Part shown: positions 1 to 64,000 of the stretch, piece after piece
Layout of the letters: every line of letters starts with the position of its first letter
Position numbering within the stretch: position 1 is the first letter of the stretch
From: Runella sp.
GTDB lineage: Bacteria; Bacteroidota; Bacteroidia; Cytophagales; Spirosomataceae
Assembly: GCF_027484545.1 (NCBI RefSeq)
Contig: NZ_JAIXST010000157.1
Coordinates: 1 to 64,000, forward strand
Reading direction: 5' to 3'
Length of the DNA: 64,000 nucleotides
Notes under the pieces: model-generated
Database searches by the model: none
What the model was told of the DNA's origin: nothing
What the model saw: the letters and a program-made list of their open reading frames with translations, nothing else
Translations under genes and position numbers: made by a program

Positions 1-308
1 CCATTGCTAATGGGTGACAACGGACAGCAGGAAAGCGGTCGAGCCGGAGTTGCTTCGGTACAACTTTACAAGGGTGAACACTCCCTACGGTCGCGTCAGC
101 CCTTGCTTGTTGTTGGGTGATGAGCAAAATGATTGCTTGCAAGTCCAGCGTTCCGGCGACAGGGTAGCGCATTTGATAGTCAAACGTTTTGATCCTAAGT
201 ATGACTTAATTAAACTCATCTCACTAACGAATGCTAAGATGGAGTAAAACAAACTACATCTGCCTGCCACTTTCATAAACTAACTGTTAATATTTTACAT
301 ACTAAATC

Positions 309-794
309 ATGTTAATCACTACATGGGAAGCAGACTATAACCGAAATGGTTATATGGAAATCACATCTGCAAAATGTCATGTTTGCAGCAAAGTGGCAGA
401 ATGTCTTTGTGTTGATAGTTCAGAAGGTGAGTATGGGCCAGGAGCAATTTGTCTAGACTGTATCAATGAGTTTTTTGAGAGAAATGCACGCTTAACTTCA
501 GAAGAAAAAAAAATGAGGCCACTTGACGAGATTGGCCCATACGAACGTCTAGTGCATACGATGTTTCAGCTTACTCCTGAACGTCCTTACGAATTTACCT
601 CGGATGCACAAATGGCTCGGGCAGAATATCAGGATAAAGAGGGATTAGTACGAAAGCTTCTTGAACAAAATTACCGCCTACCGGATGGAACAGTAACTGA
701 ACAAGTTGACGAAAAGGTTGCTAGTCTTGCCCAAGTTAGTAGAACTTTTGTTAAAGATATTCGGCAAAGGTTTTTTGGTGCAAATATTGATTGA
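309..794 (+). CDS. Small zinc-knuckle hypothetical protein
   Basis: I do not recognise the family. The 161-residue product has two CxxC pairs near its N-terminus (CHVC at about residues 23-26 and CLDC at about 48-51), a spacing that suits one bound zinc. The C-terminal 50 residues look helical and read like a small helix-turn-helix or tail domain. An in-frame ATG at 354 would give a 146-residue protein starting seven residues before the first cysteine and is an equally good start. The stop is followed within about 10 bases by a small G/C-rich hairpin. The gene stands alone in a region of fragments. Coding status is likely but the function is unknown. Confidence 0.6.
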   Translation: MLITTWEADYNRNGYMEITSAKCHVCSKVAECLCVDSSEGEYGPGAICLDCINEFFERNARLTSEEKKMRPLDEIGPYERLVHTMFQLTPERPYEFTSDAQMARAEYQDKEGLVRKLLEQNYRLPDGTVTEQVDEKVASLAQVSRTFVKDIRQRFFGANID

Positions 795-804
795 CCTGAG
801 CGTC

Positions 805-819
805 CCCCGTTGTGCGGGG
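805..819. terminator. Short G/C hairpin after the zinc-knuckle gene
   Basis: A 5-bp stem (CCCCG/CGGGG) with a 5-base loop lies 10 bases beyond the stop codon at 794. There is no clear T-tract, so it may be part of a repeat rather than a true terminator. Confidence 0.25.
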
Positions 820-922
820 TCTTCCGCAGGGAGACTCCGTACTGAAAATAAACAGAGTGTTTGCAACACGGTAAGTGCCAAACCATCTGCCTGATAGCCT
901 TCCAAACCCGCTACTCCCGCTT

Positions 923-1114
923 TCACAAAAACTTGCTTCCTTCATAGGCTGTTTCCCACAGCACTTTTTTACAGGCGCCACACTGCGCAATGCCACAACC
1001 ATATTTAGTACCGACCAACCCAAGATGGTCGCGGAGCACCCACAACAGCGGAGTGTCTTCTTCGACATCCACGCGGTAGCCTTTGTTGTTGATTTGTAAG
1101 TTATAATTAGCCAT
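923..1114 (-). pseudogene. Truncated [2Fe-2S] subunit of an IorA-type molybdenum hydroxylase
   Basis: The reading frame from the ATG at 1114 gives about 50 residues that match the N-terminus of isoquinoline 1-oxidoreductase alpha-subunit-type ferredoxins. It has the plant-type [2Fe-2S] pattern, with [10 protein letters not shown] holding three of the first four cluster cysteines. Similarity stops right after that motif, at about position 971, and the frame ends 16 codons later. A full subunit is about 150-160 residues with a second four-cysteine helical domain, which is missing, as is the large molybdenum subunit that normally follows. I read this as the leftover 5' end of a deleted operon and not a working electron carrier. 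Confidence 0.65.
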
Positions 1115-1205
1115 TTTTCGGTCGCATTCACGGTTTGACTTTGATTTATAAAAAGCTGATACACCAACAGATATACCGTACAGAGTAAATGGCGAAACAG
1201 CAGAA

Positions 1206-1385
1206 ATGTTTATCAACGATTTGAAATATTCTTCATTTATCGTAAACAAGATGTTGGGTAAAAACAGGAAAGGCTATGTGAGGCTGTATGTGAATATTAC
1301 TACAATTGGCTACTTCAAAGATTTAAAAGTGACGACAAAAGCCTTAAAAGTGAAAAAAGAAGGTGAAAAGGCAAATGATATTTGA
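1206..1385 (+). CDS. Lysine-rich 59-residue ORF, possible remnant
   Basis: This ATG-to-TGA frame encodes 59 residues with a basic C-terminal half. The stretch [15 protein letters not shown] looks loosely like the three-strand arm-binding domain found at the start of Bacteroidota tyrosine recombinases, but similarity is weak and no catalytic domain follows. It is either a remnant or a chance ORF. The rest of the interval between 1115 and 1517 holds only a candidate promoter. Confidence 0.2.
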
Positions 1386-1488
1386 GGTTGTTGCATAAGC
1401 AATAGTCAAAAGCTTAAACCTTATCCTACACCCGCACCCGTAATAAAACCTGAAAGAGCAAATATGCCCTAAAAAGCACATTTTTTTG

Positions 1489-1496
1489 TATTTTTG
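1489..1496 (+). promoter_or_regulatory. Candidate -7 box TATTTTTG
   Basis: The octamer fits the Bacteroidota sigma-A -7 consensus TAnnTTTG and lies 21 bases before the ATG at 1518. No convincing -33 TTTG is visible at the usual spacing, so this rests on the -7 match alone. Confidence 0.35.
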
Positions 1497-1517
1497 TAGA
1501 AGTCAAGCAATACATTG

Positions 1518-2873
1518 ATGCAAAAAGAAAACCAAAATACAGAGTGGAAAGAGTCTTGGCGTGATGAATATATCAAATGGATTTGTGGTTTTGCTAATGC
1601 CCAAGGCGGTACGCTCTATATTGGTATCAACGATAACGGCATTGTTAGTGGCGTTGATGATGCCGAGAAATTATTAGAGGATATTCCGAATAAAGTGCGT
1701 GATGTTTTGGGAATAATGGTGAATGTAAACCTACTTTCTGAAAACGACTTGCCGTATATTGAAATCATAGTTGAGCCATATCCTTACCCCATTAATTATA
1801 AAGGTCAGTACCATTTTCGGAGCGGCAGCACCAAACAAGAACTAAAAGGGCTTGCTTTAAACAAGTTTTTGCTCGAAAAAACCGGTAGGCACTGGGATTC
1901 TCTGCCTATGCCTACGGTTAGTGTTTTAGATTTACAAAATAGTGCCTTCGATTATTTTCGTAAACAAGCAATCAAATCTAATCGTGTAGAACCTTCCGTT
2001 TTGAATGAATCAAACGAAGCCCTTTTGACACATCTCAATCTAATCGAAAATGGGCTTTTGAAGCGAGCAGGTTTTTTGCTGTTTCATCCTATGCCTGACC
2101 GTTTGATTACAGGTGCTTACGTAAAAATTGGTTTCTTTTCAAGTCAGTCAGATATTCTTTATCATGATGAAGTACATGGTACTTTGTTTGAGCAAGTCGA
2201 GAAAACGATGGATTTGCTCCTTACCAAATACATGAGTGCCTATATAAGTTATCAAGGTATCCATCGAGTAGAAACCTACCCTTACCCCGAAGCGGCTTTA
2301 CGTGAAGCAGTTCTCAATGCCATTGCCCACAAAGATTATAGTAGCGGTAGCCCGATTCAGATAAAAGTGTATCGTGAGGGTGGTTTGTTCATTTGGAATG
2401 ATGGAGAAATGCCCAATAATTGGACAATAGAAACACTTTCTGTGACACATGGCTCGAAACCCCGAAATCCTGATATCTCAAATACATTTTTTAGAGCCGG
2501 TATGGTGGAATCATGGGGGCGAGGAATCTCAAAGATTTTAGAAGAATGTGCCAAAGCCCAAGTCCCACAACCGTTCTTTGAACTCACAATGGGCGGGGTT
2601 GATGTTCGCTTCTCGCCAAAGATTATTCAAGGGATGTCAGAAGAAACTACTCAGAAAAGTACGGTGGAAATGTCGGGAAAAATGTCGGGAAAAATGTCGG
2701 GAAAAATCATTGAAATGATTAACGAGAATGCAAAAATTACAATACCAGAGATAGCGACAGTTTTAGAAGTTACTGAAAGAACGGTTGAACGTGCCATTAA
2801 TAAACTAAAAACTGAAAATAAAATTGAGCGAATAGGTGCTAAAAAAGGCGGATATTGGCAAGTAAAAAACTGA
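1518..2873 (+). CDS. AlbA_2 / HATPase_c_4 ATP-binding regulator with winged helix
   Basis: The protein (451 residues from the ATG at 1518; a TTG lies one codon upstream) has the layout of the group often named 'RecG-like' or 'divergent AAA-4' proteins. An AlbA_2 domain covers about residues 8-115 (EWKES, then FANAQGGTLYIGI). A GHKL-type ATP-binding region with REAVLNAIAHKDY lies near residue 260, followed by the ESWGRGI motif near 330. A DNA-binding winged helix occupies about 400-451. Between the ATPase and the helix sits a tandem MSGK repeat. These proteins are thought to be ATP-responsive transcription regulators; none of the helicase motifs of true RecG is present. It is a single gene with no obvious partner. 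Confidence 0.85.
   Translation: MQKENQNTEWKESWRDEYIKWICGFANAQGGTLYIGINDNGIVSGVDDAEKLLEDIPNKVRDVLGIMVNVNLLSENDLPYIEIIVEPYPYPINYKGQYHFRSGSTKQELKGLALNKFLLEKTGRHWDSLPMPTVSVLDLQNSAFDYFRKQAIKSNRVEPSVLNESNEALLTHLNLIENGLLKRAGFLLFHPMPDRLITGAYVKIGFFSSQSDILYHDEVHGTLFEQVEKTMDLLLTKYMSAYISYQGIHRVETYPYPEAALREAVLNAIAHKDYSSGSPIQIKVYREGGLFIWNDGEMPNNWTIETLSVTHGSKPRNPDISNTFFRAGMVESWGRGISKILEECAKAQVPQPFFELTMGGVDVRFSPKIIQGMSEETTQKSTVEMSGKMSGKMSGKIIEMINENAKITIPEIATVLEVTERTVERAINKLKTENKIERIGAKKGGYWQVKN
2670..2705 (+). repeat. Three tandem 12-bp units inside the AlbA_2 gene
   Basis: ATGTCGGGAAAA occurs three times in a row and encodes MSGK-MSGK-MSGK in the linker between the ATPase and winged-helix domains. The unit length is a multiple of three, so gain or loss of a unit would change linker length without breaking the frame. 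Confidence 0.9.
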
Positions 2874-2918
2874 ACAACCCAACACAATGAATCGCTAATT
2901 ATTGGACACCGAACCCCA

Positions 2919-3671
2919 TTAAAAAGTAATGGTTAAACCACCGTCAACCGTCAGGACGGAACCTGTCATATAACTCGCATCCGGGCTCGCCAAAAACCAC
3001 GCAACACCAGCAACTTCCTCCGGCTTCCCTGCTCTTTTTAGCGGTAAATGGTCATTTTTAACGTAATTTTCATAAAACCATTCCGAATCCAGTTCATCTT
3101 TCCCATCGCTTTTTACCGACATGGGCGTAGCAATGAAGCCCGGTGCAATGGTATTGGCCAAGATATTACGGGAAGCTAACTCTACCGCCAACGAACGGGT
3201 ATATTGCGTAATGGCCGCTTTGGCCATCCCATAAGACGAACTTCCAGAGGCAACTCTTTCATAATGGATAGACGTAATGTGTATGATACGACCCCCATTT
3301 TTTAACATTGGAATTAAGGCACGGCATACTTTTACTGCTCCATATAACATGGTTTGCAGGGAATTATCCCACGCTGAAAAATCAGCATCTACGGCTGATA
3401 CATTTTCTGAAATGCCGATACTATTGACAAAGGCATCAATTTCTCCAAATTCCTTTTCGACCAACAACCTAAGTTTTTCAATGTCAGCGTCTTGACGGAC
3501 ATTCGAAACACAGGCAAAATGTCCTTCTCCTTTTAAAATTTCGAGTGCATCAGCACATTTTTTGGCATTTGACCCCGTGACAATCACCCGCCAACCTTCA
3601 TTGGCAAATCGTTCGGCGGTTGCTTTTCCGATGCCGGAAGACCCTCCCAACACCACGATTTTCTTTTTCAT
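2919..3671 (-). CDS. SDR family oxidoreductase
   Basis: This is a classical short-chain dehydrogenase/reductase of 250 residues, the usual length. The cofactor loop is GGSSGIG (residues 9-15), the NNAG-type motif is replaced by NSIG near residue 83, and the catalytic set is Ser134, Tyr147 and Lys151 (YGMAK). Residues TGSN after the second strand suggest NADP(H) preference, but that is a weak inference. The substrate cannot be assigned. It converges on the AlbA_2 gene, 45 bases away, and seems to be transcribed alone or after the exported genes upstream. Confidence 0.85.
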   Translation of the reverse strand: MKKKIVVLGGSSGIGKATAERFANEGWRVIVTGSNAKKCADALEILKGEGHFACVSNVRQDADIEKLRLLVEKEFGEIDAFVNSIGISENVSAVDADFSAWDNSLQTMLYGAVKVCRALIPMLKNGGRIIHITSIHYERVASGSSSYGMAKAAITQYTRSLAVELASRNILANTIAPGFIATPMSVKSDGKDELDSEWFYENYVKNDHLPLKRAGKPEEVAGVAWFLASPDASYMTGSVLTVDGGLTITF

Positions 3672-3746
3672 ATTTTCACTTTAAATGTTGAACTAATCGG
3701 ACTTGGACTGCGTAACATCCGAAAAATATAAAAGCTTTTAAATGCT

Positions 3747-5423
3747 TTATCTTAAAACTCCAGGAACACCCGTCGGAATTCCTTTCGCCAAATCTACTTC
3801 TATTTTGTGTTTATCAAGTTGAGCCTCAATGATACCTGACGACATACTCGTAGTTCTGAACTTTACATCTTTGGCAAGCAAATAGCCAGTATGTTTGCCA
3901 CTTACTTTTATATCAGCCTCCCAAGAAACTGGAATTTCATAGCCACCAAGTCTTAATGAGGTAGATTCTGTGCCATTTAAAATGTACTCACCATCATCCG
4001 TAAAATCCACATATTTTATTACTCTACGAGGCTCACCAGCAGAGCCTTGTGCAGGTTTCAAGGTGCTAATTTCAGCATAGCCCGAAACTTTTCCTTTCAA
4101 TATTCCCTGTTCAGGATAGTTTGAAGTTGTCCATTTAAAATCTTTAAGGTCAGTTGCCCATTTCAAATCAGGAAATACTACGGGCAAAGGCTTGGTAGGT
4201 TTTCTTGAAGTGAACTTTAAAAATCTAAGTCTTCCCGAAAGTTCACCAGGTTTTACTTTGCTGGGGTCTTTTTGCTCCCAGAAAAATCCACGGGTACTTG
4301 AAGGGTGCCATGCAAAATTTCCTAAGTGATTATAGAGTTTAGAATCCTCTATATCTGTCATAAGATTTATGCCGGTATAGCCCTCTTCTGGTAATCTGGC
4401 TCTATCACCATATTTATCAACCATAGTAAGGCCATAAAAACGGGTAGCTTTATAATTACCCTTTTCAAATTCAGCGTTACGTTGGTACGACACCCCCGCA
4501 GCTTGTGGTAAACCTGCAATAAGTGGTCGAGGAATCAGACCGAAAGCATCCATGCGAGTCGTGTGTCGGTGTGTTTGAAAAACGACCCAGTTTCCATCAG
4601 GAGAAGGGTAAGTGCCTTCATCGTAGCTGAAATGTTTTGTCAGACGAGTAACACTGCCGTTTGTCAGGTCTATTTTTGCCAAATCGTAATTATTACCTTC
4701 AAATAGGGCGAGATTGATAAGTGATTTACCTCCATCAGCAAAGCTTTTTACTTCTCCTGCTCCATCAATTTTTGGTCTGAATGCTGCAAAATCAGCTTCA
4801 TTTGGGCTACTTGCTACTACTTTTCCGTTGCGTAATTCATAACGGTCACCTTTTTCATCAGATACTCTTGTGAGTTCACTGACTAATACAATATATCCTC
4901 TGGTAGTTACTAATCCTGTTGCTACTTGCTTACCATTGGGTGATATATTCGTAGCTATTCGTCGAACAATTTTTGCTCCGGGAATTTCCGGATAAACCAA
5001 TGGCAGAATGCGAGATTCTTTACAGTTGATGATGGATGGGCTACATTCCAAAACACCACGAGGCGAGTAAACCCTTTTTCCATCTGGGAGTGGAACAGGC
5101 ATTTCATCGCCAATCTCTTCTTCCAAATCACAAGTAAGACATTTAAAATCGCTACCATCCTCTTTCATCACGGCAAGGTCACTCTTTTTTTTGCCCACAA
5201 AATGAGCCTCCAGAATGATGTGTTTTCCGTCTGGCAGATAATTTACCAAGTCAGTTTCAAACACATTCTTAGGTGTTGGTATGGTTTTCACAATAAATGG
5301 CTCTGCCTTTGGAGCAGGTGGAAGTTTGGGAATAATAGAGTAGTTTTTATCTACATTTTGTGCATATATGTTTATGCCACTCGCAAATAGGAGTGCCGTC
5401 AGGAAATTAAAATGCTTGTTCAT
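3747..5423 (-). CDS. Exported WD40/PD40-like beta-propeller protein
   Basis: The start at 5423 gives an N-terminus MNKHFNFLTALLF with a standard signal peptide ending near INIYAQ; ten further codons lie upstream in frame but would bury the signal. The mature part (about 535 residues) has repeated blades of the TolB/PD40 kind (LPDGKHIIL, ISPNGKQVA, PSPDGNWVVFQTHRH). Two close cysteines (CLTCD) may form a disulfide. No catalytic motif is visible. The gene follows the tannase-like gene by 44 bases on the same strand, so the two are probably co-transcribed and may act on the same exported substrate. Confidence 0.75.
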   Translation of the reverse strand: MNKHFNFLTALLFASGINIYAQNVDKNYSIIPKLPPAPKAEPFIVKTIPTPKNVFETDLVNYLPDGKHIILEAHFVGKKKSDLAVMKEDGSDFKCLTCDLEEEIGDEMPVPLPDGKRVYSPRGVLECSPSIINCKESRILPLVYPEIPGAKIVRRIATNISPNGKQVATGLVTTRGYIVLVSELTRVSDEKGDRYELRNGKVVASSPNEADFAAFRPKIDGAGEVKSFADGGKSLINLALFEGNNYDLAKIDLTNGSVTRLTKHFSYDEGTYPSPDGNWVVFQTHRHTTRMDAFGLIPRPLIAGLPQAAGVSYQRNAEFEKGNYKATRFYGLTMVDKYGDRARLPEEGYTGINLMTDIEDSKLYNHLGNFAWHPSSTRGFFWEQKDPSKVKPGELSGRLRFLKFTSRKPTKPLPVVFPDLKWATDLKDFKWTTSNYPEQGILKGKVSGYAEISTLKPAQGSAGEPRRVIKYVDFTDDGEYILNGTESTSLRLGGYEIPVSWEADIKVSGKHTGYLLAKDVKFRTTSMSSGIIEAQLDKHKIEVDLAKGIPTGVPGVLR

Positions 5424-5467
5424 TTTTATGCTTTTTCTTAAAAAATCATTCACCTCTGATGATGCCC

Positions 5468-7597
5468 TTATTTTACCACTACCCTTACCCTATCCAAATT
5501 TTGAATGCGAGTATAGGGCGTTTTTGCATCACCCTCTCTTTGCGAAGCGACTCTTAACGTTGGGAAATAAGTCCCCGATTTAGAGAATTTATAGGTTGTT
5601 TTTAGGGATGCTTGACCATTTTTCTCGTTAAAAGAAATCGTTTTTTGGCTTACAGAAAATGTACCTGCCCCCTCAAAATCCCATTCTGCCGAAACGACTT
5701 TACCCGTATGCGGCGGTACTTCTACGACTGCGGTAAATGTGACGGTTTGCCCTGCTTTTATAGCTACTCGTTTATCACCGTTTACTTTCAGGTTCACTAT
5801 TGGCTGAATCCCGGCTCTTTTATTGGCCGTTTCGGGTACGACTACCTGACCGTCAACCACTTCGTAACTGGTAGAAGGTGCGGGGTCAATGCCTTTTTCC
5901 ACCCAATCACTCAGGTCGAGCAGAGCCTGTTGCAGTACCCCTATATAACTGACGGTTCTTGTGGGGTCTTCCTGTTGGGTTAGGTCACCGTGTAGGGCAC
6001 GGTCGGTAAACCAAAGTCTGAAGTGGTCGTTTGTCTTTTCACCTAAATTTTCAATGACTTTCGACCGATACCAATCTGCCTGCCACGGAAAAGCCTCTCT
6101 GTCCCAAAGTGATTCCAGCATAATCATTTTGCCTTTGAATTTACCGGTTGGCAAGGCTCCCGAAGCCCCCCGAGTAAACATCGGCCCTAACAAAAACGGC
6201 CCCTGCGGATACAGCGGTTCACCTTTTTCATTTCTAAATTGGTCCCATACCTTGTATTCTTTGCTTGGCACCTGATGCCGATGGTAGGTCTGAGCGGCCA
6301 GAAAATTAGAATTATCGACCACCACCTCATCGCCTTGTTTGAGTTGTGCCAATAGGCGGGGGTCAGTTGCCCCGAGTACCACTTTATCTCCTTCGTTTGC
6401 GATCAATTGAATGGTTTTGCCAGCTGCCTCGCCCGTTTTAATGAGTAAATCACCCCCAAGGAAATTTACATTGGGCATTATATCTTCCAATTGAAACGCC
6501 ACGGGCAACGTCCCTTCGCTGTTTCCCAGGCTTTTCCAAGCAGCTTCAGCTGTTCCTTTTTCTTGCTCAGACATCGGCTCCACCAACTTGGCATCAACCG
6601 CCTCCGCATACGGAATTCCTTTTTTGATTTTGCTCACTTTTTGTAAACGAGCTTTCAACAAAGAGGCCGGTGGTTTTGAACCGTAATAGCCTTCCTTCGT
6701 CCAAAAGTTTTGAAAATAGGATCTATCGGCCATCGTCATACCCGAATAAATCGCTCTAAAACCGTGCACGCCCATTGTTTTATAGCCAAACCAAGATTTA
6801 GGCGGGAAGCCCATTTTGGTTACTTCCGTCAGGGCAGCTTTTTCTTCCTCGTTAAGACCGGCATACATATCACCGCTTCCGCCCGGTTCTAAAGCATCAA
6901 TTATTTGCGGAAATTTATCATTCAAAATACGCATAGCGTGCATTCTTACCGAGAATACATTGGGAATAGCCATCGGTGAGCCTACCACGTAAGGCACCGC
7001 TCCGTCCCAAACACCTTCGGTATTTTCGATGCCTCCTAAGGTGCGGTAGGCTCCACCGCTACCGCCAAACGCATAGCCATAGGTACGGTGGGTGCCAAAG
7101 ATATGATTGGCCACTGTTTTAGAAAATTGAGCCGCCGCAGCATTGGCTTTGTAAGCCCCGATCAAGGGGTCACCTGCTTTCTTTTGGCCTGTAAAATCAA
7201 ACCTCCCTCCTCCGTTGGTTTCAATAAAATAGGCACCATGACTCACCGAAAACCCAATCTTATCCTCTTCACCGCTTGCTCCCTGCGAAAGATTTTCATT
7301 ATCAGGAAACGGCGTGATGTACTGAAAAAAGTGGCCTTTGTACTGCTCTTTTGAGGGGAAATAAAAAGAGAATCGTGCCTCCGTACCTTCAAATCCACCG
7401 TGTACATAGCGATGTTTGACGGGTTTTTCCCGCCATTCGTCCACGTCAATAAACGGAACTTTGAATAAGGTATCCTTGATTACATATTCCTTAGCAAGTT
7501 CTTTGCTTGACTGCAACAACGTGTTTTGGGCTTGAGCAACGCTGGAATAGACCAGCAACAGACAAAGAATGGGGGTTTTAAATCGAATCGGCATCAT
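5468..7597 (-). CDS. Exported tannase/esterase-like alpha/beta hydrolase with C-terminal PKD-like domain
   Basis: A 709-residue exported protein with a signal peptide ending at VAQAQ (about residue 24). The region around GGSGG (residues 178-182, likely nucleophile Ser180), followed by a large cap-like insertion, resembles tannase/feruloyl-esterase-type hydrolases. The last 95 residues (from about 615) form a PKD/Ig-like sandwich containing AEWDFEGAGTF. The acid and histidine of a triad could not be placed with confidence. The family is often annotated only as 'PKD domain-containing'. A role in ester hydrolysis of plant polymers or phenolic esters is an inference from the motif and the locus. 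It is the likely first gene of a pair with the propeller gene downstream. Confidence 0.65.
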   Translation of the reverse strand: MMPIRFKTPILCLLLVYSSVAQAQNTLLQSSKELAKEYVIKDTLFKVPFIDVDEWREKPVKHRYVHGGFEGTEARFSFYFPSKEQYKGHFFQYITPFPDNENLSQGASGEEDKIGFSVSHGAYFIETNGGGRFDFTGQKKAGDPLIGAYKANAAAAQFSKTVANHIFGTHRTYGYAFGGSGGAYRTLGGIENTEGVWDGAVPYVVGSPMAIPNVFSVRMHAMRILNDKFPQIIDALEPGGSGDMYAGLNEEEKAALTEVTKMGFPPKSWFGYKTMGVHGFRAIYSGMTMADRSYFQNFWTKEGYYGSKPPASLLKARLQKVSKIKKGIPYAEAVDAKLVEPMSEQEKGTAEAAWKSLGNSEGTLPVAFQLEDIMPNVNFLGGDLLIKTGEAAGKTIQLIANEGDKVVLGATDPRLLAQLKQGDEVVVDNSNFLAAQTYHRHQVPSKEYKVWDQFRNEKGEPLYPQGPFLLGPMFTRGASGALPTGKFKGKMIMLESLWDREAFPWQADWYRSKVIENLGEKTNDHFRLWFTDRALHGDLTQQEDPTRTVSYIGVLQQALLDLSDWVEKGIDPAPSTSYEVVDGQVVVPETANKRAGIQPIVNLKVNGDKRVAIKAGQTVTFTAVVEVPPHTGKVVSAEWDFEGAGTFSVSQKTISFNEKNGQASLKTTYKFSKSGTYFPTLRVASQREGDAKTPYTRIQNLDRVRVVVK

Positions 7598-7658
7598 GTT
7601 GGCTGGTTAATTACTTTTTGATTTACAAATGATTCGTCAGTGCTGCCGAGAAGTGACA

Positions 7659-7688
7659 AAGTACGAATTGAACGCATTATTCGTACTT
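7659..7688. repeat. 10-bp inverted repeat in the ATTCGTCATTCG-type spacer
   Basis: AAGTACGAAT and ATTCGTACTT flank a 10-base loop between the tannase-like gene and the next minus-strand gene. The following ATTCGTCATTC motifs recur near 43.7 kb, so this belongs to a dispersed repeat family and could also end transcription. Confidence 0.6.
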
Positions 7689-7716
7689 CGTCATTCGAGG
7701 CATTCGTCATTTAAAC

Positions 7717-8085
7717 CTATTCCTTAATTCTTTTGGCGGTGGCCTCAAAACTCATCAAGCTGCCTTTGAGGTTGTTGTCATCTACTTTATCCAGATCAAT
7801 AGATATTTCTCCACCCTGAGATGATTCAAAATAAATGACCATTTTTTTGGCGGTCTCTTCTATTTTGGTAATCGGACGTTTGTCATCGGAATTCACCAAT
7901 TCGCCCGTTAGTTTACCCTCTTTCCGAATGAGATTAGTCGCGAATTTTACATCGCCTCTGGGGGAACCAAGAATTGAAATCTCCCATTTTCCCGCAAAAA
8001 AGTCTGCCGGTGCAGTGCTTTGTGCAAAACCTTTAAGAGTGATTCCTAAGATGAATACGAAAAGAAAGAGGGTTGCTTTTTTCAT
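7717..8085 (-). CDS. Small exported protein of unknown function
   Basis: From the ATG at 8085 the product is 122 residues with a clear signal peptide (KKATLFLFVFILGITLKGFAQ). The mature part is a compact, mostly beta protein with alternating charged residues (GKWEISILGSPRGD, GKLTGELVNSDD), similar in style to small exported proteins often found beside sugar-hydrolase or gluconolactonase genes. The 13 codons upstream of 8085 are in frame but precede the signal and are probably not translated. It is divergent from the Nudix regulator, with about 275 bases between them that hold an operator-like palindrome. Confidence 0.65.
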   Translation of the reverse strand: MKKATLFLFVFILGITLKGFAQSTAPADFFAGKWEISILGSPRGDVKFATNLIRKEGKLTGELVNSDDKRPITKIEETAKKMVIYFESSQGGEISIDLDKVDDNNLKGSLMSFEATAKRIKE

Positions 8086-8264
8086 TTTGCCTGCGGTACG
8101 TCGCCACGTTTGTTTTAAATTCACTGATAGTTGGGAGTTCGGTCAAAACAAGCCTAAAAAGTAAGCACAGACGATAAGCAAAGAAGCTGATTATTAACGC
8201 TTTTTCTTTTATAGAATGAGGCATTTTGCTATTGACGAAACAAAGGTAGAAAATTAAAAAGTAT

Positions 8265-8285
8265 ATTGTATATTTTTTATACAAT
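8265..8285. promoter_or_regulatory. Operator-like palindrome upstream of the Nudix regulator
   Basis: ATTGTATA and TATACAAT are perfect 8-bp arms separated by TTTTT. The site lies 76 bases before the regulator start and about 18 bases upstream of its -7 box. NrtR/AraR-type Nudix regulators bind palindromes of about this size, so autoregulation or control of the divergent gene is plausible. Confidence 0.5.
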
Positions 8286-8303
8286 AATTTTTATCCAATT
8301 GTT

Positions 8304-8311
8304 TATCTTTG
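8304..8311 (+). promoter_or_regulatory. Candidate -7 box TATCTTTG
   Basis: This matches TAnnTTTG and lies 50 bases upstream of the regulator ATG at 8362. The palindrome at 8265-8285 is placed where a bound repressor or activator would contact polymerase. Confidence 0.45.
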
Positions 8312-8361
8312 CAGTGCAATCGCTGTTTTGCCCATTTTTCCGCTAAAATCAACCTACAAGG

Positions 8362-9087
8362 ATGAACAACCTAAGTGAACAAAACTATATCCAACAAATT
8401 TCAATTGATACCGTACTATTCGGCTACGAAGAAAAACAGCTGAAAGTATTGGTGCCCAAGCTTGATTTTAAAGGCGATTTTTGGGCGCTGCCGAGCGGAT
8501 TTGTTTACCAAGGCGAGGACATTGAACAAGCAGCGGAACGAATTCTTCGTGACAGAACGGGTATCAGTAACATCTATTTGGAGCAGTTTCGTGTTTTCGG
8601 CAAGGCCAGTCGCAACAGCATGGAATTTCTCGACCGTTTGATTGAACTTAACCCCGAAAAATTGGGGGAAAAACGCCATAAACAACAGGAATACGACTGG
8701 TTTACCCAACGATTTATTTCCATTGGCTACTATGCCTTAGTAGATATTTCTAAGGTCGTTCCTCAAAAAAACACACTTGACGAATCCATTGAATGGTATG
8801 CTCTCCATGAGTTGCCTGTGATGATTATGGATCATCGCCAAATCGTTGAAGCGGCACTGCAAGCCCTCCGCAGCGACCTTGACGAAAAACAGAATGCATT
8901 TAATCTGCTGCCAGAAACCTTTACGATGAAAGAAGTGCAGGAACTGTACGAAACCATATTTGACAAGCCTTTTGTCCGAACCAACTTCCAAAAAATGATT
9001 CTGGACCTTGACGTATTGGAACGTCTGGAGAAGAAATTTACTGGTGCCGCCAACAAAGCCCCCTATTTGTATAAGTTCAAAAAATAG
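8362..9087 (+). CDS. NrtR/AraR-type Nudix transcriptional regulator
   Basis: The 241-residue protein has an N-terminal Nudix fold (about residues 10-150) and a C-terminal winged helix (about 165-240, with PYLYKF at the end). This is the build of NrtR, and of AraR in Bacteroidota, where the Nudix domain senses an ADP-ribose or sugar ligand. The Nudix box (about residues 46-68) is degenerate: the REUxEE core reads RILRDR, so metal-dependent hydrolysis should be lost, as expected for a regulator. It sits directly before a GH35-like glycosidase, which makes sugar-responsive control of that gene or of the exported enzymes nearby a reasonable guess. The ligand is unknown. Confidence 0.8.
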   Translation: MNNLSEQNYIQQISIDTVLFGYEEKQLKVLVPKLDFKGDFWALPSGFVYQGEDIEQAAERILRDRTGISNIYLEQFRVFGKASRNSMEFLDRLIELNPEKLGEKRHKQQEYDWFTQRFISIGYYALVDISKVVPQKNTLDESIEWYALHELPVMIMDHRQIVEAALQALRSDLDEKQNAFNLLPETFTMKEVQELYETIFDKPFVRTNFQKMILDLDVLERLEKKFTGAANKAPYLYKFKK

Positions 9088-9144
9088 TGAGCAGATTATT
9101 CCGCCGCTACTCTTTTATCTTTTTACTGAATAAACTTCCTCCTG

Positions 9145-10779
9145 ATGAATAAATTGCGGCGCGCTTTCACTTACATTTTCACGTTGGTTTTCTTCCCTCT
9201 TTTCGTCTTCAGCCAATCGCCAACAATACCTCACCTCACTCAAAAAGGAACGGCGACTCAATTGATTGTTGACAATAAACCCTTTATCATTCTCGGCGGC
9301 GAATTGGGCAACTCAACAGCTACCACCGTGCAAAATATGCTGACCGTTTGGCCAAAGCTGAAAGCCATGAACCTTAACACGGTATTGGTGCCAGTCTATT
9401 GGGAATTAATCGAGGCGCAGGAGGGCAAATTTAACTTTTCGCTGTACCGGGAGTTAATTATCGAGGCTCGAAAAAATGACATTAAACTGATTTTTCTGTG
9501 GTTTGGGAGTTGGAAAAACAGCATGAGCAGTCACGCGCCAGCGTGGGTCAAACTTAATCAGGGCAACTACCCGCGCGTGAAGGATAACACGGGTCGCAGT
9601 CAGGAAATCTTGAGTTCGTTGAGCGAAAATGTCTTTCAGGCCGACAAGCGGGCATTTGAACATCTGATGCAGTTCATCAAAGACGTTGACGGCAAAGACC
9701 ACACCGTTATCATGGTTCAGGTCGAAAATGAGATTGGGATGCTGCCTTCGGCGAGAGATTATCAAGCGTTGGCGGAAGAAGCTTTCAAGAAGCCGGTTCC
9801 TGCTGAATTAATCAACTATTTACAGAAAAACAAAGAAAAACTCGTGCCCGAATTTTGGAAAATTTGGCAGGCAAACGGCTACAAAACGACCGGCGATTGG
9901 GAAGCCATTTTTGGTAAAAGCTTAGCGACTGACGAGATTTTCATGGCGTATTTTTATTCAAAATTCAGCAATCAACTGGCCGAAGCAGGCAAAAAAATCT
10001 ATCCGTTGCCCATGTTTGTCAATGCCGCGCTGAATCGGGAAGGTCGCGAGCCGGGTAATTATCCAAGTGCCGGTCCGTTGCCGCATTTGATGGATGTCTG
10101 GAAAGCGGCCGGCTCGTCGGTCGATTTTTTGGCACCCGATTTTTATAACCCTGATTTTAAGCATTGGTGCGACCTCTACACCCGTCAAGGAGATGTATTA
10201 TTTGTGCCCGAACACGCTTTTGATAACACCGTAGCGGCCAAAGCTCTTTTTACGATTGCGCATTATGAAGGTCTTGGCTTCTCTCCTTTTTCCATCGAAT
10301 CCACCCAAAAACCGACAGAAGAGCCTTTGGGCAAAATGTACGGACTGATCAAAGAATTGAGCTCGCTCATTACTGCCAATCAGGGTCAGGAGAAAATCAA
10401 GGGCGTATTGCTCAGTAAAAAAGACCCCGAAACCATCCTCAGAATGGGCAATTACGAATTTACCTGCAAGCATGATTACACCCTGAGCTGGACACCCGGC
10501 GCACGAACCGAGGATTGGCCATTGGGCAGCGCCATTATTATTCAAACGGGTGACGATGAATTTTTTGTGGCGGGTACGGGTGTGGTCATCACCTTCAAGC
10601 ACCGTGACAACAAAGACCTCAATGTGGGTCTGCTGAAAGTAGACGAAGGGAATTTTGAAAATAACGTTTGGCAAGTAAAGCGCCACCTCAACGGCGACCA
10701 AACGCATCAGGGCCGTCATGTGAACATTCCCACAAATCAGATACAAACGCAGCGAGTGGCGTTGTATTTGTATAAATAG
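9145..10779 (+). CDS. Exported GH35-like beta-galactosidase (DUF5597-type)
   Basis: A 544-residue exported glycosidase with a signal peptide to about residue 24 (FVFSQ). It has the clan GH-A TIM barrel of GH35-type proteins: GGELGNS near residue 51, NLNTVLVPVYWELIE near 77, the acid/base motif ENEIG (Glu196) and a candidate nucleophile Glu356 in LFVPEHAF. The C-terminal 130 residues fit the DUF5597 sandwich seen in this subfamily. It acts outside the cytoplasm, probably on beta-linked galactosyl or related side chains. It starts 57 bases after the Nudix regulator, so the two may share a transcript. A broken paralogue of its N-terminal third lies at 33.4-33.9 kb. Confidence 0.85.
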   Translation: MNKLRRAFTYIFTLVFFPLFVFSQSPTIPHLTQKGTATQLIVDNKPFIILGGELGNSTATTVQNMLTVWPKLKAMNLNTVLVPVYWELIEAQEGKFNFSLYRELIIEARKNDIKLIFLWFGSWKNSMSSHAPAWVKLNQGNYPRVKDNTGRSQEILSSLSENVFQADKRAFEHLMQFIKDVDGKDHTVIMVQVENEIGMLPSARDYQALAEEAFKKPVPAELINYLQKNKEKLVPEFWKIWQANGYKTTGDWEAIFGKSLATDEIFMAYFYSKFSNQLAEAGKKIYPLPMFVNAALNREGREPGNYPSAGPLPHLMDVWKAAGSSVDFLAPDFYNPDFKHWCDLYTRQGDVLFVPEHAFDNTVAAKALFTIAHYEGLGFSPFSIESTQKPTEEPLGKMYGLIKELSSLITANQGQEKIKGVLLSKKDPETILRMGNYEFTCKHDYTLSWTPGARTEDWPLGSAIIIQTGDDEFFVAGTGVVITFKHRDNKDLNVGLLKVDEGNFENNVWQVKRHLNGDQTHQGRHVNIPTNQIQTQRVALYLYK

Positions 10780-10800
10780 TTGGTATAGAAGAGTTTTTGC

Positions 10801-10858
10801 CTTTGCAGGTGTTTTTCACCTGAGAAGGTATTGGCGGCATCAAACCGTTCGATTTCTT
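10801..10858 (+). repeat. Degenerate copy of the CTTTGCAGGTG hairpin element
   Basis: CTTTGCAGGTG, a T-loop and CACCTG form a hairpin at 10806-10822, followed by a weak TTGGCGG arm. It starts 21 bases after the stop of the GH35-like gene. See the better-preserved copies near 11.8, 13.4 and 22.3 kb. Confidence 0.6.
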
Positions 10859-10892
10859 TCCTAACTTAGCCGTTCTATCGTAACAATCTTTT

Positions 10893-10967
10893 ATGAAGGC
10901 ACTCATTCATTATTTTCATGAATACCTCCCCCTTGATGAGGACGAAATAAAACTGATTACGTCTTAG
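10893..10967 (+). pseudogene. Stub of a Crp/Fnr-family regulator N-terminus
   Basis: A 24-codon frame reads MKALIHYFHEYLPLDEDEIK and then four more residues. That is the typical first helix of Bacteroidota Crp/Fnr regulators, which start with a helix, then 'PL', then an acidic helix. The frame ends at TAG (10965) with no cyclic-nucleotide-binding domain after it. It is best read as the 5' end of a lost gene; a functional micro-ORF cannot be excluded. Confidence 0.4.
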
Positions 10968-11023
10968 ATGCAGAATAAAAAAAATCTTAAAACCATCTTT
11001 TATTCGACTTAAATCCCCATTTA

Positions 11024-11698
11024 GTGAAAACTACATACCACTATTTAATCGCCTGTCTATTAATTATTTCCAAGACAGTATCGGCTCAGAAAATCAAACT
11101 CACCGCCAACATTCTTGTACCCAATCAAGTGTACACGTCCATCGAAAAACTGGATGGTAAACAGGCAGTAAAAGTGGTCAAAGATTCTACCCTACAGGCA
11201 GTGGATGAAGCCACTTTTGTACGAATCAAAGACATTAATTTCAAAGACGGAATCATTGAAGTGAAGGTACTGAGCCGATTGCATAAAAAAGCGCGCCCTT
11301 CCGACCGTGGGTTTATTGGCATTGCGTACCGAATCAATGAAGACAATTCAAAATTTGAGTGTATGTACATTCGTCCGACCAATGGACGCGCCGACGACCA
11401 GGTACGCCGTAATCATTCCATTCAATACTTTTCCTACCCGGATTTTAAATTTACAAGATTAAGAAAAGAAGCCCCCGAAATGTACGAATCCTACGCCGAT
11501 ATGGGGCTGAACGAATGGATAAAAGTCAAAATTGAAGTAAAGGGGAAACAGGCCAAATTGTTTCTGAACGACAACAAACAGCCCTCTTTGGTCGTGAATG
11601 ACCTAAAATTGGGAGAAAACGTTTCGGGGGCTCTGGGTTTATTTGTAGATGTGGGTACCGAAGGGTATTTCAGGGATTTGAAGGTCACAAAGCAATAA
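11024..11698 (+). CDS. Exported jelly-roll (DUF1080/LamG-like) protein
   Basis: The only sensible start is the GTG at 11024; it puts a signal peptide (LIACLLIISKTVSAQ) at the N-terminus of a 224-residue protein. The rest is a single concanavalin-like sandwich: FKDGIIEVKVLSR, GFIGIAYRINEDNSKFECMY and the closing GALGLFVDVGTEGYFRDLKV are usual for DUF1080/'3-keto-disaccharide hydrolase'-type or LamG-like domains. No catalytic residues can be assigned, and carbohydrate binding or hydrolysis is possible. It is flanked on both sides by hairpin repeats and appears monocistronic. Confidence 0.75.
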   Translation: MKTTYHYLIACLLIISKTVSAQKIKLTANILVPNQVYTSIEKLDGKQAVKVVKDSTLQAVDEATFVRIKDINFKDGIIEVKVLSRLHKKARPSDRGFIGIAYRINEDNSKFECMYIRPTNGRADDQVRRNHSIQYFSYPDFKFTRLRKEAPEMYESYADMGLNEWIKVKIEVKGKQAKLFLNDNKQPSLVVNDLKLGENVSGALGLFVDVGTEGYFRDLKVTKQ

Positions 11699-11752
11699 TC
11701 GACACCTAAAAAAGAATAGCACTCCTGACTTCAATGGAATGCTTTTTTCGCC

Positions 11753-11777
11753 TTTGCAGGTGTTATCCACCTGCAAA
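11753..11777 (+). repeat. CTTTGCAGGTG hairpin element, copy 2
   Basis: TTTGCAGGTG and CACCTGCAAA are perfect 10-bp arms around a TTATC loop. The copy lies about 55 bases downstream of the stop at 11698; the second hairpin of the full element is eroded here. Confidence 0.8.
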
Positions 11778-11842
11778 CTTACAGCAACATTTTTACCTAA
11801 GAATCTACTTTCTGCTCACCGTTTTCATCCCTTTTTTTCGCC

Positions 11843-11920
11843 TTTGCAGGTGTTATCCACCTGCAAATTTATTGCAGTATTTTCGTCTAAAGGGTATTTG
11901 CGGTGAAAACACCCCCAATT
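11843..11920 (+). repeat. CTTTGCAGGTG composite hairpin element, copy 3
   Basis: The same TTTGCAGGTG/CACCTGCAAA hairpin (11843-11867) is followed about 30 bases later by a second hairpin related to TTGGCGGTGAAAACACCGCC (11897-11920). This copy and the one at 13362-13440 align along their whole length, so the unit is about 80 bp. Confidence 0.85.
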
Positions 11921-11966
11921 GCGCAAATGAGTATAAGAACTTGTATTGAAAACACCCACAAATCAA

Positions 11967-12008
11967 TACGCCGAAGCCGCATGATTGGATTCATACCGCT
12001 TCGGCGTA
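11967..12008. terminator. Bidirectional terminator with the CGCCGAAGC stem
   Basis: Arms of 18 bp (TACGCCGAAG... and ...CTTCGGCGTA, two mismatches) around a short loop lie between the convergent genes ending at 11698 and 12030. The same GCCGAAGC stem recurs at 62824-62862. Confidence 0.7.
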
Positions 12009-12029
12009 CTGACTCTTAAAGGCATCGGA

Positions 12030-13322
12030 TTATTTCTTCGCCTGAGCCGCCATCCATTCCATCAACGATACCGGACGGCCATCAAGTTTTACGTAAGAAC
12101 CGTCATACTCTTTAAAGACCTGATTAGCATGGGAATATATCCATGACCAATGCCCGTTGAAGTAATAATTTTCTCCGCCGAACATACCGGTCAAATCAAT
12201 GACGTGGTCAAAAAAGCTGAAATGAACGTTTTTTGCCCCGGCTTTTTTTAGTCTTTCATACACGGGAACAGCCGTCAATAAAGGGTCCGTAACCTTATCA
12301 TCTTTGGATTGGATAAACCAAATAGGTACGTTCTTAATACTGTTTATCTGACTGTCAGTTATATACTGCGACTGATACGCCAACGCACTGATGTATCCCG
12401 CGGCAAAATAAGAAGGCTCTTTCAATATCAGTTTCAATGACATATAGCCCCCGTTGGAACAGCCCCCTATATAAATTCGCTTGGGGTCAATCATTGGATG
12501 TTTGTTTACATAATCCTTTATTAATTTCATAAGTCCCACATTGTAAACATCTTCTCCATCTCCTGACTGCATTTTCCCATCTTTATCGTGCATCCAGGCA
12601 CCGGGAGTCTGCGGCACCAATACATAAGCCGTCCCAAAATATTTCTGAATATCGGGCGATGCATAATTGAATGCTTTGTTTCCAAGCAGAGCAACACTTG
12701 GGTCGGTTCCGCCTTCGCCGCCGCCATGAAGCCAGATGATAAGCGGCAGTTTTTTGCCACTATTTTTGGGTACATAAGAAGCAAAAGTCAGACTCTTGCC
12801 CGGCTCATATTCGTATTTTCCCTTCAAATCAAATTCATCCGCCAACGGCATAATTCGGTTCTTCTCTTTGTTCCAAACCTGATTTGTCTTTGTATTGGTG
12901 ACCGTTACTTTATAATTTACCCATTGATTGCCTCGACAGGCGGCTTTTTGAGAATATTGAAGTGCCGAACAAATAGGCGAATTGGGGGCAACCGCCAAAA
13001 TAAGGGTAATAAATGAGCCTTCTTCCACCCTGTTTCCTTTGTGGTCAGATACATACGCAAAAACCACCGTTCGGCTTCCTTTGGCAGATGCAGCGGAAAC
13101 TTCGGCACAAGGATGACTTCTCTCAGCCATAACGGAATAATCCTGAATCTCCGCCGTTTTAGTTGGAGCATCTAAACCTACTATTACCTTATTTACCATC
13201 GGTCCCCAATCAAAGCCCTCCACCACTAAGGTATATTCCGGATTGGATGCATTTTTGGAATAGGCAGATTGGGTACTCCCCAAAGCAAGAAGCAGTAGGG
13301 CGATCAATTTTGTGAATTTCAT
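12030..13322 (-). CDS. Exported PHB-depolymerase/LpqC-like esterase
   Basis: A 430-residue exported serine hydrolase. A signal peptide (LIALLLLALGSTQSAYS) is followed by an N-terminal beta domain of about 150 residues that often comes with this family. The alpha/beta hydrolase domain begins near residue 180, with the oxyanion turn HGGGEGG at 199-205 and the nucleophile elbow GGCSNGG (Ser289). A late His in FFDHVIDLTG and an Asp in QSKDDKVTD complete a plausible triad. Such enzymes remove acyl or phenolic groups from polysaccharides or cleave polyesters. It stands in line with the downstream-reading GMC pair but is separated from it by a hairpin repeat. Confidence 0.8.
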   Translation of the reverse strand: MKFTKLIALLLLALGSTQSAYSKNASNPEYTLVVEGFDWGPMVNKVIVGLDAPTKTAEIQDYSVMAERSHPCAEVSAASAKGSRTVVFAYVSDHKGNRVEEGSFITLILAVAPNSPICSALQYSQKAACRGNQWVNYKVTVTNTKTNQVWNKEKNRIMPLADEFDLKGKYEYEPGKSLTFASYVPKNSGKKLPLIIWLHGGGEGGTDPSVALLGNKAFNYASPDIQKYFGTAYVLVPQTPGAWMHDKDGKMQSGDGEDVYNVGLMKLIKDYVNKHPMIDPKRIYIGGCSNGGYMSLKLILKEPSYFAAGYISALAYQSQYITDSQINSIKNVPIWFIQSKDDKVTDPLLTAVPVYERLKKAGAKNVHFSFFDHVIDLTGMFGGENYYFNGHWSWIYSHANQVFKEYDGSYVKLDGRPVSLMEWMAAQAKK

Positions 13323-13361
13323 TTTTTCTTTTTGTTACGTTTTATGTGATCTACTTTTGCC

Positions 13362-13440
13362 TTTGCAGGTGTTATCCCCTGGCAAATGTATTTTCGGTAT
13401 TTTTTGCCTAAAAACCTATTGGCGGTGAAAACACCGCCAA
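13362..13440 (+). repeat. CTTTGCAGGTG composite hairpin element, copy 4
   Basis: The first hairpin has one arm partly lost (CCCCTGGCAAA). The second is perfect: TTGGCGGTG, AAAA, CACCGCCAA at 13419-13440. The copy lies between the stop of the GMC gene and the start of the esterase gene. Confidence 0.85.
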
Positions 13441-13449
13441 TGGCGCAAT

Positions 13450-13469
13450 GCACGAATAAACATTCGTGC
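13450..13469. terminator. Hairpin GCACGAAT/ATTCGTGC
   Basis: Perfect 8-bp arms with a 4-base loop directly beside copy 4 of the composite element, 31 bases beyond the stop of the GMC oxidoreductase gene. It is followed by a half-copy of the CCGCTTCGGCGTA stem. It may stop the GMC transcript. Confidence 0.45.
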
Positions 13470-13500
13470 CGCTTCGGCGTACCGATTCGCGGCCCAATAT

Positions 13501-15216
13501 TTACGACTCCCTTTTCTTCAAAGCCTTCACGGCATAGTCTACCGCACGGGCGGTGAGGGCCATGTAAGTAATAGACGGATTTACGCACGATGAAGAGGCC
13601 ATCGCGGCCCCGTCGGTCACAAACACGTTTTTGCAGTCATGCACTTGATTGTAGGCGTTCAACACCGACGTTTTAGGATCACGCCCCATGCGAGCCGTTC
13701 CCATATCATGGATTCCTAAGCCCATGTGCGTTGGTCGATCATACGATGTTACATTTTTAAAACCTGCTGTATCGAGCATCTCAACCGCTGAAGCTATAAT
13801 ATCTTTACGCATTGCCCAATCGTTTTCGACAAATGCGGCATCTGTCACTATCATCGGAATCCCCCACTTGTCTTTTTTCTCGGAGTCAAGATAGATTCTA
13901 TTGTTCGGGTTTGGCAATATTTCACCAAAACCACCAATTCTGATTGACCAAGGCCCGGGCTTGGTAAGGCTTTTCTTAAAATCTGCCCCAAAACCATCGG
14001 CATTGACACCACTTTCCCACCCTTCACGGCTTGCTCCGCCCTGATACCCAAAGCCTCTCAGATAAGCCGTTTGTTTGTCATTGCCCCAGTTTCTGAAACG
14101 CGGAATATAGAGTGCATTAGGGCGTTGACCGTACACATAATCGTCTTCAAACCCATCAATCGAAGCCATTGCACCGGAGCCCAATTGGTGGTCCATGAGG
14201 TTTCTCCCCACTTGATCGCTGTCGTTTCCAAAACCATTCTGAAAGCGATTCGATTTTGAATTAAGCATCAAGGCTGCCGTATTGATTGAACCTGCATTTA
14301 AGAAAATGATTTTGGCAAAGAACTCCGTAACGGCATGGGTATGCTGATCGATTACACGCACCCCGATTGCCCTTTTCTTTTGTTCGTCGTAGATAATTTC
14401 CGAAACGATCGAATCATGGAGTATAGACAACCGCTTGGTCTGCATGGCAGCCGGAATAGCCCCCGACAATGAACTGTAATATCCACCATAAGGGCACCCC
14501 CGGGCACATTTGCTACGGTATTGACAGGATGCTCTTCCTAAGTCGGTATGTACTTTCTGGGGTTGGGTGAGGTTGGCAATCCGACCGATGGTCACGGGGC
14601 GACTGAGTTTTTCGGTCATCATTTTTTTGAAGTGAACCTCGGGCGCAAACATCGGCATAGGTGGCAAAAAATGGCCGTCGGGCAGTACGTCCCAACCTTC
14701 TTTTTGGCCGCTTACTCCGACAAATTTCTCTACATGCGCATACCAGGGCTCCAGATCTTCGTATCGAATAGGCCAATCAATCCCAATTCCTTCTTTGGCA
14801 TTTGCTTCAAAATCCTGTTTGTTCCAACGATACGATTGACGTCCCCAATGCATGGATTTCCCCCCCGTATGGTAAGCACGGATCCAATCGAACGGGCGTT
14901 TTTCAATGTACGGATTTTCTTTGTCATTGGTCAGGTGGTTTACGACTTCTTCGCTGCCCAAGCCCCAAAACCGGCTGTTGGCCCAACGTTCTTCGGCTGA
15001 AACGTTAGTGGTTTTGCCCCGATGCTCAATTTCCCAAGGCTGTTTCATGGCGGTATCGTATCCTTCAATGTGTTTGATTTCACGACCGCGCTCAATCATC
15101 AATACTTTCAGACCCCTTTCAGTTAGTTCTTTGGCCGCAAAACCGCCCGTCATGCCTGAGCCTACGACTACCGCATCAAACGTATTATTTTTAGTTGCTT
15201 TTATAGTTAAGTTCAT
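13501..15216 (-). CDS. GMC-family FAD oxidoreductase, large subunit
   Basis: A 571-residue glucose-methanol-choline oxidoreductase of the gluconate/sorbose-dehydrogenase type. The FAD-binding turn is GSGMTGG (residues 19-25). HTGGKSMHWGRQS binds the flavin, and the C-terminal block from MGLGIHDMGTARMG to NPSITYMALTARA carries the expected active-site region. A cysteine-rich stretch (CQYRSKCARGCPYGG, about residue 235) is common in this subgroup. There is no signal peptide; the partner subunit 63 bases upstream carries the export-like leader. The pair probably oxidises a sugar or sugar acid and passes electrons to the respiratory chain. Confidence 0.85.
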   Translation of the reverse strand: MNLTIKATKNNTFDAVVVGSGMTGGFAAKELTERGLKVLMIERGREIKHIEGYDTAMKQPWEIEHRGKTTNVSAEERWANSRFWGLGSEEVVNHLTNDKENPYIEKRPFDWIRAYHTGGKSMHWGRQSYRWNKQDFEANAKEGIGIDWPIRYEDLEPWYAHVEKFVGVSGQKEGWDVLPDGHFLPPMPMFAPEVHFKKMMTEKLSRPVTIGRIANLTQPQKVHTDLGRASCQYRSKCARGCPYGGYYSSLSGAIPAAMQTKRLSILHDSIVSEIIYDEQKKRAIGVRVIDQHTHAVTEFFAKIIFLNAGSINTAALMLNSKSNRFQNGFGNDSDQVGRNLMDHQLGSGAMASIDGFEDDYVYGQRPNALYIPRFRNWGNDKQTAYLRGFGYQGGASREGWESGVNADGFGADFKKSLTKPGPWSIRIGGFGEILPNPNNRIYLDSEKKDKWGIPMIVTDAAFVENDWAMRKDIIASAVEMLDTAGFKNVTSYDRPTHMGLGIHDMGTARMGRDPKTSVLNAYNQVHDCKNVFVTDGAAMASSSCVNPSITYMALTARAVDYAVKALKKRES

Positions 15217-15279
15217 GATTTAAAGGATATTAATAATTGAAGAATAGTGCCGCGAATTCACAAATAAAATTCCTGACAA

Positions 15280-15831
15280 CTAATAAGCATAAGCTTTTTG
15301 ATTGGGTTTGAGCTTGATATTCTCCAATTTTCCGGGAATCTGCACGTAGTCAAACGAAGCCTTTATTCCTGCTTCTGAGGTGAAATACCCCAGTAAGGTA
15401 AGTTCTTTCATCAATCGCCAAAAAGGAGTTCCTTTCGGCATGGCCTTCATTTTTTCTTTGGTTTGTTGCTCCAAATACTTAAGTACCCCCCGACGCTCCG
15501 CTTCGTTCAATTCCAAAAACTTCACCTGTTCCATCGACGCCAACCCTTCCGTAAAACTCAAATGCTCCGATTGGGCATAACAGTCTTTCAGCATCATTTC
15601 GATGAAAGCAGGCACTCCAGCATCTTTTGCGCCGGGGGTATCGGTTCGGGGGATAATCATTTCAGCAATTTCGGCCACAATTTTCCGGTGTGTATCCGAC
15701 AAGCTGAAAGCGGCTCCTTCGATAGTAGGACTGGTAGCCTGTTCCCAATGGTTCATCGCCATGAGGGTTGGCGCGGAAAACGCTCCTCCCAGCATCAATG
15801 CGACATTTTTAATAACTTCTCTTCTGTTCAT
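15280..15831 (-). CDS. Gluconate 2-dehydrogenase subunit 3-like protein
   Basis: The 183-residue protein starts with MNRREVIKNVALMLGGAF, a twin-arginine-like leader without the usual Phe. It continues with the four-helix fold of the gluconate-2-dehydrogenase small subunit family (HRKIVAEIAEMIIPRTDTPGAKDAGV). The small subunit carries the export signal and helps place the FAD subunit at the periplasmic face of the membrane. It lies 63 bases before the GMC gene on the same strand, the standard order for this two-component dehydrogenase. A separate cytochrome c subunit is not encoded here. Confidence 0.85.
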   Translation of the reverse strand: MNRREVIKNVALMLGGAFSAPTLMAMNHWEQATSPTIEGAAFSLSDTHRKIVAEIAEMIIPRTDTPGAKDAGVPAFIEMMLKDCYAQSEHLSFTEGLASMEQVKFLELNEAERRGVLKYLEQQTKEKMKAMPKGTPFWRLMKELTLLGYFTSEAGIKASFDYVQIPGKLENIKLKPNQKAYAY

Positions 15832-15924
15832 TTTGTTGTAGAGTTGACTGACAAATCGGTATCTGCTTATAAAGCTTAATTATGCCGTTTTATAACCTTT
15901 GCGTTTGTGACAAAGGTGTGCTAT

Positions 15925-17163
15925 CTATTGGATAGCCTTGCCTGTAGTAATTGCCATAAAGGTTCGCGTGTCCTTTCTTCCCTTCTTTATCACTAGTCGC
16001 CCTATTGTAAAAATAGCCAACCCCAGCAAAGCGCAACCCGCCATTACGCCCGTCATGGGCAAAGTAGTACCATTGCTTAGGGCACCTACTAGGGCGGCCG
16101 CCAACGAGCCGATGCCCATCTGTAATGCACCCATAAGAGCCGACGCACTTCCTGCTTCTTTTGAAAACGGAGCCAACGATAACGCCGAGGCATTGGGAAA
16201 ACTAAAGCCCTGACAGCTCAAAAACAGAAAAATAAGTACAATGGCACTGTATATATTTAACCAACCAAAAACGGCGGTGGCGAATAAGAGCAGGCCAAAA
16301 CCGGTCTGAATGCTTAACGAATACTTGACAATTGTTTCGGAATAATACCTTCTCAATACCAAACCGTTCAATTGGCTGCTTAAAATTAAACCGCCCGCCA
16401 AAAGGCTGAATACCCATCCAAATTGTTGCTCTGACAATCCAAAGATTTTCATAAAAACAAATGGTGCCCCCGACACATACGCATAGATCCCGCCCGATAC
16501 CATAGAGCCTGCAAAGGCGTATGTAAAAAACTGAGGATTTTTAAAGATTCCCCAAAAAGTTTTGGTGATATGGGCAGGCCGAAGCGACAAAGAAGTATCA
16601 GGCCCTTTGGTTTCAGGCAAAAAGAAAAAGACAGAAAACAGCAGAAAAAGACCAATGCCCGCCTGTAGCCAAAAAACGGAATGCCAGCCCAAATGCACGA
16701 TCAGGTAACTGCCTACCGTTGGCGCTATCATGGGCGAAACGCCGAGGATAAGAATCAGGATAGAAAAGATCTTTGCGCTTTCGTGTACCGGAAAAACATC
16801 CCGTACAATGGCTCGGGAAGAAACCATCCCTACACAACCACCCATTGCCTGTAACAGGCGAAAAGCGATGAGCCACTGAATACTGCCCGCTACCGCACAG
16901 GCGGCCGAGGCGACCACATAAATAGTGAGGCCGATCAACATTGGTTTTTTACGCCCAAAGCGGTCAAGCAATGGGCCATAGAGCATTTGTCCAATGGAAA
17001 TGCCGATAAAAAAACTGGACAGGGTATACGAAACATAGTCTACCGTGACGCCCAAATCTTGGGCGATGATGGGAAAACCCGACAAATAGGTATCGATGGA
17101 AAAGGGACCAAGGGCTGAAAGTAAGCCAAGAATCAAAATCAGTATGGTTCGGTTGTATTTCAT
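15925..17163 (-). CDS. Bcr/CflA-type MFS efflux transporter
   Basis: Twelve hydrophobic segments across 412 residues and the MFS loop motif LDRFGRKKPM after helix 2 mark a major facilitator. SIDTYLSGFPIIAQDLG and GCVGMVSSRAIVRDVF are typical of the Bcr/CflA drug-resistance group (DHA1 12-TM). It should export drugs, short peptides or toxic intermediates with proton exchange. The gene is followed by a slightly basic tail and ends about 90 bases before the subunit-3 gene. It follows the aldo/keto reductase gene by about 90 bases and may be in the same transcript. Confidence 0.85.
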   Translation of the reverse strand: MKYNRTILILILGLLSALGPFSIDTYLSGFPIIAQDLGVTVDYVSYTLSSFFIGISIGQMLYGPLLDRFGRKKPMLIGLTIYVVASAACAVAGSIQWLIAFRLLQAMGGCVGMVSSRAIVRDVFPVHESAKIFSILILILGVSPMIAPTVGSYLIVHLGWHSVFWLQAGIGLFLLFSVFFFLPETKGPDTSLSLRPAHITKTFWGIFKNPQFFTYAFAGSMVSGGIYAYVSGAPFVFMKIFGLSEQQFGWVFSLLAGGLILSSQLNGLVLRRYYSETIVKYSLSIQTGFGLLLFATAVFGWLNIYSAIVLIFLFLSCQGFSFPNASALSLAPFSKEAGSASALMGALQMGIGSLAAALVGALSNGTTLPMTGVMAGCALLGLAIFTIGRLVIKKGRKDTRTFMAITTGKAIQ

Positions 17164-17255
17164 TCTTTATCAAGAAATGGATGTTTATAAAGCAAAAACT
17201 TGCCCAAAAGAGGTTTCAATCTATTTGGGCAAGTAAAATAAAAAGGCAAAATACA

Positions 17256-18341
<1,086 letters not shown>

Positions 18342-18342
<1 letters not shown>

Positions 18343-19241
18343 TATACTTTTCTAAATTTCGACGGACTTGATCCTATCTGCTTTTTAAAGAAATTATTAA
18401 AGTGCGTTACCTCCGTAAAGCCAAGTGAATAAGCGATTTCGGCAACATTCCAGTTGCTTTGTTTCAACATAATTTTGGCTTCCTGTAAAATCCGCTCGGC
18501 GATCAATTGAGTGGTTGTTTTTTCGGCAACCTCTTTAACCGCCCTATTCAAATGATTTACATGAACATTCAACTGATTGGCAAAATCGGAGGCCGATCGC
18601 AGATTGATATTCGGGTGGTTTTCATCAATCGGAAACTGCCGCTCCAAAAGCTCTAAAAACAATGTAGCAATGCGTTGGGAGGCATTGATTTGCGGCTTAT
18701 CCAATGTCGTTTGCGGCTCCATTTTCATGGCAAAATGCAGAAGTTCAAACACCAAATTCCGCAAGACATCATATTTATGCAAATAGTCTGACTCGATTTC
18801 TTCAAACATCTTCTCAAATATCGGCCTGATTTTCTCCACTTGGGCCTCGGTCAATTCAAACACATGATTTCCAGTGGGTTGAAAAACCGAATATTGGTTC
18901 AAATCGCCATATTTATGAAAAAAGTGCTGATTGAAGATGCAATAATACCCCTCCTTGATGTTTTTCAGATTATCGCATTTGTACGGAATTTGGGGATTGG
19001 AGAAGAAAATTGCCTGTTTTTTGATAGAAATCACTCTATCGGCATAGTTTATTTCAATCGGTCCTATTACTAACATCACCTTATAATAATCTCTCCTTTT
19101 ATAAGGCAACGGTTTTGTTTTACCGGGTTCGACAGACTCATGCTCGAATACATTAAAATGCCCGATTTCGTTTTTTAGGTTTTCGGGTATCCAATCAAAT
19201 TTACGTTTGTAGAACTCTTCTATTGATTCAACTTTTTCCAT
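18342..19241 (-). CDS. AraC-family transcriptional regulator
   Basis: A 299-residue AraC-type regulator. The N-terminal cupin-like sensor covers about residues 15-165 (KRRDYYKVMLVIGPIEI). The two helix-turn-helix motifs lie in the last 100 residues, with ASDFANQLNVHVNHLNRAVKE as the first and ILKQSNWNVAEIAYSLGF-type residues as the second. FFKKQIGSSPSKFRK is the family's usual end. It is placed head-to-tail with the aldo/keto reductase and likely controls it and the efflux gene. The 5' end is 11 bases from the stop of the outer-membrane barrel gene. Confidence 0.88.
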
Positions 19242-19252
19242 AACAGCGAGTT

Positions 19253-20041
19253 TCAGTACCTCTTAAATTTCCCTCCGAATACATAGTTCAGACCCACATT
19301 CCAATTAAAATCTTGGGTGACGATCGTGCTTTTTATTTTTTGGTTCATCATCGCTCCAATGGAAATCGGCCAATTCTTTTTAGCTATCCCTAACGAGGCT
19401 GCTACAAAAAAACCTTCTTTGTCATCTGTCTTTAAATAAAACACCTGAGGATTAAGTCGTCCCGTAATGTCTTTTGTGATTTTCAGGTTTGAAAAAGCCG
19501 CCCTTAGCGACAGATAATGCGTGTTTTTGGTTGTTCCTACGTCAATGCCGCGTCCATACATGTAGTACAGGCTCATACTTACCTGTTTGTTTACCACAAA
19601 GTTCTGATTCAATTCCTCCGTAAGGTAACGCCTCGTGACAATATAATTGCTCTCCACTCCTTTAATCACGGCATCTTCATATCTAAAATTAAACCCCGGA
19701 TGAACCCCTACGCTCAGTTGATATTTTGGACGGCGTATCACTTTATGTCTTAGCCAAAATAAAAACGACCAAGGCTTTCCTTCCAATGAAAAACGCAGCT
19801 CAGGTTCAAAACTCGTTCTTTTCCCCCCCACTGTCAGATTAATAATAGTCGCAGGTTTACCCAATGAAAACGAAGGGATATTGGAAAATCCATTATTGGT
19901 GACATTGATTGTCCCGTTGAACGTTAAGGGAGTATGAGTAGTATCAGGTTTTTGACAGAACGTTTTTTGAAAAACAAAAATGAAAAGTAAAGAGAGGAGC
20001 GCTTTTCTTAATTCATTGCTTTGGGCAGAGGTAAACATCAC
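19253..20041 (-). CDS. Outer-membrane beta-barrel protein, function unknown
   Basis: The 262-residue protein has an N-terminal export signal (LLSLLFIFVFQKTFCQ) and then a run of alternating hydrophobic and polar strands: FEPELRFSLEG, YQLSVGVHPGFNFRYED, VSMSLYYMYGRGID, HYLSLRAAFSN. It ends with NWNVGLNYVFGGKFKRY, an aromatic-ended last strand that suits BAM insertion, although the final residue is Tyr after Arg. I recognise no specific family. It is 11 bases upstream of the AraC gene on the same strand. Confidence 0.6.
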   Translation of the reverse strand: MMFTSAQSNELRKALLSLLFIFVFQKTFCQKPDTTHTPLTFNGTINVTNNGFSNIPSFSLGKPATIINLTVGGKRTSFEPELRFSLEGKPWSFLFWLRHKVIRRPKYQLSVGVHPGFNFRYEDAVIKGVESNYIVTRRYLTEELNQNFVVNKQVSMSLYYMYGRGIDVGTTKNTHYLSLRAAFSNLKITKDITGRLNPQVFYLKTDDKEGFFVAASLGIAKKNWPISIGAMMNQKIKSTIVTQDFNWNVGLNYVFGGKFKRY

Positions 20042-20191
20042 ATTTAGTTTTTATAATTTAACATTACAAAATTAGAGCGGACAAGCGACGTTTTTTAACA
20101 ATTTTCAAAGGAAAACTTACGAAAATCAAACATTCATTCATTACTAGGAAACACATTCCACTTTTAATTACACATTCCGCTAAATATGATT

Positions 20192-20241
20192 TTATTATCA
20201 GCGAAATATACTATATTTGAACTACTTTTCGCTGATAATAA
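20192..20241. promoter_or_regulatory. 15-bp inverted repeat enclosing a -7 box
   Basis: TTATTATCAGCGAAA (20192-20206) and its exact reverse complement (20227-20241) flank 20 bases that contain TATATTTG (20212-20219), a match to TAnnTTTG. The right arm lies about 10 bases upstream of the ATPase start, so a bound protein would cover the promoter. An operator or a mobility signal are both possible. Confidence 0.6.
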
Positions 20242-20251
20242 TTTACATTGA

Positions 20252-21667
20252 ATGATGGTAGGACGTACTGAAGAAATAACCATTATGAAGCAACTCTTTA
20301 CCTCAAAGGAGGCTGAATTGTTAGCAATAGTGGGACGAAGAAGGGTTGGAAAAACCTTTTTAATACGTGAAGTTTACAAAGAAAATATTGTTTTTGAATT
20401 TGTCGGCATCCAAAACGGCAGCCGAAAAGAACAGCTCAACAATTTCTTATTTGAACTGAAAAATACCTTTGGTAAAGAAAATATTCCTGCCCTGGTTGAC
20501 AATTGGCTTGAAGCTTTCCAGGTATTAATTACCTCATTATCAAATATTTTACCCCAAAAAAAACAAGTAATATTTATTGATGAACTGCCTTGGATTGCCG
20601 GGCCTAAATCAGATTTCTTAAAAGCATTTGGATATTTTTGGAATAGCTGGGCCTCTAAAAATAATGTAGTAGTAGCCGTTTGCGGCTCTGCCACTTCGTG
20701 GATGCTCAAAAACCTCGTCCAAGATAAAGGCGGCTTACACAATCGAGTGACCCGTACCCTCTATTTACTCCCTTTCACCTGCCGGGAAACACACTTGTTT
20801 TTAAAAGAAAGAGGGATAAAATTCAATGAACAGCAGGTTACAGAATTATACATGGCTTTGGGGGGAATCCCCTATTATTTGAAATTGGTAGGCAAAGGGA
20901 TGTCTGTACCGCAGGTATTGGACAAATTGTGTTTTGAAGACAAAGCCCCTCTAAAACAGGAGTTTCAAAGTCTTTACGCTGCCCTATTTACCAATGCCGA
21001 CAAGTACATAGCGGTCATAAAGGCATGTTATTCGCAATGGAAAGGGGTTACCCAAAACGAAATTGTAAAATTGAGTGGCATTCCCTCGGGAGGAACGCTT
21101 ACCCAAATAGTGGACGATTTGGAAGTATCAGGCTTTCTGACTTCCACCATGCCGTTTGGAAATATAAAAAAAGAAAAACGCTACCGATTGAGCGATGAAT
21201 TTTCGGTTTTTTACCTAAAATTTATGGAAAACAAGAAGAACACCAATTTCAATTTAATCAACCAAAGCCAAGCTTTCAAGGCATGGCAAGGCTATTCTTT
21301 TGAGAATTTTTGCTTTAAACATATTCATAAAATCAAACAAAAACTGGGCATATCAGGCATTATTTCCAATCAATACGCCTACGCCATAAAAGGAAACGGC
21401 GATTTTGAAGGCAGCCAAATAGATTTGATTATTGACCGTAATGACCAATGTATCAATATTTGCGAGGTTAAATACTTGGACAAACCACTGGTCATTAATA
21501 AGCAGTACGGCCGACAATTACAGTTACGCTTAGAAAATTTTAAATGGCAGACAGGCACAAAAAAAACGTTGTTCCTGACCCTGATTACCAAATCGGGTAT
21601 TCAAACCAACCATTATGAAGGACATTTAGTAGATAGCGAAGTAGTTCTAAGCGACTTTTATCGTTAA
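20252..21667 (+). CDS. DUF234-type AAA ATPase with C-terminal nuclease-like domain
   Basis: The 471-residue protein has a P-loop ATPase domain at its N-terminus: Walker A GRRRVGKT (residues 28-35), Walker B QVIFIDELPW with Asp110/Glu111, and the sensor region VVAVCGSATSWM. A winged helix follows (GVTQNEIVKLSGIPSG). The C-terminal DUF234 region carries GSQIDLIID and CEVKY (about residues 388-410), the D...ExK spacing of PD-(D/E)xK nucleases. This family is common in archaea and Bacteroidota and its role is unsettled; plasmid- or defence-related functions have been suggested. It is monocistronic, with an inverted repeat over its promoter. Confidence 0.8.
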   Translation: MMVGRTEEITIMKQLFTSKEAELLAIVGRRRVGKTFLIREVYKENIVFEFVGIQNGSRKEQLNNFLFELKNTFGKENIPALVDNWLEAFQVLITSLSNILPQKKQVIFIDELPWIAGPKSDFLKAFGYFWNSWASKNNVVVAVCGSATSWMLKNLVQDKGGLHNRVTRTLYLLPFTCRETHLFLKERGIKFNEQQVTELYMALGGIPYYLKLVGKGMSVPQVLDKLCFEDKAPLKQEFQSLYAALFTNADKYIAVIKACYSQWKGVTQNEIVKLSGIPSGGTLTQIVDDLEVSGFLTSTMPFGNIKKEKRYRLSDEFSVFYLKFMENKKNTNFNLINQSQAFKAWQGYSFENFCFKHIHKIKQKLGISGIISNQYAYAIKGNGDFEGSQIDLIIDRNDQCINICEVKYLDKPLVINKQYGRQLQLRLENFKWQTGTKKTLFLTLITKSGIQTNHYEGHLVDSEVVLSDFYR

Positions 21668-21761
21668 AAAAGGATTATATTTCACCATCAGTTGAGTAAT
21701 TCTCACCCTGATTCTGATTTTTAGTTAATTACTCAGTTTATTAACCACAAACAACCACGCA

Positions 21762-22307
21762 ATGAAACAAAACATCAAAGTTCTGACACTCAGCCTAATT
21801 TGCTTATTTGTGGCAAACGTTATGTCTTTTGCCCAGGGAACTCCACCAGACAAATCAAAACGACCAAGTCAGCCGGTAACTACTTCCGGAAAATTCGGCA
21901 ATAGTACGCTAACTATTGATTACAGCAGTCCTGCCGTAAAAGGCAGAAAAGTTTGGGGAGAATTAGTCCCCTACGATAAGGTGTGGAGAGCAGGGGCCAA
22001 TGAGGCAACGATTGTTACAACCGACGGCGAATTGACCGTAGCAGGCAAAAAACTTCCCGCCGGCAAGTACTCATTTTATGTAATGCCGACGGAGAAAGAT
22101 TGGACGATCATCGTTAATTCTCAAACAGGTCAATGGGGCATCAAACGAGGCGGTGAAACAACTCGCTTACCTGAAAACAATGTATTTACGGCATCGGTAA
22201 CTCCAAAAAAATCAAGCAGTTTCAACGAAAATCTGGTTTATGAAGTAACCAAAGAAGGATTTGTCCTCAAATGGGAAAATATGGAGTTACCTGTTTCAGT
22301 CAAGTAA
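21762..22307 (+). CDS. DUF2911 exported protein
   Basis: A 181-residue protein with a signal peptide ending at VMSFAQ (about residue 25) and a single DUF2911 domain: TIDYSSPAVKGRKVWGELVP, VWRAGANEATIV and LPAGKYSFYVMP are characteristic. The family is common in exported Bacteroidota proteins; no biochemical role is established. It ends 3 bases before a perfect hairpin and is probably transcribed alone. Confidence 0.85.
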   Translation: MKQNIKVLTLSLICLFVANVMSFAQGTPPDKSKRPSQPVTTSGKFGNSTLTIDYSSPAVKGRKVWGELVPYDKVWRAGANEATIVTTDGELTVAGKKLPAGKYSFYVMPTEKDWTIIVNSQTGQWGIKRGGETTRLPENNVFTASVTPKKSSSFNENLVYEVTKEGFVLKWENMELPVSVK

Positions 22308-22309
22308 AC

Positions 22310-22365
22310 AATCTTTGCAGGTGTTTTTCACCTGCAAAGATTGTTGGCGGTGAAAACACTACCAA
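22310..22365 (+). repeat. CTTTGCAGGTG composite hairpin element, copy 5
   Basis: The first hairpin has perfect 14-bp arms (AATCTTTGCAGGTG and its complement, T5 loop) at 22310-22342. It is followed without a long spacer by TTGGCGGTG, AAAA, CACTACCAA (22344-22365, one mismatch). The copy begins 3 bases after the DUF2911 stop codon. Confidence 0.85.
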
Positions 22366-22370
22366 AGGCT

Positions 22371-22414
22371 ACAAACAGAAGAGGCCGGTCAATTGACCGG
22401 CCTCTTCTGTTTGT
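22371..22414. terminator. 44-bp perfect palindrome between convergent genes
   Basis: Two exact 22-bp arms, centred on GGTCAATTGACC, lie between the DUF2911 stop and the rhamnosidase stop at 22426. The strong G/C core (GAGGCCGG) and A/T-rich outer ends make a bidirectional intrinsic terminator the simplest reading. Confidence 0.8.
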
Positions 22415-22425
22415 AATTAGCTATT

Positions 22426-25400
22426 CTATTTCACCACATTTACTTTCACTTCCCCCATCATACCCGACGGCAACAACGGCGAATCAGCTCGGTAAAACGG
22501 CATGGTGGTAAAAGTTGTTTTTTGCTTTGCATCAGGTTGGGCATCGCCGATGATTCGGTTAGGCCACAGGTTGGTTACTTTTATTTGGATACTGTTATCG
22601 CCTGCTTTTATGGCTTCGGTAATGTCTACTTTGAAAGGCTTTTTCCAAGCAACGCCCATGTTTTTACCATTGACAATCACTTCGGCGATATTTTTAACAT
22701 CCCCTAAATCAAGTATAATCGAAGCCCCCATTGGGGGTTTGGGGGCTGTGAACGTGTTTTCGTAGGTCGCTGTTCCTGAGAAATATTTTACATCGGCATC
22801 CGCATTTTCAGTCCAGGAAGTCAGCTTATCAAAAATGACACTTTTATCATTGAAACTAACTTTCCAAGGAGTTGCAACTGAGGCTATTGTCGTTTCAGAG
22901 GCAGTTGGTTTAGTGTATGAGGAGACGGTAGATTTACCGTCTCTACTGAAAACAATGAAAAACGCATCCCATGATTCAAATTTTAACGGTACAATGGTAC
23001 GGCCGTCCTTGATTTGGTAGCTTACTTTTTCCGTTTTACCCGTAACAGGATTCCACAATTCAGGCCCTTTGCCCGTTACCCGGAAACTCACCTCGGCATC
23101 GGTAGCGTTGGCACTGCGGTTGTCGAGCCAGTAAATGTCTTGGTCGGCCGTTTGGCGGTGGCGGTACAGGATTTTGTTTTTTGTATTCCCGATGATAACG
23201 TCGGGTTGTTGTCGTTGTAGAGACAAGGCATGCCTTGTCTCTACGTTGGCGTTGGTGGCGGCGTTTGTGTTGGCAATTACGTTGGATTTTTTCCAGACCT
23301 CGTTGGCCATTTTTTGAAATTCAGCATCATTATCTGCCATGCTTGGTGATCTTTCGGGTTTGGAACCGATTACCGTCACGCCTGCATCAACCAATGTTTT
23401 TATTTTTTTCAAAACAGGCAATGTCATCAATTTAGCAGATTCGTCCAACATCAATACAGTATAAGTATTACCACTTTGGGCTACTAATTTTCCATTCTTA
23501 GCTTGGATGGCATTGATAAGCGCGGATGAGTTCACAAAATCGAATTCATATCCTGCCGGAATAGTTGGTAATTTTTCCCTGCAAATCCACGTAATGTTGT
23601 TGTTTTCGCCGTAGTAATACAACACATCGGCGATGTTTCGGCCCTGTTGCAACAAATAACAACTGCGTCCCAAATACGCCATCCACGCTTTACCGCCTAC
23701 TTCGGCCCAGGTTTCCTGACGGGTAAAATACTGTCCGAATGGCCCGAGCGAAAAGCCTGGTTTTTTATCATCAAGCGGTTGGTGTACAGAAGTGTGAATC
23801 ACAAAACGATTCAAACCCGAAGCCATCTCTAAGTCAGCCGTACGTTTGAGACGTTCGGGATATTCCTGAAACGGTTTACCAGCGGAAGTCATAGACTCTG
23901 CCGCCACGAACGGTTTTCCATAAATGTTGGCGACCGATGCCGACTCTCTGATGTCCGCTTCGCTGCGCACTTCTTCGTCGGCTCCTCCTACCAAGCTTCC
24001 CGGCGTCCACATGGCCGACATCGGAATGTCGGAATTACGCTTCACGTCCATGCCGTCGGCCAAATAAATCCGTCCACCCTCGTGCGATTCGGTGTAGCGC
24101 TCCATGCCGCGTTTTTTGAGTTCTTCGCCAATCACATCGTAGTGATTTTCGGCAATGAGTTCGCCGATGGTTTTACGAAAATCCCACAGGAACTTCTCAC
24201 TGTCCTGTAACGATTTCACAATTCTGCCCGTCAATACAGGAATCCATACTTTGAGGTCATAGCCCCGTCTTTTCTGAAATTCTTCGGGAAATGATTTTGT
24301 CCAGTTCATGTGTCCGGCCTCGTAGCTATCCAACACCATGTATTTCAAGCCTTTTTCGCCCATTAAACCACCAGTAGCGTCTTTGTACATATCCAGATAG
24401 GTGTTAATGTACTTTCTGACGGCTTCTTTGTCCAATTTATCCACTTCCAAGCCTGTAGCTTCCGGCGAGGCGGGGTGATTTTGACGGCCCGTAAGGGAAT
24501 AACCCAAACGAATAATGACCCAGCCCCCCCCGCCCCCAATGGGGGAGCTACCTGTCGGCGGTGTCCAGTTTAGACTCCCATCTGCACTCATTTTTGAAGT
24601 TAAATCAATCACATCATTTTCTGAAATAGCCTCAACTGAGCTATTTCCCCCATTGGGGGGTAGGGGGCTACTTTCTTTCCACGGTGTAAAGCCCGCTTTA
24701 TCTTCAAATTGGTCAATGCGGTCGGTATTGTGTAGTACAAATTCAGCCACTTTTACGCCTTCGGGTTTTCTATCTGCTTGGGCGCCCATCATTGCCATAA
24801 GACCATTCACTTCTGGTTTCAACGTTTCCCAACACATACGCCAGAATTTAGCGGTAGTTGGTCTAATAGAAACGGTGTTATAGGGGTTGGTACCTCCCTC
24901 CACCGTTGCAATTGTTTTGAAACTGCCCCCATCATCACTCACTTTAAGGGTTCTGTTTTTGGGGTTGCCATTAAACTCTCCAAGCGGAGTCTCACTTGCC
25001 CCCGCTACCGAAAATGCTTTGATGGTTTGCGGCGAATCAAACTCATACTGAATCCACATATCTTGCCCCACTTCCATGGCAGGAAGTTCTGATTTTTTAA
25101 ACAAATCGTTATCCGTCAGGCCTTTTAAGGTAAAACTCCCTCCGCTTGAACTTACTTTTGGATTAAGTTCTGCCACTGTTTTTTCAGCTTTAGTTAAGCG
25201 ATACGCAATCACCAATGCATCTTGGTAAAAGGTAGGTTTTTCGCCCACAAATCCACCCGTAAGCCCCCCTGCGCCTAATTGTACATTCTGAAATTTACCG
25301 ATGACATCGGCAGGACGGGGCAGTTTCCCAGAAAACGCTTTGCCTCCTTCGATGCGCGTTTCTGTCCAAACGTACTTTTTCATGGCGTCTTTGGGTTCAA

Positions 25401-25779
25401 CCCATGGGCCACCCGTTACGCTCCAACCCGGCGAGCCCGCGATAGCCATTTCAAGTCCTTTTTGATCGGCCGTTTGGGTCATAAACTTGAAGGCATCTTT
25501 CCACTCAGGCGTCATAAAGACCAATTTCTTGGACACGACTACGGGTGTAAAAAGATTAGCATCGAAATTTTGAAAACCGCCAATCCCCACGCGACTCATC
25601 CATTCCAGGTCTTTTTGGATACCTTCTTTGGTGATATTGCCGTTCATCCAATGCCACCAAACGCGTGGTTTGGCCGAGCTTGGAGGAGTCTGAAAGTCAT
25701 TTAATTGTTGACTTTGGGCATAAACGCCAGAGCTTGACATTACAAGCACGGCGAGAATTGACTTGAATTTCTTATTCAT
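22426..25779 (-). CDS. Exported GH106-like alpha-L-rhamnosidase
   Basis: A 1117-residue exported glycosidase with a signal peptide ending at SGVYAQ. Its size and motif order fit GH106: PRVWWHWMNGNITKEGIQKD near residue 38, DSYEAGHMNW near 485, ESHEGGRIYLADG near 565, AAESMTS, and a C-terminal GH2-like sugar-binding sandwich (EVIVNGKNMGVAWKKPFKVD). GH106 enzymes remove alpha-L-rhamnose from pectic rhamnogalacturonans or from flavonoid glycosides. The gene carries three copies of the G-rich dispersed repeat in frame, in loops near residues 371-378, 411-419 and 1011-1019. It is the last gene of the minus-strand glycoside locus. Confidence 0.8.
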   Translation of the reverse strand: MNKKFKSILAVLVMSSSGVYAQSQQLNDFQTPPSSAKPRVWWHWMNGNITKEGIQKDLEWMSRVGIGGFQNFDANLFTPVVVSKKLVFMTPEWKDAFKFMTQTADQKGLEMAIAGSPGWSVTGGPWVEPKDAMKKYVWTETRIEGGKAFSGKLPRPADVIGKFQNVQLGAGGLTGGFVGEKPTFYQDALVIAYRLTKAEKTVAELNPKVSSSGGSFTLKGLTDNDLFKKSELPAMEVGQDMWIQYEFDSPQTIKAFSVAGASETPLGEFNGNPKNRTLKVSDDGGSFKTIATVEGGTNPYNTVSIRPTTAKFWRMCWETLKPEVNGLMAMMGAQADRKPEGVKVAEFVLHNTDRIDQFEDKAGFTPWKESSPLPPNGGNSSVEAISENDVIDLTSKMSADGSLNWTPPTGSSPIGGGGGWVIIRLGYSLTGRQNHPASPEATGLEVDKLDKEAVRKYINTYLDMYKDATGGLMGEKGLKYMVLDSYEAGHMNWTKSFPEEFQKRRGYDLKVWIPVLTGRIVKSLQDSEKFLWDFRKTIGELIAENHYDVIGEELKKRGMERYTESHEGGRIYLADGMDVKRNSDIPMSAMWTPGSLVGGADEEVRSEADIRESASVANIYGKPFVAAESMTSAGKPFQEYPERLKRTADLEMASGLNRFVIHTSVHQPLDDKKPGFSLGPFGQYFTRQETWAEVGGKAWMAYLGRSCYLLQQGRNIADVLYYYGENNNITWICREKLPTIPAGYEFDFVNSSALINAIQAKNGKLVAQSGNTYTVLMLDESAKLMTLPVLKKIKTLVDAGVTVIGSKPERSPSMADNDAEFQKMANEVWKKSNVIANTNAATNANVETRHALSLQRQQPDVIIGNTKNKILYRHRQTADQDIYWLDNRSANATDAEVSFRVTGKGPELWNPVTGKTEKVSYQIKDGRTIVPLKFESWDAFFIVFSRDGKSTVSSYTKPTASETTIASVATPWKVSFNDKSVIFDKLTSWTENADADVKYFSGTATYENTFTAPKPPMGASIILDLGDVKNIAEVIVNGKNMGVAWKKPFKVDITEAIKAGDNSIQIKVTNLWPNRIIGDAQPDAKQKTTFTTMPFYRADSPLLPSGMMGEVKVNVVK
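22723..22747. repeat. G-rich dispersed repeat inside the GH106 gene (a)
   Basis: AGCCCCCATTGGGGGTTT then GGGGGCT, in frame, encoding APKPPMGA in a loop of the C-terminal sandwich. Confidence 0.8.
24522..24549. repeat. G-rich dispersed repeat inside the GH106 gene (b)
   Basis: AGCC(C)n-G-CCCCCAATGGGGGAGCT, in frame, encoding SSPIGGGGGW between two catalytic-domain segments. Confidence 0.8.
24645..24669. repeat. G-rich dispersed repeat inside the GH106 gene (c)
   Basis: TTCCCCCATTGGGGGG-TAGGGGGCT, in frame, encoding SSPLPPNGG. This is the most canonical 25-bp form of the family. Confidence 0.85.
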
Positions 25780-25810
25780 TTGTTTTCAGTAATTCAGGGA
25801 TTTTCAAAAA

Positions 25811-26104
25811 TCAATTCAGAAGATTGTAGTCTATCTCCAGAAAATCTTCCACATTTTTCAGCCAAAAATGCTGTACAAACGCTACGTGTTCGGGATGGTT
25901 GGAATAAGAATCGTATTGTTCCTGCATATCAAATTCCATCGAAATCCCGTATTCAAATGTATTCTTAGAACTGATCTGCTTCAATACCTCAAATTTCTGA
26001 ACGTCAGGGATAAAAGCCAATTTGTCAACAGCATCGAAAAAAGCCTGTTTATCTTCTGCACTTATCCCTGATTTCAGTTTTAAAATTACTGAGTGTCGAA
26101 TCAT
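25811..26104 (-). CDS. Dabb-family (stress-responsive A/B barrel) protein
   Basis: From the ATG at 26104 the 97-residue product begins MIRHSVILKLK, the standard first strand of dimeric ferredoxin-like 'Dabb' proteins, and keeps the MEFDMQEQYDSYSNHPEHVAF block. Fourteen in-frame codons upstream are not part of the family. Relatives include small enzymes such as olivetolic acid cyclase and many proteins beside sugar and aromatic catabolic genes. It lies 31 bases before the rhamnosidase start and 17 bases after the carboxylesterase stop, so it is part of the operon. A decayed copy of its start lies near 31.2 kb and an exported homologue at 58.2 kb. Confidence 0.8.
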   Translation of the reverse strand: MIRHSVILKLKSGISAEDKQAFFDAVDKLAFIPDVQKFEVLKQISSKNTFEYGISMEFDMQEQYDSYSNHPEHVAFVQHFWLKNVEDFLEIDYNLLN

Positions 26105-26121
26105 TTGTATCTTTTTTATTT

Positions 26122-27753
26122 TTACAATCTGCCAACCTCTCGCCAAACGTTCAATTCATCTTTAAATCGGTCATTGATTACCTCCAATTTGGTGTCTATT
26201 CGCATGGTGGGTCGTTCCTGCAGATTATACGCTTTCCATTCTGGGGCATCTTTTGCTGATGGTTTCCCAGTTTTGGCAAAATTTGTCCATAACTCCGCAA
26301 AATTGTGCGAAGCGATGGCTTTTTCCGGTTTATTTCCGCCAAAGAAACTCGGTTTGTTGGCGGTTTCGTTATTGAATTTGAAAGAGATATCCATGGCATG
26401 AGGTGTGCCCATTTCATAGTCCGTTCCCGGCAGTTTCATCTCTGATTTATAGCCAAAATTGTAAAGATAAACGGGGGCACCGCCTTGCTTCACTTTTTTC
26501 TCGGCAATGTCTACCGACCCAAGCCCCATCAACGTAATGGACGAAATGGCAATGTAAATATCTGCCGGTGATGCGTTGGGTCTGGCTTTTCGGTAGGTAT
26601 CAATTATTTTTTGGGTATTTGCACCATATTGTGGTTCCAACTTTTTGTGTAAGCCCTCAAAATCATAGTTCACAAAGTCAGTTTCTTTTCTTTCCCAGGC
26701 AAAGAAGGTATGTTCATCCTCATTCCAGCCTACCAAAAGCGGTTTGTTTTTAGAAATTTGAGGAGCCGTTGGGTCAAAAGGATGCTGCGGAAGTGCTTTG
26801 CCATCCACCACCGGTCCAAAACCTCCATAGTTTCGCCGCATAAAACCTAAATTCTTATTTTTTTCAACGAATGACGGTATCTGTGGCAATTTGCCCTGCA
26901 TCGCCAAAAGATCAGCGGCGGGTATATCCAGCAGTTTTTTCCAATCTTTCGGTTCAATATTCAGCTCTTTTAAAAGCATCCGTGTGGTTTCTTGGGCAAT
27001 TTCTTTCGGGGTCATTCGCACGCCCGGCCCACTTTCGATAGAAGCTTTGTTGAAATAAGGGGCAGCCGATGGCATCGAATAAAGACACGAAGTTTTTGCT
27101 CCTCCCCCCGATTCTCCCCATATCATGACGTTGTTGGAATCACCACCAAAGTTAGCAATGTTTTTATTGACCCATTTCAGCCCCTCTACAATATCCAACA
27201 TGCCATTATTTCCCGAGCCTTCGTAGTCGGCTCCACCTAATTCTTCCAAATACAAAAAGCCCAATAAGCCCAAGCGATGGTTGGTTTCTACGACTACTAC
27301 ATCAAAATGGCGAGCAAGATTTGCACCATCTTGCCCGCCAGAGCCACCCGAACCAATCACAAATCCCCCACCGTGACTGTAAAACATAACGGGGCGTTTT
27401 TTAGTATCATTGGCGGGTGTCCAAACATTTAAAAACAAGCAATCTTCCGACGGTGCAGGTTCATTTCTTCGTGGGTTTTGGATGGCTGGAGCTCCCAAAG
27501 TCAAGGTTTCTTTAACGTCTGTCCAAGGTTCGAGCGGGGCAGGACGACGGAATCTTCTTTCTCCCGATGTTTTACCTGCATAAGGAACGCCTTTAAATAT
27601 ATTTACTCCGTTTTCACGGTATCCTTTTATTTTACCAAAATTGGTATCAGAAGTGATAAATTCTTCAATCAATAAATTGGAAAAAGCATAATTTATAACA
27701 GACAAACCAGCTACCGAAAGGGCGGTTTTGTTTAAAAACTCTCTTCTTTTCAT
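26122..27753 (-). CDS. Exported type-B carboxylesterase
   Basis: A 543-residue carboxylesterase/cholinesterase-like hydrolase. The leader MKRREFLNKTALSVAGLSVI resembles a twin-arginine or general signal. The family signatures are SEDCLFLNVWTP (about residue 102), the oxyanion turn HGGG (127-130) and the elbow GESGGG with Ser215; a Glu near 330 (GWNEDEHTF) and His in GTPHAMDI complete the triad. It could release acyl or phenolic esters from plant glycosides. In the reading that repairs the upstream GH78 frameshift, that gene would end only 18 bases before this start, so the two belong to one operon. Confidence 0.88.
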   Translation of the reverse strand: MKRREFLNKTALSVAGLSVINYAFSNLLIEEFITSDTNFGKIKGYRENGVNIFKGVPYAGKTSGERRFRRPAPLEPWTDVKETLTLGAPAIQNPRRNEPAPSEDCLFLNVWTPANDTKKRPVMFYSHGGGFVIGSGGSGGQDGANLARHFDVVVVETNHRLGLLGFLYLEELGGADYEGSGNNGMLDIVEGLKWVNKNIANFGGDSNNVMIWGESGGGAKTSCLYSMPSAAPYFNKASIESGPGVRMTPKEIAQETTRMLLKELNIEPKDWKKLLDIPAADLLAMQGKLPQIPSFVEKNKNLGFMRRNYGGFGPVVDGKALPQHPFDPTAPQISKNKPLLVGWNEDEHTFFAWERKETDFVNYDFEGLHKKLEPQYGANTQKIIDTYRKARPNASPADIYIAISSITLMGLGSVDIAEKKVKQGGAPVYLYNFGYKSEMKLPGTDYEMGTPHAMDISFKFNNETANKPSFFGGNKPEKAIASHNFAELWTNFAKTGKPSAKDAPEWKAYNLQERPTMRIDTKLEVINDRFKDELNVWREVGRL

Positions 27754-27771
27754 GGTTTTAATTATATTTTT

Positions 27772-30155
27772 CTAAATATTGAATTGATTCACACCCTCTT
27801 TTAAGGCAATCGTTTTGCCTTTCCATACCAAGTTACCCGTAATGCTTTTTGGTAGTTCTATTTGAATTTGCCATTTTCGAGTTTATAACTGGTTGAAATG
27901 CTTCCTTTTGCGTGTGGCATTTTGCCATTTATGTCAGTCATTTGCCCTAAATGTGGCTCAATTTTTACTTTTGAAAATGCCAAACCATCACTATCAATGC
28001 CCAAGATGGTGCGGTAAAACTCAATATTTGGACTCGAACCCCAAGCGTGGCAATCGGAGCGGGTTTTGTCCACATCGGAGGTTTCTGCCCAGGTAGTGAG
28101 TCCCATTTGAATATTCTCACGCCATTTGTCCAGCCATTTCAAATAGTCATCCCCTTTCCCCGCTTTTATTAATGCTTGATGCAAATAATACTTGAAATAA
28201 ATAGAAGCTGGAGCGAGTTTGGTGTTGGTAATCAACTGATTAGAAATTTCGATAGCCTCCAATGAAGTCGCAACGCCCGTCAGAATGGCCAATGAATTGG
28301 TATGTTGCGAAAACTTATCTTTTTCTTCGCGGTCGGCAAATAATTTCTTCGTAGCATCCCAGTATTTTGCCCGAATAGTCTTTTTCAAAACCTCGGCGGG
28401 TTGTAGATATTGAGTAGCAAAGGCAGGATTTCCCAGCTTATTTTCCAAATCTGCCGCCACTTGATACGCCCAAAGTAATTGAAAATCAAGCATGGCCGAT
28501 GTACCGTTGGCACTCATTGGGCCAGCACCTGCTTTCCATTCTTTGGCATTGTCCACCCAGTCGGTAAACATCCATTGCGGTGTGTTTTTTAGTCGGCCAT
28601 CGGCTTGTTGGTAGCTTTTGAAATAGTTCAAAATTTGACGAACACCGCCTAATTTCCCCTTTACAAAATCGACATCAGCCCCATATCGGCTATAATCCTG
28701 CAACATTCCGATGTACCAAAGCGAAAAAGTAGGAATAAATTGCGGCGTGTAAGAGGGATGTCGGCTCAAGGTTACGCCTTCGGGTGTGCGAGAAAAATCC
28801 ATTAAGTTGATGGCATTTTTTACCAACCTGTCATCACCGCTATTAAAAAGCGATACCAAAGCTTGAATTCTACCATCACCGATGTATTGGAGTTGCTCAT
28901 AATAAGGGCAATCCATGTAAGTTTCATAGGCACAAAGACGAGCGGTACGCCAGCCGATTTCAAGAATTTTATCCATTTCTGGCTGATTGGCAGTTAGTTG
29001 GGCATTCATCTTAAACGGGTAACCCGTAAAAGCGCCATAAATATCATTCAGAGAAATGGCCTCATTTTGAGTGACAATGCTGAGTTGTAAATAGCGATAC
29101 GTCCGATAAGTAAGGCTGGTAAATTTTTGATTTTGGCTTCCGTCAGAAATCAGACTATCGGCACGGCCTATGAAGGTTTTGCCGGAGGTTTCGTTTCTGT
29201 TGCCTTTTGAAGTCTTATTAAAAAGTGCTTCGGCATATCTTACAGTAATGGTTGCGTTTTTTCCTCCGCTAAACTCCAGATTTGGATAGGCGTTAGTAAG
29301 GTAGCTTTGGTCTAAAATGATATTTGCTTTTGAGTTGGCTGGTATCGACACATCTGTTTTTTTGGTAGGAAACCCAGCAGGTAAACTCGCAATACCTTCA
29401 TTAGTAACCACTTTCACTAATCTTTCATCTTTCAGTTCCATTTGAGGAATGATAGACGGCACCAACATCCAGCCACTCATAGTACCGAATGCCCCCAATA
29501 TATTTTTAGGAACACCTCCACCAACCGGTCTTGCTTTTTGCCAATTTTTATCGTCAAAATTTTCACTTTGCCAAGCTTTTGGACTTAAAGCCAAGTTTCG
29601 TATTTCGCCCGCACCCGCCACATAATAGGCTCTGGTTCTAAAAACCAGAGGAGCAAAGCTATTGTCTTTTTCACAAAGCCAAGTATTGTTGGTATTGATG
29701 GCTGATTCGGCAGAAGTTTCTCCTTGCAAAATAAACCCAGTTCTGTAAGTAATCTGAGCCTCTGGTTTAAACTCGCCCTCATTCCAAACTTGAGCAGCAA
29801 TAATATTTTTACCTGCTTTCAAATAAGCCGCAATATCCAGGGTTTCATAGTTCCAATGGGCAATGTCGCCACGAGCAGGCCCCATCGAAACCAACTTTTC
29901 ATTCACAAAAAGTTTGTAACGATTATCACCCGAAACATGAATTTTATAATTGTTTGGTTTTGAAGCCAAATCAATCATTTTACGGAACATATACACACCA
30001 TAACCGTCATTGCTTGCGTTTGGCATGGAAATCCATTGTGCGTGCCAACGTTTGTTTATTACGTCGGGTTCGCCTGTGGGTGGTCCAAATTGAGCTTTTG
30101 CGAGAATTGACGTTAGTGTTACTAAGATTAGGGCTATTACATTTATTTTTTTCAT
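27772..30155 (-). pseudogene. GH78-like alpha-L-rhamnosidase with a C-terminal frameshift
   Basis: The open frame (27858-30155, 765 residues) has a signal peptide (ILAKAQ), an N-terminal jelly-roll (HVSGDNRYKLFVNEKLVSMGPARG) and the (alpha/alpha)6 barrel of GH78, with YMDCPYYEQLQYIGDGRIQ as the usual acid-bearing motif. It stops at SYKLENGKFK. The expected family ending continues in another frame from about 27873 to the TAG at 27772 (KWQIQIELPKSI ... LVWKGKTIALKEG). The sequence GAAAATGGCAAATT could have come from a tandem AAAATGG pair that lost one 7-base unit. Only the last beta-sandwich strands are affected, so activity might survive, and a sequencing error is possible. Confidence 0.75.
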
Positions 30156-30188
30156 AGTAGTTATTGAGGATTAAATCGGAATGAATGG

Positions 30189-31091
30189 TTATTTCAGTTC
30201 AGCTTTCAAAAAGCCAATTACCTTATTTTTAAACTCTTCGGTATCGTACATTTTTCCGAAATGTGGCGCATCTTTCACAATAATGAGTTCATTTTTAACA
30301 CCTTTCGCCGTCAACCACCCGCTCAATAACTTCGACTGTCGGTTGGTAACAATATTGTCTTTCTCCCCATGAAAAATCAGAAATGGCGGATCATTTTTAT
30401 CAATGTAGGTCACGGGGCTCGCGATTGCCGCTAAATCTGGACGAGCAATAGGGCTGGCTCCCAGCAAAATACCTTCCGGCGCTTTGGGGTCTTCACTGCT
30501 TGCCAAGGAAGTCAACTCTGAGGGGCCGTAATAATCCACTACAGCTTTGAAACTGAACTTTTTGGACGTGTTCGGCATAAAAAAAGACTCTGCTTTATTA
30601 TTGTTGGACAATCCCTGCAAGGAAGCCAAATGCCCTCCAGAGGAAAAGCCCATCAGCGCCATTCGGGTTTTATCCAATCCATAGGTATCGGCATTGTCAT
30701 AGAGAAACGAAACCGCACGATTACAATCCTGAATCTGGGCGGGGAATTGAGCCTGCGTAGCCCAACGGTGATCAATGGAAGCGATGGCAATACCGTTATT
30801 CAGCAGGGCCGATACCGTATTGCCCATGTATCCGATATCAGCGTATTTGTCGTTTACTAACCACCCACCGCCGTGTATCAATACCACGAGAGGAAATTTA
30901 CCTTTTTGCGAATTCGGCGGCAAATAAATATCCAACAGATGCTTCTTGAGCGTATCGCCATTGTACGAGATATTGCCGTGCAGCACGGTGCCTTGGGGAA
31001 AAAGTTTCAGGACGCGATTTTCCTGTTGGGCAGTTGCCAAAAATGCTTGAACTACCGCCAACAGGGTAATGCAAAGAAAATTGATTTTCAT
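30189..31091 (-). CDS. Exported alpha/beta hydrolase (BD-FAE/lipase-like)
   Basis: A 300-residue exported esterase with a signal peptide ending at AFLATAQ. The oxyanion motif HGGGW is at residues 73-77 and the nucleophile elbow GFSSGG centres on Ser150. Asp in DPPFLIFHGEKDNIV and His in KDAPHFGKMYDT fit the remaining triad. This is the layout of 'bifunctional' carbohydrate acetyl and feruloyl esterases and of many annotated lipases. It lies 33 bases upstream of the GH78-like gene on the same strand and probably starts that operon. A remnant of a Dabb gene is visible in the 323-base spacer upstream. Confidence 0.85.
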   Translation of the reverse strand: MKINFLCITLLAVVQAFLATAQQENRVLKLFPQGTVLHGNISYNGDTLKKHLLDIYLPPNSQKGKFPLVVLIHGGGWLVNDKYADIGYMGNTVSALLNNGIAIASIDHRWATQAQFPAQIQDCNRAVSFLYDNADTYGLDKTRMALMGFSSGGHLASLQGLSNNNKAESFFMPNTSKKFSFKAVVDYYGPSELTSLASSEDPKAPEGILLGASPIARPDLAAIASPVTYIDKNDPPFLIFHGEKDNIVTNRQSKLLSGWLTAKGVKNELIIVKDAPHFGKMYDTEEFKNKVIGFLKAELK

Positions 31092-31177
31092 TTAGTTCGA
31101 TAAATTAAGGTATACTTTTCCTATCAAAAGCGGAACGGCAAGAATCTCTTTCCACCTAATTGCCGGTAATTTGCCTA

Positions 31178-31210
31178 TTTGAGCTTAAAAATGACGGAGT
31201 GTCAAATCAT
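31178..31210 (-). pseudogene. Remnant of a Dabb gene start
   Basis: Read on the minus strand, the spacer gives M-I-stop-HSVIFKLK, which is the first strand of the intact Dabb gene at 26104 (MIRHSVILKLK) with an Arg codon turned into TGA. Nothing recognisable follows. The rest of the interval 31092-31414 shows no gene. Confidence 0.4.
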
Positions 31211-31414
31211 TCCTTTTTGGGCATTACCGTTTTTTTCAGTAAAAGAAACGCAACTATTTCCCTTTTATTAGTACAAATTAATAACGCTTTTGTACAGAAA
31301 GTATCCTGAACTCACCTGTATTGACTCAAAATGAGACAATAATTGATATTGAATACAAACCACTTATTTCAATCCTTCAATTGATTGAAATTGCATAATA
31401 CATCCAAATCTTTC

Positions 31415-32620
31415 TTAAGGCTTTGCCAGTTCTTTCAATTTCATAACGAAAAACAAACCGATAAACGCCAACGCCGCCGCTACCCAAAGAAAAGCCGAAG
31501 GGTCGATTTTGTCGGAAAGGACGCCTGCCAAGGCAGGCACCATTACGCCGCCGACAATTTCAGCAATGGCCGTAATAAACCCTAACGCTTTGGCTTTCAA
31601 ATGGTCTGGCACCGACTCAGAAGGCAATACGGCCGCCACGATGGGAAGAAGTCCCATCATAAAATAGGTAAAAAACATGGCAGGAAGATGAATGGCCGAG
31701 CCTGCTAAAAAATAAACGGCAAAAGGGTAAAATGTCCCCACAACCATAAAAATCAGTAGCACTTTTTTACGCCCGATCTTATCGGAAAGTCCAGGAACTA
31801 TGACGGAAGACAAAAGTCCCGAAACACCCAAAAGCCCCATGTTTTTGCCCATTTCATCAGCCGACATTCCTTGAAAATTCACAAAATAATTGGAAATAAA
31901 AGGCAAGGTGGCAAACCACCAGCCAAACACACAACACGCTGCTCCGATACCCCATTTTATGTTGTTGTATTGTAACAATTCAGCAATATTGAGGGCTGAT
32001 TTCTCTTTTGTTTGAGCGGCCGACGCTTCGGCGCTTTCAGCAGTTGATTTTTTGACAAATTTCCACGCCAGTAAACCTAAAACCAAGCCTGGCGCTCCTG
32101 CCACGAAAAAGGCATTGCGCCACCCCATGTTTTCGGCAATTTGCACCAAAACGACCGGGGCTAAAATAGACCCAAACAAGGCAGAACCAAAAGCCTGCAA
32201 AATCCCAGCATTCAAACCCAAACGATTAGGAGAGGATTCTCTTTCGACAAAATTTTGCGCCAAAGGTATCACCGGGCCTTCGGCAAAGCCCATCACAAGG
32301 CGGGCAATCAGCAACGTAACAAACGAAACCGCCCAACCTGAACCGACTGAACAAAGAGAGAAGGTGAAAACAGCGGCAATGAAAACGAGTTTTTTCTTAT
32401 TGTGGGTTTCGGCCCAAGCCGTTGAGAAAAAACTCGAAAACGCCCAAGCCAACGACAATGCCCCTGCTAACAATCCGATTTGAGTGTTGTTGAGTTGAAG
32501 GTCTTTGGCCACGTAAGGCATCAGAAAATTAAGCGCCAGGCGGTCGAAAAATAAGCACCCAAAAGTGAATGCCATTAACAATACGATACCGTTTTCGTAG
32601 GTAAAAAGTCCTTTTTTCAT
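31415..32620 (-). CDS. MFS transporter of the anion:cation symporter type
   Basis: A 401-residue, twelve-segment major facilitator. The opening LLMAFTFGCLFFDRLALNFLMPYVAKDL and the GFAEGPVIPLAQNFVERE segment are typical of the ACS group (hexuronate, galactonate, phthalate and similar organic anions). The loop SDKIGRKKVLL is the conserved MFS motif between the halves. It lies between the esterase and the broken GH3 gene, all on the minus strand, so import of sugar acids or small phenolic acids released outside is a reasonable guess. Confidence 0.8.
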   Translation of the reverse strand: MKKGLFTYENGIVLLMAFTFGCLFFDRLALNFLMPYVAKDLQLNNTQIGLLAGALSLAWAFSSFFSTAWAETHNKKKLVFIAAVFTFSLCSVGSGWAVSFVTLLIARLVMGFAEGPVIPLAQNFVERESSPNRLGLNAGILQAFGSALFGSILAPVVLVQIAENMGWRNAFFVAGAPGLVLGLLAWKFVKKSTAESAEASAAQTKEKSALNIAELLQYNNIKWGIGAACCVFGWWFATLPFISNYFVNFQGMSADEMGKNMGLLGVSGLLSSVIVPGLSDKIGRKKVLLIFMVVGTFYPFAVYFLAGSAIHLPAMFFTYFMMGLLPIVAAVLPSESVPDHLKAKALGFITAIAEIVGGVMVPALAGVLSDKIDPSAFLWVAAALAFIGLFFVMKLKELAKP

Positions 32621-32668
32621 ATTTCAAGCGAGGTTTAGGGTTATTTTAATTTTATTGTTATGTACTTC

Positions 32669-32767
32669 AACCATATAAGGCATCGCATCGGCGAACCGAT
32701 AAGTGAATATAAGAGACTGTTTTTGAGCTATTTAAAACTTATATGACCTTATATTTCTTATATGGTT
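32669..32767. repeat. AACCATATAAG long inverted repeat
   Basis: AACCATATAAG (32669-32679) and CTTATATGGTT (32757-32767) bracket nearly the whole gap between the MFS gene and the stop of the GH3 remnant. A partial third copy (CTTATATGACC) lies inside. The role is unknown. Confidence 0.5.
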
Positions 32768-32778
32768 ATTAGAAAATT

Positions 32779-33390
32779 CTATTTATTCACTGTAAATGTG
32801 TTCTGTAATTTAATAGCCTGCGAAGAACTGCCAATCAACACTTTTACGGCTCCGCTTTCTACTTCCCAAGCAGACGTTTGGTCGTTCCACCAAGCCAAGG
32901 ATGCGGCATCTATTTGAAACGTAACTTTCTTGGTTTCGCCGGCTTTCAGGTTTATTCTTTGAAAACCTTTCAACGCTTTTATGGGACGAATTACCTTAGA
33001 ATTTGGGTGTTGAATGTATAACTGAACCACCTCATCACCATCACGACTTCCCGTATTTTTAATGTCTGCGGAAACGGTAATGCTTCCATTTGCCCGCATA
33101 AACACGTTACTCAATTTCAAGTTGGTGTGTTCAAATTTTGTGTAACTCAATCCATATCCAAAGTGATAAAGCGGTTCGCCTTTGAAGTACATATAGGTAC
33201 GACCGTTAGTAATGTCATAATCCATCATGCGGGGAAGTTGGTCGAGCGATTTTGGCCACGTTTGCACCAAGCGTCCTGCCGGGTTGTAATCACCAAAAAG
33301 TACATCGGCAATGGCTGTACCCTGTTCCTGGGCAGCATGTGTGATGTGCAGGATGGTCGGCACATGCGCCTGACTCCAATTGATGGCACT
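32779..33390 (-). pseudogene. C-terminal part of a GH3 beta-glucosidase, fused to a GH35 remnant
   Basis: About 204 codons match the C-terminal end of GH3 enzymes: SAINWSQAHVPTI, then GTAIADVLFGDYNPAGRL (end of the second catalytic domain), then the fibronectin-III-like domain (FEHTNLKLSNV ... SLAWWNDQTSAW). The GH3 barrel, with its nucleophile Asp, is missing. The first Met in the frame is at 33363, but homology runs up to the breakpoint at about 33390, where it meets a GH35 N-terminus in another frame. It is not expected to make an active enzyme. Confidence 0.85.
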
Positions 33391-33860
33391 TCACTGAATG
33401 GCGAAAGGATTTCGAGCGTTTTGCCGTTTTCGAGGGTATATCTTTGAAAACGTTTGGGATTGGTTTTTACCCATTCGGGCACGTAGGTGGAGGCCGTGCT
33501 TTTCCAACTGCCGAACCACGCCAACACAATTTTTAAATTCTCTTTTTTGGCACCCTCAATCGCTGCATCCACCAATTCAAAATTATATTTACCTTCCACA
33601 GGCTCCAGTAATTCCCAATAGGCATACGCCAAAACGGTATTGAGGTGCATCTCCTTCATTTCCTTCCACACCTTTTGTAAGGCGGCTTTGTCGGAGCCTG
33701 TCGAATTATGGAGTTCACCCCCCAAAATGAGAAAGGGTTTTCCGTCCACCATCAGCTTCGGTGCTTTGCCCGATTTGTCCAAATAGGGAAGTTGAGCAAA
33801 CAGCAGGGTGGTGCTCCATGCCAATGCAAGGGTTAGAACAATTTTTTGAGTGGTTTTCAT
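33390..33860 (-). pseudogene. N-terminal part of a GH35-like glycosidase
   Basis: A signal peptide (TTLLFAQ) and about 157 residues resemble the start of the intact GH35-like enzyme at 9.1 kb: LMVDGKPFLILGGELHNS, MHLNTVLAYAYWELLEP and GKTLEILSPFSE are shared in order. After that Glu the frame runs 54 codons into GH3 sequence read out of frame. The catalytic Glu residues are lost. A single deletion joining two neighbouring, co-oriented glycosidase genes explains the structure. Confidence 0.85.
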
Positions 33861-34107
33861 AGATCTTTTCTATTGAGGTCTAATAGCTTGTTTAGAAATT
33901 ACCTGCTTCAAACGTATGAATTTGTTAATTTAAATTTGGTAAGCCCTTACTTTTCCTGCCGCATCGGCCTATAGATTTGTTTTGTAAGATTATTCCAAGA
34001 AATGGGAGTAACTTGATTGAGCAAACTGGGCTGGCACATCCTATCGCTCGGCAGCGCTAAAGACTCATGGACTGATTCAGAGGCCAGCCCTCGCTGCCTG
34101 CCAATAC

Positions 34108-34371
34108 TCAAATAGAAATGAGGGTTTTCAGACCGCACGGGCCTTTACTTCTTTTTGATTCGCCTTGGGTCAAAAAGATAAAATCGTAAACCGTATTGCA
34201 GTAAGGAGGCAGAGGAAATTTGCTCTTGTCCCGAAAATCCTCCAATCGGTTAATGTGAAAAAGCTCATGGTGCGCTTCGGCAAACAGGGGCTGCTGCCAT
34301 TCAATGGTCTCGAAATGAAAACCCGGTGAAATCTCAGGTTTTAAAATAGGTATTTCATTTCCGCTTGCCAT
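34108..34371 (-). pseudogene. Truncated AraC-family regulator (sensor N-terminus only)
   Basis: An ATG 14 bases after the cyclase stop opens an 87-residue frame: EIPILKPEISPGFHFETI, HHELFHINRLEDF and FPLPPYCNTVYDFIFLTQGE. This is the usual start of Bacteroidota AraC-type regulators with a cupin sensor. Similarity ends near KRSKG and the frame stops 10 codons later; the cupin core and the two helix-turn-helix motifs are absent. Its place at the end of cluster I suggests that the cluster's own regulator has been lost. The 250 bases up to the GH35 remnant show no other gene. Confidence 0.6.
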
Positions 34372-34385
34372 AGCCAAATTTTCTA

Positions 34386-35144
34386 TCAATCCAATATCGC
34401 TACGGCGCGCGTCCATCCCGCACTTGCGGCTTTGATTTTGGCAGGAAAACAAGCCACTTTGAAGCCAAAGGGTGGCAATTGGTCCAGATTAGCCATTTTT
34501 TCAATTTGGCAATATTCTTTTTCGATGCCCACGTAATGCGCCTGCCAGATGATCCCTGGACGCGGATTGGCCCGATAATCAGCCGCCTGAATGTGCAACG
34601 GAATATCCCAGCCCCAACCGTCGGTGCCCATAACTTTGATACCTTGATCAATGAGCCAATGTGTGGCTTTGGCCGAAGCTCCTACGTGGATTTTTACAAA
34701 ATCAGGGTCGTGCAAACGCTTATCGGCATCGCAGCGAATCAGGACGATGTCAAAGGGTTTGAGGGTATAATTTATGGCGGCGAGTTTTTCGATCAAATCT
34801 TCTGGCTCAAACATATAGCCGTCGGGTTTGTCGGTAAAATCCAGCACCACGCCATCGTGAAAGAACCAGTCCAGCGGCATTTCGTCAATGGTACGCGAGG
34901 GTTTCCCTTCGCTGGTCGGGAAATAATGGTACGGTGCGTCCACGTGCGTTCCGCAGTGGCTCGTCACGGTCAGAAACTCCCCGGCGGGGCCGTTACCGTC
35001 AATAAACACATCGCCGGCAATGCCTTCGAAGAGTTTTCCGCCCATTTTTTTTGCCCCTTCTTTGTGGTCTTCATAGACGATTTTAGTAGGAAGTGGTTCT
35101 TTGATTTCCTCAGAAATCGTCACGGAAAGGTCAATGATTTTCAT
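34386..35144 (-). CDS. Cyclase-family (kynurenine-formamidase-like) metal hydrolase
   Basis: A 252-residue member of the cyclase/formamidase superfamily. The metal motif HCGTHVDAPYH spans residues 63-73 with His63, His67, Asp69 and His73. Relatives open amides or lactones (kynurenine formamidase, isatin hydrolase) or act in polyketide cyclisation. The sequence is complete and of normal length. It is the last intact gene of cluster I, 60 bases after the ABM gene. A degenerate G-rich repeat lies 3 bases upstream of its ATG. Confidence 0.85.
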   Translation of the reverse strand: MKIIDLSVTISEEIKEPLPTKIVYEDHKEGAKKMGGKLFEGIAGDVFIDGNGPAGEFLTVTSHCGTHVDAPYHYFPTSEGKPSRTIDEMPLDWFFHDGVVLDFTDKPDGYMFEPEDLIEKLAAINYTLKPFDIVLIRCDADKRLHDPDFVKIHVGASAKATHWLIDQGIKVMGTDGWGWDIPLHIQAADYRANPRPGIIWQAHYVGIEKEYCQIEKMANLDQLPPFGFKVACFPAKIKAASAGWTRAVAILD

Positions 35145-35146
35145 AT

Positions 35147-35169
35147 AGCCCCTGTATCCCCAATGGGGA
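35147..35169. repeat. G-rich repeat, degenerate, before the cyclase gene
   Basis: AGCCCCTGTATCCCCAATGG then GGA. It lies directly before the cyclase ATG (35144), where a ribosome-binding region would be. Confidence 0.6.
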
Positions 35170-35204
35170 TTTTTTAAAATGTAAAAAAAATATTTTAGCC
35201 CGTT

Positions 35205-35570
35205 TTAGATTCCCCCATCGGGACGGTACGCCGCGCGGGTTAGGGGGCTGTAATGCAGCACCACGGGTGGATTTTCAAAAAACGGCCCAATCAATCCACG
35301 CCATTCTTTGAATAATTCCGATTCGCGAAATCCGATGGTGTGCGCTTCGATGCTCTCCCAACGAATGAGCAGCACGTAGCGGTTTTGCTGTTCGATACAC
35401 TTCTTAAAATCATGTCCCAGATAGCCTTTTGATTGACTGATCACAGCTTGGGCTTTTTCTAAATTTTGCTCAAACTCAGCATTCATGCCCGGTTTGATGT
35501 CGACGGTGGCAAGTTCTAAAACAGCCCCCTTTCCCCCAATGGGGGTATTTTTCTCTCTGTTTTCGTCCAT
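35205..35570 (-). CDS. Antibiotic-biosynthesis-monooxygenase (ABM) domain protein
   Basis: From the ATG at 35570 the product is 121 residues with one ABM ferredoxin-like domain: LATVDIKPGMNAEFEQNLEKAQ, GYLGHDFKKCIEQQNRYVLLIRWES and FRESELFKEWRGLIGPFF are its repeated strands and helices. Both ends come from G-rich repeats: NTPIGGKGAV precedes the first strand, and the C-terminal tail YSPLTRAAYRPDGGI and stop codon lie in the copy at 35210-35249. ABM proteins are small cofactor-free monooxygenases or heme-binding helpers. In this cluster it might act on a quinol-like intermediate, which is inference only. Confidence 0.8.
   Translation of the reverse strand: MDENREKNTPIGGKGAVLELATVDIKPGMNAEFEQNLEKAQAVISQSKGYLGHDFKKCIEQQNRYVLLIRWESIEAHTIGFRESELFKEWRGLIGPFFENPPVVLHYSPLTRAAYRPDGGI
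35210..35249. repeat. G-rich repeat with nested CGGTACGCCGCGCGG insert
   Basis: TTCCCCCATC, then GGGACGGTACGCCGCGCGGG, then TTAGGGGGCT. It forms the last 13 or so codons of the ABM gene. Confidence 0.85.
35523..35545. repeat. G-rich repeat in the ABM N-terminus
   Basis: AGCCCCCTTTCCCCCAATGG then GGG, translated as TPIGGKGA near residue 9 of the ABM protein. Confidence 0.8.
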
Positions 35571-35616
35571 GATTAACAATTTTATCCGTTCATTTCAATC
35601 TCCTATCCAATCAATA

Positions 35617-35657
35617 TTCCCCCACTGGGGCGGGGCCGCCCGTGCGGTTAGGGGGCT
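35617..35657. repeat. G-rich repeat with a different nested insert, at the FAH stop
   Basis: TTCCCCCACTGGGG, then CGGGGCCGCCCGTGCGG, then TTAGGGGGCT. The repeat provides the last codons (VAP) and the stop of the FAH-family gene. Confidence 0.85.
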
Positions 35658-36604
35658 ACTGTATTTCTCAAAACCCCAATTCCTTCAATTTCCAATTCCA
35701 CCACATCACCCGGCTCTAACGGACGGTGAACGGAGAAATTATTTTCAATCAGGCTCCCCCAACCTACTGTCCCTGAGCCCAATATATCGCCCGGCATCAG
35801 ATTTACGTTATTTTCGGAGGCACGTTCCATCATTTGTTCGAAGGTATAATACACGGTTTGGTAATTCCCTTCACAGACCGTTACGCCATTGATACGGGAA
35901 GTCATCTTAAGTTTAAATCGGTCGATTTGGACACTCGGTACCCGAATTGGGTCAGTGAATACGCTGGCATCAAACGGCACTCGGTATTGCTCCATTTCGT
36001 CGGCCGTTACAATACATGGGCCAATGGCATTCGCATAGTCTTTGCCTTTATGGGGGCCCAACGGAATCTCCATTTCCACTTTTTGGATGGCACGGGCGGT
36101 CCAATCGTTGAAAACGGTATAGCCAAAAATGTAAGGACGGGCGTCTTCGGCTTTGATATCTTTGCCTTTTTTGCCGATGATGCAGGCCAACTCCAACTCA
36201 ATGTCCATTTTGGTTTCTTTGGTCGGGCGCTTGATCTCGTCATCGGGGCCGTAAATGGCCTGATGATTGGTAAAATAGAAAATCGGCATATCATACCAGG
36301 CAGGTCCGATTTTGTGCCCAAAAGACCGGGACGCATTTTGCATGTGCATCTCAAAGCCGATGTAATCCCGGAAACTGCGGGGATTGGGCAAAGGGGCCAT
36401 CAATTGAATCTCCGATAATTGATAATGCGGCTGAACATCACCTAATGCCCTGATAACGGGGAAGTACGCTTCGTGATTATCAATGAACGTCAGCATATCG
36501 GTGGGCAGGTTGGAATTCGCCAACTGCATATCCACCACGCCCTCGCCTACCAGCCAGCCTGTGCGGGAATCACCCTGTGGGTTTTTAAAGGTTACTAATT
36601 TCAT
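35648..36604 (-). CDS. Fumarylacetoacetate-hydrolase-family enzyme
   Basis: A 318-residue FAH-fold protein. The metal-binding residues of the family are in DIELELACIIG (Glu136, Glu138) and FNDWTARAIQ (Asp167), and PGDILGSGTVGWGS is the conserved late loop. The family hydrolyses or decarboxylates acylpyruvates such as fumarylpyruvate and oxalocrotonate-type ring-fission products. With an extradiol dioxygenase in the same cluster it is the best candidate for a lower-pathway step. It ends inside a G-rich repeat and starts 7 bases after the upstream SDR. Confidence 0.87.
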   Translation of the reverse strand: MKLVTFKNPQGDSRTGWLVGEGVVDMQLANSNLPTDMLTFIDNHEAYFPVIRALGDVQPHYQLSEIQLMAPLPNPRSFRDYIGFEMHMQNASRSFGHKIGPAWYDMPIFYFTNHQAIYGPDDEIKRPTKETKMDIELELACIIGKKGKDIKAEDARPYIFGYTVFNDWTARAIQKVEMEIPLGPHKGKDYANAIGPCIVTADEMEQYRVPFDASVFTDPIRVPSVQIDRFKLKMTSRINGVTVCEGNYQTVYYTFEQMMERASENNVNLMPGDILGSGTVGWGSLIENNFSVHRPLEPGDVVELEIEGIGVLRNTVAP

Positions 36605-36611
36605 CTTTTTT

Positions 36612-37475
36612 CTATTTTAAAAGTCTACCCCCGTCAACGGTAATGATATTACCGGTGGAGAAAGTTAGAGAAGTGGCTAACGCATAAACCGCATTGGCCA
36701 CATCTACGCCTGTTGCAAAACGCCCAAGCGGTGTATTATCCATTTGCTTTTGCAGGAATGTTGGGTCGAAATTCTTGGTATATTCACCTTCTACAAAGCC
36801 GGGTGAAACAGATACCATTCTTATTTTGGGGGCTAAAACCCGTGCCAATGAACGTGTCATAGAATCAATGGCTGCTTTTGAAGCACAATAGGCCACATTA
36901 CTTCCAATACCGGAAATACCTGCAATGGAGGAAATATTTACAATCAGAGAAGATTCATTTCTTTCATCCGAGCCTTTTTCTAATAAATCTTTGGTGGCTC
37001 GCACCATCGCAAACGAACCTCTGAAATTGGTCTCCATGATTTTATCGATCCACTCATCAGTCAAGCCTTCCAAATCATCATGCGGTACCGGTGTGGTAAT
37101 GCCGGCGTTATTCACTAATACATTTAACTTTCCATATTTTTCTGACACAAAGTCCTTTAAATCAGCCACTTTTTGTGCATCAGTTGTGGGAGCGTGGAAA
37201 ATTGAATTGCCAGCCCCCCCCGCCCGCGCGGCGTACCGTCCCAATGGGGGAGCTATTTGTTCGCTAATTTTATTCAATTCTTCCAATAGTTTCTCTGCTT
37301 TTTCGGAATTGCTATTATACGTCGCAATGACTGCAAAGCCGTTTTCGGCAAACTTTCGGCAAATCGCAGAGCCGATTTCTCCTGCCCCACCGGTGACGAG
37401 GACAGCCCCCCCCGCCCGCGCGGCGTACCGTCCCAAAGGAGGTGCTATTTCTTCGTTATTTTTAATTCTTTCCAT
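36612..37475 (-). CDS. SDR oxidoreductase carrying two in-frame G-rich repeat insertions
   Basis: From the ATG at 37475 the protein is 287 residues, about 30 longer than usual. The extra length is two copies of [15 protein letters not shown]: one at residues 10-24, directly before the first beta-strand [11 protein letters not shown], and one at 74-88, between the helix after strand 2 and the next strand. Both match 43-bp DNA repeats exactly at 37404-37446 and 37212-37254. The cofactor loop, the NNAG motif and YCASK are intact, so activity may be retained. A TTG two codons upstream is an alternative start. The gene overlaps the 3' end of the HisD-like gene by 14 bases. Confidence 0.85.
37212..37254. 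repeat. 43-bp G-rich repeat with nested insert, inside the SDR (b)
   Basis: AGCC(C)n-GCCCGCGCGGCGTACCGTCC-CAATGGGGGAGCT, in frame, encoding residues 74-88 of the SDR. Confidence 0.9.
37404..37446. repeat. 43-bp G-rich repeat with nested insert, inside the SDR (a)
   Basis: Same as the copy at 37212-37254 except that the right end reads CAAAGGAGGTGCT. It encodes residues 10-24 of the SDR. Confidence 0.9.
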
Positions 37476-38784
37476 AAGCAACTGTATTAGTTCCCCCTTT
37501 GGGGGTTAGGGGGCTATACTTACGTACCCGCAAATCGGCTTGTTCTTTATGGCCTGAGAAGTTTTCTATTTCGCATAATCGGGAGCAATATTCGCCGATC
37601 ATCGCGCTGGCTTCGGGCGTTCTGATTTCCTGATACGTACAGGTTTTCAGGAACTTACCAACCCAAAGCCCACCTGTGTAGCGTGCTGCTTCACGAGTTG
37701 GTAAGGTATGGTTAGTGCCGATCACTTTGTCGCCGTAGGCTACGTTGGTTTTATCACCGAGAAATAAGCCGCCGAAATTGGTCATTTTATCCAAAAAATA
37801 ACGCGGATTTTCGGTCATCACCTGTACGTGTTCGCTCGCGATGCGGTCGGCTTCTGAGACCAATTCATCCACGGTATCTACCAAAATCACCTGTCCGTAA
37901 TCCCGCCACGACACGATCGCCACATCCGCCGTGGGCAACACCGCCAATTGACGTTGAATTTCCGCTTCGATGCCTTCGGCAATGGTTTTACTGGTGGTCA
38001 ACAAAATCGCGGGCGAGGTAGGGCCGTGTTCGGCTTGACCAAGCAAATCTGTCGCGCAGGTTTCTACATCGGTGGTATCATCGGCAATGACGAGCGTTTC
38101 CGTTGGTCCGGCAAACAGGTCGATGCCTACCTTTCCGTACAATTGGCGTTTGGCTTCGGCCACGTAGGCATTTCCTGGGCCCACCAGCATATCTACGGGC
38201 TGAACGGTTTCGGTACCCAAGGCCATCATGGCAATGGCCTGCACACCGCCCAACAAATAAATCTCATCGGCTCCGGCCATGTACATCGCCGCCACGGTTG
38301 CGGCAGGAATTTTGCCATTGATGGGCGGCGTACAGGCAATAACGCGTTTTACCCCCGCCACTTTGGCAGTCAATACACTCATGTGCGCCGATGCTACCAT
38401 CGGATAGCGCCCGCCCGGTACGTAGCAGCCGACTGAATTGACAGGAATGTTTTTATGCCCCAAAATCACGCCCGGTAAAGTTTCCACTTCGACGTCTTTG
38501 ATAGATTCCCGCTGAATTTGGGCAAAATTACGGATTTGGGTTTGGGCAAATGTGATGTCTTCTATGACCTGCTCGGGCAACCCGGCGATGATTTGTTGGA
38601 TTTGTACCGACGATAATCGAAAGCTTTCGGGCGACCATTTATCCAGTTTCTCCGAATATTCTCTGACTGCTTTGTCGCCGTTAGCGGCCACATTTTCCAA
38701 CATATTTTCTACCAAAGCCCGAACTTTCATATCGGCTTCTTTGCTTTCCGCGTAGGTAATCCCTTTTTTTACTTGTTGTATCAT
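37462..38784 (-). CDS. Histidinol-dehydrogenase-family protein
   Basis: A 440-residue HisD-type NAD-dependent dehydrogenase: [23 protein letters not shown], the zinc/substrate block [16 protein letters not shown] and [19 protein letters not shown] are conserved. There are no other histidine biosynthesis genes nearby, so a catabolic role is likely; HisD paralogues are known to oxidise other alcohols to acids, for example in sulfopropanediol breakdown. The last 17 residues ([17 protein letters not shown]) come from a G-rich repeat and the bases after it, and run 14 bases into the next gene. It begins 30 bases after the upstream SDR. Confidence 0.88.
37491..37515. repeat. G-rich repeat at the HisD C-terminus
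   Basis: The plain 25-bp form TTCCCCCTTTGGGGGTTAGG then GGGCT. It encodes YSPLTPKGG near the HisD end. Confidence 0.85.
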
Positions 38785-38814
38785 TTTCTTAATGGGGAAA
38801 TTTAAAAATAGGTT

Positions 38815-39582
38815 TTAGGCAAACGCCCCGCCATCCACTGCCATAGCATGACCGGTAATAAAAGTGGATTCGTCCGAACACAGCCACAGCGCCACATCGG
38901 CTACTTCCTGCGGTTGGCCCATGCGTTTCATGCGTTGAAGGTTTTTGGCCTGTTCCAATGCCTCCGGATTATAGGCCAATTTTCGCCGCCCTTCCATCAG
39001 CATCGGTGTTTCAATGGCGGTGGGGCATATCGCATTGACCCGAATATTTTGGGTAGCGTACTCAATCGCGGCCGTTTTGGTGATGCCCACAACGCCATGC
39101 TTTGATGCTGCATAAGGCACATTGGTGGGCTGTCCGACTAAGCCGGCCGCCGAGGCAATGTTAACGATGTTTCCGCCACCCTGTACGAGCATTTGAGTGA
39201 GTTCCGCTTTCACGCAATACCAGGTACCCGTCAGGTTGATGGTTATCATTTGCAACCAATCATCTTCGGGGTATTCGTGTGTGGGTAAGGAAACTGTACC
39301 GGCAATTCCGGCGCTGTTCACTGCACAATCCAAGCGCCCGAAAATTTCAACGGTGGTTTTCACCGCATTTTCTACGTCTGTTCGCTTCGAAATATCCACT
39401 TTCAGCGCAATGGCTTCTGCTCCAAAAGCAAGCAATTCCGCCAAAACCGCTTGGGCTGCGGCTTCGTTGATATCGGTCACGACCACTTTTCCACCTTCCC
39501 GTCCGAAAGACAAAGCCGTCGCTTTTCCGATTCCCGAGCCGGCTCCCGTCACAAAGCACACTTTATCCTGAAATCTTTTCAT
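38815..39582 (-). CDS. SDR oxidoreductase
   Basis: From the ATG at 39582 (MKRFQDKVCFVTGAGSGIG) the product is 255 residues. It has the NAD(P) loop TGAGSGIG, NSAG and the catalytic YAASK, and ends with the usual TGHAMAVDGGAFA. TDIN after strand 2 suggests NAD(H) preference. Ten in-frame codons upstream overlap the previous gene and are probably not used. The start sits one base from the stop of the upstream SDR, so translation is likely coupled. The substrate is a cluster I alcohol or ketone, otherwise unknown. Confidence 0.88.
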   Translation of the reverse strand: MKRFQDKVCFVTGAGSGIGKATALSFGREGGKVVVTDINEAAAQAVLAELLAFGAEAIALKVDISKRTDVENAVKTTVEIFGRLDCAVNSAGIAGTVSLPTHEYPEDDWLQMITINLTGTWYCVKAELTQMLVQGGGNIVNIASAAGLVGQPTNVPYAASKHGVVGITKTAAIEYATQNIRVNAICPTAIETPMLMEGRRKLAYNPEALEQAKNLQRMKRMGQPQEVADVALWLCSDESTFITGHAMAVDGGAFA

Positions 39583-39583
39583 A

Positions 39584-40354
39584 TCAATTTCCGTCGCTGA
39601 TGGTGGTTCCACCGTCTACAATAATGTTTTGTCTCGTTATAAATCCGCCGGCTTTAGATGCCAATAGGACGGCCACTCCCGCAATTTCTTCCACCTCTCC
39701 CACTTTACGCAATGGGGTTTGTGAAAGTCGTTTTTGCATAAATTCCCGATTATTCATCAGTCCCTGTGAAAAAGGAGTATTAATCAATCCCGGTGAAATG
39801 GCATTTGTTCGAATATTATCCGGGCCGTATTCAACCGCAAGATTCTTAACCAATTGAATAAGTCCTGCTTTCGAGATACCGTAAAGACCAAGATTTTTAT
39901 TTCCGCGTACTCCCGCAATACTTGCCAGATAAATAAGCACTCCGTCTTTTTGAGCCTGCATGGAAGGAAGTACTAATTGCGTCAGGTAAATCGCCGCCTG
40001 CAAATTCAGGTGCATTATTTTATCAAAGGTGTCGGCATCTATGTCCATCAATCCTCCCACGGGAGCCATACCTACTCCACTGACCAAAATATCAACCCTA
40101 CCGAATGCTTCAATGGAACGCTCAAATAGCCGGTCGATGTCTTCTTTTTTAGAGAGGTCGCACGGACTTCCTACTACGTCTATGTCTTGGTTTTTGAAAG
40201 AATGGACAGAATTTTCAATGCCTTCTTTGTCATTGCTCGTAATGATGATTCGTGCTCCATGCAACCCCATTGCTTCGGCAATGGCTCGACCCATGCCGCT
40301 TGATGCTCCGGTAATCAGAGCAATTTTTTCCGTTAAATCGAATAAATATTTCAT
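39584..40354 (-). CDS. SDR oxidoreductase
   Basis: The start at 40354 (MKYLFDLTEKIALITGASSGMG) overlaps the stop of the SMP-30 gene as ATGA, which favours it over a far upstream in-frame Met. The product has 256 residues with TGASSGMG, an atypical VSGVG in place of NNAG, and the catalytic YGISK. The C-terminus is ITRQNIIVDGGTTISDGN. It is the third SDR of cluster I counted from the promoter-distal end, and may work with the neighbouring SDR on consecutive oxidations. Confidence 0.88.
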   Translation of the reverse strand: MKYLFDLTEKIALITGASSGMGRAIAEAMGLHGARIIITSNDKEGIENSVHSFKNQDIDVVGSPCDLSKKEDIDRLFERSIEAFGRVDILVSGVGMAPVGGLMDIDADTFDKIMHLNLQAAIYLTQLVLPSMQAQKDGVLIYLASIAGVRGNKNLGLYGISKAGLIQLVKNLAVEYGPDNIRTNAISPGLINTPFSQGLMNNREFMQKRLSQTPLRKVGEVEEIAGVAVLLASKAGGFITRQNIIVDGGTTISDGN

Positions 40355-41391
40355 CGCCAATGAATCATTTTTTGTCCGGCAACGGGGCTTTGGAAATAAG
40401 GAATTTTTGCTCCTCTTAAACTCCCGAGGTAAACGGTTTTCAAATCCGCCCCGCCAAAACTGAGGCTGGCCATCCAAGGGCAGACCTTCCCTTGCGTAGC
40501 GGCTAAAATTTCGGGCGTAACGCAGCGATTTTCGTAGGCGTCAAACAATCGTTTTTTCGTTTCCGGGTCGCTGTCATCCAACAAGGTGATTACTTCCCCT
40601 TCGGGTGTGATGGCAATGAGTTCATCGGTAAAAATGAGGGTAACCCACAAATTCCCAAAGGCATCAAAGGCAAATCCATCGGGAAAGCCGCCCAACTTTG
40701 ACGGTCCGTATACTTCTCTTCCGTACAGGTCGCCGTTGGGTTTTACGCGCATTCTTGAAATTTTCCACGCCGTACTTTCCACCACGTAGAGCCATTCTTC
40801 GTTGTCATCAAATCGAATTTCGTTCGTTCCGCAAAAACCATCGGCTACCATTCTAACGCCTTTTTCGTCCATCAAAGCGATGTAGCCGTCAGTCGCGCGG
40901 GTATTGATTTGGTCCGACCACGGCTCGGTTTGGGTCGTGACCGTAAACCAAATTCTACCTTTGGAATCTCGCAATGGAAAGTTGGTTTTCCCCAAGGGTT
41001 TTCCATCAATTTCCGTTAAAACGGTCGTCAATTTTCCATCGCGGGTCATTTTTTCGATGTGATTGGTTCCCCAATTGGCAATGATAAAATCCCCGTTTGT
41101 GTCAAAACAAATTCCGTTGGGTAATGAACCCACAGCTTGGATATAAACAGCCCCCCACCCCCCAATGGGGGCTGTTTCGATTTTTAACCCAATGAATTGC
41201 TGACTTGTAAATACTCCCCCATCGGGGGCTGGGGGGCCCAGTTTCACCACGCCGCCGCGTGCATCTGCCGTCCAAACTGTGCCGTTGGGTTCGGTCAGAA
41301 TACATTCGGGGCGTTGCAGATCGTGGCCCAGGTATTGAATCTCCTCACGGTTTACCCGCCAATTTTTCAGCGGGTTTTGCAGGGCTGCCAT
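40351..41391 (-). CDS. SMP-30/gluconolactonase-like protein with G-rich repeats
   Basis: A 346-residue six-bladed propeller of the SMP-30/LRE group: RPECILTEPNGTVWTADARGG, LPNGICFDTNGDFIIANWG, DNEEWLYVVES and GGFPDGFAFDAFGNLWVTL are its blade motifs and supply the metal-binding Glu, Asn and Asp. Such enzymes hydrolyse lactones. Two G-rich repeats lie in frame, encoding LGPPAPDGGV (residues 51-60) and TAPIGGWGAV (73-82), which widen a blade loop. It starts one base after the FAD hydroxylase stop and overlaps the next SDR by four bases. Confidence 0.85.
   Translation of the reverse strand: MAALQNPLKNWRVNREEIQYLGHDLQRPECILTEPNGTVWTADARGGVVKLGPPAPDGGVFTSQQFIGLKIETAPIGGWGAVYIQAVGSLPNGICFDTNGDFIIANWGTNHIEKMTRDGKLTTVLTEIDGKPLGKTNFPLRDSKGRIWFTVTTQTEPWSDQINTRATDGYIALMDEKGVRMVADGFCGTNEIRFDDNEEWLYVVESTAWKISRMRVKPNGDLYGREVYGPSKLGGFPDGFAFDAFGNLWVTLIFTDELIAITPEGEVITLLDDSDPETKKRLFDAYENRCVTPEILAATQGKVCPWMASLSFGGADLKTVYLGSLRGAKIPYFQSPVAGQKMIHWR
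41149..41173. repeat. G-rich repeat inside the SMP-30 gene (b)
   Basis: AGCCCCCCACCCCCCAATGG then GGGCT, in frame (TAPIGGWGA). Confidence 0.8.
41214..41238. repeat. G-rich repeat inside the SMP-30 gene (a)
   Basis: CTCCCCCATCGGGGGCTGGG then GGGCC, in frame (GPPAPDGG). Confidence 0.8.
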
Positions 41392-41392
41392 T

Positions 41393-42529
41393 CTAAATGG
41401 GAGCGGTTAATGCCATTCCGGTTTTACCCATAAGCATACCCATGTTTGCCCCTTCCGGGAGTGGTTGGTCGTTGTATTCCAGTAACTCCCAAGCGCCTAA
41501 GGTTTCGGAAACATCCACCACCATCATGCAACGCTCATAACGACGTTTCATGTATCGATAGAAAATCGCTTCCACTTCCCCTTCTTTTTGTAACTCTTCT
41601 ATCAACACCACGGCATCTTCAATGGCTAAGGCTGCGCCTGAGCCTAATTGTGGAATGGTGGTGTGAGCTGCATCTCCCAAAACAACCACTCTATTTTTAT
41701 ACCAAGGAGCCGGCATTTTGAGCGTCTCTAATGCTCTGTAATTAACCAGTTTAGCATCGGTTACCTGAGGAATCAGCTCTTGAACGATAGGCACCGGATA
41801 AGCCGACATATACCCTTTCAGTTTTTCAACTAATTGGTCTTCCGGAATCAGGGGGTTATCACCTTCGGCAGAATTTAAAAATATATAACACGACTCGGTC
41901 GTCATCGGGATCACCCCAAGTTTGTGTTTTTTATTGAAGAAAATATAACCGGTATCCAAGTCGGCAGGGCGTTTGAATGGATAACGCCATACGGATAAAC
42001 CTACATAAGTTGGTTTGAATTCTCCAAAAATGAGTTTCCGTACTTTTGAATGTACACCATCGGCGGCAATCACAATATCATAGCTATCCGTGGTACCGTC
42101 CGTAAAAGTAACATTGGCAATATCGGGCTGATTATCAATTGATTCTACAGTAGCCCCCATCCGATATTTTAATCCGATTTTCTGCGCTTCCTCAAATAAA
42201 ACATCGTGAAGAATGCGTCGGGAAATACCGTTATGGCTCGGGAACCTGCCAATGGGCGGTGTGCCGGCTTCGCCGATCTGAACCCCGTGAGGTAAACACA
42301 ATTTTACTTTGCCATACGGAGAGCCTCTTCGCATTACCTCATCGGCTACCCCAATGGCATCCAACGCTCTAAGGGCATTGGCTTGCTGAATGATACCGAC
42401 CCCATACACATTAAACTCCGAAAGGATTTCTACCAAATCTACCGCAAAACCTGCTTTTTTTAAACCAATGGCTACCGACTGACCGCCAATTCCTCCGCCA
42501 ACGACCAGCACTTTGTTAATTTTTGTCAT
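41393..42529 (-). CDS. FAD-dependent aromatic hydroxylase (salicylate-hydroxylase-like)
   Basis: A 378-residue class A flavoprotein monooxygenase. The Rossmann turn is GGGIGG (residues 11-16), the middle motif is VIAADGVHSKVR, and the second FAD motif GDAAHTTIPQLGSGAALAIEDA is near residue 285. These enzymes use NAD(P)H and oxygen to hydroxylate phenols or hydroxybenzoates, often as the step before ring cleavage. It follows the alpha/beta hydrolase by 27 bases and is nearly fused to the SMP-30 gene, so all are one operon. Confidence 0.88.
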   Translation of the reverse strand: MTKINKVLVVGGGIGGQSVAIGLKKAGFAVDLVEILSEFNVYGVGIIQQANALRALDAIGVADEVMRRGSPYGKVKLCLPHGVQIGEAGTPPIGRFPSHNGISRRILHDVLFEEAQKIGLKYRMGATVESIDNQPDIANVTFTDGTTDSYDIVIAADGVHSKVRKLIFGEFKPTYVGLSVWRYPFKRPADLDTGYIFFNKKHKLGVIPMTTESCYIFLNSAEGDNPLIPEDQLVEKLKGYMSAYPVPIVQELIPQVTDAKLVNYRALETLKMPAPWYKNRVVVLGDAAHTTIPQLGSGAALAIEDAVVLIEELQKEGEVEAIFYRYMKRRYERCMMVVDVSETLGAWELLEYNDQPLPEGANMGMLMGKTGMALTAPI

Positions 42530-42556
42530 TTTATTCGTGGTTGGAAATTAAATGGG

Positions 42557-43684
42557 TTATGCTTTTATTTTTTCAGCGATCCAATCGTACATATTGAAGG
42601 TTTTGGTGAAGTCATCTACCGAACAGTGAGCCGAGCCGCTTTCATTTTTAGGAACAATCTCCATGACGTGCTCGCAGGTAAGAACTTCGTTTACTTTGTA
42701 GGCATTTTCTACAAAATTCTGACGGTCGTCTTCGCCGTGTAAAATATAAGTAGGCATTCTGATTTTTTCTGCGACGCCCTCCAGTGTAAAGTTTTTGAGT
42801 TTTTCACGGGCCTCTGTCATATTTTCAGCGCCCACGATATGCTGAACGATCTCGGCCAAAGGGTGATTATCAGGGCGATTTTTCCAAATGTCATAATACG
42901 ACCAAACAGCCCCAAAAATCATACACACCTTGAAACGGGGCTCGAAAGCTGCACAACGGGCCGCCATGTATCCCCCCATTGAAACGGCCCCGATACCCAC
43001 CCGCTCTGTGTCCACTTCGTCTTTCAGGTTTTCGATAATGTACTCCAATACCGCCGTTCCGGGTACATTGTAATCGTAACGGGTATGAAGGTGATTGAGA
43101 CGCAAAGCGGCTCCCTGTCCCGGGCCATCTACTGCCATCATCGCAATACCGCGCTCATTGAGGTGCTGGGCAATGCCAAAATATAATTCCTCAGCCAAAC
43201 TGTCCAGTCCGCCAAACATGACGACCACGGGAGGGTTTTTCACACCGGTCGGTTTGAACAGATACGCGGGCAAAAAAGACAGGTTCGCCTGCCCGGCCTC
43301 AAAAGGTATCTCCATTTGAAGGGGTTTTTCATCAAAAAGATGAATGGCTTTGATGAACGCATCACGACATTTTAAATAATAAGGAATCTTGCGTTCATCA
43401 CGGAGCGTCATAAAAAATTCGGCGGTACGCAGGTAGTTGAACGCTCTGAGATAGGTTCTTCTGGCAGACACTCGCTGACCCGATTGGGCGTATTTTTCCG
43501 CTATATCATAGACTTTATCCCCCATTTTCACCCATGCTTTGTTGAAGCTTTCGCGATCAGCTGGATCTATTTCACTTGCAACTTCCAATATTTCCGCAAA
43601 TTCGCCGCCACCGTAGTGTGCCTGCGTCAATGCTCTGTTTACCTGATAAGAGGGCATGTACTGCCCCGGAAAATAATGCCACAT
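42557..43684 (-). CDS. BAAT/DHPON-hydrolase-like alpha/beta hydrolase
   Basis: The start at 43684 (MWHYFPGQYMPSYQ) removes 19 codons derived from a repeat-rich spacer. The 375-residue product has a helical N-terminal domain (about 1-130) and an alpha/beta hydrolase domain with the elbow GAVSMGGY, an Asp in HGEDDRQNF and a late His in GSAHCSVDD. This layout matches 2,6-dihydroxypseudooxynicotine hydrolase and related C-C bond hydrolases. In a cluster with a ring-opening dioxygenase it is a good candidate for cutting a carbon-carbon bond in the side chain or ring-fission product. Confidence 0.8.
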   Translation of the reverse strand: MWHYFPGQYMPSYQVNRALTQAHYGGGEFAEILEVASEIDPADRESFNKAWVKMGDKVYDIAEKYAQSGQRVSARRTYLRAFNYLRTAEFFMTLRDERKIPYYLKCRDAFIKAIHLFDEKPLQMEIPFEAGQANLSFLPAYLFKPTGVKNPPVVVMFGGLDSLAEELYFGIAQHLNERGIAMMAVDGPGQGAALRLNHLHTRYDYNVPGTAVLEYIIENLKDEVDTERVGIGAVSMGGYMAARCAAFEPRFKVCMIFGAVWSYYDIWKNRPDNHPLAEIVQHIVGAENMTEAREKLKNFTLEGVAEKIRMPTYILHGEDDRQNFVENAYKVNEVLTCEHVMEIVPKNESGSAHCSVDDFTKTFNMYDWIAEKIKA

Positions 43685-43707
43685 GTTCTTGCGATTAGGA
43701 TTTTTTG

Positions 43708-43800
43708 AATGACGAATTATTCGAATGACGAATGGGTTCAAATGAGTACGAATAATTCGTTATTCAAAATTCGTCACTCGTCATTCGCTCATTCGTCATT
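43708..43800. repeat. ATTCGTCATTCG repeat cluster
   Basis: GAATGACGAAT occurs twice at the left and ATTCGTCA/CTCGTCATTCG words several times at the right, so the spacer between the extradiol dioxygenase and hydrolase genes can fold back on itself. The same words occur at 7.65-7.71 kb. Confidence 0.75.
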
Positions 43801-43804
43801 ACTC

Positions 43805-44794
43805 TTAAATATCAGCCGGCTTTACCACACCGTCAGTTAGTCCAAGCTTCTTGCCTTTGCCCATTTCGGCAAAAGGATTAGCACTGCCCCAGGCGTCGTT
43901 GGGGTTATCTTTCAGGTAGTGAACATCCAAATGGTCTGGCGCGAAGACCAAACGGGCACAGGCGTAATATTCAAACAAAATACCGCTGCCTGGGTCAATA
44001 ATATAAATGAAGAATCCTTCGTCAGCTTTGTGGCGGGTCGGAGAGCCCATTACGCTCTTGTAGCCTTTTTCAATAAAATAATCAAGGGCTAAAAGTACTT
44101 CTTCACGACTATCTACATTCCAACAAATATGATTTAACACGCCTTCATTTTCGCCGATATTCGGATCCGTAAAGACTGCAATATCGTGCGAAAGATTACC
44201 GATTGTGTGTAGCCCGCCAATGGGCGGAATATCGTCCGTAATGCGGATCTCGTCGGGGTTTTTCAAACCGAACGTCTGCCAAAACGCTTTTTCTGCGGCA
44301 TACTTTCCTTTGGCTACCATGTACGTCACGTGGTCGAAACGGCGAGGATTAGCTCCTTTCAGACGATTGCTCGAATAGCGGTCAGCGTAGACACTGCCTC
44401 GTTCGCCCGTTTCACGCAACCAAACGACATCCCAAAAAACCTCGTGGGTATGCCCATCTGGCGACTGAAACCGGTAGGCTTTTCCGTGTCCTAAATCGCC
44501 TTCAACCCAGCCTCTTCCAGCCCCTAAGCTGTCAATGTGTGCTACACACTCCTCCAACGCTTCGGGGCTATCGGCGCGCCAGCCAATGTGCCCCAAGCCC
44601 GAGGCGGCGCTTTGGGTTAATTTTAACGTATGATGAAAATAATCGCCCCAAGCCCGGAGGTACACAGAGTTATTTTCTCTGCCTGTTTCATCCATTCCGA
44701 CAATATCGCGGAAGAAATGAACTGATTTATCGAGGTCGGTTGTCAATACCTCCACGTGTGCTAATTGCGAAAAGTAATGCGGGTTCTTTGCCAC
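43805..44794 (-). CDS. Extradiol ring-cleavage dioxygenase (VOC, type I)
   Basis: A 329-residue protein with two vicinal-oxygen-chelate modules (about residues 8-130 and 150-290), the type I extradiol layout. The second module holds the expected iron ligands: His in RFDHVTY, His in GVLNHICWNV and Glu in GILFEYYA. Such enzymes open catechols next to the diol with Fe(II) and oxygen. It is the first gene of cluster I, read away from the divergent phosphoesterase gene. The ring substrate is unknown. Assignment to the family is firm; assignment to catechol 2,3-dioxygenase proper is not. Confidence 0.87.
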   Translation of the reverse strand: MAKNPHYFSQLAHVEVLTTDLDKSVHFFRDIVGMDETGRENNSVYLRAWGDYFHHTLKLTQSAASGLGHIGWRADSPEALEECVAHIDSLGAGRGWVEGDLGHGKAYRFQSPDGHTHEVFWDVVWLRETGERGSVYADRYSSNRLKGANPRRFDHVTYMVAKGKYAAEKAFWQTFGLKNPDEIRITDDIPPIGGLHTIGNLSHDIAVFTDPNIGENEGVLNHICWNVDSREEVLLALDYFIEKGYKSVMGSPTRHKADEGFFIYIIDPGSGILFEYYACARLVFAPDHLDVHYLKDNPNDAWGSANPFAEMGKGKKLGLTDGVVKPADI

Positions 44795-44827
44795 TAACGT
44801 ATGTTTTTAAGATTGAATACTGCTTTG

Positions 44828-44862
44828 ATCGCATCGCCGATGCGTCGGATTGCCGATGCGAT
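44828..44862. repeat. ATCGCATCG hairpin upstream of cluster I
   Basis: ATCGCATCG and CGATGCGAT are perfect 9-bp arms with a 17-base loop, 34 bases before the dioxygenase start. Placed in the leader, it could be an operator or attenuator-like structure. The remaining divergent region to 45114 is A/T-rich and probably holds both promoters. Confidence 0.5.
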
Positions 44863-45114
44863 AGTTCTATTTTTCAATGCAAAAATCCAATAATTTAATC
44901 GGTTACTAATAATCTAAAAGAAGCTAATATTCAACAAAATCAATCCATTTTCAATTTCAATCTGCGAAAACAGCATAATTTATACATTTAATCAGTCAAT
45001 CACCTCGCTTTTCAAACGAAAAATTATTATCAAAAAATGGAAAAGCCATTAAACCAAAGGCATCTGTTTTTCATCTAATTGACATCGTATATAATTTTAC
45101 TCTAAACCTAACTT

Positions 45115-46767
45115 ATGTCTAATACCTTTTACCTACTCCTTTTAATATTCTGTTCCCAAGCATCCCTGTTTGCCCAAACCAAGTCCATTATCTTGGGCCG
45201 ACCCACCGACAAAACCATTACGGTAAGTGCGTATTTTGACCAAAATGTTGAGTTTTATGTAGAATACGGCACAAAAACTGGGGAATATGCCGCCAAAACA
45301 GCCAATATCCTCAATAAAGCCAAAACACCCAATCACGTCGAAATTCAAGGCTTAAACCCCAATACCAAGTATTTCTACAAACTCCGTTGGCGATTGCTTA
45401 CCACAAGCAACTTTTCTGCCACCCCCGAATATACTTTTCAGACCCAACGAGCAGCCAATACTACCTTTAAGTTTGTGGTAGAGGGCGATGAACACCTGCA
45501 CGATAAAAAAGGGGTGCCGAATTTGTTCAGAATCACGCTTCAAAATATGCTCAAAGCCGAGCCTGATTTTATGGTTTCGATGGGCGATATGTTTGGCGAT
45601 GACCACACGCCTAACACCACCACCAGTGCCGACATGGATTTTTATCATCGTGACCTGCTGCAATACCTCACCGAAGCCTGCTATTCGATGCCGTTCTTCT
45701 TTTGTTTGGGCAACCACGAAGGGGAATTTGGGTATTATCTCAAACAAAATCCACCCAACAACATCGCCGTTTATGCCACCAACTGGCGTAAATTCTACTT
45801 TGCCAATCCGTTTCCGAATGGATTTTATACGGGCAATAGCGTCAAGGAAGCACACGGTATGGACTTGCCCGAAAACTACTATGCTTTCACTTGGGGCGAT
45901 GCCCTGTTTGTTGTTATAGATGTTTATCGGCATTGCGACATCAACGAAAAACCGCAAAACTGGGATTGGACACTCGGCAAAACGCAGTATGATTGGTTAA
46001 AACAAACCCTCGAAACCAGCAAAGCCAAGTACAAGTTTGTGTTTGGGCACCATACCCGTGGGCAGGGTCGTGGGGCGGTTGTTACGGCCAAAGATTACGA
46101 ATGGGGTGGTAACAACGGCAAAAGTACATACGAATTTGACACGCAACGCCCGGGCTGGGGATTGCCCATTCATCAGTTGATGGTCAAAAATGGGGTGAAT
46201 ATATTTTTTCAGGGACACGACCACCTTTATGCCAAAGAATCGTTAGACGGCTTGGTTTACCAAGAGACACCTATGGCTTGCGACTCTACATACACCATTG
46301 GTATGCTGGCCAATGCCGATGCATACACCGACGTAAAACTGGACGGTTCGGGGCACTTGGTGGTCACAGTTTCGCCCGAAAATGTCAAAGTCGAATACGT
46401 TCGTGCTTACTTGCCTGCCGACACCAAAGATGGAAAACACAAAAATGGCGAAGTGGCACATAGCTACACCGTTGTGGCAGGCAATACAATGCCTAACCCC
46501 AATCAGGTGATTTTGGGTACCAACGCAGTTCCCAACTCGGCCAACGAAATGAAGGTTTACCCAAATCCTACTTTCGATAAATTGAAGGTAGAATTACCTG
46601 ATAATACAGCAACCTTTGAGATAAAAGTGTTCGATGCCTTTGGTAAAATGATTTTGCAGTCGCAGTCACCCGAAATAGACATGAGTTCGTTTGCAAGCGG
46701 AACGTACCTGCTGTATGTCGAAACCAAAAGCGAAAAATTGACCAAGAAAATCATCATAACTCATTAA
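45115..46767 (+). CDS. T9SS-secreted purple-acid-phosphatase-like metallophosphoesterase
   Basis: A 550-residue protein: signal peptide (ASLFAQ), an N-terminal fibronectin-III-like domain (about 25-115), then the calcineurin-like domain with GDEH, GDMFGDD, GNHE, GHHTRG and GHDH as the metal ligands in order. The last 75 residues form a type A T9SS sorting domain (VYPNPTFDKL ... IDMSSFASGTYLLYVETKSEK). The enzyme is thus secreted or attached to the cell surface and probably releases phosphate from organic esters. A paralogue follows 15 bases later. It is divergent from cluster I. Confidence 0.9.
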   Translation: MSNTFYLLLLIFCSQASLFAQTKSIILGRPTDKTITVSAYFDQNVEFYVEYGTKTGEYAAKTANILNKAKTPNHVEIQGLNPNTKYFYKLRWRLLTTSNFSATPEYTFQTQRAANTTFKFVVEGDEHLHDKKGVPNLFRITLQNMLKAEPDFMVSMGDMFGDDHTPNTTTSADMDFYHRDLLQYLTEACYSMPFFFCLGNHEGEFGYYLKQNPPNNIAVYATNWRKFYFANPFPNGFYTGNSVKEAHGMDLPENYYAFTWGDALFVVIDVYRHCDINEKPQNWDWTLGKTQYDWLKQTLETSKAKYKFVFGHHTRGQGRGAVVTAKDYEWGGNNGKSTYEFDTQRPGWGLPIHQLMVKNGVNIFFQGHDHLYAKESLDGLVYQETPMACDSTYTIGMLANADAYTDVKLDGSGHLVVTVSPENVKVEYVRAYLPADTKDGKHKNGEVAHSYTVVAGNTMPNPNQVILGTNAVPNSANEMKVYPNPTFDKLKVELPDNTATFEIKVFDAFGKMILQSQSPEIDMSSFASGTYLLYVETKSEKLTKKIIITH

Positions 46768-46782
46768 AAAAGAGACGTGTTA

Positions 46783-48402
46783 ATGAAAAAATATTTTTTC
46801 ATATCCTGCCTATTTTGGGGAATTGGGGCGACAGTTTTTGCCCAGAATTTCACCGAAATCTTAGGTCGCCCCACCAACAAATCCATCACGATGAGCATCT
46901 TATTTGATGCCGCTACTGAGGTTTATTGGGAATATGGTACAACTTCGGGAAACTATACGCAAAAAACAGAAACGTATAAACTCGCTGCTGATACCCCCTT
47001 AGAGGCTGAATTGACAGGTTTAAATGCCAATACGAAATATTTTTACCGTACTCGTTACAAGGCAAGTGGCGCAACGGGCTTTTTGATGGGAACAGAGCGC
47101 ACTTTTCAAACCCCACGACCTCCAGGAAGTACTTTTACGTTTGCCGTGGAAGCCGACCCCCACCTCGACGAAAACACTACCCCCGAATCTTATACGCTGA
47201 CTCTAAAAAATATTTTAGCCAAAAAGCCTGACTTCCTGATTGATTTGGGCGATGATTTTATGGTGGATAAATTGGCCGTAAAATCCCAATCCGAAATCAC
47301 AAAGCGTACGATTTACAACCGCCCGTTTTTCAATGAAGTTTGTCATACCGTACCGCTTTACATTGTTTTAGGCAACCACGAAGGCGAAGCGGGGTACTTT
47401 TTAAACGGTACAGCCAACAGCGTTCCCGTAATGGCCACCAATACCCGTAAGTTGTACTATCCCAACCCCGTACCCAATGAGTTTTATAGTGGCAACGAAA
47501 CCCCCGAAACCTTCGTGGGGTTGCGAGAAAATTATTACTCGTGGGAATGGGGCAATGCGCTTTTTGTAGTGCTTGACCCCTATTGGTATTCTGCTAAAAA
47601 AACAGCTTGGGGTTATACCCTTGGCGACAAACAATTCGAGTGGTTTCAGAAAGTATTGAGCACCAGCAAAGCCAAGTTTAAGTTTGTGCTTTGTCATCAG
47701 TTGGTAGGCGGCGGGGTGGATGGTTTAGATGGTCGAGGTGGCACTGAAGTAGCGCATCTTTACGAGCAAGGTGGCTACAATCTCGACGGCAGCTATGGTT
47801 TTGATACCAACAGACCAGGCTGGAAAAAGACCATCAATGCCATTATGAAAGAAAACAAAGTGACCTTGTTTTTGCACGGCCACGACCATTTTTATGGAAA
47901 ACAGGAAAAAGATGGTCTTATTTTTCAGGAAGTACCCCAACCTTCCGCCAAAAATATCACTAACATAACGGGTACAGAATACGGCTACATTGACGGAGTT
48001 TTGATGCCCAACCGTGGTTTTTTACAGATAACCGTAGGCAACGAAGATGTGAAAGTAGAGTACATTCGCACGTATTTGCCCAGCGAAGAAAAAGGCAATG
48101 TAAAAAACGGGGAAGTGGCACACAGCTACACAATAAGTGCCAACGTAGTAACGGGCATTAACGAAATAAAAGAAAAAGAGTACTTAAAAGTTTATCCCAA
48201 CGCCACCAAAGGCATCGTAAAAATAGAGTTTGCCGAACCCACCACCAACTTCGATGTCAGACTTGTCAATACTTTGGGTCAAATTTTATTAGAAACCAAG
48301 CAAAATGAGCTTGATTTAAGCCAATTTCCCAACGGTACTTACTTGCTCAATATCTGGACTGAAAAATACCAATTTAACCGAAAAGTCGTTGTAAGCCACT
48401 AA
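46783..48402 (+). CDS. T9SS-secreted metallophosphoesterase, tandem paralogue
   Basis: The ATG at 46783 is preferred to the GTG two codons upstream. The 539-residue product repeats the architecture of its neighbour: signal peptide (TVFAQ), fibronectin-III-like domain, metal motifs EADPH, GDDF, GNHE, CHQLVGG and GHDH, and a C-terminal T9SS domain (VYPNATKGIVKI ... DLSQFPNGTYLLNIWTEKYQ). The first motif has Asp-Pro-His where the neighbour has Asp-Glu-His, and CHQ replaces GHH, so the pair has diverged in the active site. It is the second gene of a likely operon that continues with the YHYH gene 10 bases later. Confidence 0.9.
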   Translation: MKKYFFISCLFWGIGATVFAQNFTEILGRPTNKSITMSILFDAATEVYWEYGTTSGNYTQKTETYKLAADTPLEAELTGLNANTKYFYRTRYKASGATGFLMGTERTFQTPRPPGSTFTFAVEADPHLDENTTPESYTLTLKNILAKKPDFLIDLGDDFMVDKLAVKSQSEITKRTIYNRPFFNEVCHTVPLYIVLGNHEGEAGYFLNGTANSVPVMATNTRKLYYPNPVPNEFYSGNETPETFVGLRENYYSWEWGNALFVVLDPYWYSAKKTAWGYTLGDKQFEWFQKVLSTSKAKFKFVLCHQLVGGGVDGLDGRGGTEVAHLYEQGGYNLDGSYGFDTNRPGWKKTINAIMKENKVTLFLHGHDHFYGKQEKDGLIFQEVPQPSAKNITNITGTEYGYIDGVLMPNRGFLQITVGNEDVKVEYIRTYLPSEEKGNVKNGEVAHSYTISANVVTGINEIKEKEYLKVYPNATKGIVKIEFAEPTTNFDVRLVNTLGQILLETKQNELDLSQFPNGTYLLNIWTEKYQFNRKVVVSH

Positions 48403-48412
48403 AACCTGAATC

Positions 48413-49747
48413 ATGAAAAACCTTATTTTATTTTTTGCCTTTCTTTTTACCACCACCCTATATGCCCACGTAGGTGACCACACGCCCGACCGAGGCATTG
48501 TTTATACCATCAACGGAAAAGAGGTAGAAGGGCATTTTTTGATGAGCCGAGATGATAAGGTATTCATTGAATTACAAAACGGAAAGGTGATTTCGGCACC
48601 TCTCAACGATTTTTCGTTTAGAAACCGCGAAAGCCTGAGCGAGAAAATTGCGGCATTGAAAAAGTTGAATCGAGAAAAAAACAAAGTCAAAGAAAGTAGC
48701 TCAATCAACAGATTATCAGCCGTTTTGTCGCTTTTCTTCTTTACGTTGTTTCTTTTTCTTATCAAAAAAATAGAGAACATCGGCTTTGCCAAATTAATGT
48801 TTATTTGTACAAGCATTGGCGGGTTTCTGTATGCGTGTAAGACCACCGAAGCTGTTGTAACCCCCAACCCAAATACCCAAACAACCATCGCCAAAACCGA
48901 CCCTGCTTTTATTGAAGCAGTATATAGTCCATTTAAAAGTAACGTCAAAACACGCTACGACAATACTTATTTTTACATCGAATCAAACGGGCTACCTACC
49001 CACAACATGATGGTAGGAATTACGAGTTGGCAGCAACAAGTGCCTATCCCACAAGACTATACGGGCACTAATTCTTGGTCTATTCCGCTCAATCCTGAGT
49101 TGGCCACTACCCCTTTGAGCCTCAAAACCAATTTTATGAAAGGCGCCGTAGCCATTGCCCCCAATGGTATCCCGATTTTTAACCCACTCAACAACCGAGG
49201 CGAAGACGCTTTTATCATTGGCGAGCTCGACAAATGGGGCGGACATTGCGGTCGTGCCGACGATTATCACTACCACATAGCCCCCCTACATTTTGAAGCA
49301 ACAGCAGGCAACAATCCCATTGCGATGGCACTCGATGGTTTTCCGATTTATGGCTCAAAAGAACCCGACGGCTCGGCCACGCTGCCCTTAGACGAATACA
49401 ACGGCCATGACTACAAAGGCTCGTATCACTACCACGCTACTACCAAGTACCCTTATTTTATGGGGGCCATGCGAGGAAAAGTAACACTCGACCCCGCTAC
49501 ACCTGCCCCCGAAAATCAGATAATTCCGCAAGCTAAAACTTCGGCGATACGCCCAGCAGGCGACCCACTCAAAGGGGCGTCCATCACTGATTTTAAAACC
49601 ACAGGCACAAATGCGTATTCGCTCGAATACACACTCAACAACCAAAAAGGGTATGTGAATTACAGTTGGGACAATGCCGGCAATTTTACCTACACATTCA
49701 TTGGCACCGACGGAAAATCAACAACCTCTAAATACACAAGAAAATAA
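48413..49747 (+). CDS. YHYH-domain exported protein
   Basis: The 444-residue product has a signal peptide (TTTLYAHVG), a short N-terminal strand region with 'VEGHFLMSRDDKVFIEL', a transmembrane stretch near residues 100-117 and a second hydrophobic lipobox-like stretch ending in FLYACKT. The YHYH domain occupies about 165-420: GHCGRADDYHYHIAP and GSYHYHATTKYPY hold the His clusters, with ALDGFPIYGSKEPDG between. YHYH proteins are exported, probably metal-binding, and of uncertain function; they often sit beside phosphatases or YbhB proteins, as here. Confidence 0.85.
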   Translation: MKNLILFFAFLFTTTLYAHVGDHTPDRGIVYTINGKEVEGHFLMSRDDKVFIELQNGKVISAPLNDFSFRNRESLSEKIAALKKLNREKNKVKESSSINRLSAVLSLFFFTLFLFLIKKIENIGFAKLMFICTSIGGFLYACKTTEAVVTPNPNTQTTIAKTDPAFIEAVYSPFKSNVKTRYDNTYFYIESNGLPTHNMMVGITSWQQQVPIPQDYTGTNSWSIPLNPELATTPLSLKTNFMKGAVAIAPNGIPIFNPLNNRGEDAFIIGELDKWGGHCGRADDYHYHIAPLHFEATAGNNPIAMALDGFPIYGSKEPDGSATLPLDEYNGHDYKGSYHYHATTKYPYFMGAMRGKVTLDPATPAPENQIIPQAKTSAIRPAGDPLKGASITDFKTTGTNAYSLEYTLNNQKGYVNYSWDNAGNFTYTFIGTDGKSTTSKYTRK

Positions 49748-49754
49748 TTTCAAC

Positions 49755-50303
49755 ATGAACGCTTTCAAATTCAGCGCCTTGGGCATTTTAATGGTTGTTT
49801 TGTTGGGATGTAAGAAAGACACCCAAGAGCCTACACCTGCCGACAACGGCATGTTTAGCTTGCAAAGCACAGGGGTAACCAACGGGGTGTTGGCTGCCAA
49901 ATATACCTGCGACGGACAAAGTTACGCCCCACCGCTATCATGGGCCAATGCCCCAACCAGAACAAAACAATTTGCCATTACAATGCACCACATTCCACCC
50001 ACGGGCGACAAGCACGTTTATTATTTGTTGTACAACATTCCATCAACCATCACTTCACTGCCCGAAAACAACACCACACTCGGACTTTTTGGCATTAACA
50101 CCGTTAACGGAAAAAACACCTACACGCCACCCTGTTCGCAGGGGCCAGGGGCTAAAATTTACGTCTTGACCGTTTATGCACTTTCAGAACAGCCCGTCAT
50201 AAGCGTTGCCCCCTCAAAACTAACGATGGACATCCTCACCGAAGCCATGAGCAAAATCACCTTAGCCAAGTCAGAATTGTCGGTGAGTTATACGCGGCCG
50301 TAG
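49755..50303 (+). CDS. YbhB/YbcL (PEBP/Raf-kinase-inhibitor-like) lipoprotein
   Basis: The start at 49755 gives MNAFKFSALGILMVVLLGCKKD, a lipoprotein signal with Cys near residue 18; the longer in-frame start at 49674 lies inside the YHYH gene and is rejected. The 182-residue protein has the PEBP fold motifs KYTCDGQSYAPPLSWANAPTRTK, FAITMHH and HVYYLLYNIP, and PPCSQGPGAKIYVLTVYAL. It should be anchored to a membrane. The start lies 7 bases after the YHYH stop. Confidence 0.87.
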   Translation: MNAFKFSALGILMVVLLGCKKDTQEPTPADNGMFSLQSTGVTNGVLAAKYTCDGQSYAPPLSWANAPTRTKQFAITMHHIPPTGDKHVYYLLYNIPSTITSLPENNTTLGLFGINTVNGKNTYTPPCSQGPGAKIYVLTVYALSEQPVISVAPSKLTMDILTEAMSKITLAKSELSVSYTRP

Positions 50304-50353
50304 CGAAAGTAATTTCAAAAACTAAATCATGTTCAATTTTTCCTGAAAGAACT

Positions 50354-50437
50354 CAAGAACTGACAAAAGAAGCAGGGTTTTTCTACCAGTTCGACGATGC
50401 CAAAACAAAAGAATACCAAGAAATATTTAAATTTTAA
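50354..50437 (+). pseudogene. C-terminal remnant of an unidentified gene
   Basis: A frame without a start reads QELTKEAGFFYQFDDAKTKE and then YQEIFKF before TAA. It looks like a natural protein C-terminus, but I cannot name the family. It lies in the 214-base gap between the YbhB and RraA-like genes. Confidence 0.3.
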
Positions 50438-50517
50438 CACCAATAAATCAGTAAATTTGGTGTGATTGGGTATTCCAATAGTAAGTATCCAATTTTCAAA
50501 CCTTTAATCTTTTTCTT

Positions 50518-51471
50518 ATGAGACACATTCTTTTTTGCTTATTCATTTTTACCATTGTTATCTGCAACAGCATTGACGCAACTGCCCAATACAACCGAGT
50601 GGCAATGAATCGTGAATACATCATTTCACTTACTCCACAGTGGAAAGGCGAGCGCCTGCCTGATGGAAGACCCTTAGTATCAGACAATTTACTGGAAAGA
50701 CTCAAAAAAGTAGTATTGACTCACGCTTGGGGAGGTTTGAAAAAAAACAAATTTAATAATCAGTACCAAGGGAATTGGATGATGGTCAACCCCGATAAAA
50801 ATACCATCATGACTGGGCGGGCGGTAACGGCGCAGTATATGCCACTGCGGCCTGATTTTGGCGATGTCATCAGAAAAGTGGGCTTGGCAGAAGGACACGG
50901 CGAAAAAGCCCTATCGAATGTATGGCCAATAGAAATGCTGAAAGATGGAGATGTGTACGTAGCTGATGGTTTTGGAAAAATGAATGAGGGAACCCTCATC
51001 GGCGACCGATTGGCCAACTCTATCTACTCAAAATCAAAACGTGGTGTGGTATTTTGGGGTAGCGTACGGAATTTGCAGGAGATTCAGAAAGTGGAAGGAT
51101 TTAACGGTTGGATATTGGGAAATCACCCATCTGCCATCAATGAAGTGATGCTCACCTCCATCAATGCGCCCATCCGAATCGGTGATGCCACTGTATTACC
51201 TGGAGATGTAGTTTATGCCAGTCCGTTTGGAACTCTTTTCCTACCTGCTTATTTGGTGGAAGGCATCGTATTAGAAGCAGAAATAAGTAATCTTCGTCAC
51301 GTGTACGGAATCATGCGTAACAAGGCGGGTGATTGGACTACCGGTCAGATAGACAGCGACTATACCCCGCAAATGAATAAAGAATTTCATGACTATTTGA
51401 GAGGTTTGCCGGACAACAAACTGCCCATGCCTCGCAAAGAACTGAATACCTATTTGGACGCCCACAAATAA
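50518..51471 (+). CDS. Exported RraA-like protein
   Basis: A 317-residue protein with a signal peptide (CLFIFTIVICNSIDATAQ) and a RraA/'dimethylmenaquinone methyltransferase' fold: GRAVTAQYMP, LKDGDVYVADGFGKMNEGTLIGDRLANS, the turn KSKRGVVFWGSVRN, and VLPGDVVYASPFGTLFLP. Cytoplasmic relatives are 4-hydroxy-4-methyl-2-oxoglutarate/oxaloacetate lyases of protocatechuate and gallate breakdown, or RNase E inhibitors. The usual catalytic Arg-Asp pair is replaced by GSVRNL-type residues, so activity is unsure. Export of a RraA-like protein is a Bacteroidota feature. It probably has its own promoter. Confidence 0.8.
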   Translation: MRHILFCLFIFTIVICNSIDATAQYNRVAMNREYIISLTPQWKGERLPDGRPLVSDNLLERLKKVVLTHAWGGLKKNKFNNQYQGNWMMVNPDKNTIMTGRAVTAQYMPLRPDFGDVIRKVGLAEGHGEKALSNVWPIEMLKDGDVYVADGFGKMNEGTLIGDRLANSIYSKSKRGVVFWGSVRNLQEIQKVEGFNGWILGNHPSAINEVMLTSINAPIRIGDATVLPGDVVYASPFGTLFLPAYLVEGIVLEAEISNLRHVYGIMRNKAGDWTTGQIDSDYTPQMNKEFHDYLRGLPDNKLPMPRKELNTYLDAHK

Positions 51472-51507
51472 GTCAGTGGGATAATATTTAACCGTAAATC
51501 AAATCAT

Positions 51508-51535
51508 CTGACCGTCTAAATCAACAGGCGGTCAG
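51508..51535. terminator. Bidirectional terminator between convergent genes
   Basis: CTGACCGTCT and AGGCGGTCAG form a 10-bp stem with one G-T pair and an 8-base loop. It lies 37 bases after the RraA-like stop and faces the end of cluster II. The remaining 250 bases to 51785 show nothing I can support. Confidence 0.6.
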
Positions 51536-51785
51536 AATGAAAATTAGATTCTTTGGATCAATAGTGCGCTACAAATTTTAATGTAAAATAATGCGTCAAT
51601 TCGCTGGAAACGCACTTTTGCATATATAGCTAATTTATCGCAGCGGCGAACCGTTTCAATATCTGGTAATTTGCCCATACACGCATAAAAATAACTCCTA
51701 AAATTTAAAAACTTCATTTTAAGCAAATGGACGGTTTAAATGAATTTTAAAAATGTAGCGGAGTATTGAATTAAGCAAGAAAAAA

Positions 51786-52640
51786 TCAAAATTTTGATTG
51801 GCTAATTAACGCGAGCCAAGCTTCTTTTATCTTACCATTTATTAAAAATTTTTTAGCCATTTCTTTAAAATTTTCACTTGGATTTTCTTTAATAAAAATA
51901 GCAATTTCTTCCTCAGTAGGTAAGTTTTCAATATTCCCTAATCTACCTAAATCATTGCCAGAAAATGATGAATCATTTTTAATAAAATCAGGAATGGCAT
52001 CAATGCCAATACCTTTATGAACACTTGGCTTGGCAACTGCAAATAAGGCATCACCTGAAGCCCTCACATACCAATCGCCCCCCAGACGAGCCACCCAATC
52101 TGTTTTGGTTTGGTCAATTTTGCCATTTTCGTCTAAAATGTCCTCAGAAAAATGGGCCAAAACTACTTCACAGATTACTAAATTTGGCGAACCGCCTTCT
52201 TGACTCATTTGTATAACTTGTTTCACTTTACACTCAAAGGCCGCTTTCGATTCTAGAACTCTTGGTGGTTTCACCATAACAGAAGCAGCCTCAGTAAAGC
52301 CACCTTTTACAAATTCGTTGATACCCTTTTCATATTCGCAACTCGCCAGCGACATTTGTTCTACCATCGCAAAATCGACCATATTAATGACCACCTCATC
52401 GTGTTCAAGTACATTTTCGAGGGTATGTTTTTGACTGCCGTCTCTCACACGTCTATTTGGTGAAAAAATAAGTGTAGGCGGATTGGTACCAAATACATTA
52501 AAAAAACTAAATGGACTCAGATTCACTTTTCCGTCTTTATCAATAGTTGACGCAAACGCAATAGGCCTTGGGGCTATTGAGCTTTGTAAATAACCATGCA
52601 AAACTGCCACGGAAACTTCTTTGGGGTTGATAGTTAGCAT
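51786..52640 (-). CDS. Flavin reductase-like (FMN-binding split-barrel) protein
   Basis: A 284-residue flavin-reductase-like domain protein. SSIAPRPIAFASTIDKDGKVNLSPFSFFNVFG is a hallmark of the family, with RRVRDGSQKHTLENV and the late RASGDALFAVAKPSVHKGIGID. The C-terminal 65 residues are an extra helical piece. Members supply reduced flavin to monooxygenases or act as flavin-dependent enzymes. It is the last gene of cluster II, 9 bases after the fumarylacetoacetase, and could support an oxygenation step. Confidence 0.85.
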   Translation of the reverse strand: MLTINPKEVSVAVLHGYLQSSIAPRPIAFASTIDKDGKVNLSPFSFFNVFGTNPPTLIFSPNRRVRDGSQKHTLENVLEHDEVVINMVDFAMVEQMSLASCEYEKGINEFVKGGFTEAASVMVKPPRVLESKAAFECKVKQVIQMSQEGGSPNLVICEVVLAHFSEDILDENGKIDQTKTDWVARLGGDWYVRASGDALFAVAKPSVHKGIGIDAIPDFIKNDSSFSGNDLGRLGNIENLPTEEEIAIFIKENPSENFKEMAKKFLINGKIKEAWLALISQSKF

Positions 52641-52649
52641 AATTGAAAT

Positions 52650-53837
52650 TTACTTAGAAGGTAATATGGTTGTTCTTACTTCGCCAAAGTCAACACTATA
52701 ATCCTCATTTACAGCATATCCTTTTATAACAATGGTATCACCATCTTCTAAAAATGTGCGGGTGCTACCGTCTGGCAATGCAATAGGATTTTTACCGCCC
52801 CAACTTAGCTCCAATAATGAACCATAACTATCAGGCGTTTTTCCTGAAATAGTACCTGAACCCATCACATCACCTACATTGAGATTACAACCGTTTACAG
52901 TATGATGAGCTATCTGCTGAGCCACCGTCCAATACATATTTTTGAAATTTGACTTGCACAATAATACTTCAGTCTGTGTTTTATCAGCATTTGGAATGAG
53001 GTAAACCTCCAGTGTAATATCAAAATTTTTGCGATTTTTTTCTTGCAAATAAGGCAGTACTTCTGGATTTTGAACCTCGGCATCTACTCTGAATGGTGCT
53101 AATTCTTCAATAGGTACGACCCAAGCGGCTATGGAAGAGAAAAAGTTTTTGGCTAAAAATGGCCCAAGGGGAACGTATTCCCATCTTTGAATATCTCGTG
53201 CAGACCAATCGTTAAACAAGCTAAATCCAAATACATAATCTTCTGCTTGATTAACATCTATAGCGTTTCCAATTTCATTGTTTTTACCAATGATGGTAGC
53301 CATTTCTAATTCTATATCAAGCCTTTTACTTTCAGAAAAAATAGGCATTGTAGTATCGCTGGCATTGACTTGACCTTTTGGTCTATAAAAGTTTTGACCT
53401 GATACAAATATAGAACTCGATCGCCCATGATAGGCCACTGGAAGGTGCTTCCAGTTAGGCAAAAGTGCATTGTTTGGGTCTCTAAACATGACGCCAACAT
53501 TGTAAGCATGCTGCTCTGATGAATAAAAGTCTGTATAATCGCCAATTCTAATTGGTAAATGTAAATTTGCCTCTGTTTGAGAAACCACACAATTTGGGTA
53601 TTCTTCAAGGTTTATGTTTTTTAAAATTTGAGTTACTGCATTCGTTTTGTCTTTGCCAAGACTGATAAAGTCATTGAGAAAATCATTTTCAAATACAGAA
53701 TTATCAATTTTTAATGCTTCAAAAACATTCTTTTCCGCCAAAAGAAATAGATCAACAATTTGCCCTTGTATTTTGGCTGCTAATCTTTTCGGGTTTTCTT
53801 TAATGCTATATATGCCAAAGGCGATTCCTTGTTTCAT
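52650..53837 (-). CDS. fahA: Fumarylacetoacetase
   Basis: A 395-residue true fumarylacetoacetase. YHGRSSSIFVSGQNF, LELEMATIIGKNNEIG (metal ligands), FNDWSARDIQRWEYVPLGPFLAKNF and GSGTISGKT are the diagnostic blocks. It hydrolyses fumarylacetoacetate to fumarate and acetoacetate in the cytoplasm, the last step of the homogentisate pathway. It follows homogentisate dioxygenase by 22 bases. No maleylacetoacetate isomerase (zeta-class GST) gene is present in the window. Confidence 0.92.
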   Translation of the reverse strand: MKQGIAFGIYSIKENPKRLAAKIQGQIVDLFLLAEKNVFEALKIDNSVFENDFLNDFISLGKDKTNAVTQILKNINLEEYPNCVVSQTEANLHLPIRIGDYTDFYSSEQHAYNVGVMFRDPNNALLPNWKHLPVAYHGRSSSIFVSGQNFYRPKGQVNASDTTMPIFSESKRLDIELEMATIIGKNNEIGNAIDVNQAEDYVFGFSLFNDWSARDIQRWEYVPLGPFLAKNFFSSIAAWVVPIEELAPFRVDAEVQNPEVLPYLQEKNRKNFDITLEVYLIPNADKTQTEVLLCKSNFKNMYWTVAQQIAHHTVNGCNLNVGDVMGSGTISGKTPDSYGSLLELSWGGKNPIALPDGSTRTFLEDGDTIVIKGYAVNEDYSVDFGEVRTTILPSK

Positions 53838-53859
53838 TTTCTATTTTTTTATTTTTTTC

Positions 53860-55017
53860 CTATTCCAACCAACTCTTATAATATTTCCCATCATCAATTT
53901 TCAAAGCATCTTCAGTTACACATAAAGGCCTGAAAGTATCTATCATTACCGCCAACTCTTCTGTTCCAGTATGACCGATACTTCGCTCATAGGCTCCTGG
54001 TGCGGGGCCATGTGGTATACCTGCAGGATGCAATGTAATATGTCCTTGTTCAATGTTGTTTCGGCTCATAAAGTCACCATCCACATAATACAACATTTCA
54101 TCACTATCTATGTTAGAATGGTTGTACGGTGCAGGAATACTCAATGGATGGTAATCGTACAATCGTGGCACGAATGAGCAGATTACAAAGGCCTTAGTTT
54201 CAAAAGTCTGATGCACTGTTGGTGGTTGATGCACACGGCCTGTGATGGGTTCAAAATTGTGAATTGAAAACCCATAAGGAAAATTATATCCGTCCCAGCC
54301 AATCACATCAAATGGGTGCGTTGGGTATAACATTTCGTATAAAACACCTTGCTTTTTGATTTTTATGATAAAATCGCCTTTTTCATCGTGGGTTTCGAGG
54401 TCTTGGGGTAATTTTAAATCACGCTCACAAAATGGCGAATGCTCTAAGAGTTGCCCAAAATGATTTCTGTATCGTTTTGGTGTATATATTGGATGAAAAC
54501 TTTCTGCGTATAAAATTCGATTTTGTTCTGTATCAAAATCTATTTGATAAATCATACCTCTTGGAATGATAAGATAGTCACCATACTCAAAAGCGATATT
54601 GCCCAGCATGGTTCTCAAAGTACCACTGCCTTGGTGTATAAAAAGCATTTCGTCGGCATCTACATTTTTGTAGAAATATTCACGAAGCGATTTTTTTGGT
54701 GCTGCCAAACCTATGTGAATGTCAGAATTTACCAGAAGTGGGGTACGACTTTCTAAAAAATCATCCTTCGGTTTTACCTCAAAACCTTTCAAAAGGCGGG
54801 CTTTCATGCCTTTTTCAATGGCTATTTTAGGCGAAACGTCTTTTTCGGACAAAATCTCTTTGACCATAGTAGGCCGATGTATCTCATACAAAAGAGACGA
54901 CATGCCATCGAAGCCAATTGTTCCAAACAGTTGCTCATAGTATAGCCCACCATCAGTTTTTTTAAACTGAGTGTGCCGCTTTTGGGGCATTTTTCCTAAT
55001 TTATGATATATGGGCAT
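53860..55017 (-). CDS. hmgA: Homogentisate 1,2-dioxygenase
   Basis: A 385-residue homogentisate dioxygenase with the YEIHRPT motif near the N-terminus. The iron site is in the C-terminal cupin: NHSNIDSDEMLYYVDGDF (His, Glu) and TLHPAGIPHGPAPGAYE (His). It opens homogentisate to maleylacetoacetate with Fe(II) and oxygen. It starts 4 bases after the FAD hydroxylase stop, which fits a hydroxylase-dioxygenase pair making and cleaving homogentisate or a close analogue. Confidence 0.93.
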   Translation of the reverse strand: MPIYHKLGKMPQKRHTQFKKTDGGLYYEQLFGTIGFDGMSSLLYEIHRPTMVKEILSEKDVSPKIAIEKGMKARLLKGFEVKPKDDFLESRTPLLVNSDIHIGLAAPKKSLREYFYKNVDADEMLFIHQGSGTLRTMLGNIAFEYGDYLIIPRGMIYQIDFDTEQNRILYAESFHPIYTPKRYRNHFGQLLEHSPFCERDLKLPQDLETHDEKGDFIIKIKKQGVLYEMLYPTHPFDVIGWDGYNFPYGFSIHNFEPITGRVHQPPTVHQTFETKAFVICSFVPRLYDYHPLSIPAPYNHSNIDSDEMLYYVDGDFMSRNNIEQGHITLHPAGIPHGPAPGAYERSIGHTGTEELAVMIDTFRPLCVTEDALKIDDGKYYKSWLE

Positions 55018-55021
55018 AATT

Positions 55022-56701
55022 TTAATTTATAACATTTAAACTATGAACGTTTCTAAGAGTTTCTGCAATCTCTTCATCTATCATTTCCTGCTCAGTTTTG
55101 ATTAGACTATCTTGTTCAAAGAGATTTCCAGACATATATGAATTGATTAAATCTAATGCATTCGTAAATCTAAAATTTCGCCATCTACCCAAAATGTATT
55201 GGTCTGGGGTAAATAAGTAGGCACCTCCATCCACTAAATCATAAAGTTTTGAAAGTTTTTCGTTTTTGAAAATATCAATTTCGATAATCTCTATTTTGGC
55301 ATCGGATATTTGTTTCTTTTCATCCTCCGAAAGCCTGTTTTCATCAATTAGTAGAGTAAAATGATAACCTAATTTATCTATCAAATAGTCATTATCATTA
55401 CTACAATCTTTTACAGCTCTTCCAGGTTCCAAGTCCTGACTTTGCCAGCAGCCTTCTTCGGAATTTAAATATTTCCCATATACACAAGGTATGCTTAGTC
55501 GGCCACAATTTATTTGCTTTTTATAAAATACATCTGTCTTTGCTTTTTCTAAAATAGCATTTCTAATGGCAGTAGCTTCTTCACCCTGTGGGGCAATAAA
55601 TGTATTAGATTGACCCGTGCAAGCGATATTTTGGTCTGCAGCAGCGACCCTTTCGGCATTATAAGTTTCTAAAAGTTCCTTGTTATTGCCTCGTAAAATT
55701 GCGGCAAGTTTCCAACTCAAATTATCAGCGTCTTCAATGCCACTATTGGCACCTCTTGCTCCGAATGGACTTACTACATGGGCCGCATCACCTATGAAGA
55801 TGACATTTTTATGAACAAATCTCTCTAATTTCTTACTGCTAAAACTATAGATACTGGTCCAATCCAATTTGAAAGGTCGGTCTTTAATAACGCTTTTAAT
55901 TTTACTACTAATAAATTCCTTGTCTTGAGCAATCGAACTGTCTGCATTTTTTCCCAATTTAAAATCCAATCGCCATAAATTGTCTGGTTGCTTATGCAAC
56001 AAAATACTTTGCCCAGGTGCAAAAGGTGGGTCAAACCAAAACCATCTTTCAGAAGGAAAGTCGGCTTCCATTTTAAAATCTGCAATGAGGAATCGTTCTT
56101 CAAACCGCTCTCCTTGCATCTCCAAATTCTTGAGTTTGCGAATGGTACTTCTACTGCCATCACAAGCGACAAGGTATTTGGTTTGTATTGAATAATTGCC
56201 TTCTGGCGTTTCGATATCGACTTTTACAATTTCGTCATTAATGTGTTCGATATTTACTACTTTATTCTGCCATCTTATGTCAATTTTAGGTTCTTTCAAT
56301 ACCGCATCTATCAAAAAATGCTCAACATAATACTGTTGTAGATTAATAAAAGCCGGATATTTTGATAGCATTTCGGGCGATAAATCAAAACAGTCAATTT
56401 CCTGTTCTCTGAAAAAAATACGGCCAACATTCCATTGTACCCCTTTTTCTATCATCGGTTTTGCTACTCCCAATTTATCAAAAATCTCTAAACTTCGTTT
56501 GGCAAAACATATAGCACGACTGCCCACACTCACCTGATTGCCTTCATCTAAAAGCAAAACTCCGACGCCTTGTTTTGCCAATGACAAAGCCAATGTTAAG
56601 CCCACAGGACCTCCACCTACGATGCTTAAATCATAAATTTTAGAATTACCATCGCTTAATTCGGGCGGTTTTACAAATGGATAAGTTTGGTATTCAAACA
56701 T
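55022..56701 (-). CDS. FAD-dependent aromatic hydroxylase (MhpA/PheA-like)
   Basis: A 559-residue class A flavoprotein hydroxylase: GGGPVGLTLALSLAKQG near residue 30, VACDGSRSTIRKL, and the second FAD motif GDAAHVVSPFGARGANSGIEDADNL near 307. The C-terminal thioredoxin-like domain of the MhpA/phenol-hydroxylase group follows (about 430-559, with DGGAYLFTPDQYILGRWR). It would hydroxylate a phenolic acid, presumably to homogentisate given the next gene. The gene starts 2 bases after the GH30 stop, a striking link between a glycosidase and a ring hydroxylase. Confidence 0.88.
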   Translation of the reverse strand: MFEYQTYPFVKPPELSDGNSKIYDLSIVGGGPVGLTLALSLAKQGVGVLLLDEGNQVSVGSRAICFAKRSLEIFDKLGVAKPMIEKGVQWNVGRIFFREQEIDCFDLSPEMLSKYPAFINLQQYYVEHFLIDAVLKEPKIDIRWQNKVVNIEHINDEIVKVDIETPEGNYSIQTKYLVACDGSRSTIRKLKNLEMQGERFEERFLIADFKMEADFPSERWFWFDPPFAPGQSILLHKQPDNLWRLDFKLGKNADSSIAQDKEFISSKIKSVIKDRPFKLDWTSIYSFSSKKLERFVHKNVIFIGDAAHVVSPFGARGANSGIEDADNLSWKLAAILRGNNKELLETYNAERVAAADQNIACTGQSNTFIAPQGEEATAIRNAILEKAKTDVFYKKQINCGRLSIPCVYGKYLNSEEGCWQSQDLEPGRAVKDCSNDNDYLIDKLGYHFTLLIDENRLSEDEKKQISDAKIEIIEIDIFKNEKLSKLYDLVDGGAYLFTPDQYILGRWRNFRFTNALDLINSYMSGNLFEQDSLIKTEQEMIDEEIAETLRNVHSLNVIN

Positions 56702-56703
56702 GG

Positions 56704-58185
56704 TTATTTTATCAAAAAAGTATTGAATGTGTTTGGTTTTAGTGAAGGATTTATGGTTTTCCCTCCAATTTTGATATTGATATTTTTTTGTTCACTACTG
56801 TCGTTATGCACCAAAATAGCTATGCTTTTATCGGGATTTTCAAAGGCAATAATGTTATCAAAAGCCCCTTCGGTTTCCACTTTTTGAGCATTTGGTTTTA
56901 CAAAATGGCTCAAATGCTTCATTAGATAATACTCATGGCTATATCTATATTTTTTGGTCAAGGTATCGACAACTACAAGCGAGTTTTGATGCCAGCCCCA
57001 AGTACTTACGCCACCTTCATTTAAAGACATATTCCAGTACATGTATGCTGTTACCCCATTGTTTAGAAAATGCTTCATGAGGTCCCAAGAGTGAAGGGCA
57101 CCCTTCCAATCGTTATAACCATTACCACATTCTTGTTCTGACTGGTATAAATTTAAGTTGGGATAATTTTTGTTTATTGCCGCAATAGCATCTTTACCAG
57201 CCCATTGAAAGCCCACCCCTTTGATGTATGGTTTACTTTTGGGGTCTGTCAGTAAGGTATCAACCAATTTATAATTTGGTCTTTCCATGGTTCCAAAAAA
57301 GACATCAATATTCTTTTTTTGCATTTCAGGTCCTAAGTACGATACAAAATTTACCAAACTTGAGGCCTTCCAAGTGCAGCTCGGAAACACTTGGTCTGAG
57401 TTAAACTCGTTTTGGGGCATTACCATGCCTATTTTAATGCCTTCTTTTTTGTAAGCATCAATAAACTTTGAAAAATACAGGCTGTATGCTTTAAAATATT
57501 TATCCTCCTGTATAAATCCGTCATGCCCTTCTTTTATAGTTTGCTCGGGTTTCATTCCATTGCTAATGCCTCTAAAATCCATTCCCCAACTGTCTCGCAT
57601 TTTTTGCAATCTATCTGCTGGCCACTTACTTACATCAGGCACAGGTCTTGAGGCATAGTGCTTATTGTATTTCATCCAAGTAGGCGGAGACCAAGGCGAT
57701 GCCCAAAGTTTTAGGGCAGGATTGTATTTTTGAGCGTTTTTAATGAAGGGAATCAAAGTTTCAAAATCATTTTTGATGCTAAAATTTTTCATTTCAAAAT
57801 CTCCATCCGTTTCATTATAAGAATACCAATTTCTGGAGAAATCGTTTGCACCTACTGGCATGCGACAAATAGTGAAATTGGCTCCGATATTGGGTGCAAA
57901 AAACTCTTTTATGATAGACTCACGGTCTTTGGTGGGCAAAACATTAAGAGAAGTCCAACCCAGCTCATTGAAACATGCCCCAAAACCTTCGATTTTTTGT
58001 TGAGGTTTATCAAGTCTGATTTCTACATCAATTTTATCTGAAGCCTTACCAAGCTTTGGACTTTTTTGTTTTATCCATTGCTGCGATTCTGAAGTAGAAA
58101 CCCAGCTTACCGTATTCTGTGAAAATACACTTTTTGAAATAAGGTTACTTGCCAGTAATGCGAGTATTATTATATTTTTTTTCAT
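56704..58185 (-). CDS. Exported GH30 glycosidase
   Basis: A 493-residue exported GH30-type enzyme. A signal peptide (LLASNLISKSVFSQ) is followed by the TIM barrel: QKIEGFGACFNELGW, CRMPVGANDFSRNWYSY, LWASPWSPPTWMKYN. The acid/base Glu is in VMPQNEF and the nucleophile in YQSEQECGNG. The C-terminal beta-sandwich (about 420-493) is present. Characterised relatives hydrolyse beta-glucosides, beta-1,6-glucans or xylans. Its place inside an aromatic degradation operon suggests that it removes sugar from a phenolic glucoside before uptake. It is preceded by a Dabb gene 22 bases upstream. Confidence 0.88.
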   Translation of the reverse strand: MKKNIIILALLASNLISKSVFSQNTVSWVSTSESQQWIKQKSPKLGKASDKIDVEIRLDKPQQKIEGFGACFNELGWTSLNVLPTKDRESIIKEFFAPNIGANFTICRMPVGANDFSRNWYSYNETDGDFEMKNFSIKNDFETLIPFIKNAQKYNPALKLWASPWSPPTWMKYNKHYASRPVPDVSKWPADRLQKMRDSWGMDFRGISNGMKPEQTIKEGHDGFIQEDKYFKAYSLYFSKFIDAYKKEGIKIGMVMPQNEFNSDQVFPSCTWKASSLVNFVSYLGPEMQKKNIDVFFGTMERPNYKLVDTLLTDPKSKPYIKGVGFQWAGKDAIAAINKNYPNLNLYQSEQECGNGYNDWKGALHSWDLMKHFLNNGVTAYMYWNMSLNEGGVSTWGWHQNSLVVVDTLTKKYRYSHEYYLMKHLSHFVKPNAQKVETEGAFDNIIAFENPDKSIAILVHNDSSEQKNINIKIGGKTINPSLKPNTFNTFLIK

Positions 58186-58207
58186 TTTTATTTAAATTTT
58201 TTGTCAA

Positions 58208-58624
58208 TTATTTTTTTTCAGGTATCCAATAATCGTAAATAAGATATTCGTTGATATGTGGACCTATAATACCGCCAATCTTTTTATAATTGGGGTGTGT
58301 ATAAAAAACAGAATCCCTTACAAATTCAGATTCAAAAGTCATATAAAATGAATGTTTGTAGCCTTTGTCGAGGTTTCCTCTGCTTGATACGTTTTTATTA
58401 AAACTTAGGTCGTTTACTCCTTTTATAGTACCAAAAAGTTCGTACATAGCTTTTTCAATGGTATCCATTGGGGCAGTTTCTTTAAAGTTAAATAAGACGA
58501 TGTGGTGTAGTTTGCTTTCTGCCAACTTAGCCTTACTCACTTTATTACTGCTTAATTTTGAGCTACATCCCACATTAACAAAGGCTAAACAAACCAATAG
58601 TTTTAAAAACAATTTCATTTTCAT
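58208..58624 (-). CDS. Exported Dabb-family lipoprotein
   Basis: The 138-residue protein has a lipoprotein leader (LVCLAFVNVGCSS, Cys near residue 20) followed by a Dabb domain: LHHIVLFNFKETAPMDTIEKAM, SFYMTFESEFVRDSVFYTHPNYKKI. This is a surface or periplasmic version of the small barrel encoded at 25.8 kb. The ATG at 58618 (third codon) is an alternative start. It starts 4 bases after the nitronate monooxygenase stop and belongs to the cluster II operon. Function unknown. Confidence 0.82.
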   Translation of the reverse strand: MKMKLFLKLLVCLAFVNVGCSSKLSSNKVSKAKLAESKLHHIVLFNFKETAPMDTIEKAMYELFGTIKGVNDLSFNKNVSSRGNLDKGYKHSFYMTFESEFVRDSVFYTHPNYKKIGGIIGPHINEYLIYDYWIPEKK

Positions 58625-58628
58625 AGAT

Positions 58629-59729
58629 TTAAAATTTTGTTAAACAAATCTTTGCTTCTTTTACCATTTGACTTACAATTTCTGCCACAGGTTTTATATC
58701 TTTAATTAGTCCAACTGATTCTCCAGCCAAAAGGCTCATTTGCTCAAAATCACCTGTAGTTTCAGGAGTTGGTAGCACACCCGAAAACCGCCTGATTGGC
58801 CCCATCGCCGACTGACCTATGATTGGAAAATCTTCAGGTTTTTTATTGGCATAAGGGGCAGGATAATCTTTGCCTTCATATTCGGCAACTATTTTATTGC
58901 GAATGCCCCTTACTGTGGCATCCGGGAAATCAAAACCAAATATGTTATGATGCACTGTATCATGCACCTCGGATACCACAACCCTTTTTTTGTATTCCGG
59001 ATGAGCATTGGATTCTGGCGTAGCTAAAAAACGAGTACCTACCGAAACAGCATCCGCCCCCAAAGTAAGTGCAGCGGCCAAGCCTTGGCCATCCGCTATG
59101 CCACCTGCAACAATTAGGGGTATATCTGGCAAGGCTTTTTTAATATTGGGCAATAAAGAAAATACAGAAGCGGTGCTTCTATTATGTCCTCCAGCTTCGT
59201 ATCCCTGCACAATTAAGGCATCTGCACCAGCTTCAACGGCTATCTTGGCTTCTACCAAACTGCCTATCTGTATCCAAATTTTTACCTTGTTTTCTTTTAG
59301 TCTCTTTATATATTGAGCTGGCACATCGTCCCAGAAAAAAACTACGACGGGTACTTTCTCGGCAATACATACTTCAATATGTTCAATCTGAGTGAAGCGT
59401 GGTATGAAATTTATACCAAATGGTTTTCCTTTTAGCTCTGTTTTTATTTTTTGTATCTGGCTTTTCAAATAATCTATAGGAAATCCCGAACCACTCATTT
59501 GACCCAATGCACCCGTTTTTGAAACGGCTATGGCCAAGTCAGCATTGGCAATGAAGGCCATACCTGCTGAGATGATAGGAACCGATAATCCGTATACCTT
59601 CGTCAATTTGGTTTGTAGGGCTATAGTCGCTACATTTTCAGCTTTTACTATAGAAGGTGTTGCTGCAAATGCCGCTCCTAAAGCGGTATTCTTCAAAAAT
59701 GACCTTCGAGAATTATTTGATGCCTTCAT
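58629..59729 (-). CDS. Exported nitronate monooxygenase-like flavoprotein
   Basis: A 366-residue NMO/2-nitropropane-dioxygenase-fold protein. An N-terminal twin-arginine leader (NSRRSFLKNTALGAAF) is unusual, since most relatives are cytoplasmic. The FMN barrel motifs include ISAGMAFIANADLAIAVSKTGALGQ, ALIVQGYEAGGHN, IPLIVAGGIADG and GADAVSVGTRFLATPES. A folded flavoprotein would need Tat for export, in line with the leader. The reaction is not clear; an FMN-dependent oxidation or enoyl reduction step is possible. It is 117 bases downstream of the MBL gene. Confidence 0.85.
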   Translation of the reverse strand: MKASNNSRRSFLKNTALGAAFAATPSIVKAENVATIALQTKLTKVYGLSVPIISAGMAFIANADLAIAVSKTGALGQMSGSGFPIDYLKSQIQKIKTELKGKPFGINFIPRFTQIEHIEVCIAEKVPVVVFFWDDVPAQYIKRLKENKVKIWIQIGSLVEAKIAVEAGADALIVQGYEAGGHNRSTASVFSLLPNIKKALPDIPLIVAGGIADGQGLAAALTLGADAVSVGTRFLATPESNAHPEYKKRVVVSEVHDTVHHNIFGFDFPDATVRGIRNKIVAEYEGKDYPAPYANKKPEDFPIIGQSAMGPIRRFSGVLPTPETTGDFEQMSLLAGESVGLIKDIKPVAEIVSQMVKEAKICLTKF

Positions 59730-59812
59730 GTTAATTGTTTTTTATTTAAGTAGTCGATTAAAAGTTCTCAAGTATTAATTTTTCTACTACACTGGAATTA
59801 TCAACGACATTA

Positions 59813-59846
59813 AGTCTCCCCAATCCGGGGAGATTTAATGGGGGCT
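59813..59846. repeat. Degenerate G-rich repeat next to the MBL stop codon
   Basis: AGTCTCCCCAATCCGGGGAG followed by ATTTAATGGGGGCT. It begins at the base after the stop codon of the MBL-fold gene, echoing the placement of the cluster I copies. Confidence 0.6.
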
Positions 59847-60803
59847 TTAAATACTTGCTTGCAATGCAAACCACATTTCTTTGTCCTTTTCCGCCGTCCA
59901 TATTTTAGGATGCTTGATGCCTTGTGCTTCTTCATAAGCACGGGTCACATTGAATGGCATACAATGTTCAAAAATTACATAATCGCCAAAAATAGGTTTC
60001 ATTAAACCATGAATCTCTTTGTAGGCTTCGGTCAAATCTAAACCTTTTGCGACTGCAGCTTTTGCTGTTTCGAGCAACATGGTTACGTATTTCGTGGTGC
60101 TATCTATTGACTCATTTACTTCTTTTTCGTTAAAGAGAGCATTTCCACGGCCTGGGACTGCACAAACAGCACCCAATGCTTTTATATGTTGCAGCGTTTG
60201 GGGCCACTCTTCTAATTGGGCATCTCCACAATAAGGTGTAGCTCCGTATTCAAGCAAGTCTCCACTAAAAAGTGCCTTGCAATCTGGCACCCAAGCCACT
60301 ATGTCTCCACGTGTATGGCCAGCACCCAAGTGTTTCAATTCTACAATTCTATTGCCCAAATTGATCGTCATAGCTGTCTCGAAAGTGATGGTAGGGTAAG
60401 TCAAATGTGGAATGGATTCAACAGACCTAAATAACCTTGGAAAACGGTCTGTTTCGCTTTTGAAATCCTGCTCTCCTCTTTCATTTATCATTTCTAAAGT
60501 TTTGGTAGAGCATATTATTTCGGCACCTTCAAATGCCGATGCACCCAATACCCTCACTGCATGATAATGACTTAGAATTAAGTATTTTATAGGCTTATCA
60601 GTAACTGTTCTGATTTTTTCTATGAGTGCCTTTGCCATCACTGGAGTGGCTTGAGCTTCCATAACCAACACATGGTCGTCTCCAATAATGACCGCACTAT
60701 TGGGGTCACCTTGGGTGGTGTAAGCGTAAATATTAGGTGCTATTTCAGTAAATGTGATTTGTTTTTCTTCCAAATCTGAAACACTGGCAAACTGTTTTTG
60801 CAT
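59847..60803 (-). CDS. MBL-fold protein with altered metal motif
   Basis: A 318-residue metallo-beta-lactamase-fold protein without a signal peptide. The HxHxDH signature reads SHYHAVRVLGAS, so the Asp and third His of site 2 are missing. The later ligands remain: His in LGAGHTRGDIV, Asp in LFSGDLL and His in FEHCMPF. With one metal site at most, hydrolysis may differ from classical glyoxalase-II-type enzymes. I recall the SHYHAVRVLG form as a conserved subgroup in aromatic catabolic clusters of other bacteria, but could not check this. It lies 20 bases after the transporter gene. Confidence 0.82.
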   Translation of the reverse strand: MQKQFASVSDLEEKQITFTEIAPNIYAYTTQGDPNSAVIIGDDHVLVMEAQATPVMAKALIEKIRTVTDKPIKYLILSHYHAVRVLGASAFEGAEIICSTKTLEMINERGEQDFKSETDRFPRLFRSVESIPHLTYPTITFETAMTINLGNRIVELKHLGAGHTRGDIVAWVPDCKALFSGDLLEYGATPYCGDAQLEEWPQTLQHIKALGAVCAVPGRGNALFNEKEVNESIDSTTKYVTMLLETAKAAVAKGLDLTEAYKEIHGLMKPIFGDYVIFEHCMPFNVTRAYEEAQGIKHPKIWTAEKDKEMWFALQASI

Positions 60804-60823
60804 GATTTCTGTATTTTAAAATT

Positions 60824-62158
60824 TTATTCGTGTAAGTCTTTGCTTTCTTTTAAAAAAGGATTAATTATGAATGCTAATGCCACTAATCCTATGGGATAAA
60901 TTAATCCAACAAAAGGTGACATAGCGATACCCACTATTATATTTGCTTTGAGGAATTCTGTAACCAATGGTGTAGCCCCACCTATGAGTCCATTGCCTAT
61001 ATTGTGGGTAAAGCCCATGCTTGTATAGCGTACCTTGCTTTCAAAATACTCCATTACAAAAATGCCCATTGGGCCATATACCAATGCACTGGCAATCATA
61101 TTTATAAATGCCATAATAATAAATAGTAAGGTTGTGTTCAAAGGCAAACCATGAGCGGTGCTCAAACCATCAGGATTACCCAAGGTATTAAAAAAGTAGA
61201 ATGATATTGGTATAGAAATTAAGCCTAAACATATACCCATGTAAATGACTTTTTTTCGTCCAATTTTATCGCTCCAAGCTCCTGCCCATTGAAAAAACGG
61301 TGTTCCAAGAAGCATGGCAACAGCCAAAATAGTGAAACTTGTAAACTCGTCAATTTTCATGGCTCTCTGTAAAAAATAAAGAGTTACAAATTGGGAGGTC
61401 TGCATAATGGTACTCTGGGCAGCATTTCCTCCGAAAATCAACATCAACATGAGCTTAATTTGCTTCCATGAATTCAAAGATTCTTTTACTGGTGATTTAG
61501 ATAAATTGCCTGAGGCTTTCATTTCTAAATACACTGGCGTTTCGTCCATTTTTCGCCTTGCCAAATAGGAAAATAATACTAAAAAAGCACTACTCAAAAA
61601 TGGCAATCTCCAACCCCAACTAATAAAAGCCTCAGGACTCATTACAGACTGCACTGCTATTACAACAACTAAACAAAGCAAAAGACCAATTGGAACAGTA
61701 GCTTGAATAAACCCAGTATAATAGCCTCGCTTATCAGCAGGTGCATTTTCGGCAACATATACAATAGCACCAGAATACTCACCACTCAATGCAAAGCCTT
61801 GTGCCAATCTTAATAATAATAATAGGACTGGTGCCGCCCAGCCTATTTGACTAAAAGTAGGAATAAGACCGATGAAAAATGTGGCTCCACCCATAAGTAA
61901 CAAGGATAGCAAAAATGATTTTTTACGGCCTTTTCTGTCGCCCATACTCCCAAAGAAAAGTGAGCCAATAGGCCGTACAAAAAAAGAGGAACCTACAATA
62001 GCCAAAGTCTCTAAAAATGCGGTATTACTATTGGCAGGAAATAGCTGACTACTCAATAATTTTGCTAATATGACAGCCAAAAACAAATCGTACCACTCTA
62101 ACAAAGTCCCTGTTGCAGAGGCTATTATAGCCGTTTTCATTTTATTTTCAAGCATCAT
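60824..62158 (-). CDS. MHS-type MFS transporter for aromatic or organic acids
   Basis: A 444-residue major facilitator of the metabolite:H+ symporter group: ATGTLLEWYDLFLAVILAKLL is the family opening, FFGSMGDRKGRKKSF the MFS loop, and RLAQGFALSGEYSGAIVYVAENAP the usual helix 4-5 region. Relatives import shikimate, proline, citrate or aromatic acids with protons. As the second gene of the MarR-led operon, 6 bases after the regulator, it is the likely importer for the cluster II substrate. Confidence 0.88.
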   Translation of the reverse strand: MMLENKMKTAIIASATGTLLEWYDLFLAVILAKLLSSQLFPANSNTAFLETLAIVGSSFFVRPIGSLFFGSMGDRKGRKKSFLLSLLLMGGATFFIGLIPTFSQIGWAAPVLLLLLRLAQGFALSGEYSGAIVYVAENAPADKRGYYTGFIQATVPIGLLLCLVVVIAVQSVMSPEAFISWGWRLPFLSSAFLVLFSYLARRKMDETPVYLEMKASGNLSKSPVKESLNSWKQIKLMLMLIFGGNAAQSTIMQTSQFVTLYFLQRAMKIDEFTSFTILAVAMLLGTPFFQWAGAWSDKIGRKKVIYMGICLGLISIPISFYFFNTLGNPDGLSTAHGLPLNTTLLFIIMAFINMIASALVYGPMGIFVMEYFESKVRYTSMGFTHNIGNGLIGGATPLVTEFLKANIIVGIAMSPFVGLIYPIGLVALAFIINPFLKESKDLHE

Positions 62159-62164
62159 AGTTTT

Positions 62165-62593
62165 TTAGATACAGTTATAAATGATTGATTTTAAGACAGC
62201 TTGGGTTTCTTTTTTTTGATCTTCTGAAATATTTTTAAGAGCAAAATCTCTAAATTTCGGAACTTCTTTTTTTAGCATATCAATAGTTTCGTTTCCCTTT
62301 TGAGTAATATTTATTTGAGTCATTTTCCCATGAGTTGGGTGCGAAATTCTTTCCACATATCCATTGGATTCCAAAAGATCAATAATCCTTGTAATCGAAG
62401 CTTTATCTTTAAAAACTCTTTTGGCAACTTCGGTTTGAGTGATTCCATTGTAGTCAATAATGATGTTTAGAACAAGCCATTGGTCCAGGGTGATCTCATA
62501 TCCCGCATTCTTCAATTGGGTCTGAAAATATTGGCGATATACCTTTATTGCCTTCTCTAAAGTGTAAAAAAATGACTGATTAAGCTGTTCCAT
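62165..62593 (-). CDS. MarR-family transcriptional regulator
   Basis: From the ATG at 62593 (MEQLNQSFFYTLEKAIKVYRQYFQ) the product is 142 residues, the usual MarR length; the 28 in-frame codons upstream run through the operator palindrome and are rejected. The winged helix lies at about residues 45-110: LNIIIDYNGITQTEVAKRVF, ASITRIIDLLESNGYVERISH and GKMTQINITQKG. MarR proteins usually repress their own operon and release DNA when a phenolic ligand binds, which suits cluster II. It is the first gene of a ten-gene operon. Confidence 0.9.
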   Translation of the reverse strand: MEQLNQSFFYTLEKAIKVYRQYFQTQLKNAGYEITLDQWLVLNIIIDYNGITQTEVAKRVFKDKASITRIIDLLESNGYVERISHPTHGKMTQINITQKGNETIDMLKKEVPKFRDFALKNISEDQKKETQAVLKSIIYNCI

Positions 62594-62604
62594 GCCCCAA
62601 ATTA

Positions 62605-62636
62605 AATATTTATGTTGATATATCAACATAAATATT
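62605..62636. promoter_or_regulatory. 32-bp perfect palindrome, likely MarR operator
   Basis: AATATTTATGTTGATA is followed directly by its exact reverse complement. The site begins 12 bases upstream of the regulator ATG and covers the region where the promoter should be. Core TTGATATATCAA is a typical MarR half-site arrangement. Confidence 0.85.
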
Positions 62637-62750
62637 AATATTATTTTATTTTCATTGAATATTTTGTGAATTTTCAATTTTTACCAACCAGTTTTCCAAC
62701 AAACCTTTTTGCCCATTTATAGTCGAAATTGAGTTAGGCTAAAATAGGGT

Positions 62751-62846
62751 ATGAATATACTGTGTGTACTTGCACTTGTTTTAGTGATTTTTTGTTGCCC
62801 AGCCGTTGCTCAAATAAACACGGAAACGCCGAAGCCCTATTACTAA
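62751..62846 (+). CDS. Tiny secreted-peptide ORF (31 residues) or truncated 5' end
   Basis: The frame reads MNILCVLALVLVIFCCPAVA then QINTETPKPYY and stops. This is a complete signal peptide with an AVA-Q cleavage site and only 11 mature residues. Its stop codon lies inside the terminator hairpin at 62824-62862. It may be the leftover start of an exported protein, cut off by rearrangement, or a real micropeptide. No ribosome-binding site is clear. Confidence 0.35.
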   Translation: MNILCVLALVLVIFCCPAVAQINTETPKPYY

Positions 62847-62862
62847 TAGGGCTTCGGCGTTT
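62824..62862. terminator. Strong terminator with 19-bp perfect stem
   Basis: AAACGCCGAAGCCCTATTA, one base, then its exact reverse complement, ending in a T-tract on the plus strand. The CGCCGAAGC stem is shared with the terminator at 11967-12008. Confidence 0.8.
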
Positions 62863-62980
62863 TTAACTTAACCATTTGTATTGCCGCTGTCCGTGTCTTC
62901 CCCAATGCTATTAAGTTAAGGGATAACCCATTTATAATCAATAGATTAATTTTATCTTTGTGATTTTAAACAACCAATCA

Positions 62981-64000
62981 ATGAATCACAAAAAAAATTA
63001 ATTACAGAGGTAGATTCCACATTGGAATTTCTAAAAAAAGTATCCCATTTTATACATAACCCTCAGACTATCAGTGACTTTAAAGAGGACAAATCCTTTT
63101 TTACTCGTAAGAGTAAGCTATCATTTTCATCAATAACCATCCTTTTGATGAATCTTTTTAAAGACTCTGTTGAGTATTCTTTGACAACATTTCTACCCGA
63201 ACTCTGGTGTGAATCTGTTACAGGTGCTGCTTTTTCATTGGCTCGCTACAAAATAAAAATAGCCCTTTTCCTTGAATTGAACAATAGGATGACAGCGCAT
63301 ATTTTAGAATTACCACCCAAACTTTGGAATGGATTTCAACTTATTGCCGGTGATGGAACAAGTATTAATATGCCATCCTCCCCAAAAATAAAAGAGCACT
63401 TTGGCATTTATTCGGTTTCGGGAAAAAAAACAAAAACGTGCCTTGCCGGTGCTTTTATACTTTATGATGTTCTTTCAGGTTTTGTTCTTGATTCAATTAT
63501 TGCCCCTATCAGTATTGGCGAGTCCATGTTGATGAGACCCCTGTTAAAAAATCTAAAAATACCCAATGCGCTGATTCTTCTTGACAGAGGTTTTGATTAT
63601 TTTTCAACAATTAAGCTACTATCAGTCAATAGTTTATCTTTCTGTATTCGTTTAAAAACCAGTCAGTCTGATTTTGCATAAAAGGCATTTTTAAACCCAT
63701 CAGATGATTTTATTACGGACTGGATTGCCAGTGAAGCCGAAAAGGTAACTACTCAAAATCAAAACTTGGACATTAACCCAATTAGGGTTAGGGTGACTAA
63801 AATAAGCTTAAATAGTGGTGAAATAGAATTGTTGGCCAGCTCATTACTTGATTTAGTTCAAATTACGACTACTCAAATTTCAGAACTATATCAACTACGG
63901 TGGCCTGTAGAAGAGGCCTACAAAAATCTGAAGCCTAAAATGAAACTTGAACAATTCTCATGCCGTCATTACAAAGGAATATATCAAGAATTTTACACTC
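62981..64000 (+). pseudogene. IS4-family (YREK) transposase, interrupted and cut by the window edge
   Basis: The open part (63022-63681) and its continuation hold the DDE residues of IS4 transposases: Asp in IAGDGTS, Asp in LLDRGFDYF and, after an in-frame TAA at 63679, the YREK block YQLRWPVEEAYKNLK. The natural start is probably the ATG at 62981 (MNHKKK), but an eight-A tract puts it out of frame by one; a ninth A would join it to the main frame. Two lesions argue for a dead element. The left end probably lies between 62863 and 62980, but no terminal inverted repeat can be confirmed without the right end. Confidence 0.8.

Follow-up and report, generated by a model that had tools for sequence, protein, structure and literature searches.

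Flavonoids are major plant phenolics of litter and root exudates. In the taxifolin-dihydrogossypetin route of a soil pseudomonad, reportedly described by Jeffrey and Evans in 1972, fission of the A ring is said to yield a delta-lactone and oxaloacetate; no genes tied to this route were found in the literature searched. In the literature consulted, enzymes have been established for a few of the upper steps, in Proteobacteria, namely IfcA, IfcB, IfcD and FdeE (PMC11069340, PMC11303751). The ifc cluster of Variovorax sp. V35 brings a FAD hydroxylase, a glyoxalase-type dioxygenase and a DHPON-hydrolase-like gene together in one induced cluster for A-ring cleavage; in the published account, IfcA 8-hydroxylates, IfcB cleaves, and the stable intermediate X3, a hydroxy-aryl-pyranone, corresponds to the C ring that stays behind once a C4 unit is lost (PMC11069340). 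According to the same source, disruption of the DHPON-like gene left daidzein degradation unaffected, no gene has yet been assigned to the conversion of the ring-fission product into the pyranone, and IfcA homologues are reported from Proteobacteria (PMC11069340). The ifc cluster is related to the fde naringenin operon. The latter, in Herbaspirillum seropedicae SmR1, is described as proceeding from 8-hydroxylation by FdeE through A-ring dioxygenation by FdeC to protocatechuate and the pca pathway, and it is by this description that it can be compared here (PMC11303751, PMC11069340).

The window analysed, the first 64,000 nucleotides of contig NZ_JAIXST010000157.1 of Runella sp., contains 11 closely spaced genes at 34386–44794, all on the minus strand. 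The initial annotation had listed them as a cluster read in one direction, and each lies where it was placed, its named family backed by Pfam (VOC/Glyoxalase, FrsA-like/alpha-beta hydrolase, FAD_binding_3, SGL for SMP-30, Histidinol_dh, three SDRs, FAA_hydrolase, Cyclase and ABM). From the high-coordinate end, the set consists of a VOC extradiol dioxygenase (43805–44794; PF00903), the putative A-ring-cleaving enzyme; a DHPON-type alpha/beta C-C hydrolase (ABH; 42557–43741); a class A FAD hydroxylase (FMO; 41393–42529; PF01494) above the cut-off for the PRK06847 subfamily; an SMP-30 lactonase (40351–41391; PF08450); SDR1 (39584–40477; PF13561), whose probable start is the ATG at codon 42, coupled to the lactonase stop; SDR2 (38815–39612; PF13561), with a probable start at ATG codon 11; a HisD-type dehydrogenase (37462–38784; PF00815; 402 bits to 8v35); SDR3 (36612–37481), an SDR by Pfam and the partner of HisD in relatives; an FAH-family enzyme (35648–36604; PF01557), predicted to be an acylpyruvase or to handle oxaloacetate; an ABM monooxygenase (35205–35579; PF03992) with a repeat-derived C-terminus; and a cyclase-family hydrolase (34386–35144; PF04199), distantly isatin hydrolase-like (43 bits to 5nnb). 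Measured on the longest ORFs, spacing ranges from a 127-nt overlap to a 68-nt gap. The coupled starts claimed for the whole cluster hold for FMO-SMP30-SDR1-SDR2, given internal ATGs, whereas the remaining genes merely lie close together. Short repeat insertions occur in SDR3 (two, in-frame) and in the ABM gene, and SDR1 has no match in the nearest Runella relatives.

The unit is bigger than first drawn. To its left, likewise on the minus strand, are a GH106 alpha-L-rhamnosidase (22426–25779; PF17132, 1098 bits), a type-B carboxylesterase (26122–27753; PF00135, 322 bits), an alpha-L-rhamnosidase-like (six-hairpin) glycosidase (27858–30155; PF17389, 69 bits), a BD-FAE esterase (30189–31091; PF20434, 266 bits) and an MFS transporter (31415–32620; PF07690), homologues of which recur beside the cluster in several relatives. 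An N-terminal remnant of an AraC regulator (34141–34359, minus strand) matches approximately residues 1–75 of relatives' AraC proteins at 49–55%, and is of the kind of regulator that adjoins the cluster in relatives; an intact AraC regulator lies past the window, at contig position 69796–70698. An RraA-like aldolase (50518–51471, plus strand; PF03737) is also near the cluster in the regions of five relatives.

The view that this pathway fits no known route could not be upheld, as the families of its hydroxylase, its extradiol dioxygenase and its DHPON-type hydrolase are all represented in the published ifc cluster. At family level, and judged against the published description, the fde/ifc trio of class A FAD hydroxylase, VOC dioxygenase and DHPON-type hydrolase is present. 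The literature searched yielded no characterised cluster in which this gene order is joined to a known substrate, and the operon looks like an uncharacterised branch of the known flavonoid-degrading route. The favoured reading, given a probability of roughly 0.6, is that it breaks down flavonoid aglycones by hydroxylation and cleavage of the A ring and opening of a lactone, with the B ring passing to the protocatechuate pathway.

While the gene families are observed, we infer the substrate, the order of the steps and every reaction. The neighbouring rhamnosidases and esterases would set the aglycone free, as would a C-glycoside deglycosidase in some relatives, and the FAD hydroxylase would then hydroxylate the A ring at an ortho position to form a 7,8-diol. 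The VOC enzyme would cut this diol between C8 and C8a to leave a delta-lactone, the old C ring, with an acyl-pyruvate side chain. The DHPON-type hydrolase could then make a retro-Claisen cut of the 1,3-dicarbonyl C-C bond (C4a–C5), freeing a C4 acid at the level of oxaloacetate, and the FAH enzyme would act on the acyl-pyruvate or on the C4 acid. SMP-30 would open the remaining aryl-hydroxy-oxo-valerolactone, and the SDRs and HisD-type dehydrogenase would oxidise the hydroxylated chain until the B ring is left as protocatechuate or 4-hydroxybenzoate, to be consumed by the pca pathway, whose genes lie elsewhere in the genome.

Comparison with relatives lends support to this scheme. The core of VOC, ABH, FMO and FAH occurs together in 26 of 32 regions from Bacteroidota relatives, so the cluster is not a chance assembly; five of the six regions without the full core end at a contig end. 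HisD and SDR3 are both present in the same 20 of the 32 regions and SMP30 is seen in 6 of 32 as fetched; HisD-SDR3 and SMP30-SDR behave as modules around the core. Twelve regions lack a full-length HisD, and nine of these come from genomes with a HisD orthologue within ~30 kb of pcaH on the same contig, while the other three depart from this pattern. A pcaH-type protocatechuate 3,4-dioxygenase is encoded by 32/33 core-positive and 16/165 core-negative relatives. This association is partly phylogenetic, and it is also found within genus (CMH p ~9e-8). The Runella genome itself carries pcaH, G, B, DC, pobA, IJ and F on one contig, which also encodes a paralogue (46%) of the AraC protein of the cluster, and in Hymenobacter monticola the genes right after the operon are pcaHGBDC and that for a 4-hydroxybenzoate hydroxylase.

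The strongest competitor, itself unlikely, is another plant polyphenol degraded by the same logic of hydroxylase, extradiol dioxygenase and retro-Claisen hydrolase, such as a naphthoquinone (e.g., juglone), a coumarin, a stilbene or an anthrone/anthraquinone C-glycoside. The best solved relative of the hydrolase is 2,6-dihydroxypseudooxynicotine hydrolase (2jbw, 77 bits), with whose Ser and Asp its Ser254 and Asp339 align, His372 falling one column off the 2jbw His; these residues of 2jbw are presumably catalytic. The longest ORF starts with TTG, and the first ATG is at codon 20. Matches of the hydrolase also include Ayg1-type and AntI enzymes, whose substrates are polyketides, and naphthoquinone degradation likewise involves an ABM protein, an FMO and a hydrolase, a combination for which no case appeared among the papers listed. 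Moreover, hcdABC, which serves 3-(2,4-dihydroxyphenyl)propionate, is described with the same mix of hydroxylase, extradiol enzyme and hydrolase, and the substrates on which C-glycoside deglycosidases are reported to have been assayed include carminic acid and mangiferin in addition to flavones (PMC8563793). Against such a substrate, ABM occurs in only 11 of the 32 core regions and is thus not central, and both the flavonoid-degrading hosts named below and the association with pca genes speak for a substrate whose second ring finishes up as a hydroxybenzoate.

Deglycosylation genes bear on the form in which a flavonoid would arrive. The C-glycoside deglycosidase beta subunit (CGDB; PF19906) has no match in the Runella genome and is found in 9 of the 198 genomes searched, comprising 8/33 core-positive and 1/165 core-negative relatives; in three relatives it lies within ~13 kb of the hydrolase. 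A module of an isomerase-like protein, CGDB and a GMC oxidoreductase adjoins the set in three regions (L056, L064 and L075) and partly in a fourth (L049), and the same module is located beside the set on a plasmid of Deinococcus aetherius. Because of these deglycosidase genes near the core, and because two rhamnosidase-family genes flank the Runella cluster, glycosides are the likely incoming form for what is likely a plant-phenolic ring-cleavage pathway. The initial annotation had proposed a substrate with aromatic and sugar-like parts, such as a C-glycoside or plant phenolic; ring cleavage of a plant phenolic is retained, but not the sugar part implied by the lactonase and dehydrogenases. 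In our view, the C-ring hydroxylactone that remains once the A ring is gone would account for these polyol-type dehydrogenases and the lactonase better than a sugar does.

Counterparts of the set recur in other phyla. Outside Bacteroidota, the lactonase (47–65%) and HisD (63–68%) are the closest two, followed by SDR3 (mostly 43–50%), the hydroxylase (33–44%), the hydrolase (28–32%) and FAH (mostly 22–28%, up to 37%); the low identities of the last three leave room for another substrate. The lactonase is 64% identical to the Deinococcus and 59% to the Azospirillum plasmid copies. Among 80 named loci, partners are missing from view in many (FMO in 42, ABH in 45, HisD in 24). Paraburkholderia oxyphila, reported to catabolise catechin and to convert it to taxifolin, has SMP30, HisD, SDR3 and FAH together with VOC, Rieske, ABH and FMO genes, while P. 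xenovorans LB400, which grows on naringenin and naringin, has SMP30, ABH and FAH, with FMO and HisD at a second locus. In the literature searched, no mutant ties the flavonoid growth of these two organisms to these genes. It is tempting to suggest, tentatively and at somewhat less than even odds, that SMP30-HisD-SDR3 is the missing lower half of the aerobic breakdown of the flavonoid A ring. This module, shared by several phyla, would open the aryl-hydroxyvalerolactone that A-ring fission leaves and oxidise it as far as protocatechuate. Its input would come from upper modules that can replace one another, with two VOC types and divergent hydroxylases and hydrolases, and from genes for O- or C-deglycosylation.

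It is also conceivable, if quite improbable, that two pathways lie side by side, namely meta-cleavage of a monoaromatic (VOC, ABH, FMO, FAH) and sugar oxidation (SDR, SMP30, HisD, FAH), for example of L-rhamnose freed by the adjoining rhamnosidases and oxidised by the diketo-hydrolase route. Oxidative L-rhamnose routes do combine an SDR, a lactonase, a second SDR and an FAH enzyme, and the lactonase looks separable because it is missing from many core regions as fetched. However, the 80.3 bits of FAH to the 2,4-didehydro-3-deoxy-L-rhamnonate hydrolase model fall far under the cut-off of 500 (the fumarylacetoacetase model is likewise far from its cut-off), no sugar-acid dehydratase is found by Pfam among the 11 genes, and FAH travels with the aromatic core, unlike the lactonase. 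In addition, Azospirillum, Deinococcus, Meiothermus and P. oxyphila combine SMP30 with aromatic-cleavage genes and no rhamnosidase among the matches listed, whose coverage of plasmids is incomplete. HisD may be either a biosynthetic enzyme or a catabolic homologue: it passes the histidinol dehydrogenase model TIGR00069, but its closest solved chains are sulfopropanediol 3-dehydrogenases, and a second copy, 35% identical, lies elsewhere in the genome.

A plain meta-cleavage pathway of the catechol type, acting on a simple phenolic acid, is very improbable, since the dioxygenase matches the catechol 2,3-dioxygenase (212 bits) and HpaD (124 bits) models but stays below their curated cut-offs of 320 and 321, no meta-pathway aldehyde-dehydrogenase, hydratase or aldolase family is among the 11 genes, and the hydrolase is of the DHPON type. 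The nearest solved chains of the dioxygenase bear the names of catechol or homoprotocatechuate dioxygenases. Its His155, His222 and Glu275, which we take to be metal ligands, each have an identical residue opposite them in 9wgj, its top match among solved structures; with homoprotocatechuate 2,3-dioxygenase (1f1x), His222 and Glu275 pair up but the register is lost at His155.

Returning to the flavonoid reading, the Runella operon departs from the described systems in several respects. Its neighbours are rhamnosidase-family genes and a regulator of the AraC type, and its host is a member of the Bacteroidota, whereas the fde regulator FdeR is of the LysR type. The ifc genes named in the published description do not include SMP30, HisD, SDR3, the cyclase or ABM, and a cupin like IfcD, assigned there to the pyranone step, is absent by Pfam from the 11 genes, with a lactonase there instead. 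The dioxygenase belongs to a different VOC subfamily from those of the P. oxyphila, Azospirillum and Variovorax-genus loci (30–40 bits across), while the Variovorax-genus enzymes score 453–478 bits against the P. oxyphila/Azospirillum profile and occur with a Rieske gene and mostly also FMO and cupin genes; judged from these Variovorax-genus loci, it is probably of another subfamily than IfcB. With respect to the described C-glycoside deglycosylation clusters (dfg, dgp and CGD), the corresponding module adjoins the set in relatives, but the Runella genome is without CGDB (PMC8563793). The DHPON-type hydrolase, with FAH, is a candidate for the step from ring-fission product to pyranone, and SMP-30 for the step after pyranone formation. 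SMP-30 and the dehydrogenases would find their substrates among the products of the 1972 route, and the lower-half proposal, if true, would give genes to a pathway known so far from the biochemistry of that year. Taken alongside the proteobacterial ifc and fde systems, the locus suggests that Bacteroidota use a parallel system, plasmid-borne in two cases, that is able to sit beside glycosidase genes.

The operon on the minus strand at positions 34386-44794 is read here as a system that degrades a plant polyphenol, most likely a flavonoid, by cleavage of the A ring. Read in order, its eleven genes encode a VOC dioxygenase, a DHPON-type hydrolase (ABH), an FAD hydroxylase (FMO), an SMP-30 protein, SDR1, SDR2, a HisD-type dehydrogenase, SDR3, an FAH-family enzyme, an ABM protein, and a cyclase-family hydrolase. 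Judged by the longest ORFs, the spacing between them runs from a 127-nt overlap to a 68-nt gap, and FMO, SMP30, SDR1, and SDR2 show start-stop coupling if internal ATGs are taken. The window covers the first 64 kb of a 79-kb contig in a genome of 7.12 Mb. Ten of the eleven genes recur, at 66-99% identity, in Runella sp. CRIBMP (L081) and R. aurantiaca (L122), and comparison with the window proteins gave no match to SDR1 at either locus.

Conservation among Bacteroidota relatives points to the part of the operon that matters most. The hydrolase was found at ≥50% identity in 33 of the 198 genomes searched (the host's own included), and 32 regions around it were drawn from 31 of the other 32 positive genomes, with G085 left out. 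VOC, ABH, FMO, and FAH occur together in 26 of these regions, each at >60% coverage; five of the six exceptions end at a contig edge on the missing side (L051, L054, L060, L062, and L069), and the sixth, L057, has a partial FAH match only. Other genes are rarer (SDR1 4/32, ABM 11/32, cyclase 19/32, and SMP30 6/32, the last a lower bound since L084, L085, and L093 have SMP30 on the core contigs of G048, G075, and G066, beyond the regions examined), and the four ring-cleaving genes may therefore be regarded as the heart of the operon. HisD and SDR3 occupy an identical 20 of the 32 regions, with L057 additionally having a partial HisD without SDR3, and both HisD-SDR3 and SMP30-SDR resemble modules. 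Plasmids carry the operon in Emticicia oligotrophica and Hymenobacter monticola.

A second association links the core to protocatechuate degradation. A strong match to the intradiol dioxygenase family (at least 156 bits, the next lower score being 105) is present in 32/33 hydrolase-positive versus 16/165 negative genomes (Fisher p about 8e-24, a value inflated by phylogeny). Within the ten genera that contain both kinds (61 genomes), the figures are 31/32 and 8/29, respectively (CMH p about 9e-8), and the sole positive exception without a strong pcaH, G110, is an assembly that is 88% complete. In H. monticola, the operon is directly followed by pcaH, G, B, D, and C and a 4-hydroxybenzoate hydroxylase gene. 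The host itself carries pcaH, G, B, fused pcaDC, pobA, pcaIJ, and pcaF on contig C226 (L238/L239). About 13 kb beyond these pca genes lie an AraC paralogue, an MFS gene, an enoyl-CoA hydratase, and an acyl-CoA synthetase, which perhaps act on hydroxycinnamates.

Of the 32 regions, 12 lack a full-length HisD. In the genomes behind nine of these 12 (G026, G031, G034, G062, G071, G092, G100, G103, and G115), a HisD orthologue (74-78%) and pcaH share a contig and are no more than about 30 kb apart. As for the remaining three, G074 places HisD some 15 kb away from the hydrolase, with 44 kb separating it from pcaH; the G002 region breaks off at a contig end, and that genome's HisD is on a different contig; and in G110, HisD is partial and the strong pcaH absent. 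The proximity in nine of the 12 suggests that HisD serves the formation of a benzoate end product.

The initial annotation had proposed a substrate with both aromatic and sugar-like parts, such as a C-glycoside or a plant phenolic. The plant-phenolic and glycoside idea survives in altered form, resting on deglycosylation genes near the core in relatives and on rhamnosidase-family genes in the window. PF19906, the beta subunit of C-glycoside deglycosidase, is found in 8/33 core-positive versus 1/165 core-negative genomes (p about 2e-6, uncorrected for phylogeny), and the one core-negative genome that has it, G022, also possesses an 88% HisD orthologue. In G074, G075, and G100, the beta-subunit gene is no more than about 13 kb away from the hydrolase and is accompanied by GMC oxidoreductase and isomerase-like genes. 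On plasmid pDAETH-1 of Deinococcus aetherius, a C-glycoside deglycosylation module (L075, 6037-8955) adjoins the ring-cleavage set, whose genes follow it immediately in the order VOC, cyclase, FAH, hydrolase, FAD enzymes, SMP30, and SDR. A search for PF19906 across the host's own genome gave zero matches; the glycosidases that flank the operon in the window belong to rhamnosidase families. To its left are genes for a GH106 rhamnosidase and a rhamnosidase-like six-hairpin enzyme, for two esterases (a type-B carboxylesterase and one of the BD-FAE family), and for an MFS transporter, and rhamnosidase homologues also occur near the operon in four relatives' regions (L050, L053, L060, and L063).

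Between the MFS gene and the operon, positions 32779-34359 hold debris in overlapping frames: a GH35-like N-terminal piece, a GH3 C-terminal piece, and an AraC remnant of about 75 N-terminal residues. This stretch is perhaps a deletion junction. An intact AraC protein, 79% identical to the AraC of relative L041, is encoded at 69796-70698 of the contig, beyond the window, surrounded by a GH3 enzyme, a LacI-type regulator, a GDSL-type esterase, and a TonB-dependent receptor; the paralogue on C226 is 46% identical.

The host has further aromatic loci. A second cluster at 51786-58185 encodes a flavin reductase, a fumarylacetoacetase-like and a homogentisate-dioxygenase-like protein, an FAD hydroxylase, and a GH30 glycosidase. 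On contig C318 (L074, 5873-18214), a VOC dioxygenase paralogue (38%) is accompanied by AraC, PIG-L, PrpF, carboxylesterase, and BD-FAE genes, and this locus looks like part of a separate, gallate-type pathway. Together with an RraA-like gene at window position 50518, it would resemble the gallate/4-oxalomesaconate route.

Two 62-nt copies of a GC-rich short repeat, 90% alike, are inserted in frame within SDR3 (37211-37272 and 37403-37464), one of them N-terminal and one within a variable loop, and the repeat is also present at the end of the ABM gene (35220-35237). Its 18-nt core occurs at 21 genome sites with ≤1 mismatch, while the reversed control gave 0. The repeat resembles palindromic elements that insert into coding sequences without disrupting the reading frame.

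Several of the operon's genes recur beyond Bacteroidota. An SMP-30 alignment scan of species genomes gave 123 relatives, and 80 loci were kept, from Bacteroidota, Deinococcota, Chloroflexota, Proteobacteria, and Actinomycetota. Window proteins matched at >50% coverage for FMO (42/80), hydrolase (45/80), FAH (55/80), cyclase (33/80), SDR3 (26/80), and HisD (24/80), counts that are lower bounds given flanks of ≤10 kb and that include the common SDR and FAH families. HisD is found at 63-68% identity in 17 proteobacterial loci and one Meiothermus locus, whereas the host's own second copy reaches 35% only. Outside Bacteroidota, identity is 28-32% for the hydrolase, 33-44% for the hydroxylase, and 47-65% for the lactonase; divergent upper enzymes alongside a close lactonase and HisD are as expected if a shared lower pathway were served by different entry enzymes. 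The locus of Paraburkholderia oxyphila reads SMP30, HisD, SDR3, FAH, amine-oxidase-like, epimerase, VOC, Rieske, hydrolase, and FMO, with a VOC of a different subfamily from that of the window. P. xenovorans LB400 has SMP30, hydrolase, and FAH together, with FMO and HisD at a separate locus. At the level of strain phenotype, the literature describes P. oxyphila as catabolizing catechin and turning it into taxifolin, and LB400 as growing on naringin and naringenin only among the flavonoids tried as sole carbon source.

The isoflavone (ifc) cluster of Variovorax sp. V35 offers a chemical guide. In the published account (PMC11069340), 8-hydroxylation is assigned to the class A hydroxylase IfcA, IfcB is a dioxygenase of the glyoxalase type, and the cluster also holds a DHPON-hydrolase-like gene whose disruption left daidzein degradation unaffected; intermediate X3 is 2-hydroxy-5-(4-hydroxyphenyl)-4H-pyran-4-one. 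By carbon count from the masses given there, X2 (C15H10O7) plus water minus X3 (C11H8O4) leaves C4H4O4, so the C ring would be retained and a C4 acid lost. In 1972 work on taxifolin, the saturated counterpart was reportedly a hydroxy-oxo-valero-delta-lactone plus oxaloacetate. Such a lactone would be a suitable substrate for the SMP-30 enzyme, and the opened product would be a hydroxylated chain that the SDRs and HisD could take. Sugar oxidation as the main reason for the lactonase and dehydrogenases was rejected, as its model score fell far under the cut-off and no dehydratase is present among the eleven genes; relatives of HisD hint at sulfonate (DHPS) catabolism, and no sulfonate gene was seen among the eleven.

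Flavonoid A-ring cleavage can finally be set against the known clusters. Of 61 Variovorax-genus genomes, 6 hold 50-55% matches to the P. oxyphila VOC, at 7 places in all, and six of these seven regions were examined. Four (L218, L219, L220, and L221) encode FAH, FAH, cupin, VOC, Rieske, and FMO and are candidate ifc-like clusters by gene content; L216 encodes FAH, FAH, Rieske, and VOC, with no more than an FMO fragment, at the region edge, and L217 encodes ABH, VOC, Rieske, and FMO and is the only one of the six with a DHPON-type profile match. Among the CC-licensed papers listed on ifc and on fde, the naringenin operon of Herbaspirillum seropedicae SmR1, the titles and abstracts describe no cluster of the operon's make-up and none from Bacteroidota; further literature searches gave two fungal papers or no hits, and a passage of PMC4440368 does not name the fde genes. 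Since the cupin that is part of ifc is absent from the operon, and the dioxygenase is comparable at the family level only, the operon is kept outside fde/ifc membership. The claim that it fits no known route nevertheless fails, for the operon probably works like fde and ifc, with a likeness at the family level: polyphenol degradation through A-ring cleavage.
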